DNA of 34,406 nucleotides from an uncultured Pseudomonadota bacterium (GTDB lineage Bacteria > Pseudomonadota > Alphaproteobacteria > UBA9219): positions 1 through 34,406 of the forward strand of contig CAIXHP010000037.1 in the NCBI GenBank assembly GCA_903919315.1, in the 5' to 3' direction. How positions within the stretch are numbered: the stretch's first letter is position 1; every line of letters begins with the position of its first letter. The notes below the pieces were generated by a model that was not told where the DNA came from, ran no database searches, and saw only the letters and a list, made by a program, of their open reading frames with translations. A program made the translations under genes and the position numbers. This document shows, in pieces, positions 1 to 34,406 of the stretch.

Positions 1-136
1 GCTATTCCAAAGCAACCTACGCCGCCAAGTTCTCCTCCATCGCGGGCATCGTCAATCTCATCGCCGGTTTCTGAACCCAGCTCATCCGCCCAAGGCCCAC
101 CCGCGCCCAATTCCCTCCGACTTTCGCAACAGGTCT
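1..136 (+). mobile_element. Right end of a probable insertion sequence, with the last codons of its transposase
   Basis: An open frame enters from the left edge and stops at 72-74; the last 23 residues read YSKATYAAKFSS...IAGF. About 60 bases later, at 117-136, comes ccgactttcgcaacaggtct, which resembles the terminal inverted repeats of IS5-type elements read outward. The restriction-endonuclease-like gene on the other strand is cut off exactly there, its stop codon falling at 135-137. The transposase family is a guess because only the C-terminal tail is visible. The boundary is inferred from the broken gene. Confidence 0.45.
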
Positions 137-563
137 ATTGTGCGGGAGTTGGAACGCTTCCACATGTTGCTTTGACTTCTATTCCTGAAGTTTTGAATGG
201 GCTGAATGGACTTTTATCCCTCAACCGAGAAACCAGAGAATCCCAAAGCTTCTGCCCTTCTACATCCATCAGAAGTAGATCAGGATAACCATCCTGATGA
301 GGGTTTTTCCTGAATGCATTATTTGAAACCTTGATCATCGATGCGGCAAAAATTTCGCCAACAAATGCGCTTAGGTTCCTCATTCCAAGCAATGCTGGCA
401 CATCGACGTCATGATCGGACAATTTTTTGATGACCTCATGGGATTTCTCGACTGCCGCGAGCACATGCTCAACATCCAGACGGTGGTTTCTGGCGATTGA
501 CAAATCTGAACCAGAATTCAACAGATAGGAGGTGCCATCTGACAAGGATCTTTTGGTGGGCAT
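135..563 (-). pseudogene. Restriction endonuclease-like protein, C-terminally truncated at the IS end
   Basis: The visible 142 residues contain a PD-(D/E)XK-like core: YPDLLLMD around residues 93-100 and GIEVKATCG around 127-135, giving the acid and the E-x-K pair of many type II restriction enzymes. The spacing and the segment NPHQDGYPDLL recall the ScaI family (about 230 residues), but I cannot confirm that. The frame ends a few residues past the catalytic lysine at the probable insertion-sequence end, so it is probably an inactive remnant. A 14-bp palindrome covers its start codon. It lies downstream of the terminase on the same strand, where phage satellites often carry defence cargo. No cognate methyltransferase adjoins it here. 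Confidence 0.5.
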
Positions 564-576
564 TTTGTTAACAAAA
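563..576. promoter_or_regulatory. 14-bp perfect palindrome over the start of the endonuclease-like gene
   Basis: TTTTGTTAACAAAA is its own reverse complement and its left end overlaps the start codon (561-563). A dyad here could be an operator for autoregulation of a restriction gene, as C-protein boxes are, but no regulator gene is visible beside it, and AT-rich palindromes of this length can occur by chance. Confidence 0.25.
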
Positions 577-644
577 CCTGCGTGTGAGACAGGTCAAACC
601 TTATTCCAGCAGCTATCGCTTGTCTACAGCATGAGGAAGCATTT

Positions 645-2471
645 TCAACACCCCATCCACTTCGATTTAATGATGACTGGTGCCGGGCTTAACGGTTGAT
701 TCGATTTTTTCTGTTCGGCAGCAGCAAGAAATGCTCCCGCCTCCTCATTCAGCCGCAGCCCCATGCTGATAAGGCCGTGCAGGGCGGCGGTGGCGTAGAC
801 GAAGGTGTCGAGCGCCTCGTTGCGTTCGCCGTCGCGGCGCGGTTGCCATGAGCGGATGGGACGGCCACGCTCGAAGCGCGTGACCACGCGCTCCGCCGTC
901 AGCTGCCGAAAATATTCGGCGTCGCGCTCAACCGGAAAATGGATGCAGCCCGGCCCGGCTTCGGTCAGGCGCAGGCGAGCGAACAGCGCGTCCTTGACGG
1001 CATCGACGCCGATGACGAACAGCGGCACCTTGCCTTTGGTGCGGGTCGGGCGGCGCGGCCAGACAGGGATGCCAGCGCCACCACGCCCCTTGATGCCCCA
1101 GATACGCCGCGCAAGGCGGGTGCGGCAGAACTCGTAGGCCATTTTGGTGTGATGTCCGCCGGTGTCGATGCAGGCGGCGCGGATCGGCAGGTCGGGCATG
1201 TGGGCAGCATGCGGGTATGTCGTGCACAAAAAAGCGTCAAGGTCAGCCCAGATGCGCGGGCCGGAGGGATCGCCCCAGATCACGCGATAATCTACGCTCC
1301 ACGATTCCTCGTCCATGCCCCAACCGATAACCTGAACCTCGATGCGGTCGCCCTGCACATCGACACCGGCGGTGAGCAAGGCAATGCCTTTGGGCAAAAG
1401 CCCGCCCCAGTTCTCGCGCCGCGCCATTAGCGGATCGGCCTCGACGACTTCGCCCGCCATGTCCTCCCAGCTTTCGGCAAGCTTGGTGTTTGTCCAGACC
1501 TGCAGACGCGGTGGATCGCGCATGACCTGCCCATGCTCAAGGGCGATCTCCGCCCATGTCTCCCACGGGCTGTACAGCGCCGAGAGGTGGAATCCCGCCG
1601 TGCGCCCATCGCCGGATGCCGTCGCCCGCCATGCGCCGCGCTCCAGCAGTTTCGGCTTGTCATGCTCCTGATGCACGCTGCCACAGGCCTCACAAACCAG
1701 ATAAGCCTCGTGCCGCATCTTGTCCGGCCAGTGAATCCGCGCCCATGTGATGGGAGCCATGTCGCCGCAATGCAGGCACGGTACAAAGTATTTGCGCTGG
1801 TCGGATTCCAGATACGCCGCCTCGATGCGGCTGTGGTTTTTCAGGGTCGGCGTCGAGACCATGTAAATCTTGCGCCGTCCCCGGAAGGTCGCGGTACGCT
1901 GCACGGCCAGGGCCACGGGATCGCCTTCGCCACCAGCGTCCGCCGGATAACCATCCACCTCGTCCAGAAACAGATACCGTACCGGCGTCGAGCGCAGGCC
2001 GATGGCGCTGTTGGCTCCGGTCATCACCAGTTGCCCGCCGGGGAAGGATTTGCGGAACAGGCTGTTGCCTGCGTCTCTGGATCGCGGCGGCGACACCAGA
2101 TCACGCAGAACCGGCATGGTCTCGATCATCGGATCGATGCGCACCGCCGTGTTCCGGCGCACCATATCGAGCGACGGCTGCACCATCATAGCAATGCCGG
2201 GAGCGTTCTGGATGATGTAGCCAATCCATCCAAGGCCAGCTTCCGTCCCGCCGACCTGTGCTCCCTTCATCAGCACGACCCGCTCATACGGGCTGGAACT
2301 CGACAACGCATCCATCACCTCGCGCAAATACGGCGTCCGGCTGGTGCGCCAGCGGCCCGGTTCTGCCGACGCAGGCGGCAAGATGCGGTGCCGGTCGGCC
2401 CATGCCGAGACCATGATCTGCGGTTCCGGGCGCATGCCGCGCCGCCATGCGGAATCAATCGTGGCCAACAT
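645..2471 (-). CDS. Phage terminase large subunit, GpA family
   Basis: This 608-residue protein is the DNA-packaging motor that cuts concatemeric phage DNA and drives it into the prohead. An ATPase half carries a Walker A-like GAQVGGTE at 70-77 and a Walker B YLFLDEVDG at 166-174. A zinc-binding pair of CxxC motifs follows (C232/C235 and C260/C263). The nuclease half has acidic residues in GVD (370), CIDTGG (436) and the typical late segment ALDTFVYATAALHGL. Length and motif order fit the GpA family (lambda GpA type). It overlaps the end of the small-subunit gene by 17 bases, implying translational coupling. Nothing suggests inactivation, so the element may supply its own packaging specificity. 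Confidence 0.93.
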   Translation of the reverse strand: MLATIDSAWRRGMRPEPQIMVSAWADRHRILPPASAEPGRWRTSRTPYLREVMDALSSSSPYERVVLMKGAQVGGTEAGLGWIGYIIQNAPGIAMMVQPSLDMVRRNTAVRIDPMIETMPVLRDLVSPPRSRDAGNSLFRKSFPGGQLVMTGANSAIGLRSTPVRYLFLDEVDGYPADAGGEGDPVALAVQRTATFRGRRKIYMVSTPTLKNHSRIEAAYLESDQRKYFVPCLHCGDMAPITWARIHWPDKMRHEAYLVCEACGSVHQEHDKPKLLERGAWRATASGDGRTAGFHLSALYSPWETWAEIALEHGQVMRDPPRLQVWTNTKLAESWEDMAGEVVEADPLMARRENWGGLLPKGIALLTAGVDVQGDRIEVQVIGWGMDEESWSVDYRVIWGDPSGPRIWADLDAFLCTTYPHAAHMPDLPIRAACIDTGGHHTKMAYEFCRTRLARRIWGIKGRGGAGIPVWPRRPTRTKGKVPLFVIGVDAVKDALFARLRLTEAGPGCIHFPVERDAEYFRQLTAERVVTRFERGRPIRSWQPRRDGERNEALDTFVYATAALHGLISMGLRLNEEAGAFLAAAEQKKSNQPLSPAPVIIKSKWMGC

Positions 2472-2973
2472 CGCGCAGACTTTCCAGAGGGGTTTCGGCC
2501 AGATGCTCCAGATGTTCGCGCATCAGCCGGTCGAGAACCGCGAAGGCGCGGTTGGGATCGGCCCCCAGTTCGCCCGCGATTACCGGTGCCGATCGCTGCA
2601 CCCACGCGATATGGGCATCCCGTTCGGCCCGCGCGCGGGCAAACACCGTGCTGGTCGCCTCATCGGCGTCGATCAGTCTGCCGCGCTCCTGTTCCAGCGC
2701 CAGCTTGGCCCGTTGCACCTGCACGATCAGATGCAACCGCCGCGCCTCGGCCAGCGATGGCGAGCCGGACTCGGTTCGCATAACGCCACCCTTGTTCCGT
2801 TTGGTGGGATCGAGATTGGCCTCCATCCATGCCAGTCCCGCCTCGACATCAACCCGCCCGTCCTCCCGCACCGGCAGCCCGTCCGCGACCAGTTGCGAGA
2901 TACGGGCCTTGGTCAACCCCACCCGCGCGGCGAAATCGGTCTTGCTTTCGGCCCCAGCGTTAAGTTTAGGCAT
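2455..2973 (-). CDS. Phage terminase small subunit, Nu1-like
   Basis: A 172-residue protein beginning MPKLNAGAESKTDFAARVG, with a helix-turn-helix around residues 10-40 (ARVGLTKARISQLVADGLPV). Nu1-type small terminases use such a domain to bind the packaging (cos/pac) site. The rest is strongly helical and charged, with a long segment around 75-120 suited to oligomerisation. It directly precedes the large subunit with a 17-base overlap, the usual terS-terL order. The start is an ATG with a GGGG-rich stretch 7 bases upstream. The assignment rests on position plus the N-terminal HTH. Confidence 0.8.
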   Translation of the reverse strand: MPKLNAGAESKTDFAARVGLTKARISQLVADGLPVREDGRVDVEAGLAWMEANLDPTKRNKGGVMRTESGSPSLAEARRLHLIVQVQRAKLALEQERGRLIDADEATSTVFARARAERDAHIAWVQRSAPVIAGELGADPNRAFAVLDRLMREHLEHLAETPLESLRDVGHD

Positions 2974-3115
2974 GTTTCAGCCCCGATGCTGGAAATGCGC
3001 CGCGCTTTGCGCGCCCGCATGCGTTTTGCCGGACAGGACCCGCGCCGTTTTGGTGTAAGGGCGTGACAGGCCGTCCCATCCGTTGCAACAGGACGACAAT
3101 CGTGCGGCTGGCGGG

Positions 3116-3340
3116 TGACGCACTGGTGACGCATGAATGACGCAAAAACCCGTGCAAGCCTTTGATAGTGTTGAGATGACGCACCGGGCATCCAACCCTT
3201 TTGTATAGGGGGTAAATGTATGTCTCTTTTTCTCCACGCTTTTCCGCGTATACGCGATGGTTGACAGGTCGGTGCGTCATCTCAACACTATCAACAGGTT
3301 GCACCAGAAAATGCGTCACCATTGCGTCACCCATGCGTCA
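3116..3340. other. Candidate replication origin: mirror-symmetric array of eight TGACGCA iterons with a 25-bp inverted repeat
   Basis: Four copies of TGACGCA lie on the left at 3116, 3127, 3138 and 3177. Four reverse-complement copies (TGCGTCA) lie on the right at 3273, 3312, 3323 and 3334. The outer three on each side are spaced exactly 11 bp, one helical turn. The inner copy on each side sits in a perfect 25-bp inverted repeat (3162-3186 and 3270-3294). Between the arms is an AT-richer stretch and a 12-bp palindrome CGCGTATACGCG at 3245-3256. The array abuts the P4-type primase-helicase gene and its right arm overlaps that gene's last codons. In phage P4 the alpha protein binds regularly spaced iterons at its own origin, so this is probably the element's ori. 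The 342-base gap between genes (2974-3315) holds nothing else evident. Confidence 0.65.
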
Positions 3341-5895
3341 CCGCCGCTTTCGTAATCCTGCGCAGCCGAAAGCGACGATGCGGATTTGAGGGTAAGGCCG
3401 AGAAACACGCGTCCATATTTTGTGCGTTTGTGCTCGATCCCTGCCGCGTTGGCCTGCACGCGCTGGACGAAGCCGTTGATCGCAGGCAGCTTGTCATTCT
3501 TGAAGCCCTCCGCGACGGCCCAGTTGTGGAATCGTTCGTACGCCGCGCGAGTGGTGATGGACGGCCCGCCGTTATGCACTGGCGTCGTTTCCACGCATTC
3601 AGCCACCCATGCCAGCACGGGATCGGCTCCCAGCACCCAGTCAGCCAGCGCTTGCCGACTGGACGCGGGGATTGTGAAATCCCGTTGCCGCATCAGACGA
3701 GCCGCTCCCTCGACAACCCATGCCAGCAGCAGGTCAGCTTCCTCGGCTGCAATGCGCCGACCAATGCCTTCGATCCTTTCATTGACCGGAATCACGCGGT
3801 TGAAGGTCAGCACCAGCAAGCGCCGCTGCACCCCGCGATCCATGCCGCCCTGAAACGGCGGCAGCGTGTTCGTGGCGAAGATGTTCTGCGCGACGGGCCG
3901 GAACTCGACGCGGCTTTTATACACATCGCGGCCCTCCACGGGTTCGCCGGTGACAATGGCCTTGAACACATCGGAGGTGATCGCCGCCGAGGAAGAAAGT
4001 TCGTCGCTGGCGTTGAGCAGCTTTCCGGCGAGACCCACGATATGCCGCGCGGCGCTCAGCGAACAAATGGCGGTGGCGGGCAACAGGCCACGTCCGAGGT
4101 CGAGAAGCTGGCTTTTGCCGTTCTCGGCGCATTCGCCCTTGAACACCGCCGCCTTGGGTTGGCGGAGCTTCGTCGCATGGCCCAGCGCCGCAGCGCCGAA
4201 CAATTCGGCCAGCAGTTTTTGTTTGTCCTCCCTGTCGCTGTCGTTTTTAAAGGTTCCGTCGAGCAGTCTGTAAAGCAGCGTATCCGGCGCTGGCGTGGCG
4301 CAAGCGTCTTTCGACCAGCGGCCTGGCAAGGTATGGCGGCAACGGTGATCGCGGCTGTGGGGTTGCAGTACGGGCATGCCGGACGAATATTCGATAAATC
4401 CTGACGCGCAGTTGATGCCGCCGGGCGCATCCGCGAAAAAGTTTGGCTGCTCGGTCAGAACGGCCAGTTCGTTCAGAGCGGACTCAATGCGCCCCTTGCT
4501 CAGCTTGACGCAGGTTAGATCGCCGCCCGGCGTGGAATAAGGCGCGCCGTCATAAGGGTGCACGACTAGGTGCATCTGGTGATCCGGTATCGCCTCCCAA
4601 TGGGTTTTTCCGTAGCGCCAGAATTGCCCTTCGGCATGGACGATGGGGCCGTATTGTTCGAGCAAATCCTCCCGAACGCGTCTGGCGATCTCGACATCCG
4701 AACCGATGAGAACGCTGCGCGGATTGTAGGCGGTTGCTTCCGCCTGCTGCGTGGCAGCGTTTGCGATCAGGGCACGAATGGCGTCCTCGCCGCTTTCCCG
4801 CAGCACATCGTTGAAATCCTTGCCTTCCGGCGGCGACGCAAGCGCCACCTCGTGGCCCCCCGCCTTCAGCCGCGCCACGGCGCGGGCAATCTGGTTGTCG
4901 GCCTTGCTGCCGGGAGCGTCGCCGTCACGCGCGACGATGACAGGGGCTTTTTCCGGCACCGGAGCCTTGGCGATATTGCTAATGCCGAGGCAGGCCCATG
5001 TCTCCTGTCCCGTCGCCTGCCAGACGGACAGCGCCGTTTCCACGCCTTCGGCCAGAATAAGCGGCGGCGCTCCCGGCATCCGCACAGCGGCTTTCAACGC
5101 CCATCCCTCGACCGCCTTGTTGGTGCGCTTGACGATCTCGACGGCAGCCTTTTTGCCGTCCTCGGTGATATAGATTTGCTGCACAGCAAGGACTGCGCCT
5201 TTGTCATCCGTTGCCACCACGATCAGAGCGCCGTATTTGCCGAAGGCGCGGGGGCGAAAGCCAAGGCAGGAAGGCAGAGTCCCCGTAATGCCGCGATTGC
5301 GCAAGTAGCGCTCAGCGGGCGTGCCGTTGACGACGCTGCATCCGGCAATGATGCTGGCGGCTTTCGCGGCCCGTTCCTCAGGCGTCGGCTCACGGGAAGG
5401 CGTCTTGCCGTTCGGATCGGGAACTGGCGGCGGGTCAACAACAGACTCAACGTCAACATCCGCCACTGGACGCGGGATATCCACCTGAGCAGGAGATGGA
5501 GGCGATGGAGGCGAAAACGCAACCGGCGCAGCGGGCGGTGTTTCCGCAACCTGCGCGTCAGCATGTCCGGTTACAGGACGGAACTCGGGCAACCCCAGCC
5601 ACTGCCGTGCCCAGTCCAGAGCCTCGCCGTTCCGCAATCCACGCTCGCGGGTGACAAGCTCCAGCGCCCCGCCGCCCTTGCCATGTTCGTGGTCATACCA
5701 CGTTCCGGCCTTTTCGCCGTCGATCTCGATGGCGAGGCTTCCTTTCTTGCCATAGCGCCACTGCGCCTTGCTCGACAGCGCGTCGTTCGGTCGCCCCAGC
5801 AAATGCACCGCGAGTTCGTCCATGCGCTCCGCAAGCCGCTGGACGATCTCATGCGCGGAAATGTCCGAAGCACTGATGGTATGGGGAGTGGTCAC
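3316..5895 (-). CDS. P4-type primase-helicase with Toprim and D5/DUF5906-like ATPase
   Basis: An 859-residue replication protein of the P4-alpha kind, expected to bind the origin, prime DNA synthesis and unwind DNA. The N-terminal 110 residues resemble a degenerate primase entry domain (GTWYDHEHGKGGGALEL at 64-80). A proline-rich linker follows (about 115-170), then a Toprim domain with LAEGVETALS at 281-290 and ARDGD at 322-326. The C-terminal superfamily 3-like ATPase has a Walker A-like GECAENGKSQ at 587-596, an acidic LLNASDEL at 626-633 and the motif IFATNTLPPF near 672-681. The start is GTG (5893-5895) with GGGAGG upstream, overlapping the preceding gene's stop as GTGA. Its last codons run into the iteron array. 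Confidence 0.88.
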   Translation of the reverse strand: MTTPHTISASDISAHEIVQRLAERMDELAVHLLGRPNDALSSKAQWRYGKKGSLAIEIDGEKAGTWYDHEHGKGGGALELVTRERGLRNGEALDWARQWLGLPEFRPVTGHADAQVAETPPAAPVAFSPPSPPSPAQVDIPRPVADVDVESVVDPPPVPDPNGKTPSREPTPEERAAKAASIIAGCSVVNGTPAERYLRNRGITGTLPSCLGFRPRAFGKYGALIVVATDDKGAVLAVQQIYITEDGKKAAVEIVKRTNKAVEGWALKAAVRMPGAPPLILAEGVETALSVWQATGQETWACLGISNIAKAPVPEKAPVIVARDGDAPGSKADNQIARAVARLKAGGHEVALASPPEGKDFNDVLRESGEDAIRALIANAATQQAEATAYNPRSVLIGSDVEIARRVREDLLEQYGPIVHAEGQFWRYGKTHWEAIPDHQMHLVVHPYDGAPYSTPGGDLTCVKLSKGRIESALNELAVLTEQPNFFADAPGGINCASGFIEYSSGMPVLQPHSRDHRCRHTLPGRWSKDACATPAPDTLLYRLLDGTFKNDSDREDKQKLLAELFGAAALGHATKLRQPKAAVFKGECAENGKSQLLDLGRGLLPATAICSLSAARHIVGLAGKLLNASDELSSSAAITSDVFKAIVTGEPVEGRDVYKSRVEFRPVAQNIFATNTLPPFQGGMDRGVQRRLLVLTFNRVIPVNERIEGIGRRIAAEEADLLLAWVVEGAARLMRQRDFTIPASSRQALADWVLGADPVLAWVAECVETTPVHNGGPSITTRAAYERFHNWAVAEGFKNDKLPAINGFVQRVQANAAGIEHKRTKYGRVFLGLTLKSASSLSAAQDYESGGDAWVTQW

Positions 5896-6254
5896 GGATA
5901 AAGAACCTCCCGCCAGTCCGCAAATGCATCAAACTGGTACTTGTGCAGTTGCTTCCATGGCAAAGGCAGGAACCTTGTCCGACAGGAATAAGCACGTCCC
6001 CTGATCTGGCGCGGATCAAAATCATCCGGCACAGATGATTTCAGGTCATGCTCAAGCGCAGCCACAAGCCTTCGCAGACTGTGACCAGCTTCTTCGGCCC
6101 GGCGAACAATCAGTTCATTGGCGTCAGGATCGTCAACAAGCCTTGCGGTTTCGCCAAGGACATCCTTAAACAGATTTCCCAGCGCCATATGACAATCAAG
6201 GGCGATATTCGTGCCGCGAAACTTTTCGCTGCGGAATGCGCGATGATCTCTCAT
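5892..6254 (-). CDS. Small conserved phage/satellite protein of unknown function
   Basis: About 120 residues starting MRDHRAFRSEKFRG. I chose the ATG at 6252-6254 because AGGAGG lies 6-7 bases upstream and the codon forms an ATGA overlap with the stop of the preceding gene; an upstream in-frame ATG at 6279-6281 has no such site. The middle is helical and acidic (LVDDPDANELIVRRAEEAGHSL), with no recognised domain or cysteine motif. It lies between the AlpA-like gene and the primase with overlapping ends on both sides, so it belongs to the element's early operon. A role in replication or copy control is possible but unsupported. Confidence 0.75.
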   Translation of the reverse strand: MRDHRAFRSEKFRGTNIALDCHMALGNLFKDVLGETARLVDDPDANELIVRRAEEAGHSLRRLVAALEHDLKSSVPDDFDPRQIRGRAYSCRTRFLPLPWKQLHKYQFDAFADWREVLYP

Positions 6255-6499
6255 GACCGTGCCTCCTGCTGTTCGATCCAAGTGACAAGGCTGCTTTTGC
6301 GCGCGCAGAGCACCGATCCCATGCGGAATACAGGCAATCGGCAGGTTTTCGCTCCGGAGGCAAAGTAGTAGACCTTGCGTCGGTGCTCGGCGGAACCGAA
6401 GACAAACTCAGCAATTGCGTCCGCGCCGCGCAACAGGTCGTCGGCCAATTTTGGGCAAAGTTCGCCTGTCGCGGAAACGGCCCGCATTTCTTCTCGCAT
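6251..6499 (-). CDS. AlpA/excisionase-like winged-helix DNA-binding protein
   Basis: An 82-residue protein with the pattern GADAIAEFVFGSAEHRRKVYYF followed by LPVFRMGSVLCARKSSLVTWIEQQE. The second half matches the helix-turn-helix plus wing of phage excisionase/AlpA-like small regulators. Such proteins activate or bend DNA for excision, and AlpA proteins in P4-like satellites and PICIs also switch on early genes. AAGGAG sits about 8 bases before the ATG. It lies 14 bases after the upstream regulator gene and overlaps the next gene by 4 bases. The specific promoter it would control is unknown. Confidence 0.7.
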   Translation of the reverse strand: MREEMRAVSATGELCPKLADDLLRGADAIAEFVFGSAEHRRKVYYFASGAKTCRLPVFRMGSVLCARKSSLVTWIEQQEARS

Positions 6500-6513
6500 T
6501 TTTTGATCTCCTT

Positions 6514-7137
6514 CTATTTGGCCGCCAGCAGTTCGCTGACGAGGGCTATCCCCGTGAACTCAAGTTGCGTTGATCGTCGGAAGTGATCGGAAACGGATCT
6601 GGATGACCTCTTCGAGTAACTAAACTGAAAAGATTCCGCGTGTTCCAGAATAGACAGTGTTGGAGACAGGTTGATGTTGAAAAAGACAAGGGCTTCGTAC
6701 TCATAGCATGTGAACGAAATGCTGGAATTCCTGAAGCGTTCCCGAAAGTCGTCAGGATTTCTGGCGGCGATCTCGACCAGGGAATGCAGAAGCTGGTGAA
6801 GCGTATGTCTGCGATCAAAGATGACCGGAAGGATTCTTCTCAATGCGTTTTTTCGTTGCGCGGGCCGTTCCTCAAGTTCGTCAGAATCGCTGTAAAACAC
6901 ATCCATGCACATGATGCGCTTGATATGCCGTGGCGCATCCTGCGCGATATCATTCGAAAGTGCGCAGGCCAGAAGATTGGCGGCATCCAAGGGCGTCATC
7001 CGCGCTGCGCTGGTTCCGCGCCCTGATTGCGAGATATAGCCTCCTTCGCGGGCGAACCGGGCGTACCGCGCCATTGTCACCGGCTCTATGCCCGTCACCT
7101 CCGCGATCTTCTCGGTTAATTCCCGAATGTTTGCCAT
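6514..7137 (-). CDS. Phage-type regulator or conserved hypothetical with N-terminal HTH-like segment
   Basis: A 207-residue protein opening the minus-strand operon of the left element. Residues 1-45 (MANIRELTEKIAEVTGIEP... MARYARFAREGGYIS) look like a DNA-binding helix-turn-helix. The following segment (MTPLDAANLLACALS) is one I associate with conserved alphaproteobacterial prophage proteins near repressors. The C-terminal half has no recognisable domain. It is divergent from the integrase across 153 bases that should contain both promoters, so a repressor or early activator role is likely from position. The ribosome-binding site is weak (GGA 5 bases before ATG). It ends in TAG. Confidence 0.65.
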   Translation of the reverse strand: MANIRELTEKIAEVTGIEPVTMARYARFAREGGYISQSGRGTSAARMTPLDAANLLACALSNDIAQDAPRHIKRIMCMDVFYSDSDELEERPAQRKNALRRILPVIFDRRHTLHQLLHSLVEIAARNPDDFRERFRNSSISFTCYEYEALVFFNINLSPTLSILEHAESFQFSYSKRSSRSVSDHFRRSTQLEFTGIALVSELLAAK

Positions 7138-7290
7138 GTGTTCCGACCGTATTCCAAACTTTCCTAAATGCTATCACGACAATTAGCTACCGAACAAGCC
7201 CTAAATGAGGTAACGTCTCTTAGAAACTTGCACCCCGTTGCAATGCCTTGAAATGGCGCGGGGCAGAAGGCCACCGGAGCGTTACTGAAT
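7138..7290. promoter_or_regulatory. Divergent control region between regulator and integrase
   Basis: This 153-base gap separates the minus-strand regulator operon from the plus-strand integrase, so it should hold two divergent promoters. CCTAAATG occurs twice as a direct repeat at 7163-7170 and 7200-7207 (37 bp apart), a possible regulator site. I could not identify convincing -35/-10 boxes. Confidence 0.4.
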
Positions 7291-8400
7291 ATGGCCACCA
7301 TCCGCAAAAGAGTCCTGCCTTCGGGCCTGATTCGCTGGCAGGTGGACTTTGCCGATGGTATGGGGCAGCGCCGGTCACGCCTGTTCGAGCGGCGCAAGGA
7401 TGCGGATGCCTTTATCATCCGGGCGCGAGCGCAGGTGCAAAACGGCACCTACCTGCACGACAGCACCAGCCCGACCCTTGGCGAGATAGCCGAGGCATGG
7501 CTCGATCATTGCCGTATTCGCCGCGATGCCGGACGGCGCATGGAAAAGGCGACCTGCCGCGATTATGAAGACAAGGTGCGGCTGCACATCAAAGACGCGG
7601 TGTACGGCATTGCAAACATCAAACTTTCACAACTGAACCGCAAGACGATCAACGAGTTCCGCGACCGCCTGCTTGCATCCGGACGTTCGGAAGCCATGAC
7701 GAGGAAAATCCTCGGCGTCCTTCGACTCATCCTGAATCACGCGATGGACAACGGACAGCTTCACTCCAATGCGGCGCAGGGCGTGCGCGTGCTGCGCTCG
7801 ACCCGCATGGATCATAAAATATCCGCGCCGACCAAGGAAATGGTCAAAACGCTGCTGGACAATTCGACCGGTCGGCTTCGCGCTATGCTGGTCGTCAGCG
7901 CCCTGTGCGGTCTGCGGGCGTCCGAGACGCGAGGGTTGCGCTGGAGGGACATAGATTTTCCGTGCGGATTTATTCATGTGCGCCAGCGCGCTGATTTTTA
8001 CTGCGAATTGGGCGAACCAAAATCCGCCGCCGGACATCGCGCTGTTCCTGCAGGGCCGCTCGTTCTGAACACGCTACGCCGCTGGAAAGAAGAATGCCCG
8101 GCAAGCCAGTACGATCTGGTCTTTCCGGCCAAAAACGGCGAGGTTGCAGATCACAATCATTTTATGCGACGGAAATTTAAGCCGCTGTGCGCCGCGCATG
8201 GCATCACGATGCGCTGGCACGACCTGCGGCATTTTGCGGTTTCGCTATGGATCGAACAAGGCTTCAGCATCAAGGAGATCATGACCTTCGCCGGTCACGC
8301 ATCGGTGCAAATGACGATGGAGCGGTACGGCCATATGTTCCCAACGCCCTGCCATCAGCAGGCCATGGCGCAGGTGGAGCAGCGCCTGTTCGCGTCATGA
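7291..8400 (+). CDS. int: Tyrosine site-specific recombinase (integrase)
   Basis: A 369-residue phage-type integrase that recombines attP with the host attachment site. The N-terminal 50 residues form an arm-binding-like domain (MATIRKRVLPSGLIRWQVDF), residues about 60-165 the core-binding SAM-like domain, and 175-350 the catalytic domain. All catalytic residues are visible: R209 in LCGLRASE, K244 in EPKSAAGHR, H310 and R313 in WHDLRH, H336 in FAGHAS and nucleophile Y346 in MERYGHMF. It points toward the tRNA-fMet att copy at 9395-9439 about 1 kb away, the natural target of this enzyme. It is convergent with the next gene, with only 4 bases between stops. It appears complete. Confidence 0.95.
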   Translation: MATIRKRVLPSGLIRWQVDFADGMGQRRSRLFERRKDADAFIIRARAQVQNGTYLHDSTSPTLGEIAEAWLDHCRIRRDAGRRMEKATCRDYEDKVRLHIKDAVYGIANIKLSQLNRKTINEFRDRLLASGRSEAMTRKILGVLRLILNHAMDNGQLHSNAAQGVRVLRSTRMDHKISAPTKEMVKTLLDNSTGRLRAMLVVSALCGLRASETRGLRWRDIDFPCGFIHVRQRADFYCELGEPKSAAGHRAVPAGPLVLNTLRRWKEECPASQYDLVFPAKNGEVADHNHFMRRKFKPLCAAHGITMRWHDLRHFAVSLWIEQGFSIKEIMTFAGHASVQMTMERYGHMFPTPCHQQAMAQVEQRLFAS

Positions 8401-8404
8401 GCCT

Positions 8405-8869
8405 TCAGGCCGCGTATTGCTCCGGAGCCTTACCCTTGCTGTTCACGACCAGAGGATATCTGACCTTCGACTCTTTTGCCCTGAAGGCAACCAGTTCGAC
8501 CGTGAAAAGGTTCTCGTCGCCATAATCGAACAGAAACAGCATCTTTTTGCCCGGCGCATCGAACACGTCATGGATTTTGGTTTTCTTTACGCTTTTGGGT
8601 TCTACAGGGCCGTAATTCTCGCAATCGTCCATGTCCGCGAACAGCTCGTAGCGATCCGTGCTGTCATAATGGCGTTTGAGATTGTCGTAATACCCGAACG
8701 CATGATCCAGATCCCAGCCGAAGGCGTCGATGATGATCGCTTCCGCCAGAGCATACAGGGACGAGGCTGCGCGGATCTCGATATCGCGCGACACGCTGCG
8801 CTTGCCGTCGAAGCAAACACGCAGCACGGCAATTTCTTTCAAAGGGTCTGTTTTCTTCGCGCCCGGCAT
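8405..8869 (-). CDS. pRiA4b ORF-3-like protein
   Basis: About 154 residues starting MPGAKKTDPLKEIAVLRVCF. The pattern of RAASSLYALAEAIIIDAFGWDLDHAFGYY in the first third and LFLFDYGDENLFTVELV near the end is characteristic of the plasmid pRiA4b ORF-3 family (IS1096 passenger TnpR-like), which is common in mobile elements and of unclear function. The chosen ATG (8867-8869) has GGAG about 8 bases upstream; frame upstream of it is open but looks non-coding. It sits between integrase and att as cargo, on the opposite strand to the integrase. Confidence 0.7.
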   Translation of the reverse strand: MPGAKKTDPLKEIAVLRVCFDGKRSVSRDIEIRAASSLYALAEAIIIDAFGWDLDHAFGYYDNLKRHYDSTDRYELFADMDDCENYGPVEPKSVKKTKIHDVFDAPGKKMLFLFDYGDENLFTVELVAFRAKESKVRYPLVVNSKGKAPEQYAA

Positions 8870-8954
8870 ATTTTTCTCCGAATTTGGAACCAGCGCTGCG
8901 ATTTTCATATGGCCATACGCAAGGGGCAAGAAAAAAACGTTTGTGCCGAGACTC

Positions 8955-9185
8955 CTACTTGCGGTTGAGATGCAGCACGAGCGCAGCCTTGAAAAAGGCC
9001 TGCGCTTCAGGCAAAAGTTTTTCGAGTGCCAAAACCGTCCCGATGGCCTCGCTCTGTCGGCCACGTTCCATCGTTCCCTGCGCCTGACGCGCAAGTTCGG
9101 CGGCCTCGGTAAGGTGCTGGGCCAGCGCGCCAAGATTGGCGGCGATGGCGGTGGAATAAACATTCGGTGTTTTATGGGCAGGCAT
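8955..9185 (-). CDS. 76-residue helical protein, paralogue of the gene at 32108-32338
   Basis: Start MPAHKTPNVYSTAIAANLG was chosen because GGAG lies 8 bases upstream and because the paralogue has the same length. Two predicted helices run from about 12 to 75, with conserved IAANL, LAxxAxxxME and QxxAIGTVL segments. The second copy in the right-hand element shares these motifs in the same order. I do not recognise a domain. It is probably a small soluble or coiled-coil protein of phage-like elements. It lies between the pRiA4b ORF-3-like gene and the att site. Confidence 0.6.
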   Translation of the reverse strand: MPAHKTPNVYSTAIAANLGALAQHLTEAAELARQAQGTMERGRQSEAIGTVLALEKLLPEAQAFFKAALVLHLNRK

Positions 9186-9394
9186 GGCTGGTCTCCGCTC
9201 TTTGTGGTTGTCGACCAGCAATGCTCGGTTCCGCCCGACTATCCAGTTGAATTCATTGGTTTGGAGGCAGGAAACGGGATACGAAAAACAACGCGACACA
9301 GGCACACATTCATGCGACACGGATGCAACACGGGATCGCCCCGAAGCCGCTAACAATTTGAAACACAAACACAAATTGTCCTCGCGCATGCGGC
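9186..9394. promoter_or_regulatory. Att-proximal region with candidate integrase/excisionase sites
   Basis: With the att copy that follows, this belongs to a 440-base stretch without a gene (9186-9625). Three similar decamers lie at 9293 (GCGACACAGG), 9314 (GCGACACGGA) and 9325 (GCAACACGGG), offset by 21 and 11 bp, about two and one helical turns, as expected for arm-type integrase sites. An 8-bp inverted repeat ACAATTTG/CAAATTGT (9353-9360, 9372-9379) lies 15 bases before the att core. Assignment to integrase binding is inference from position and phasing. Confidence 0.4.
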
Positions 9395-9439
9395 CTCATA
9401 ACCTGAAGGTCATAGGTTCAAATCCTATCCCCGCAACCA
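9395..9439 (+). other. Attachment site: duplicated 3' half of the tRNA-fMet(CAU) gene
   Basis: The sequence from CTCATAA (anticodon loop) through CCTGA, variable loop, T-arm and acceptor strand to CCCCGCAACCA matches the 3' half of an alphaproteobacterial initiator tRNA, with A72 and encoded CCA. Upstream of 9395 the bases cannot form the anticodon stem (TCAGG would be needed), so this is not a working tRNA gene. It is the copy left where an element integrated into the tRNA 3' end. The intact tRNA should lie at the element's other end, left of the window. Confidence 0.8.
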
Positions 9440-9466
9440 AACTTACTTGTCATATCAAAAACTTAG

Positions 9467-9493
9467 ACAGCCCTTTCGGGGCTGTTTTTGTTT
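9467..9493 (+). terminator. Rho-independent terminator after the tRNA fragment
   Basis: A 7-bp stem ACAGCCC (9467-9473) and GGGCTGT (9479-9485) with a 5-base loop is followed by TTTTGTTT. Its place 28 bases past the tRNA 3' end suggests it is the original terminator of the tRNA-fMet transcript, which supports the view that chromosome resumes at 9440. Confidence 0.85.
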
Positions 9494-9625
9494 ATACCTC
9501 CCCCACTTTTGATATTTGGAAGCACTGTGGAAGCAAGAGGGAGAAAGTCGCTTCCAATTTCTGACGTTTGGCGCGAATGTTTTTTTTGGTTTTGATCGCC
9601 CCCTAATCAGGTTCATAGATCATCC

Positions 9626-10072
9626 ATGTCCGATGAATCTTTCCTCCGCGAAAAGCTGCGCAAGATCGAAGCTCTGTTCGCGGGAGCTGCGACGGTTGGT
9701 GAAAAAGCTGCTGCTGGAGCCGCCGCCGAAAGGATCAAGGTGCGGCTACAGGAGACTGGAAAACGTGAACAGACCGAAGAGCTAAAAGTCAGCATCAGCG
9801 ACCCATGGTCACGGCGTCTGTTCGTAGCACTGTGCCGCCGTTATGATTTGCGCCCCTATCGATATCCCCGCATGCACCGGCAAAGCCTGATCGTAAAGAT
9901 GCCCCGTTCTTTCTTTGATGAAGTTCTATGGCCGGAATTCAAACAGGTCAACGAAGCATTGACCGAACATCTCGCTTCGATAACCGACAGGATTATTAAG
10001 GCCGATGTCTTCAGTGACGTTGGCGAAGCTGAGGAAAAAGTGGAACCGCTTGCTTTGACAGGTACGTGTTGA
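9626..10072 (+). CDS. DUF2786-like protein of unknown function
   Basis: A 148-residue protein starting MSDESFLREKLRKIEALFAG. The N-terminal 45 residues (LRKIEALFAGAATVGEKAAAGAAAERI) resemble the short helical DUF2786 unit seen in phage, plasmid and Streptomyces proteins. The middle is basic (CRRYDLRPYRYPRMHRQSL), and no catalytic motif is evident. It is the first gene after the tRNA terminator and may be chromosomal or a remnant of a further element. The first ATG of the open frame was taken; no strong ribosome-binding site is seen. Confidence 0.6.
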   Translation: MSDESFLREKLRKIEALFAGAATVGEKAAAGAAAERIKVRLQETGKREQTEELKVSISDPWSRRLFVALCRRYDLRPYRYPRMHRQSLIVKMPRSFFDEVLWPEFKQVNEALTEHLASITDRIIKADVFSDVGEAEEKVEPLALTGTC

Positions 10073-10169
10073 TCAGTGCCTTTTGCGCGGGATTGGGCTG
10101 TGCAGTGTTATCGAAAATCATTTATCGGCACTGGACTAGGCCTGTTTCGTGTAGGAATATGGGGGCTCA

Positions 10170-11753
10170 ATGAAGTCGAGAATCACCCCTATGTCACCCA
10201 ACCGCGCGGCAAGCAAAGAACGCAAAAAAAGCTTTGTTGCGCGATGCATGCTTGCTCTTGTTTTTTTGATCTCTTTGTTCGTCCATGCACCGCAAGCCCA
10301 ATCTGCCGAAACAACCACCTCTCCACTGGTTGAACTCCCCTCCTTCAAAAGTGAGAACGGGGTGCTAACGGCAACGTTAGTGGCCGGCGAGCAAAAGGTG
10401 CAGCTTGGCGCCGTGAGTTTCGATGGCTTGGTTTATAATGGCTCCTATGCCGCGCCGGTCTTTTACGTACATCCAGGCGATGTCATGAAGATCAAGCTTG
10501 TCAACAATCTCAAAATTCCGACAAACCTACATTTTCATGGTTTTCATTCTTCCCCGCTCGGCAACGGCGACAATATCCATATCGTTGTCAATCAAGGACA
10601 GTCTTTCGATTACGAAATCAAACTGCCCCTTACCCAGCCTCCGGGCGTTTATTGGTATCATGCCCATATTCACGGTATGTCCGAATTACAAATCGGGAGC
10701 GGACTTAGTGGTACAGTGGTTGTCGAAGGCATTTAGCAGCAGATGCCGCAATTGGCCAACGTAAAGCAGCAACTGTTTGTTCTGAAAGATCACCAGTTTA
10801 CCGATGGTAGCGACCCCGAAGTTAAAAATCTTCACAAGCTGGTGCAGTCCATCAATGGCCAGACCTTCTCAACCATGACGATGCATCCAGGGGAAACGCA
10901 GCTCTGGCGCTTTACCAATCAAAGCGCCAATTTGATTTTTAACATTGCTTTAAAAGGACATCGGTTTCGCATCATCGAAACCGATGGCGTAGTTACCAAT
11001 CAAGAAAAACAAGTTGATACGCTGGAATTACTTCCAGCCGGACGGTTGGAGGTGTTGGTGGATGCTGGTGCAGCTGGTACCTACGATCTTGTATCGCCCC
11101 ATACCATGACAGGCGTGGGTGACAAAATGACTGAGGAACGTGTGTTGGGCCAACTGACTGTCGAAGGAACCCAAGAGTCGACTCTTGCTACGCAAACTGC
11201 TTTTCCGGAGAAAGTCGACTGGCGAACGAAGAAAATCGACACCTACAGGACTATTGTCTATTCACAATCATACGATAAAAAAAGCGACGATATGAGTTAT
11301 TATATCAATGGGCAGATGTTTGACCATAATCGCATAGATACGCGCGTTCCATTAGGCAATATCGAAGAGTGGACGATCAAAAATAATACTGATGACTTTC
11401 ATTCGTTTCATATTCATCAAATTCATTTTCAGGTAGCAGAAATTAACGGCAAGCCCCAGCCTTTTGATAATTATGTTGACACTGTTCGCATACCAGAACG
11501 CGGTGAGGTCAAGCTGATTTTGCCGTTTGTTGATCCACAAATCGTTGGAACCTTCGTATATCACTGTCATGTTTTAGAACATGAGGACAAAGGTATGATG
11601 CAACAGATTGAAGTTTACGATCCAAAAGAGTCGCCTATCAGACGATGGTGGCACGATATGTTTTCTTGCTGCTCATCAATGAAATTTAGCGGCGGGTGTT
11701 TTGGGTCAAATATCCGAAGACTCTGGTGGAGTCTGACTACAAAACAGATATAA
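10170..11753 (+). pseudogene. Multicopper oxidase interrupted by one in-frame amber stop
   Basis: A laccase/CueO-like periplasmic oxidase that uses four copper atoms to oxidise substrates such as Cu(I) with O2. A signal peptide covers about residues 20-46 (hydrophobic LALVFLISLFV, cleavage after AQSA). All copper motifs are present: HFHG (121-124), WYHAHIHG (162-169), HSFHIH and YHCHVLEHEDKGMM near the C-terminus. The frame is broken at codon 189 (TAG, 10734-10736) between VVVEGI and QQMPQLAN; both sides are in the same frame, so one base change (for example CAG to TAG) explains it. The second part could restart at ATG 10743 but would lack half the copper ligands. The gene ends in an odd Cys-rich tail (FSCCSS). 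It converges on the Sco gene. Confidence 0.8.
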
Positions 11754-11772
11754 AACTGGTGACGCCCAAATA

Positions 11773-12384
11773 TTATTTTGCTGATGCAGCCAATCTTCTG
11801 AGTTTAGCCAGTGCTATATTATCCGGCTCTTGGTAGTTGAGCGTTCCAACCATTTGGCCATTCGAATCCAGCAACAGAATGCTGGCGTTATGGTCGACAC
11901 TATACTCACCGTGTTCAAGCTGAACTTTTTTGTAATAAACTTGATACTTCTTTGCCATGACAGCCAAATCGCAAGAAGCAGCAACAACACCAAGAATTCG
12001 TCCACCAGAGGAACTAAGATAGCTCTTCAGCTGCTCCGGCGTGTCGCGCTCCGGATCGACTGTAACGAATACAACTTTCAGCTTATCGGCATCCTTGCCG
12101 AGTTCGTCGAGCCAACGCGATATATCGCCTATGGTTGTCGGGCAGACTTCAGGACAATAGGTGTAACCGAAAAACAATAATGTCGGGCTGCCCAGCAGAT
12201 TGTGGGCTGTAAACGTACGTCCTTCCGTATCGATGGCGGTGTAGCTGTCCCCGGCTTTGGTCGGCGCAGGACAAGCGTTTGCCACTGCCCAACTTGGCCA
12301 TACGATGAGATACACGCCCAGAGAAGCAAGGCCTAAAGCCAGCAAGCCCCCAATTAGCAGGAAGATTTTTCGTTGGCGGATCAT
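11773..12384 (-). CDS. Sco1/SenC family copper-delivery protein
   Basis: About 203 residues with an N-terminal membrane anchor or signal (residues 8-30, IFLLIGGLLALGLASLGVYLIVW) and a thioredoxin-like fold outside the cytoplasm. Copper ligands are visible: CPEVCP (C77, C81) and a downstream histidine in YSVDHNA (H165). Sco proteins load copper into the CuA centre of cytochrome oxidase or act as thiol-disulfide reductases. AAGG lies 7 bases before the ATG at 12382-12384; a GTG one codon earlier is possible. It is the last gene of the minus-strand operon, 18 bases after the PCu(A)C gene, its usual partner. Confidence 0.92.
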   Translation of the reverse strand: MIRQRKIFLLIGGLLALGLASLGVYLIVWPSWAVANACPAPTKAGDSYTAIDTEGRTFTAHNLLGSPTLLFFGYTYCPEVCPTTIGDISRWLDELGKDADKLKVVFVTVDPERDTPEQLKSYLSSSGGRILGVVAASCDLAVMAKKYQVYYKKVQLEHGEYSVDHNASILLLDSNGQMVGTLNYQEPDNIALAKLRRLAASAK

Positions 12385-12402
12385 CACACAACCTTGCAGT
12401 CC

Positions 12403-12936
12403 TTAATGCGACATACCACTGGGCATAGGCTCCATCGCGTTGATGGCCTCGATCTTAACTTCGACATTAATAGAACCGGCTTTTTCAAACCGAAGCGTGA
12501 GAGGAAACATGTCACCTTGTTTGATCTGTTGTTTTAGGCCGGTGACCATTAAATGTAGGCCGCCCGGTTGCAGGCTGACTATTTTTCCGGGATCAAGAAC
12601 TATCGAATCGTGCTCGACCATCTTCATGACGCCGTTGTTCATAAGCATTTCATGAATAGTTACCTGATCAGCAAGTGCTGTCGAAGCCCCCATGAGCTTA
12701 TCAGGTTCAGTGCCGTTGTTCTTCAACGGAACATAAACAGCAGCTGTTGTTGCTCCCGCCGCTGTTGCCCGCGCCCAAATATGGCCGATGGCGATGTCGC
12801 CCTGCTGATAGCTATGAGCTACCGCATCAGAATTGAAGAAGGCAAATGCTGCAAAAAGAACAAGGGCAATATGACTCAATCTCACGGATAATCGGCTTCT
12901 CATAGACATCGTTTTGATTGTGGCACGGTCAGTCAT
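12403..12936 (-). CDS. Periplasmic copper chaperone PCu(A)C
   Basis: About 177 residues. A signal peptide (LSHIALVLFAAFAFFNSDAVA, about 20-40) leads to a cupredoxin-like domain. The copper-binding pattern HxM...GVMKM...HLM is present at H95/M97, M104/M106 and H128/M130 (HEMLMNNGVMKM, then GGLHLMVTG). PCu(A)C binds Cu(I) and Cu(II) and passes copper to Sco and cytochrome oxidase. The ATG at 12934-12936 was chosen because GAGG lies 5 bases upstream, inside the end of the previous gene. ATGs at codons 10 and 12 are also possible. The gap to the previous gene is 7 bases, so it is co-transcribed. Confidence 0.9.
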   Translation of the reverse strand: MTDRATIKTMSMRSRLSVRLSHIALVLFAAFAFFNSDAVAHSYQQGDIAIGHIWARATAAGATTAAVYVPLKNNGTEPDKLMGASTALADQVTIHEMLMNNGVMKMVEHDSIVLDPGKIVSLQPGGLHLMVTGLKQQIKQGDMFPLTLRFEKAGSINVEVKIEAINAMEPMPSGMSH

Positions 12937-12943
12937 GAAATCC

Positions 12944-13867
12944 TCATTTTGGGTTAAAAGATTGAACTCGCAGTTCTGGCTTGCTCTGAATAGGTGGATT
13001 TGGTTGCCCACAAATCGCAGCCGCTTGGCCATAAACCGGATCTTCGAGAATAAAGCTCAGTGGGTCTTTGCCCTTATCTTTTGCCCAACCTTCTATAGCT
13101 TGTTGGAGTCCAATAGGCATGCTCGAAAATAGTTTATCTGCGCTGGCATAATGCTCATCAACCGTAAGACGGGCTGTAAAACCAGCAACCAACAATGTGA
13201 CTGCAAAAGTGACGGCAATACCTGAATTCCTCACCAAAGGCCGAAACCACGGCAATGACGAATTCAGTTTCGTTTGATGAACCAACTTCCCCATATCTTT
13301 TACTGCATCGATTGATTGGGACGCGAGGGCAAGTTGGTCGTCAAAAGGGATACTATTCAGGTAATGTTGGACTTTTTGAATCTGCCTCCGTGCCGTCAAC
13401 AGGATGGCTTCGCCTGCAAAGACGGTTAGCACTGCTGCACCGCCAGCAACCCATGCCGCTGCGCCGCGCACGAACTGGCCCGTTTCCACAGGCATATAAT
13501 GGGAGAGCGGCAAGGCCGAGTAACCGAGAATTGAGATAGCTGCTGTTTCGATTTGTTCATCGACTGGCTTGTTTCGGCCACTCAATCCCCACCATGTTCC
13601 ATAGCCGACAACACCAGCAACAGCTCCAGCCCCTATCATCCATTCATGTGGCAGACCTGACAAAGTTAATAGTCCCGGTATGAGTATCTGCGCGCTATTG
13701 ATCAGGCACGGTATATGGGCGGAAAGTGTGGCCGTACCTTTGGTATCAACACAGGTAGCACACACTTCCGTCGCGGTAGCCAAGGTTGGGCTGGTAAGCG
13801 CAGCTTGTATTGGATGCTCTGTAGCATAACCTGCCAGAAACTGATCGAATGCGGCTTGCTCCGACAT
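12944..13867 (-). CDS. Uncharacterised membrane protein in the copper operon
   Basis: A 307-residue protein not recognised as a known family. Hydrophobic stretches near 62-95 (IPGLLTLSG...GAVAGVVGYGTWWGL), 134-157 (GAAAWVAGGAAVLTVFAGEAILL) and 215-235 (SGIAVTFAVTLLVAGFTARL) suggest three or four membrane spans. The N-terminal region has a CATC motif plus another cysteine (VCATCVDTKG...IPCLINS), and one cysteine lies near the C-terminus (AAICGQPNPP), which could bind metal or heme or form disulfides. Its stop is 7 bases before the PCu(A)C start and its start is 2 bases after the preceding gene, so it is tightly coupled to both. Confidence 0.7.
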   Translation of the reverse strand: MSEQAAFDQFLAGYATEHPIQAALTSPTLATATEVCATCVDTKGTATLSAHIPCLINSAQILIPGLLTLSGLPHEWMIGAGAVAGVVGYGTWWGLSGRNKPVDEQIETAAISILGYSALPLSHYMPVETGQFVRGAAAWVAGGAAVLTVFAGEAILLTARRQIQKVQHYLNSIPFDDQLALASQSIDAVKDMGKLVHQTKLNSSLPWFRPLVRNSGIAVTFAVTLLVAGFTARLTVDEHYASADKLFSSMPIGLQQAIEGWAKDKGKDPLSFILEDPVYGQAAAICGQPNPPIQSKPELRVQSFNPK

Positions 13868-13869
13868 GC

Positions 13870-14502
13870 TTATGCCCTTGCAGCCAGTTGACTGGTTAAT
13901 TGCCGCACCAAAGCCAGATCGCTCGCGGCTGTACGTCTTGGGTCGCCATTGGCAGCGGCAACTTGAAGAGCAATATTCTCAAACGTACCCATAACGCTCG
14001 TTGCAAGGTCTCTGCCCATGTAGGTGATTCCGGCACAAAAACTGCGATCACCATGAAAAGTAACCTTGCTGCCAGCTACCGCATCCATTGTGGAACTAGC
14101 CTCAACGGGTTTAAGTGTTGGCATCGAGACTGCATAACCCGGTCCGGCCTTATCGCCTTTGTGCATAACAAGAAAAGGGACAACGGCATTTGTGTAATAG
14201 TTCAAACGGCCATCCGGATTTTCCATGCAGAAAATCCAGCAGCATTTTGCGACACCATCTATCTTCCAAAATCCTCGGACATTGGCTTCTCCCTCGTTTT
14301 TGCCAAAGGGGTAGTCAGCAGTAACGGGCACATAACCCAATTTTTTATCGAGCTGTGCCGCATAAAAGGTATCTGGCGTCATCTGTCCTTTAAGCAAGGC
14401 AGCTATATCGGCCATATTTTCCGGTCGCCCCATAAGGCCGGTTCTATTCACCAGAACGGGGGGCAAAACGGGACTTGTTTTCGCTGTTGATGCACTCGAC
14501 AT
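13870..14502 (-). CDS. Uncharacterised 210-residue protein in the copper operon
   Basis: No family recognised. It starts MSSASTAKTSPVLPP with a strong GAGGAG 7 bases upstream and has no signal peptide, so it is probably cytoplasmic or exported with partners. It contains four cysteines: a cluster AKCCWIFCMENPDG in the middle and DRSFCAGITYMG toward the end. The sequence looks like a mixed alpha/beta domain with aromatic-rich strands (NYYTNAVVPFLVMHKGD). It lies between the long helical-repeat gene (29 bases away) and the membrane-protein gene (2 bases away) and probably acts with them. Confidence 0.65.
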   Translation of the reverse strand: MSSASTAKTSPVLPPVLVNRTGLMGRPENMADIAALLKGQMTPDTFYAAQLDKKLGYVPVTADYPFGKNEGEANVRGFWKIDGVAKCCWIFCMENPDGRLNYYTNAVVPFLVMHKGDKAGPGYAVSMPTLKPVEASSTMDAVAGSKVTFHGDRSFCAGITYMGRDLATSVMGTFENIALQVAAANGDPRRTAASDLALVRQLTSQLAARA

Positions 14503-14531
14503 TTTCTTCTCCTCTACATGATTTGATCTGT

Positions 14532-17000
14532 TTATGCGGGTTTGTGTTCAGCAGGCGGACATGCGTCACAAATTCGGTTGTCAGGTGGCCGATAATTATC
14601 AGCCATGATAGATCCCAAAAAATCATCGACGCTTTCGGCAATGGTCGCTTGGGACACATGACCTTCTGTATTTTTGATTGTGATGACTCCTCCTTCGTTG
14701 CCTGATTTTAAAGTTGTTTCAACGGCTTTTGCCTCTGCCGTTTTCAATTCTTGAAAAGCGGTTTCAAGAATTGGTTTCTGTTCAGCAGTAACGTTTGGTG
14801 TGGCAATTTTTTCATCAACCGATGGCAACCCATTTTTTGCTGTTTCGGTCGTGGTTACTTCCGCACGAGGGTTTAGTTCATTGGTTTTAGTTGGCAACAC
14901 CTCAGTTTCACGAACAGATGGATCGACCGTGGTCTCACGTTCCGTTCTATTCCACTGTTCAGGATGAACGGGGAGTTCTCCCGCTGGTGGAGGGGGATGT
15001 CCATTATTACCAGCTACCTGTTGAGATCCGTCCTGCAGAATTGCTCCGTTTCCCGGTGCACCACCATTTCCCACTGGCTGATTTCCATCTACGCCAGCAT
15101 GCACATTGGGATTATCCGGCTTTGCAGCTGTTGGCACACCAGCTGCGTCATTACCGGCAGTTGGTATCGCGGTGTCGCTCTTGGCGAGAGGTGCGCTTGC
15201 CACGCCACCAGCAGCGACGGACACACCGTTTTCTACCCCTGTCGATGGGGTTCCGCCGACTTTTTCAGCAAGTGCAGATGGCGTTCTCACCGAGGGCCTG
15301 CCTCCCACCGCGCTGGTCAGTGTCGGCGATTGTCCCTCCGAAAAAGACGGTGAAGCCTCATATCCCTTATTGACGAAAGAACCCGAAATTTTTGAGCCGT
15401 CTGTGTCAGACGCGGTCGACGGCGCTTGACCGAAATTGCGCGGCTGGTCTGGTTCACCCTTGGAAGGAAAAGATATGACATTGGTGCCTGACGATGGAAC
15501 CGAAGGAGGCACAAACCGATTGTCGCCAACCGTGCCTGATGCCGCTCCCTTGAAATCGGCTTTGATCACATTCGACGGCGCCTTGCCATTTTCAGCATTT
15601 ACGAGAGTTGCCGCACGGAGGATATCCGGATGCGTTTTTGCGACGCCATCCATGATCGCGTGAACCGGCGCTTTCGGATCGACAGTAGCCAGGGCTTTGG
15701 CGATCTGCTGAATGATGGCAGGCTGTTTGTCTGCCATTTGAGTTAGGACGTTACGAGCAATATCCGGTTGTTTCTCGGCCAAGGAGACAATGAATTTGGC
15801 CGTTATCTCCGGTGCAGCGGTCGTGGCCAGCTTGTCGGCGACAAGGGTAGCGGTCTGCGTGGCAAGCTTGCTGTCGGTCATTGCGCCTAGCACAGCTGTT
15901 ACCGCCATTATCTTTCCGTCTTCGGTCAGGGCAAGCGTTGCAGCCTTAAGAACATCTTGATGCTTGCTTTCAAGTGCATTGACAAACTGCGCCGTCAATT
16001 CCGGCTTTTCTGCCACAACATTGAGAACAGCCGCCACCGCCGGTATCTTGCCGTCATCGGCCAGAGAAAGTGTGGCAGTTCTGAGTATCTCTGGATGCGT
16101 ATCAGCAAGGGACGAAATGATTTTCGCCGTCACTTCCGGATGGCTAACGGTAATTTTGTCAATGATGGCAGCGGCGGTTTGCGACGCCAATTCCGGACTG
16201 ATTTTCGCCAAAACATCGATTACGCCGGTTGCGGTTTTTGTCGCCAGTTCCGGCCTGTTATCTTTGGCCAGCGCCTCGACGACCTGAGCGACGATTTGCG
16301 AGTTTTTGTTTTCGGCAAGGGCTTTGATCGCCCGATTGAAATCGGGCATCAACCCTTTGTCGGCAAGAAAGGCCAAGATGCCGCCGATGGTCGCGGCGGC
16401 CTTTGGGTCTTTACTCGCCGCCAGGGCGCCGACGAGATTAGCAACCGTAAGGGGACGCCCCTCTTTTTTCAGGGCGGCAAGAATTGGTGTGCGTAAATTT
16501 TCCGGAATCTTGTTCAGAATATCATTAAGAACTTTGACATTTACTTTTAACGTCGCACTTTTCTCGATTTTAGATTCCGTCTTTTGCGAAGGATTTTGCA
16601 ATCCCTTCTTCTGTTCCTGTTTGTTCTGCAATGAACTTTTGAGTTGTTCCAAATGTTGTTTGTATTGCAGCAAGGAATTCCGAACAGCTAGAGATTTCTC
16701 CCCCGTCAATTTTGTTCCATCGATCTCTTTAAGCAGTTTATCGATTTGCTTTATGGTAAGTCGGCTGCTCACTGGTAATTGATTAAGAGAGCGCAACATG
16801 TTCTGCGCGGCATTTATATTTTCAGCACCCCAGCCACCTTCGCTGAGCATTTTCATAATTTCGGTGCGCAACTTAAAACGTTGCTCCAGCTCGTTTTTTT
16901 CCTGCTGGGTCAAAATTTCAGTCGTTACAGCATTAAAATCCCACCAACCACCATTAGGGGATTCAAAGCGCATAGCTGCGGAGCCGGGAAATGCCGTCAT
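14532..17000 (-). CDS. 822-residue protein with a helical-repeat array and disordered C-terminal half
   Basis: Unrecognised. Residues 30-150 are helical and charged. From about 150 to 480 the chain is a HEAT/ARM-like array: short helices recur about every 30-40 residues, with near copies such as HPEILRTATLSLADDGKIPA, HQDVLKAATLALTEDGKIMA and HPDILRAATLVNAENGKAPS. Residues 480-740 are low-complexity, rich in Pro, Gly, Ser and Thr. The end carries a CDAC motif (NRICDACPPAEHKPA). No signal peptide is visible, though the N-terminus is unusual (GSAAMRFESPNGGWWDF). Such solenoids usually scaffold protein complexes. It overlaps the preceding gene by 4 bases (ATGA), so the two are translated together. 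Confidence 0.7.
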   Translation of the reverse strand: MTAFPGSAAMRFESPNGGWWDFNAVTTEILTQQEKNELEQRFKLRTEIMKMLSEGGWGAENINAAQNMLRSLNQLPVSSRLTIKQIDKLLKEIDGTKLTGEKSLAVRNSLLQYKQHLEQLKSSLQNKQEQKKGLQNPSQKTESKIEKSATLKVNVKVLNDILNKIPENLRTPILAALKKEGRPLTVANLVGALAASKDPKAAATIGGILAFLADKGLMPDFNRAIKALAENKNSQIVAQVVEALAKDNRPELATKTATGVIDVLAKISPELASQTAAAIIDKITVSHPEVTAKIISSLADTHPEILRTATLSLADDGKIPAVAAVLNVVAEKPELTAQFVNALESKHQDVLKAATLALTEDGKIMAVTAVLGAMTDSKLATQTATLVADKLATTAAPEITAKFIVSLAEKQPDIARNVLTQMADKQPAIIQQIAKALATVDPKAPVHAIMDGVAKTHPDILRAATLVNAENGKAPSNVIKADFKGAASGTVGDNRFVPPSVPSSGTNVISFPSKGEPDQPRNFGQAPSTASDTDGSKISGSFVNKGYEASPSFSEGQSPTLTSAVGGRPSVRTPSALAEKVGGTPSTGVENGVSVAAGGVASAPLAKSDTAIPTAGNDAAGVPTAAKPDNPNVHAGVDGNQPVGNGGAPGNGAILQDGSQQVAGNNGHPPPPAGELPVHPEQWNRTERETTVDPSVRETEVLPTKTNELNPRAEVTTTETAKNGLPSVDEKIATPNVTAEQKPILETAFQELKTAEAKAVETTLKSGNEGGVITIKNTEGHVSQATIAESVDDFLGSIMADNYRPPDNRICDACPPAEHKPA

Positions 17001-17437
17001 GCTGCATCCCCGCCGATTTCGAGCGTCGACAAAATTTGTTGTGTTAGTTCGTCCTCATTTTTGTATGACATCTGCAAGATGACTTGTTGCGATTCTTTTG
17101 TTTCGGCAGTGCGGTGCAAATTTTGTAAAAGCCGTGCGACGAGTTTTCTCAACTCATCTTCATGCCCATCCACTTCCGAGAGGGCAGCAACAAAATCGTT
17201 CGCGGCCTTGGCCAGCGTCGTCTCGATACGCAGATCGAGCGTTTCGTATGTGTCGCAGAGCGCCTGCACAGCGCGTTGCAAGTCGGGCGGCAGAGAGTGA
17301 ACTGGCACCAGCTCGGCTTCAGGCGCGACTTTCCCATGCTCGGCCAAGACCTGATCGTGCTGCTGGAAAATTTCATCTATGGATATATCTTCGTCTCTAC
17401 CTTCCGGTAGAGCGATGTCTTTCTTTTCTTTTGCCAA
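16997..17437 (-). CDS. Small acidic helical protein heading the copper/helical-repeat operon
   Basis: About 146 residues, acidic and helical throughout (EDELRKLVARLLQNLHRTAETKESQQVILQ), with no recognised domain. The only start I can place is TTG at 17435-17437: an in-frame TGA lies six codons upstream (17453-17455), no ATG or GTG occurs between, and no Shine-Dalgarno sequence precedes the TTG. Either translation is inefficient or the true start differs. Its stop overlaps the start of the helical-repeat gene (ATGA), which suggests a stoichiometric partner or translational leader for that protein. Confidence 0.6.
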   Translation of the reverse strand: MAKEKKDIALPEGRDEDISIDEIFQQHDQVLAEHGKVAPEAELVPVHSLPPDLQRAVQALCDTYETLDLRIETTLAKAANDFVAALSEVDGHEDELRKLVARLLQNLHRTAETKESQQVILQMSYKNEDELTQQILSTLEIGGDAA

Positions 17438-17516
17438 GAGGTACGCTCGTCAAAACGGAGTTACAAAACGGCATAAGCTTTCAAGGCATAAGCCTGAAAC
17501 TATGCGCTGGGCTCAG

Positions 17517-17924
17517 TTAGGCGAGACGAAGGGGTGGGCCGCGCGGCCACGCCGAGGCTAGAGAAACTGACCGAATAACATCGGTCTTTGGCCGGAATAA
17601 TAGTTCTCTCCAAAACAGCAATAATGCTAAGGCCAGAATTGCGACGGGCAGCGCTGAACTGTTAATGCCGGCAAAAGGACACAGGGTCGTTATTGTTTTT
17701 GAAGTTTTATGGCTGGTCTCATTTTTACCGCTGTCATTAACAGGTTTTTGATGGTCATCAACAAGCATTTCTGCATGGTGATAGCCTGAGCAAATCGTGA
17801 TTTTGTAAACGCCATGCTGCAGAGCGTCCATGTCCGGCATAAAGCCAACCGGAATCACCACCTTGAACAACAAGGTGAGGCACAGCAGTGTGGCAATAGC
17901 TCTATTTTTGATCAAATTCCGCAT
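17517..17924 (-). CDS. DUF2946-like copper-associated membrane protein
   Basis: A 135-residue protein with an N-terminal hydrophobic segment (ATLLCLTLLFKVVIPVGFMP), a His/Asp-rich middle (CSGYHHAEMLVDDHQKP), a CPFAG motif and a second membrane span (ALPVAILALALLLFWRELLF), ending in PRGPP. The GFMP, ICxG, CPFA and RGPP signposts are those of the DUF2946 family, often found beside Sco, PCu(A)C and other copper genes, with no proven activity. It is about 80 bases upstream of the operon's first gene on the same strand and may share its promoter. Confidence 0.75.
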   Translation of the reverse strand: MRNLIKNRAIATLLCLTLLFKVVIPVGFMPDMDALQHGVYKITICSGYHHAEMLVDDHQKPVNDSGKNETSHKTSKTITTLCPFAGINSSALPVAILALALLLFWRELLFRPKTDVIRSVSLASAWPRGPPLRLA

Positions 17925-18027
17925 GGTGAGTGATTCTTACCATAACTAGCAATAAATCAACAGCATCAAGTAAATAGCCGAGAAAAAGCTTTATTTGATG
18001 AATCGAGAAAGCGAAAGGCAAAAAAGA

Positions 18028-18951
18028 CTATGGCACCTGCCCACCGCGAACAAACTTCTCATAGGTGTCCATTAGCCCACCATCTTCATCATCAATTTGA
18101 GCAAATCTGCTCGGTGGATCATCCGGATAAAGCAACAGAGACACTGTCATCTCACCTCTTTTGCCGAGGATGGTCATCTCGTGAACTTCTTCTTGTCCCG
18201 GCCATATGCCCTTTGGGTGAAGGATGCCACTGCGATTATCAACCAGTGGGTCTTGGCGCGCAGCAAGGGACAGCTTAGGCAGCTCTGTCGTTGGGCCGCT
18301 GCGTGACCTATAGAAAATTCCCGACAACAAAAGTTCTTTGCTCGACCATGCCCAATCGATATAGCCATCGCGGCCAAAAACGATCATTGCGCGTTTACCG
18401 CAGACATCGAGCCATTTAAGAGTTGCCGCGCTGAGAGATACCGCATAACGATCGGCCAGATGGCACATCAGATCCATACTCGGTTTATGGCCTTTAATCT
18501 GCGCCCTAAAATCGTCGAGTGGCATCAAAAAAAACGAGGCAAATGTATTGGCTTGGCCCTCGATTTCGCCGCGTTCTTCATCCCAGTCGAGCATAGATCT
18601 GGATGAGCATTGCAAACCATCCGGAAAAGCCGCCCGATGAAGCAAATAATGCCCAAATTCGTGCGCCAAGGTGAAATTCTTGCGACCGGAAGACTGAATG
18701 TTCTCGTTATAAAAAATGCCCCATTCGTTTTTGCGCTCAGGATGTCTGAACAGCGCGCCTTCAAAATTATTCGATGTTTTAATTCCTTCGAAGGCCGTTA
18801 TGGGGGCATCTGGAAAGGCGTGCTTGGAGAATTCATGGGCGATATCAACGATATTAATGGGGAAACGCTGCAGCCCATGCGCTGCCGTGAAGGCATTTAA
18901 CAATTTTGTAAGATGGATCGCCCATTGCTGCGGAGTTTTCGGCAGGTTCAT
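18028..18951 (-). CDS. ImmA/IrrE family metalloprotease
   Basis: A 307-residue protein with the zinc protease motif HEFGH at 97-101 and a downstream glutamate in GEIEGQANTFASFFLMP, diagnostic of the ImmA/IrrE (COG2856) family. ImmA of ICEBs1 cleaves its partner repressor after DNA damage or cell-cell signals, releasing the element's genes. Here it overlaps the XRE regulator gene by 4 bases (ATGA), the usual pairing. The C-terminal 110 residues (after about 195) have no recognised motif and may form a sensor domain. It probably cleaves the neighbouring repressor. Confidence 0.9.
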   Translation of the reverse strand: MNLPKTPQQWAIHLTKLLNAFTAAHGLQRFPINIVDIAHEFSKHAFPDAPITAFEGIKTSNNFEGALFRHPERKNEWGIFYNENIQSSGRKNFTLAHEFGHYLLHRAAFPDGLQCSSRSMLDWDEERGEIEGQANTFASFFLMPLDDFRAQIKGHKPSMDLMCHLADRYAVSLSAATLKWLDVCGKRAMIVFGRDGYIDWAWSSKELLLSGIFYRSRSGPTTELPKLSLAARQDPLVDNRSGILHPKGIWPGQEEVHEMTILGKRGEMTVSLLLYPDDPPSRFAQIDDEDGGLMDTYEKFVRGGQVP

Positions 18952-19289
18952 TTTTTCTTACTCCATCGATCAATGGTGTCTTGGATGGTTTTTTGATCTT
19001 CTGGGTCTAGCTTCTTGAAGCTACGAAATAGTGCGTTCTTAAGAACTTCATCGCCTGGTTTGGTCGACCCTTCATCTAACAAATAATCCGCTGTTATCCC
19101 CAGTGCCGCCGCTACCGTCGTAAGTTTCTCTGCCGAAGGTTTTCGGGTGTCACGGTTTTCAAGTTCCCAAAGGTAGCTTTTGCTGGAGCCGGTGATTTCG
19201 GCCAGTTTGTCGAGGGAATACCCCTTGTCTTGTCTGCATTTTCTAAGTTTGTCGCCAAGTCGTGATGTCACGGCTGTTTTCTCCTGCAT
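18948..19289 (-). CDS. XRE-family transcriptional repressor
   Basis: A 113-residue protein with a lambda-repressor-like helix-turn-helix: LGDKLRKCRQDKGYSLDKLAEITGSSKSYLWELENR, residues about 11-46. The short C-terminal tail (FRSFKKLDPEDQKTIQDTIDRW) suits dimerisation. It probably binds the two dyads at 19309-19326 and 19359-19376 and represses itself and the divergent plus-strand genes. The ATG at 19287-19289 lacks a good ribosome-binding site, but AGGAG inside the frame lies 9 bases before an in-frame GTG (19269-19271), which may be the true start. Confidence 0.88.
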   Translation of the reverse strand: MQEKTAVTSRLGDKLRKCRQDKGYSLDKLAEITGSSKSYLWELENRDTRKPSAEKLTTVAAALGITADYLLDEGSTKPGDEVLKNALFRSFKKLDPEDQKTIQDTIDRWSKKK

Positions 19290-19308
19290 ACTAGGGTGGT
19301 CAATAGTT

Positions 19309-19376
19309 GTTCGACGTACATCGAACTATTATGTGCTTGACAAGAGAATTGCGAAGATGTTCGATATACACCGAAC
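19309..19376. promoter_or_regulatory. Divergent control region with two repressor operator candidates
   Basis: GTTCGACGTACATCGAAC at 19309-19326 is an 18-bp dyad (16 of 18 positions symmetric). GTTCGATATACACCGAAC at 19359-19376 is a second, less symmetric copy; the centres are 50 bp apart. A consensus -35 box TTGACA at 19337-19342 points toward the plus-strand genes, and a weak -10 (TTCGAT, 17-base spacing) would lie inside the second operator, so binding there should block that promoter. These are the likely targets of the adjacent XRE protein. The gap between genes runs from 19290 to 19488. Confidence 0.7.
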
Positions 19377-19488
19377 AAAAACGTACTCTATCGAAAAGAA
19401 GATTGCAAGCACACACCACAACATCGACACCCCAACAAAACTCCCCCCGTTACATCAGAGGTTCACCAATGAAAGGATAAGGTCAATC

Positions 19489-20667
19489 ATGAGCGCCGCA
19501 GTTCACCGCTTCATTCGTTTCGTTCCCGTTCAAAATCTTCAAGATAGCTTCGTTGCCTATGCTCCCCAGATCGCCGCAAACACCGACTGGAAACAGGATG
19601 ACAAAAAGCTAAGACGATCACTGATAAAATCTGTTGAGTCGGCTACCGATAAAGAGCTGGCAACGATCCTCGCCAATATTGAACGGATCGACGAAATGAG
19701 TGATGAGATTGGGCAAGCCGCGCTGCTGTCGGCTATTTCCAACAAGACTCTCTTTTCCAGTTTGCCGGATCCGCACACGCGTGCAGACTGGGCGCTCCGT
19801 CATGAACCTGATGCGTTTTTTCGGGCAGAAAGCATTTGTTATGCCGATGGAGGGAGAGACAACCGTCGCATTTATTCTGGTTTTCATATTAAGCCAGGTC
19901 TGAAGCCCAACACAGATGAAGTTTCTACTTTTGCCTTTGAGGACGCAATAAGCAAGCTCGTCGGCAATGACCGCAAGGTAAAGCTGGATCGGTTTGAACG
20001 TGAAAGAACAGACGCTAAGGGCATAAAAATATCGCTTTGCCACTACACAATCTATTACGAAACGTTGCCCCAAACGACAAAAGTCTTCAATGAAGCGGAC
20101 AACATTGAGCCTGTTGCCATAAAACCGGCGCGTGAAGCTGCTCTTGTATTTGATTCATCGAGTGGGCTGATCGAGGTTCTTTGCGACATCAAAGAAATTC
20201 GCGTGGAGATCGCGCGTGCGTTCGTTTCTTGTATCCTCAAAAGCGAAGATGAAGCCGAAAGCGTAGCCTTGCGCGAGTACGATCTTGATAGGTTGCTTCG
20301 TCCTCACGCTTTTTCCAGGGATCCTGAGGATTGCCTTGCAAGTGTAAAGGTGGACTTGCTCCGCATGCGCGATATCGAAGGGAAGAACAATCGAATACAG
20401 GTTTCCCTCGCGTCCGACGAAACCCGCAGCTTGTACGATTATTGCCGGGATAGATTTGGCTCCTACGACCCGACTCGCAACGGATCCTACGCCTCTATGG
20501 CGTCTATCACTATTCGCAAACAGCCACCGCAGGGACGCAAGCGCGGCAAGACGATACACCTCAAGCTAACCTACCCCAACGGATGCGATCTGAGCGGGCG
20601 TCCGGAATCAGAGCGAAACATGCTTGAGAAATACCTTGCTAAGTGGGAACTGGTGCGTGCTGTCTAA
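19489..20667 (+). CDS. Uncharacterised protein A of the XRE/ImmA-linked module
   Basis: About 392 residues, not recognised. Start ATG at 19489-19491 was chosen because AAGG lies 6 bases upstream and the frame before it runs through the operators. Residues 1-100 are helical and charged (RRSLIKSVESATDKELATILANIERID). The middle (about 165-260) alternates strands and helices (ISLCHYTIYYETL, AALVFDSSSGLIEVLCDIKEIR). The last 90 residues are basic (SITIRKQPPQGRKRGKTIHLKLTY), compatible with nucleic-acid binding. No signal or membrane segment. It overlaps protein B by 11 bases and is divergent from the XRE-ImmA pair, so it is probably repressed until ImmA acts. Confidence 0.7.
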   Translation: MSAAVHRFIRFVPVQNLQDSFVAYAPQIAANTDWKQDDKKLRRSLIKSVESATDKELATILANIERIDEMSDEIGQAALLSAISNKTLFSSLPDPHTRADWALRHEPDAFFRAESICYADGGRDNRRIYSGFHIKPGLKPNTDEVSTFAFEDAISKLVGNDRKVKLDRFERERTDAKGIKISLCHYTIYYETLPQTTKVFNEADNIEPVAIKPAREAALVFDSSSGLIEVLCDIKEIRVEIARAFVSCILKSEDEAESVALREYDLDRLLRPHAFSRDPEDCLASVKVDLLRMRDIEGKNNRIQVSLASDETRSLYDYCRDRFGSYDPTRNGSYASMASITIRKQPPQGRKRGKTIHLKLTYPNGCDLSGRPESERNMLEKYLAKWELVRAV

Positions 20668-21595
20668 AACTTCCAGCCCAAAACTATCACTTGAGGATTT
20701 TGATGCGCTGTTGCGGTTTTCTGAAACCGCAACAGCCATTACCGGCATGCCTGAATTGCTGCGCATGTTTCCCTTGAACTGCCAGAAGATTCTTGCATCC
20801 GGCGCATTCTCTGAAGAACAGCATGCATTGACGGTAGTCCCGCTGGGCAGCGATCAGGAAAAAGACGTAGAATGGAACGATGACGTCGGGGGTTATGCTT
20901 ATTTCAGCGCACGCGGGTGGGTAAAGATCGATGCCAATCTTCTTAGGCGATATAGGCTCAATACGCAGTGGGTCGTAGACCAAATTCTACAGGCACTTTC
21001 GTGGCCACAGAAAACCGAGCCTTTATTGGATGGGGTGCTCTGGAATTGCGGTCAATCCTATATTGGCAAAAAACGTGTCACTCTTTTTGTAGGTCGGCGC
21101 GTTGCGCATCCAGAAGTTTTCACAGATATCCAGAAGAAATTAACCCCGCGTTGCAGATCTGGTGCCCATGTTTTGCTTACAACGTCGCGGCATATAGAGC
21201 CACAAATGTCTATCCCTGGCGCGACAATAATTCCCTTGGTCGATGTATTAGACCGACAGCGTAAACATTTTGCGCTGGATGCTGCTCTCGTATCGAGCAT
21301 TTTGTTCGATCAACGTCCTGACGAAAGCAACAAGGTCGTTCTCTGCAAGGCGAATGGTGGCAAACTCATCATCAACGGACACAGTTTTGAGTTTCGAGGC
21401 GACAAGCAGAGACAGGTCGTCCAATACCTCTGCAATAAATACGACGCTGGTGAACTCCCTGTGCGTATTCAGGACATGTTCTCTGATCTTGAATTTGCCG
21501 ATAACACACGGATGCAAGATTTATTCAAAAAACACCCGGATTGGAAAAAGGCCATTTATGTCTCTCGCGGTAGCTGCGATTTGATCACGGCTTAA
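20657..21595 (+). CDS. Uncharacterised protein B of the XRE/ImmA-linked module
   Basis: About 312 residues, not recognised. I chose GTG at 20657-20659 (VLSKTSSPK), overlapping the end of protein A by 11 bases; an ATG at 20624 in the same frame is possible. The N-terminal half contains acidic and aromatic segments (EKDVEWNDDVGGYAYFSARGW). The C-terminal 85 residues (GGKLIINGHSFEFRG... QRQVVQYLCNKYDAGELPVRIQDMF) look like a winged helix-turn-helix of the response-regulator output type, so DNA binding is plausible. No enzyme motif is seen. Tight overlap implies it works with protein A. A C-rich tract immediately follows its stop. Confidence 0.65.
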   Translation: MLSKTSSPKLSLEDFDALLRFSETATAITGMPELLRMFPLNCQKILASGAFSEEQHALTVVPLGSDQEKDVEWNDDVGGYAYFSARGWVKIDANLLRRYRLNTQWVVDQILQALSWPQKTEPLLDGVLWNCGQSYIGKKRVTLFVGRRVAHPEVFTDIQKKLTPRCRSGAHVLLTTSRHIEPQMSIPGATIIPLVDVLDRQRKHFALDAALVSSILFDQRPDESNKVVLCKANGGKLIINGHSFEFRGDKQRQVVQYLCNKYDAGELPVRIQDMFSDLEFADNTRMQDLFKKHPDWKKAIYVSRGSCDLITA

Positions 21596-21597
21596 TT

Positions 21598-21635
21598 CCC
21601 CCCTTCTTCCCCCACATACCCCCCACGTTCTCCCC
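21598..21635 (-). other. Four-run G tract (minus strand), potential G-quadruplex
   Basis: Plus-strand C runs of 6, 5, 6 and 4 at 21598-21603, 21609-21613, 21619-21624 and 21632-21635, with spacers of 5-7 bases, give a canonical four-run quadruplex pattern on the minus strand. The plus-strand transcript would instead be C-rich and G-poor, as Rho-loading sites are. It lies just after the stop of protein B, so it may end that transcript. Confidence 0.5.
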
Positions 21636-21650
21636 ACCTCAGTTTTGCGA

Positions 21651-21690
21651 GGCTTTCCTTGTCGTTACGCGACATAGCGAAAGGAAAGCC
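21651..21690 (+). promoter_or_regulatory. Hairpin in the leader of the phage early operon
   Basis: GGCTTTCCTT (21651-21660) and AAGGAAAGCC (21681-21690) form a perfect 10-bp inverted repeat around a 20-base loop that itself contains GTCG...CGAC. The right arm includes the AGGAAAG ribosome-binding site of the AlpA-like gene (ATG 21696), so in RNA the fold would hide that site. It could also be a dyad operator at DNA level. Confidence 0.45.
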
Positions 21691-21695
21691 AGCAA

Positions 21696-21959
21696 ATGGA
21701 ACGAACCTTCTTAAATCAGAGCGAACTCTCCCAGCGTTGGGGAATTTCGCCACGCACCCTCGAACGTTGGCGCTGGCTGGGCGAAGGCCCCCGTTTTCTA
21801 AAACTGGGTGGCCGCGTCGTTTACCGCCTTGAGGACATCGAGGCGTTCGAGGCCGAAAAGCTGCGCAGCAGCACAAGCCAGACAGAACCTCTTGTCCCCG
21901 ATTATCGCAATGAGCGCGTCGTGGGTACCGTCAACTCCAGTCAAGGAGCTGCCCGATGA
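21696..21959 (+). CDS. AlpA/MerR-like helix-turn-helix protein of the right element
   Basis: An 87-residue protein beginning MERTFLNQSELSQRWGISPR. The pattern QSELSQRWGISPRTLERWRWLGEGPRFLKLGGRVVYRLEDIEAFEAE is the HTH_17/AlpA-type winged helix of phage excisionases and early regulators. It is the first gene of the plus-strand early operon, and its ribosome-binding site sits in the hairpin above. Its stop overlaps the next start (ATGA). No integrase is visible nearby, so its role as excisionase or transcription factor is open. Confidence 0.8.
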   Translation: MERTFLNQSELSQRWGISPRTLERWRWLGEGPRFLKLGGRVVYRLEDIEAFEAEKLRSSTSQTEPLVPDYRNERVVGTVNSSQGAAR

Positions 21960-22420
21960 AAAAGCCCGACATATCCCAACCAGATCTTGAGTCCGCGTTC
22001 CGCATGCCCATCAGGCGCTTGCTGGAGCTGGACGAAGCCCAAATCCACCAGCTGCTGACACAGGCCGATTTTATGGGTCGGTGGCTGCGAGGAGTTCTGC
22101 GTCTCAAACCACCAAAGGAAACCACGAAAATGTCCAACGAAAACCTAAATAAGTTACGCAACAGCGGCCCCTACACCAGCTTGCCGGAATGCATCCTCAT
22201 TCCTCCCATCGGAGATCGCCAGAGCAAAATTATCAAGCCAATAGAATTGGCGACACTCGACGACGTCGCATTTGCCATCATAGCCGTTGAGGCCGAAGTC
22301 GATGCGCTCAACAGCCGCTTCTATGCCTTGCGTCGTCTCTACAACGCCGCGCGCGCAAGAGGTGCATTCGGTAGCCAGAACGCCGTTGATGCCGTCGCCA
22401 GCGATAAGGGAGGCAACTAA
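21956..22420 (+). CDS. Phage hypothetical protein, early operon
   Basis: A 154-residue protein not assigned to a family. The start (MKKPDISQPDLES) forms a 4-base ATGA overlap with the AlpA-like gene, so coupling is likely. The N-terminal 60 residues are helical and basic. A second ATG at 22130 (MSNENLNKLRNSG) could mark the start of a separate shorter protein, since the sequence changes character there. The C-terminal half includes a helix AFAIIAVEAEVDALNSRFYAL. Its stop overlaps the next start (TAATG). Confidence 0.65.
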   Translation: MKKPDISQPDLESAFRMPIRRLLELDEAQIHQLLTQADFMGRWLRGVLRLKPPKETTKMSNENLNKLRNSGPYTSLPECILIPPIGDRQSKIIKPIELATLDDVAFAIIAVEAEVDALNSRFYALRRLYNAARARGAFGSQNAVDAVASDKGGN

Positions 22421-23286
22421 TGCCGCTTCCCATTATCAGCGCCGATGAACGGTTGGCAGAAAAACGTGGCGTCAAAGGCTGCATTTTCGGAAAGAGCGGC
22501 ATCGGCAAAACCTCCTTGCTCTGGACGCTCAACGCCAGCTCGACAATGTTCTTCGATCTTGAGGCTGGCGATCTCGCCATCGAGGGATGGAGCGGTGACA
22601 CGATCCGTCCGCGTACTTGGCAGGAATGCCGTGACTTCGCAGTCTTCATCGGTGGCCCCAATCCAGCGCTGCGTGACGACCAGCCATATAGCCAGGCACA
22701 TTTCGACGCCGTCAAGGAACGCTTCGGCGAACCTGCTGCGATTGAAAAATATGAAACTGTGTTCGTTGATAGCATCACCGTTGCCGGGCGCCTCTGCTTC
22801 CAGTGGTGCAAAGGCCAGCCGCAGGCATTCAGTGACAAAACGGGCAAGCCCGACACACGCGGCGCTTACGGTCTTCACGGTCAGGAGATGATCGCTTGGC
22901 TGACACATCTGCAGCACACGCGCGGCAAGAATATCTGGCTCGTCGGAATTCTCGACGAAAAGATGGACGACTTTAATCGTCGCTTCTTCTCGCCGCAGAT
23001 TGAAGGCTCGAAAACTGGTCTTGAGCTGCCCGGCATCGTCGATGAGGTCATCACGATGGCTGAACTGAAGGCTGATGACGGAACACCTTACCGCGCTTTC
23101 GTCTGCCACACGCTCAATCCGTTCGGCTTTCCGGCCAAAGACCGCTCCGGTCGCCTCGACATGGTCGAGGAACCGCATCTCGGAAGACTCATGGCGAAGA
23201 TCGCCGGTGCAGCGAAACCCGCACCGGAACGCCTGACCTACACCCGCCCCGAACCAGTCACCACAGCATCAACGCAAGGAGAATAA
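22420..23286 (+). CDS. Phage P-loop ATPase, AAA_24/Sak4-like
   Basis: A 288-residue RecA-fold ATPase with Walker A GKSGIGKTS at 24-32 and Walker B-like TVFVDS near 113-118. A short sensor region (LRGKNIWLVGI-type segment, here HTRGKNIWLVGIL) and a variable C-terminus follow. Phage proteins of this type (AAA_24, Sak4-like) are thought to support recombination or replication fork repair, often beside an ssDNA-binding protein, exactly as here. GGGAGG precedes the ATG. The last 25 residues are Pro/Thr-rich. Confidence 0.85.
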   Translation: MPLPIISADERLAEKRGVKGCIFGKSGIGKTSLLWTLNASSTMFFDLEAGDLAIEGWSGDTIRPRTWQECRDFAVFIGGPNPALRDDQPYSQAHFDAVKERFGEPAAIEKYETVFVDSITVAGRLCFQWCKGQPQAFSDKTGKPDTRGAYGLHGQEMIAWLTHLQHTRGKNIWLVGILDEKMDDFNRRFFSPQIEGSKTGLELPGIVDEVITMAELKADDGTPYRAFVCHTLNPFGFPAKDRSGRLDMVEEPHLGRLMAKIAGAAKPAPERLTYTRPEPVTTASTQGE

Positions 23287-23289
23287 GCC

Positions 23290-23886
23290 ATGTCCATTTG
23301 GAACGATTTCAGCAGTGCCGACGATCAAAAGAGCTTCGATGTAATTCCGAAAGGCACCATTGCCCGTGTACGCATGACGATCAAGCCGGGCGGCTATGAC
23401 GATCTGCGCGAAGGCTGGGATGGCGGCTATGCCACTCGCAGCGTCACGACTGGTGCCATTTATCTGAACTGCGAGTTTGTGGTTCTGGAAGGCCCTTATG
23501 CCCGGCGCAAGGTATGGAGCATGATCGGCCTTTTCAGCTCCAAGGGTGCTGAATACGCCAACATGGGACGCTCCTTCATCAAAGGAATTCTCAATTCAGC
23601 GCGCGGGTTTTCATCAAAAGACGAGACGCCGCAGGCTGTCGCTGCACGGCGTATCAACGGCTTTGCTGATCTTGACGGAATAGAATTTGTCGCCCGTATC
23701 GACGTCGAGAAAGACCAACGCAACGGCGAAGATCGCAACGTCATCAAAACAGCGATTACCAAGGAGCACAAAAGCTACCCGACCGGCCAAGCGGCCTATA
23801 CGCCGCCCGCGCCGCAGGCATCGCCACAAACCCAGTCCACCCCGCAACAGGCGCCAGCCAGCAATCTTCCCTCCTGGGCGCGGTGA
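23290..23886 (+). CDS. Phage ssDNA-binding-like protein
   Basis: A 198-residue protein with a compact beta-rich N-terminal domain (SFDVIPKGTIARVRMTIKPGGY... YLNCEFVVLEGPYARRKVWSMIGLF), a helical middle, and a Gln/Pro/Ala-rich tail ending NLPSWAR. The architecture, folded core plus disordered tail, and the position right after a Sak4-like ATPase fit a phage single-stranded DNA-binding protein (DUF669-like). The tail is not acidic as in bacterial SSB, so a standard SSB interaction tip is absent. AAGGAG precedes the ATG. Function rests partly on context. Confidence 0.65.
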   Translation: MSIWNDFSSADDQKSFDVIPKGTIARVRMTIKPGGYDDLREGWDGGYATRSVTTGAIYLNCEFVVLEGPYARRKVWSMIGLFSSKGAEYANMGRSFIKGILNSARGFSSKDETPQAVAARRINGFADLDGIEFVARIDVEKDQRNGEDRNVIKTAITKEHKSYPTGQAAYTPPAPQASPQTQSTPQQAPASNLPSWAR

Positions 23887-23894
23887 GGTGAACC

Positions 23895-25556
23895 ATGTTG
23901 TTACGACCAAGACAAAAGCAGCTCGTCACGCGATCGGTGGACGCTTTGAACAAACACGGCAACACGCTGGCCGTGGCGCCCACCGGCGCGGGCAAGACGA
24001 TCATGCTGTCCGCGATCATCGGGGAAATGTTCAAAAGCGACAGCGCAAAGGCTTGTGTGCTAGCGCACCGGGATGAATTGACAGCACAGAACGAGGGTAA
24101 GTTTCGGCGGGTCAATCCTACCATCGATACCAGCGTCTATGACGCTTCGGTCAAGTCATGGGACGGTGATGTCACCTTTGCAATGGTGCAGACACTTTCC
24201 CGCGAAAGCAACCTTGCGAAAATGCCGCCTGTCGATGTGCTGGTCATTGACGAAGCTCATCACGCCCGCGCCGACAGCTATATGCGGGTCATAGATCGAG
24301 CCAAAGCCGTTAATGCCAATCTGAAGCTGCTCGGCATGACGGCCACGCCCAATCGCGGTGACAAAAAAGGACTGCGACCCATCTTTTCCAACGTGGCTGA
24401 TCAGATCACGGTCAAGGAACTAATCGCATCTGGCCACCTTGTACCCCCACGCACCTTCGTCATGGATGTTGGCGTGCAGGATGAGTTACGGCAGGTCAAA
24501 AAGACGGCCAGCGATTACGACATGGGCGCTGTTGCCGCGATCATGAACACGCGCCCCATCAACGACGCTGTCGTCAAGCACTGGAAGGAAAAAGCAGGTG
24601 ATCGCAATACTGTAGCTTTCTGTTCGACCGTTGCGCATGCCGAGGCTGTTGCCGCCAGCTTTAACGCGGCTGGCGTGCCTGCCGTCATTGTTCATGGCGA
24701 AATGTCGGATACCGAGCGCAGCGCGGTACTTACTGAATATACCGAAGGCCGGGCGCAAGTGATCGTCAACGTGGCTGTCCTGACGGAAGGTTGGGATCAC
24801 CCGCCGACCGCGTGCGTCGTGCTGCTTCGCCCCAGTTCTTACAAATCCACCATGATCCAGATGATCGGGCGCGGTCTGCGCACGATTGATCCAGCCGAAT
24901 ATCCTACTGTGGTGAAAAAAGACTGCGTCGTTCTCGACTTCGGAACATCCACGCTGCTGCATGGCTCGCTGGAGCAAGACGTCAATCTCGATGACCACAT
25001 GGGCGAAGGTGAAGGGCTGACCAAGGATTGTCCGGAATGTGGCGCCGAAGTTCCTGCCGCCGTCAAGGAATGCCCTTTGTGCGGTTATGAATGGGAACAG
25101 CAAGCGGCGCATGGCGCAGTGGCTTCAGGCAACTTCGTTATGTCGGAGATTGACCTTTTGAAACGGTCAAGTTTTCTCTGGGTCGATCTACAAGGCAACG
25201 ACAAATACTATCTTGCTACCGGCTTCAACGCTTGGGGCGGTGTGTTTCTCAAAGACGGCGCATGGCACGCGATTGGTGGCATCAAGAGCCAGCAGCCGAA
25301 ACATCTGGCAGTGGGCGAACGCATCGTTTGCTTTGCCGCTGCTGATGATTGGCTCAACCTCTATGAGAGTGACGAGACAGCGCACAAAACGCGCTCGTGG
25401 ATTCATCAGCCTGCTACCGCAAAGCAGCTTCAATATCTTCCCGGCCACCGTAACGACTACAACCTGACGCGCTACAAGGCTTCGGCGTTGCTCACGGCGC
25501 AGTTCAATCGCGACGGCATCAACCGCGCCATGAGCGCTGTCGGCGGTGCCGCATGA
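23895..25556 (+). CDS. DEAD/DEAH-box superfamily 2 helicase with zinc ribbon
   Basis: A 553-residue phage helicase. Motif I APTGAGKT at 28-35, motif II DEAH at 119-122 (VIDEAHH), motif III MTATP at 148-152 and motif VI QMIGRGLR at 322-329 are intact. A four-cysteine zinc ribbon follows (C379, C382, C393, C396). The C-terminal 150 residues contain a tryptophan-rich region (DLQGNDKYYLATGFNAWGG) of unknown role. This family (Irc3/RadD-like) acts in recombination-dependent replication or repair. It is followed with a 4-base ATGA overlap by the DUF6511-like gene. Confidence 0.93.
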   Translation: MLLRPRQKQLVTRSVDALNKHGNTLAVAPTGAGKTIMLSAIIGEMFKSDSAKACVLAHRDELTAQNEGKFRRVNPTIDTSVYDASVKSWDGDVTFAMVQTLSRESNLAKMPPVDVLVIDEAHHARADSYMRVIDRAKAVNANLKLLGMTATPNRGDKKGLRPIFSNVADQITVKELIASGHLVPPRTFVMDVGVQDELRQVKKTASDYDMGAVAAIMNTRPINDAVVKHWKEKAGDRNTVAFCSTVAHAEAVAASFNAAGVPAVIVHGEMSDTERSAVLTEYTEGRAQVIVNVAVLTEGWDHPPTACVVLLRPSSYKSTMIQMIGRGLRTIDPAEYPTVVKKDCVVLDFGTSTLLHGSLEQDVNLDDHMGEGEGLTKDCPECGAEVPAAVKECPLCGYEWEQQAAHGAVASGNFVMSEIDLLKRSSFLWVDLQGNDKYYLATGFNAWGGVFLKDGAWHAIGGIKSQQPKHLAVGERIVCFAAADDWLNLYESDETAHKTRSWIHQPATAKQLQYLPGHRNDYNLTRYKASALLTAQFNRDGINRAMSAVGGAA

Positions 25557-25753
25557 TCGACAAGCAGCCCCATGAAGAAGTGGCGCTTGCCGCCGTGTTG
25601 CCCCTGCTGGGCGAGTGCGTCGCCGAGATCGGTATCGACAAACCTCTTTCCGCCTACAGCCGCGCCGAAATTCTGACGCTCGTCGAAGTGGTCGTCACCG
25701 CCTATCAAGCAGCACTTTTACGCCTTCAGCCACAGGAAGGATGTCCGTTTTGA
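25553..25753 (+). CDS. DUF6511-like small protein
   Basis: A 66-residue protein starting MIDKQPHEEVALAAVLPLLG. The helical pattern with SAYSRAEILTLVEVVVTAYQAALL near the C-terminus matches small alphaproteobacterial phage proteins annotated DUF6511, of unknown function. It overlaps the helicase stop by 4 bases and the next start by one base (TGATG), placing it firmly in the operon. No catalytic motif is seen. Confidence 0.65.
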   Translation: MIDKQPHEEVALAAVLPLLGECVAEIGIDKPLSAYSRAEILTLVEVVVTAYQAALLRLQPQEGCPF

Positions 25754-26526
25754 TGTTGGATTTTAATCATCGCACAACCATTGCAGACAAAATCAACCAG
25801 TTTATTGATGCGGGGATTGTTTCGGAGCGCGTGAAGCAAGAGAAGCGTAATTATCTCGGTGCATCGCGCCTTGGCGTAGCCTGTGATCGCGCCTTGCAAT
25901 ACGAATATGTCGACGCCGCTAAAGATGAGGAAAAGGACTTTAATGGAAGGATATTGCGCATCTTTGCCATTGGCCATGTGCTTGAAGATCTGGCTGCGGC
26001 ATGGCTGCGCGCTGGCGGCTTTGATCTCTTCACGACGCGACGCAACGATCCTCAGGGCGGACAGTTTGGTTTTTCAGTCGCGCGAGGACGATTACAAGGC
26101 CATGTCGATGGCATCATCAATGCCGCGCCAGCTGAACTAAATTTGCGTTTTCCGATGCTATGGGAATGTAAATCGCTGAAAGCCTCATCGTGGAAAGATA
26201 CCGTGAAGCGCGGTGTCGCCGCATCCAAGCCAATTTATGCGGCACAGATCGCCACTTACCAGGCTTATATGGAAAGCCAGATACCGGGTCTGTCTGCAAA
26301 CGCGGCGCTGTTCACCGCTATCAATAAGGATACCGCCGAGCTTCATCACGAGCTTGTGCCGTTTGATAGCGCTTTAGCACAGCGCATGAGCGATCGAGCA
26401 GTCAAGGTCATTACCGTATCCGAGGCTGGCGAACTTCTGCCGCGCATCACGAACGATCCGGAGCATTTCGAATGCAATTTCTGCGCATGGCGGGAACGTT
26501 GCTGGAGTGCCAACCATGCAGCTTGA
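25753..26526 (+). CDS. PD-(D/E)XK superfamily nuclease (Cas4/RecB-like phage exonuclease)
   Basis: About 257 residues from the ATG at 25753-25755, which shares a base with the upstream stop; AGGAAGG lies 12 bases upstream, whereas an earlier in-frame ATG at 25741 abuts that site directly. Nuclease motifs are visible: GRLQGHVDGII (the D), WECKSLKASSW (E-x-K) and AQIATYQAYM (the QxxxY helix typical of RecB/Cas4). A C-terminal CNFCAWRERCW cysteine cluster may bind an iron-sulfur cluster or zinc. It probably processes DNA ends for phage recombination. It overlaps the next gene by 11 bases. Confidence 0.82.
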   Translation: MLDFNHRTTIADKINQFIDAGIVSERVKQEKRNYLGASRLGVACDRALQYEYVDAAKDEEKDFNGRILRIFAIGHVLEDLAAAWLRAGGFDLFTTRRNDPQGGQFGFSVARGRLQGHVDGIINAAPAELNLRFPMLWECKSLKASSWKDTVKRGVAASKPIYAAQIATYQAYMESQIPGLSANAALFTAINKDTAELHHELVPFDSALAQRMSDRAVKVITVSEAGELLPRITNDPEHFECNFCAWRERCWSANHAA

Positions 26527-28678
26527 TTACAATAATGCCAAGAACCAGCCGATACCCAAGACTCCGCAAGAATTGTCCGCCGAACGTGACAAGCTGCGCA
26601 TTGCGCTACTGTGCAGGCTGGAAGATGTTCTCTTTCACCTGTTCCCTGCCGGGTATGTGGACAGACGGAAGTTCTATATCGGGAATATTCGTGGTGATCA
26701 CGGCGAAAGCCTGGACGTAACGCTGGACGGCGCCGAGGCAGGATTATGGAGCGATTTTGCCACAGGTGAAGGTGGCGACATATTTGATCTTTGGGCAGCT
26801 GCGCGCGGCTGGGATACGCGGCGTGACTTCCCAAAACTGATCGCTGAGATAACGGAATGGCTTGGGCAGGCGCCGGAACCAGCGCCAAGACCAAATGCTC
26901 CGCCAAAAACGCCGCCCATGGACGATCTCGGCCCCCATACTGGTAAATGGGATTATCGGGACGCCCAAGGCAACCTGATCGCTTGCGTTTATCGCTACGA
27001 TACGCCGAAGGGAAAAGAGTTTCGGCCTCTGGATGTCAAAGCCCGCAAACGCAAAGCGCCGGATCCGCGCCCTCTTTACAACCAGCCTGGCATAGCATCG
27101 GCTTCATGCGTCGTTCTAGTCGAAGGCGAAAAATGCGCTGACGCTCTGATTGCGCAGAAGATTTGCGCGACAACGGCGATGAACGGCGCGAACGCTCCCG
27201 TTGAAAAGACAGACTGGTCGCCATTGCAAGGAAAGCAAATCGTCATCTGGCCAGATAATGATGCGCCCGGGGCGGCCTATGCGTCGCGCGTAAAAGACTA
27301 CTTAAGCGGCTTTGGTTTTACCGTAGCCGTTGTCGAAATTCCATCCGGCAAAAAGGAAGGTTGGGATGCTGCCGATGCTGTGGATGAGGGATATGATTTT
27401 ATTCCGATTTTGAAAGCGGCGTTTAGAGGATTGCGGAGCGATCAAGCTACAACTCCAGCAAGTCCGATGCCGATCCCCCATCACAGTTTGCGGGAAATGC
27501 TGGCGGACACAAGTCCAATGCCGCTGGACGTTATCGCGCCACGCGTGCTGACGCCATGCGGATTTTTGGTGTTTGGTGGCGCTCCCAAGGTCGGTAAAAG
27601 CGATTTTGTCCTTTCATGGCTCATGCACATGGCTGCAGGCGTCGAGTTTCTCGGCATGCGCCCGCCGCGTCCTTTGCGCGTATTTATCCTTCAGGCAGAA
27701 ATCCAATATCATTATCTACGAGAACGATTAAACCAGCTGCACATCGATCCCTACATCCGGCAGGCTGCGCTCGACAATCTGGTCATGACGCCCCAGCTAA
27801 GGATGTTACTCAACGAGGAAGGCGTTGAGCGAGTTACGGCAGCGATCCACGAGCGTTTCCCGGACGCAAAACCAGACATCATCGTCGTCGATCCCTTGCG
27901 CAACGTTTTTGACGGCGGTTCGCCCGACGCGCATGAAAATGACAACAACGCCATGCTGTTTTTTCTGCAAAAGCGCGTTGACGCACTTCGGGATGCTGTC
28001 AATCCCAATGCAGGGATCATTCTCGTCCACCACACCAGCAAGACGCAAAAGAAAGCGCTTGAGGAAGATCCGTTCCGCGCGCTGAGCGGCGCCGGAAGTT
28101 TGCGTGGTTATTACACGACCGGGATGCTGCTTTATCGTCCCGACGAATCCCGCAGCGAACGCAATCTTTACTTCGAACTGCGCAACGGCGAAAGCATTCC
28201 CTTCAAGGTCGTCGATAAGAAAGACGGCCAGTGGATTGAGATCGACCGATCAAAACAACGCATTGTTCGGCAGGATTATAGCGAGAAACAGGATGCCGAG
28301 CGGCGGCGTAAACATGATGTGATCCTGCAAATCATCTTTGATGAGGCGATGCAGGGCCGCGTTTATACCGCCTCGCAATTTGCAGAAGTGTTTGAGAACA
28401 AGAGCGGCCTCGGCGGCGATCGAACGATCCGTAACCGCCTCTCGGTTTTAGCGTCGAAAAGCTACGTTCGATATTTTCAGAATGCGAATGACTACGGCTT
28501 ACCAAAAGCTGCGCGCACGAAGTTCGGCTACCTCTGCGTCGAAGATATGGATTTGCAGACGCTCGACGGCCTGAAGCGCGTTTTCCCAACCCATTACAAA
28601 TGCCCCAGCGACGGTGTCCCGCTGCGCGTTGAGACCCCCCAAGACTGGAACTATCACGACGATGGAGACGAGCCATGA
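26516..28678 (+). CDS. Phage primase-helicase, Toprim plus RepA-like AAA_25 ATPase
   Basis: About 720 residues. The N-terminal 120 residues resemble a primase domain without the zinc ligands (GLWSDFATGEGGDIFDLW at 77-94). A Toprim domain follows (EGEKCAD at 203-209, DNDAPG at 247-252), then a RepA/RecA-type hexameric ATPase with Walker A GAPKVGKSD at 355-363, Walker B IIVVDPLRNVF at 455-465 and LVHHTSK at 503-509. The C-terminus carries a likely helical DNA-binding domain. It should prime and unwind DNA for this phage. It differs from the P4-type primase of the left element. ATG at 26516 has GGAG 8 bases upstream. Confidence 0.88.
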   Translation: MQLDYNNAKNQPIPKTPQELSAERDKLRIALLCRLEDVLFHLFPAGYVDRRKFYIGNIRGDHGESLDVTLDGAEAGLWSDFATGEGGDIFDLWAAARGWDTRRDFPKLIAEITEWLGQAPEPAPRPNAPPKTPPMDDLGPHTGKWDYRDAQGNLIACVYRYDTPKGKEFRPLDVKARKRKAPDPRPLYNQPGIASASCVVLVEGEKCADALIAQKICATTAMNGANAPVEKTDWSPLQGKQIVIWPDNDAPGAAYASRVKDYLSGFGFTVAVVEIPSGKKEGWDAADAVDEGYDFIPILKAAFRGLRSDQATTPASPMPIPHHSLREMLADTSPMPLDVIAPRVLTPCGFLVFGGAPKVGKSDFVLSWLMHMAAGVEFLGMRPPRPLRVFILQAEIQYHYLRERLNQLHIDPYIRQAALDNLVMTPQLRMLLNEEGVERVTAAIHERFPDAKPDIIVVDPLRNVFDGGSPDAHENDNNAMLFFLQKRVDALRDAVNPNAGIILVHHTSKTQKKALEEDPFRALSGAGSLRGYYTTGMLLYRPDESRSERNLYFELRNGESIPFKVVDKKDGQWIEIDRSKQRIVRQDYSEKQDAERRRKHDVILQIIFDEAMQGRVYTASQFAEVFENKSGLGGDRTIRNRLSVLASKSYVRYFQNANDYGLPKAARTKFGYLCVEDMDLQTLDGLKRVFPTHYKCPSDGVPLRVETPQDWNYHDDGDEP

Positions 28679-29409
28679 CGCATGTACTTTCCAGTTGGAA
28701 ACACGTTTTCCATCTGCCAACTGCTTTCCAACAAGAATGCGGGAACATCAACAAGTTAGGCGTAAATCCAGTTGGAAATTTCCATCTGCGATTTCCAACT
28801 TGCCAACTGCCGAAAATCTTTTTGGGTTCAACGGCTTCGTCGAAATTAACTCTTGGTACGGTAAACACCTCTCCCTACGGGAGAGAGAGCCTTCCTCCAG
28901 AAGGCTCTCCTTCCAAGGTAGGGATTGTCCACCATCACCATTCCTGCGCCGTCATCCTCGCGCTTGATCTCGGCACCCATACCGGATGGGCATTGCGTCA
29001 GCGTGACAGCACGATCATCAGCGGCACGCAGCATTTTACGCCGAGCCGCTTTGAGGGTGGCGGTATGCGCTTCCTTCGCTTCAAGCACTGGCTGACAGAA
29101 ACAAAACAGGCTGCGGAAACAATTGACGGTTTGTTCTTCGAAGAAGTTCGGAGACATGCTGGTGTTGATGCAGCTCATGCTTACGGCGGGTTCCTCGCAC
29201 ATCTAACGGCCTGGTGCGAACATCACAGCATTCCGTATCGCGGCGTGCCTGTCGCCACCATCAAAAAACATGCCACCGGCAAGGGCAATGCCGACAAGGA
29301 TGCCGTGATCGCGGCGATCCGGAACAAAGGCTTTTCCCCCTCCGACGATAATGAAGCCGATGCGTTGGCGCTTCTCGATTGGGCGCTGCGTCACGGAGGT
29401 GTCGCATGA
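28675..29409 (+). CDS. RuvC-like Holliday junction resolvase with unusual N-terminal extension
   Basis: A 244-residue protein whose RuvC-fold domain starts only at about residue 93 (VILALDLGTHTGWAL, D98), then FFEEV (E156/E157) and the acidic end DDNEADALALLDWA (D224/D225, D229, D235). These match phage RuvC-like resolvases that cut branched DNA, in which the DLG motif normally falls within the first 10-15 residues. The preceding 92 codons are repeat- and palindrome-rich. GGAG stands before the ATG, which overlaps the upstream stop (ATGA), and no other ATG or GTG lies before the domain, so the extension is probably translated. A role in resolving replication intermediates is likely. Confidence 0.8.
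   Translation: MTHVLSSWKHVFHLPTAFQQECGNINKLGVNPVGNFHLRFPTCQLPKIFLGSTASSKLTLGTVNTSPYGRESLPPEGSPSKVGIVHHHHSCAVILALDLGTHTGWALRQRDSTIISGTQHFTPSRFEGGGMRFLRFKHWLTETKQAAETIDGLFFEEVRRHAGVDAAHAYGGFLAHLTAWCEHHSIPYRGVPVATIKKHATGKGNADKDAVIAAIRNKGFSPSDDNEADALALLDWALRHGGVA
28688..28909. repeat. Repeat- and palindrome-rich segment within the resolvase 5' coding region
   Basis: TCCAGTTGGAAA occurs at 28690-28701 and 28767-28778 (77 bp apart), each followed by TTTCCATCTG (28707-28716, 28779-28788), an imperfect duplication. The first copy lies in a dyad TTTCCAGTTGGAAA (28688-28701). Two tandem hairpins follow: CTCTCCC/GGGAGAG (28869-28885, 3-base loop) and a 10-bp stem GAGAGCCTTC/GAAGGCTCTC (28885-28909, 5-base loop). 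It looks like an inserted palindromic element plus binding-site repeats rather than conserved protein sequence. Confidence 0.6.
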
Positions 29410-29612
29410 GAGGCATGTCATGGACACCACGCGGTTTTGGCGGTGAGCGTCCAGATCCTGAAATCGTCAAGCGCAAGGGCTGGAGCAGTCAGGGAATCCT
29501 TGTGGTCAAAGAGGACGATCAGCGCCTGTCATGGCCGGAGCGCGAACTGATCCGGCAGCTTGGTGAAAAACTATACGGCAAACGTCAATCCCAAGGAGAA
29601 CAAAATGACTGA
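29406..29612 (+). CDS. Small phage hypothetical protein (68 residues)
   Basis: Starts MRGMSWTPRGFGGERPDPE with GGAGG 7 bases upstream and an ATGA overlap with the resolvase stop. It is basic with a helical C-terminal half (ELIRQLGEKLYGKRQSQ). A second ATG three codons later is also possible. No domain recognised. It is part of the continuous plus-strand operon; its end overlaps the next start by 8 bases. Confidence 0.6.
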   Translation: MRGMSWTPRGFGGERPDPEIVKRKGWSSQGILVVKEDDQRLSWPERELIRQLGEKLYGKRQSQGEQND

Positions 29613-30090
29613 AATACGCTGGACACCATCCTTGGTCGAAGAACGCTTGGCCGAAGCAGCTGCTGTATTGAAGCGTCTGCCTGAGGTAAAGGTGCGGGGA
29701 TATTTCAATCTATGGCCAAGGGTCGTTTATGACTTCGGCGACCTCGTCAATCAGGAACAACCAAAATTGAATCGCCCGGCACCAAGCCCAGCTGCCATTA
29801 GTCGAATGGAACATACGATTGGCTGGACAATAGGTCTCGATCCTGTCGATGCTAAAATCATATGGCTCCGCGCCGACGGCGAGCGGTGGAAGCACATCTG
29901 CGGCGTTGTGGGGCTTGCTCGCGCTGCCGTTCATGAGCATTGGCTCTACGCCTTATGTGTGATCGCGTGGCGCTTGAACAACAAGCCTGTTCCCGAAAGC
30001 TGGTCGCGTCGTCGCTTCCTCGCTCTGGAGCGTGACAGCACAGAGCATTTGTGCGCGTCAGATAAAAAAGTGTCTGGCAGACATTTTTGA
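29605..30090 (+). CDS. DUF6362-like protein
   Basis: A 161-residue protein (ATG 29605, AAGGAG 7 bases upstream). The segment WTPSLVEERLAEAAAVLKRLPEV and the helix-turn-helix-like region near residues 80-115 (ADGERWKHICGVVGLARAAVHEHWLYAL) match small proteins of alphaproteobacterial phages annotated DUF6362, which look like sigma-like or HTH DNA-binding proteins. Activity is unproven. A late-gene regulator role is plausible from the HTH and its position after the replication genes. Confidence 0.65.
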   Translation: MTEIRWTPSLVEERLAEAAAVLKRLPEVKVRGYFNLWPRVVYDFGDLVNQEQPKLNRPAPSPAAISRMEHTIGWTIGLDPVDAKIIWLRADGERWKHICGVVGLARAAVHEHWLYALCVIAWRLNNKPVPESWSRRRFLALERDSTEHLCASDKKVSGRHF

Positions 30091-30178
30091 GGCAGACAAA
30101 ATTCGTCTTTTTGGGGTAAATTCTGGTCATGCTCAGGCGAGGCGCGTGTTATACAAATGCCCCTGAACGGAAAGCAAA

Positions 30179-30376
30179 ATGAAACGGCAAATTGAAGTCG
30201 GACAAACATTCCGGCGTGGTGGCGCACGCGGAAAATTATGGAAGGTCGATGAAATTCTTATCTGGCCTCAAGGCCCACACGCGCGCCTTCGTCGTGTCGA
30301 TGATCCTACGACGACGCATCTTGTCGCCGTTGATTCCATTTCCGACAATGGATACGACACCATCGATCAAGAATGA
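30179..30376 (+). CDS. Small hypothetical protein (65 residues)
   Basis: MKRQIEVGQTFRRGGARGKL, basic at the N-terminus and with a beta-strand pattern (WKVDEILIWPQGPHARLRRVDD) suggesting a small SH3- or OB-like barrel. GGAAAG lies about 6 bases before the ATG. The preceding 88 bases (30091-30178) contain no recognisable signal. It precedes the cytosine methyltransferase by 25 bases. Function unknown. Confidence 0.5.
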   Translation: MKRQIEVGQTFRRGGARGKLWKVDEILIWPQGPHARLRRVDDPTTTHLVAVDSISDNGYDTIDQE

Positions 30377-30396
30377 GCATCGGGGTTTTTAATTGA

Positions 30397-31584
30397 ATGA
30401 CATGGCTGTATCTACCGCCGGATGCATTGATGCAACCGACGGCGGGCGAAGCATGTTCGGCCTCTCCCTCTGCGCAGGCGTCGGTGGCCTCGACCTCGGC
30501 GTTCACATCGCTATCCCCGGCTATCGAACTGTGGGTTACGTCGAGCGGGATGCCTACGCTGCGGCTACTCTCGTGGCGCGGATGGCAGACGAAGGATTGG
30601 GTCAGGCTCCTATCTGGGACGACGTTAGCACCTTCGACGGCAAAGCATGGCGTTGCGCAGTGGATATCATCCATGGCGGTTATCCGTGCCAGCCGTTTAG
30701 CGTGGCGGGACGAAAGCTCGGAGACAAAGACCCGCGCCATCTCTGGCCGCACATTGCTCGCATCGTTGACGAAGTCAGACCACCACTTTGTTTCTTCGAA
30801 AATGTCGGCGGGCATCTACGATTGGGGTTCGAACAAGTCCACGATGACCTTCGACGAATGGGTTACTGCGTTAAGGCTGGCCTGTTTACAGCGGAAGAAG
30901 TTGGTGCTTCGCACAAACGCGAAAGGCTTTTCATTCTGGCCTACCGCGACAGCGACAGACTCGCTGGTCACGCACGCACGACCGCCGGAAAAGATGATCC
31001 GCAAGGACGGGCGCAACGTCCTGCGCACGCCGTCACTCGCCGAGACAGTGATGCAGCCGAAAGATTTTCCATACACGAAACAGGATCTGGATCTGGCGCA
31101 ACAAAATCTCGATTACAGGACAGCGAAAATCCACTGGCCGACGCCACGCGCACGCGAACCGGGCAGCACAAGTTCGGATCACGGCATCAGCCTGAACGAG
31201 GCCAGCAAGGTCTGGCCGACCCCACGGGCATGCACGGGGAAACGATCCAGCGGCGGGAACCGGACAGAGATGATCAATTCCTGGGCGACGCCGATGGCGA
31301 GGGATTGGAAGGACGGAGTTCTGATTTCGAACAAGACAGAGACGCGCAGCAACCTTTCCCGCCAAGCCCCTCGGACAAATCTGGGTGGGAGCGCTACCTT
31401 AAACGCGCCCCGAACCTTGAACCCTCTGTTTGTGGAGGCTCTGATGGGCTGGCCAATCGGGTGGACAGATTGCGGCTCTGCGGTAACGGGGTTGTCCCGC
31501 TGGTGGCTGCTTATGCGTTCCGAACTCTCGCGGCTGCTGCAATCTTTAACGAATGATCAAATCGATCTCTTCGCTACTGAATAA
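30397..31584 (+). CDS. Overlapping +1-frame protein of 395 residues with repeated WPTP motifs
   Basis: A complete frame from ATG 30397 to TAA 31584 lies over the whole methyltransferase gene, one base out of phase. It begins MTWLYLPPDALMQP and contains SWRGWQTKDWVRLLSGTT, then repeats WPTATATD, WPTPRAREP, WPTPRACTG, WATPMARDW and an ending LNPLFVEALMGWPIGWTD. I recall similar MTWLYLPP...WPTP...LMGWPxGWTD proteins in phages, some annotated alone or fused to methyltransferase N-termini, which suggests real coding rather than a shadow. The repeats coincide in part with the LADA/LADP phrases of the other frame. Function unknown; it may be a second product, a frameshift fusion partner or a conserved by-product. 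Confidence 0.45.
   Translation: MTWLYLPPDALMQPTAGEACSASPSAQASVASTSAFTSLSPAIELWVTSSGMPTLRLLSWRGWQTKDWVRLLSGTTLAPSTAKHGVAQWISSMAVIRASRLAWRDESSETKTRAISGRTLLASLTKSDHHFVSSKMSAGIYDWGSNKSTMTFDEWVTALRLACLQRKKLVLRTNAKGFSFWPTATATDSLVTHARPPEKMIRKDGRNVLRTPSLAETVMQPKDFPYTKQDLDLAQQNLDYRTAKIHWPTPRAREPGSTSSDHGISLNEASKVWPTPRACTGKRSSGGNRTEMINSWATPMARDWKDGVLISNKTETRSNLSRQAPRTNLGGSATLNAPRTLNPLFVEALMGWPIGWTDCGSAVTGLSRWWLLMRSELSRLLQSLTNDQIDLFATE
30402..31556 (+). CDS. C5-cytosine DNA methyltransferase (phage type)
   Basis: About 384 residues. Motif I LSLCAGVGGLDLG, catalytic motif IV GGYPCQPFS (cysteine near residue 96), motif VI FFENV and motif VIII-like GASHKRERLF are present. The variable target-recognition region then carries repeated LADA/LADP/LGDA phrases, and motifs IX-X return in RLRLCGNGVVP. 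It methylates cytosine in DNA, presumably to protect phage DNA from host restriction. Start is uncertain: TTG 30393, ATG 30402 or ATG 30453 (MFGLSLCAG, preceded by a GGCGGGCGA stretch); I give 30402. A second long frame covers nearly the whole gene. Confidence 0.9.
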   Translation: MAVSTAGCIDATDGGRSMFGLSLCAGVGGLDLGVHIAIPGYRTVGYVERDAYAAATLVARMADEGLGQAPIWDDVSTFDGKAWRCAVDIIHGGYPCQPFSVAGRKLGDKDPRHLWPHIARIVDEVRPPLCFFENVGGHLRLGFEQVHDDLRRMGYCVKAGLFTAEEVGASHKRERLFILAYRDSDRLAGHARTTAGKDDPQGRAQRPAHAVTRRDSDAAERFSIHETGSGSGATKSRLQDSENPLADATRTRTGQHKFGSRHQPERGQQGLADPTGMHGETIQRREPDRDDQFLGDADGEGLEGRSSDFEQDRDAQQPFPPSPSDKSGWERYLKRAPNLEPSVCGGSDGLANRVDRLRLCGNGVVPLVAAYAFRTLAAAAIFNE

Positions 31585-31629
31585 AGCCATATGATTGCTC
31601 ACTTATTCAGTGGCTAATCCCGCTGAATG
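31576..31629 (+). promoter_or_regulatory. Two overlapping, mutually exclusive hairpins after the methyltransferase
   Basis: ACTGAATAA (31576-31584) pairs with TTATTCAGT (31603-31611), and ATTCAGTGG (31605-31613) can instead pair, with one G-T wobble, with a CCGCTGAAT segment at about 31620-31628. There is no U-tract, so it is not a classic terminator. The geometry resembles an attenuator or an RNA-processing site between the methyltransferase and the DUF3489 gene. Confidence 0.35.
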
Positions 31630-31659
31630 AAGCGTTCATGCTAGCGAAAGGAACCCATC

Positions 31660-32004
31660 ATGAGCAAACCAAAGACAAACAAAACGAAAAAGCCACCAGT
31701 TCCCAAGGCGAAGACAACGCTGAAAAAAGCCAAGTGTGTCGAGGACGGCAAGCCCCCTGAAGAGCAAAACGTTCCGAAACCGGCCAAGGAAAGCAAGCTG
31801 GATCTGGTGGTCAAAATGCTGCGTCGTCCGGAAGGCGCGACGGTCGACGACCTGGTCGTCGCAACTGGCTGGCAAAAACATACCGTGCGTGCATGCATCT
31901 CGCATGCGCTGGCCAAGAAACGTGGTTACCAAATCGTTTCCGACAAGCCACAGGGCGGCAAGCGCGTTTATAAGATTGCTGAAGCTGCGCCGAGCGATCA
32001 TTGA
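31660..32004 (+). CDS. DUF3489-like protein
   Basis: A 114-residue protein with a Lys/Pro-rich disordered N-terminus (about 1-45) and a C-terminal winged helix-turn-helix (LDLVVKMLRRPEGATVDDLVVATGWQKHTVRACISHALAKKRGY) matching the DUF3489 family, frequent in alphaproteobacterial mobile elements. AAGGAA precedes the ATG. It probably binds DNA; its target is unknown. It lies just before the small 76-residue gene, a neighbourhood common around such elements. Confidence 0.85.
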   Translation: MSKPKTNKTKKPPVPKAKTTLKKAKCVEDGKPPEEQNVPKPAKESKLDLVVKMLRRPEGATVDDLVVATGWQKHTVRACISHALAKKRGYQIVSDKPQGGKRVYKIAEAAPSDH

Positions 32005-32107
32005 TGATCGCACCGACTTCGTTCTTAGCAAGAAAACAATCGCTTATATCGTTGATAATCAACGGAATAAGAGTGTTCATGGTGTCATCAAAACGATGGA
32101 GGACGCC

Positions 32108-32338
32108 ATGAAAAACACCGACAAAGCAAGCGTTACCAGGACAGTCATTGCCGCGAACCTTGAAGGTTTGGTTCAACGCCTGAGCGAAATGGCGCAGTTG
32201 GCGAAAGAAGCCAGCGAAGCCATGGAGCAAGGCAAACAAAACCAAGCCATCGGTACGGTGCTTTCCTTCGAGAACCAAATTCCCGAAGTCGAAGCCTTGT
32301 TCAAGACCGCGATCCTAATGCATCGCAATTCGGTGTGA
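32108..32338 (+). CDS. 76-residue helical protein, paralogue of the gene at 8955-9185
   Basis: MKNTDKASVTRTVIAANLEG, with the same IAANL, QRL, LAxxAxxxMEQG, QAIGTVL and ALFKTAI landmarks as the left-element copy and equal length. GGAGG lies 5 bases before the ATG; an in-frame ATG four codons upstream is a less likely start. No domain recognised. Presence in both elements suggests exchange of cargo between them or separate acquisition of a common mobile-element gene. Confidence 0.65.
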   Translation: MKNTDKASVTRTVIAANLEGLVQRLSEMAQLAKEASEAMEQGKQNQAIGTVLSFENQIPEVEALFKTAILMHRNSV

Positions 32339-32348
32339 GGGTGTGGCC

Positions 32349-32837
32349 ATGACCGACGTCGACAAAATCATCGCCGACATTGCCAGCAAACAGCTGCGGA
32401 TCGAAACGCTGGAAACGCGCAACTCGGACAGCCTCGACTTTCACGATGTCAGCGTGTGGGGCTTGCGCACGGCCTTGCTGTGCGCCTTTGAAGCCGGACG
32501 CAAGGCGGCACGCGCCAAGCCAAGGGTCATTGAGACCGGCAAGAAAGACACGAGCTACCGCGCCACCATCGAGGCCAGCTACCAAGACCTCGTTGAGGTT
32601 TGGGGTGAGCCAGCCAAAGGCGACGGCTACAAAACCGAAGCTGAGTGGGTCATCCGTCCAACCGGCAAGTCGGTCATCACGATTTACAATTACAAAAGCA
32701 GCCGCTCCTATGCCGACAAGAATCCTGAGATCAAGGATTTGCGGGAGTGGCATGTTGGGGGCCACAGCGCCGATGTCGTTGATCGGCTGCTACGAATGAT
32801 GAATGGCTGCGCCAAACTGATCCACCGAGCCGACTAA
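32349..32837 (+). CDS. DUF6900-like phage protein
   Basis: About 162 residues starting MTDVDKIIADIASKQLRIET, chosen over a GTG two codons upstream because GAGG lies about 8 bases before the ATG. The first 50 residues (DKIIADIASKQLRIETLETRNSDSLDFHDVSVWGLRTALLCAFEAG) match the short DUF6900 domain found in phage and plasmid proteins. The C-terminal 100 residues contain aromatic-rich strands (VITIYNYKSSRSYA) without a known motif. Function unknown. Confidence 0.7.
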   Translation: MTDVDKIIADIASKQLRIETLETRNSDSLDFHDVSVWGLRTALLCAFEAGRKAARAKPRVIETGKKDTSYRATIEASYQDLVEVWGEPAKGDGYKTEAEWVIRPTGKSVITIYNYKSSRSYADKNPEIKDLREWHVGGHSADVVDRLLRMMNGCAKLIHRAD

Positions 32838-32844
32838 ACCTGCC

Positions 32845-33126
32845 ATGCCATGGAAGCCGCCGATTCACCACCCACACGGTTGGAGGCCGGCGAAGCGTGA
32901 GCGCCGTGATCGTATTGACCGATCTTACGGCACGCAGGCGTGGCGCAAGCTCGCGGCTGCGGTCGTCGCCCGCGACAACGGCATCTGCCATGTCTGCGGT
33001 CAGCCTGGCGCCGACACGGCGCACCACCTGATCGAGAAGCGGCACGGCGGCACCGACGATCCGGTCAACCTGGCTGCAGTACATCGCGGTTGTCACAACA
33101 AAATTCACGGGCGCGCGCGCCACTGA
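32845..33126 (+). CDS. HNH endonuclease, phage packaging-associated type
   Basis: A 93-residue protein with a complete HNH core: CHVCG (C48, C51), HH at 60-61 in DTAHHLIEK, N75 in DPVNLAAVH and RGCHNKIH (C83, H84, H88). Small HNH proteins of this kind sit just before terminase genes in many phages and assist cos cleavage by the terminase, so terminase genes are expected beyond the window. The basic N-terminus (GWRPAKRERRDRIDRSYG) suits DNA binding. No clear ribosome-binding site precedes the ATG. Confidence 0.88.
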   Translation: MPWKPPIHHPHGWRPAKRERRDRIDRSYGTQAWRKLAAAVVARDNGICHVCGQPGADTAHHLIEKRHGGTDDPVNLAAVHRGCHNKIHGRARH

Positions 33127-33206
33127 CCGGGGGGCGGTTTAAAACTGGCCACCTTTCGATGATGCGACCGGTTTTGGGTTTTACGCATCCGTGGCCAAAA
33201 TGCAGA

Positions 33207-33214
33207 GGGGGGGG
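33207..33214 (+). repeat. Eight-G homopolymer tract in the ribosome-binding region of the ParB-methyltransferase gene
   Basis: An uninterrupted run of eight G ends four bases before the GTG start at 33219. It doubles as the Shine-Dalgarno sequence. Tracts like this can change length by slippage, so translation of the methyltransferase could vary between cells. Confidence 0.5.
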
Positions 33215-33218
33215 TACC

Positions 33219-34406
33219 GTGGAAGAAAATGTCAAGCCGCGTGACTTAGCGGTTGAATATCGTCCGCTCGATAGCCTTATTGGTTACGCGCGAAATGCCA
33301 GAACCCATTCTGACGAACAGATTGCCGAGATAGCCAGTAGCATCCGTGAATTCGGATGGACAAATCCTATCCTTGTTGACGGCGACAACGGCGTAATCGC
33401 CGGGCATGGCCGCATCCTTGCCGCCCGCAAACTGGGGCTGGATAAGGTGCCGGTGATCGAATTGGCACACCTGACATCGACGCAGAAACGTGCCTACATT
33501 CTGGCAGACAATAAATTGGCATTGAACGCCGGATGGGATAGCGAACTGCTCGCCATCGAATTGAAAGACCTGCAGGAAGCCGGATACGACCTTGGCTTGA
33601 CGGGTTTTCATGCGGATGAACTCACAAGCCTGATAGACGATGAGGCCGGTGGCCTCACCGACGAAGACGCGGTGCCGGAGGCTCCGGTCGATCCTGTCAC
33701 CAAGCCGGGCGATGTTTATGTCCTTGGCAACCATCGTTTGCTCTGTGGCGACAGCACTGTCCTTGCCAATGTTGAAAAGGTTCTCGACGGCGCGCTGGCG
33801 GACATGGTGTTCACGGATCCGCCCTACAACGTGAACTATGCCAACACGGCCAAGGACAAGATGCGCGGCAAAAATCGCGCAATTCTGAATGACGACCTCG
33901 GCGAAGGCTTTGAAAAGTTTCTCTACGATGCTTGCGTCAATATGCTGACCGTCTGCAAAGGTGCAATCTATGTCTGCATGTCGTCGAGCGAATTGCACAC
34001 ACTGCAGAAGGCTTTCGTCGAGGCGGGCGGCAAATGGTCGACCTTCGTCATCTGGGCAAAGAACACTTTTACGCTCGGTCGTGCCGACTACCAAAGACAA
34101 TACGAACCTATTCTCTACGGCTGGAAGCAAGGCATCGATCACTTCTGGTGTGGCGCGCGCAATCAGGGCGACGTGTGGTTTGTCAACAAGCCACGGGTCA
34201 ATGATCTGCATCCGACCATGAAGCCGGTCGAGCTAGTGGAACGCGCCGTCCAGAACAGCAGCAAAAGCCGTGACATCGTTCTGGACTGCTTCGGTGGCTC
34301 CGGCACGACCATGATTGCCTGCGAGAAAAGCGGACGGCAAGCGCGGCTGATTGAACTTGATCCCAAATACTGCGACGTGATCGTCAAGCGCTGGGAAGAG
34401 TTTACC
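33219..34406 (+). CDS. ParB-like domain fused to DNA methyltransferase (runs off the right end)
   Basis: A frame from GTG 33219 stays open to the last base (396 codons). The N-terminal 90 residues are a ParB/sulfiredoxin-like domain (IREFGWTNPILVDGDNGVIAGHGR, residues about 39-62). The C-terminal part is an amino-methyltransferase with DPPYNV (catalytic motif) and, near the end, DCFGGSGTTMIACE (SAM-binding motif I), giving the motif IV before motif I order of the beta class. Such fusions are common in phages and modify adenine or N4 of cytosine, probably protecting phage DNA. The last visible residues (KRWEEFT) are close to the usual end, so only a few codons are missing. Confidence 0.9.
   Translation, partial: MEENVKPRDLAVEYRPLDSLIGYARNARTHSDEQIAEIASSIREFGWTNPILVDGDNGVIAGHGRILAARKLGLDKVPVIELAHLTSTQKRAYILADNKLALNAGWDSELLAIELKDLQEAGYDLGLTGFHADELTSLIDDEAGGLTDEDAVPEAPVDPVTKPGDVYVLGNHRLLCGDSTVLANVEKVLDGALADMVFTDPPYNVNYANTAKDKMRGKNRAILNDDLGEGFEKFLYDACVNMLTVCKGAIYVCMSSSELHTLQKAFVEAGGKWSTFVIWAKNTFTLGRADYQRQYEPILYGWKQGIDHFWCGARNQGDVWFVNKPRVNDLHPTMKPVELVERAVQNSSKSRDIVLDCFGGSGTTMIACEKSGRQARLIELDPKYCDVIVKRWEEFT

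Follow-up and report, generated by a model that had tools for sequence, protein, structure and literature searches.

The replication origins of PICI elements lie immediately 3' of rep and consist of an AT-rich region with a set of iterons on either side; the loss of either the ori or rep harms plasmid maintenance (PMC6092414). The Rep protein of the SaPIs, apparently in the form of two hexamers, has been described as using its C-terminal domain to read such an origin, and in SCCmec the C-terminal domain of the helicase Cch2 binds short repeats located just downstream of its own gene (PMC7581432). Phage P4 is described with two replicons in titles cited in PMC6092414. Capsid-forming members of the PICI group (cf-PICI) have been published mainly from Enterobacteriaceae, lactobacilli, bacilli and similar hosts (PMC10803314).

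Here we analyze an iteron array in a stretch of 34,406 nucleotides from an uncultured alphaproteobacterium, referred to below as the window, which comprises the whole contig. The array very probably is the replication origin of a phage-satellite element of the PICI type, read by the winged helix of the adjacent Rep. It contains eight copies of the heptamer TGACGCA, four of which start on the plus strand at 3116, 3127, 3138 and 3177, while the reverse complement is found at 3273, 3312, 3323 and 3334. For all four heptamer pairs the start on the plus strand and the end on the minus strand add up to 6456, which makes the symmetry about position 3228 exact to the base. The three outer iterons of the left side (3116-3144, plus strand) and those of the right side (3312-3340, minus strand) are spaced by 11 and 11 bp on both sides alike. 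Between them lies a perfect 25-bp inverted repeat, TTGATAGTGTTGAGATGACGCACCG, whose left arm (3162-3186, plus strand) encloses the inner iteron at 3177-3183 and whose complementary right arm (3270-3294, minus strand) encloses the one at 3273-3279. The array separates terS from the primase gene and spans the final eight codons of the latter, whose stop is at 3316, so that the right outer iterons overlap the end of rep. An earlier note on this DNA had listed the heptamers, their opposite orientation and phasing, the inverted repeat and the placement between the two genes, all of which we find as described. It had also reported a central 12-bp palindrome; the palindrome exists (CGCGTATACGCG, 3245-3256), but it is not central, lying about 22 bp off the array axis, and it is not kept in the relatives.

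The central spacer (3187-3269, without strand) would be the region of melting. It is only modestly richer in AT, in the window as well as in the relatives: its positions 3190-3266 have 56% AT, compared with 40% for the left 9.2 kb of the window, and the mean over 25 relatives is 51%.

The arrangement is not expected by chance, as the earlier note had argued. In dinucleotide shuffles of the region, mirrored 7-mers of the type 3+3 appeared in 0 of 3000 and of the type 2+2 in 22, and the array has 4+4. The whole window contains 16 copies of TGACGCA where 6.9 are expected, and the eight outside the array are scattered at approximately chance level. A phased heptamer triple, with up to two mismatches allowed, has no second copy in the 2.4-Mb assembly, and the paired inner-iteron pattern is present in 3 of 385 genomes of the class (0 for the reversed control). 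The earlier note had taken an equal density of heptamers elsewhere as an argument against an origin; the search for the phased array, genome-wide, and the count of single heptamers, within the window, both favor the origin. Among the relatives, the core GTGTTGAGATGACGCAC of the left inverted-repeat arm is kept, and on both sides the iterons that lie 61 and 50 bp from the inner one hardly vary, while the one at 39 bp may be absent; the fullest arrays (4+4) are those of the window and of locus L146.

The rep gene (3316-5895, minus strand) encodes an N-terminal DUF7146 domain with a DnaG-type Toprim domain, followed by a helicase of the SF3/P4 family and a C-terminal winged helix, with Pfam matches to PF23639, PF13362 and PF19263 (DUF7146, Toprim primase and DUF5906 helicase domains, respectively). 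Against TIGR01613, the P4-family primase model, it obtains 100.8 bits (E 6e-29), below the family cut-off of 108.7, and therefore, though clearly related, it is not filed as a member of that family. A profile of its C-terminal half matched one PDB sequence, that of the SaPI5 primase-helicase (7ola/7om0, E 7.5e-7), and 7ola is also the top Foldseek match. Of the structural models, only those of the N-terminal half and of the C-terminal domain, at about residues 756-843, are usable, the mean pLDDT being 56 for the whole protein and 55 for the helicase half, in which the core is poorly modelled. Structure comparison relates the N-terminal half to DnaG primase cores. The C-terminal 90 residues have the fold of the winged-helix origin-binding domain of P4 (1ka8; Z 9.4, 81 of 100 residues, rmsd 2.3 A, 22% identity), a resemblance that shows the fold but not the family, because the winged-helix DNA-binding domain of RFX (1dp7) scores equally (Z 10.2).

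The strongest evidence comes from the relatives, which were gathered by three routes, through Rep, through TerL and through the inner inverted repeat itself. Loci identical in their upstream DNA were merged, which left 69 unique ones with related TerS/TerL. TGACGCA occurs in both orientations in 30 of the 30 loci whose Rep belongs to the same C-terminal-half cluster as that of the window, compared with 0 of the 38 with other Reps; the 69th locus, L117, has a broken Rep of the window type and retains the array. Three of the 30 (L142, L146 and L152) are biased, having been retrieved by the array pattern, and in the subset retrieved by TerL only the comparison is 9 of 9 versus 0 of 38. Since the loci are related, these counts are not independent, and the Fisher value of 6e-20, which ignores relatedness, is not to be read as a probability.

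Loci with other Reps often have mirrored arrays of their own. In the second Rep cluster, with 29 members, repeats resembling TGGTGGG or GGTTGGG occupy the same place at a 9-bp phase, and an exact 2+2 mirrored heptamer is found in 13 of the 29 loci, against 0.5% of shuffles. Mirrored GGTCCGG arrays, up to 6+6, are present in the three loci L097, L107 and L138, whose Reps combine a Toprim N-terminal half like that of the window (approximately 47%) with an unrelated C-terminal half, which in L107 is of the VapE type. In L107 the GGTCCGG array lies downstream of 1755-4166, after the VapE-type Rep, as a putative origin of the same layout, which is also seen in L097 and L138. The reciprocal exchange is seen in L061, where a Prim-Pol N-terminal gene is accompanied by a helicase that is encoded separately and shares 63% identity with the C-terminal half of the window's Rep, and where a weakened TGACGCA array is present. 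Because these natural swaps exchange both together, the identity of the iterons follows the helicase/C-terminal half of Rep, and the distribution among the loci, together with the double swap, suggests that the iterons are specific to their cognate Rep. The earlier note had proposed that the array is an origin read by the adjacent P4-type primase. This proposal is supported by the linkage to the helicase half of Rep rather than to TerS, by the persistence of the array beside Rep in islands where no terS/terL was found, and by the fold that the Rep C-terminus shares with the origin-binding domain of P4. It can be refined in that, as regards layout, the nearest parallel is found in the origin of the PICI/SaPI elements, located directly 3' of rep.

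The first alternative to be considered is that the array belongs to the packaging site, cos, with the heptamers as R-sites bound by TerS around a nicking site. Sites of this kind are usually found just upstream of terS/terL, and the array does lie just upstream of terS (2455-2973, minus strand; PHROG 57, E 3e-29) and of a terL of the lambda gpA type (645-2471, minus strand; PF05876 and PF20454). However, the mean pairwise identity of TerS is 82-88% both within and between Rep clusters 0, 1 and 3, and pairs from different clusters reach 98.8-99.4% although their Rep type and iterons differ; loci with TerS 98.8% identical thus bear wholly different arrays when Rep differs. TerS is no different between groups whose arrays differ, which would not be expected of a TerS site. 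It is also kept in islands without detectable terS/terL: L004, L013 and L181 have a window-type Rep and the array, L181 and L013 together with a serine recombinase (the Pfam match is from L181 only). By eye, the L181 island also carries metal-efflux-like genes. Furthermore, terS is adjoined by a different block, which occupies 2995-3042 of the window on the minus strand, directly upstream of the gene, and which is retained together with TerS irrespective of the type of Rep. In the window the block reads GGGTCCTGTCCGGC...CGCATGCGGG...GCGCAT; in the alignment of the relatives it has the form GGTTCCT...GC..AT.CGTATG.GGGG...GCGCAGCGCAT and is conserved in 68 loci. From its position and conservation, this block is the likely cos. 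The array sequence is not tied to TerS/TerL, and we consider a packaging role for it very improbable.

Because this separate conserved block sits just before terS, the origin and the candidate cos lie side by side, and the alignment makes it likely that the intergenic region consists of two modules, one being an origin that varies with Rep and the other a probable cos that stays with TerS.

Mirrored short repeats between two genes could also be an operator at which a repressor or activator controls the transcription of terS or rep. Against this, the array sits 3' of rep, it is kept where the downstream gene is unrelated, its repeat sequence tracks the helicase half of Rep, and no promoter-like site was found at 2900-3500. 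The array goes with rep and not with the downstream gene, so we reject regulation of transcription as its main function, there being little chance that it is correct, although autoregulation by Rep bound at the ori is possible as a secondary role. Finally, an open frame of about 110 amino acids runs through the array in several loci (ORF 2966-3334 in the window), but it is almost certain that the repeats are not the trace of a conserved small protein, because the iterons are conserved but the frame is not: the distance between inner iterons, which ranges from 73 to 103 bp among the relatives (the L009 row of the distance table being a misreading in which an outer iteron was taken as the inner one), takes all three remainders modulo 3 (14, 9 and 7 loci). 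The earlier note likewise held that coding could hardly explain the array.

Under the origin interpretation, the C-terminal winged helix of Rep would bind the TGACGCA iterons, and each mirror-image half-array would seat one hexamer of Rep, so that the two face each other across the spacer of approximately 90 bp. The two helicases could then melt the spacer and unwind it in both directions, with the Toprim domain of the same Rep making the primers for a presumably bidirectional replication. No DnaA box was found in the array, which led us to reject a DnaA-dependent origin of the host type; this absence and the modest AT content of the spacer also count somewhat against the origin interpretation.

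The element to which this origin would belong has a tyrosine integrase (7291-8400, plus strand; PF00589, PHROG 1) and, to judge from the gene order in relatives, appears to continue from the window onto a second contig, C29. Encoded on this contig are a lambda-type portal and a protease-capsid protein, which share 84% and 79% identity with their counterparts in L061, as well as a cytosine methylase. The cf-PICIs lack tail genes and depend on a helper for mobilisation; on C29 the capsid gene is soon followed by a PEP-utilising enzyme, likely a host gene, and tail genes could lie on other contigs. With integrase, rep, array, terS, terL, portal and capsid in approximately 15 kb, the element looks like a capsid-forming PICI-like satellite; if the join to C29 holds, the gene set of the cf-PICIs (integrase, primase, terS/terL, portal and capsid) is present. 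Neither the window nor C29 contains a tRNA gene, which rules out a tRNA attachment site in them, and a search for direct att repeats between the integrase side and C29 returned only matches of 11-15 bp, at chance level.

Other features of the same genome were observed. Two ORF pieces at facing contig ends, at 135-563 of the window and at 144-482 of L188, the latter beside a C5-methylase (L188:495-1820), are possibly one restriction gene of a restriction-modification cassette of the satellite; neither has a Pfam match. On contigs C23 and C30 of this genome (G000), three more lambda-type terL genes with matching portal genes (L176, L179, L180 and L184-L186), approximately 46-50% identical, likely belong to prophages, which are candidate helpers. 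Within the window, positions 19180-34406 resemble the early region of a prophage (HTH_17, AAA_24 ATPase, helicase, AAA_25/Toprim primase, methyltransferases and HNH), and at 10170-11753 a multicopper-oxidase-like frame is split near 10740, by eye possibly through a frameshift or an assembly error.

In a broader sense, the results point to a family of replicon cassettes that can be exchanged between alphaproteobacterial satellites, a reading which we regard as probable: the helicase half of Rep and a mirror-phased ori would be swapped as a unit beside a fixed cos-terS-terL, and the same cassette is also found in serine-recombinase islands without detectable terminase genes. The locus offers a compact and testable pair of origin and initiator, with natural domain swaps in sister elements. 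These swaps could be used to locate the part of a P4/SaPI-like helicase that reads the iterons, and could reveal how a mirrored array loads a pair of opposed helicases. The locus would also extend the range of PICI-type origins and of capsid-encoding satellites to alphaproteobacterial elements.

Compared with the systems described to date, the array fits a known kind of origin, and the arrangement is unusually clean here because a change of helicase among the relatives is accompanied by a change of repeats. To this kind the locus adds the evidence from swaps, the exact mirror with helical phase, the fusion to a DnaG-type primase and the adjacency of ori and cos. As in the PICI/SaPI origins (SaPI1, SaPIbov1 and EcCICFT073), the array is directly 3' of rep, overlapping its end in the window and the relatives alike, and has one iteron set on each side of a more AT-rich stretch, a likeness drawn from the text description, the exact mirror being stated for this array alone; the initiator is likewise a primase-helicase, related to that of SaPI5 (7ola). 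Unlike those origins, it has a different iteron sequence, its Rep is a DnaG/Toprim primase fused to the helicase, and the candidate cos and terS-terL directly adjoin the ori. The alpha protein of P4 is also a primase-helicase whose origin-binding domain is a C-terminal winged helix (1ka8), and recognition of iterons by the domain of Rep is presumed; in contrast to the ori and crr of P4, there is here one compact array immediately 3' of rep, and, unlike alpha, Rep falls just under the TIGR01613 cut-off (100.8 vs 108.7). Cch2 of SCCmec resembles the predicted behavior of Rep, being an initiator helicase whose C-terminal domain reads repeats downstream of its own gene, but it belongs to another class of element, works with a separate polymerase-primase, and has a few direct repeats and not a mirrored phased array. 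Finally, the cf-PICIs share with this locus an element of approximately 14-15 kb with integrase, primase, terS/terL, portal and capsid, and differ in their hosts, the relatives studied here being alphaproteobacterial.
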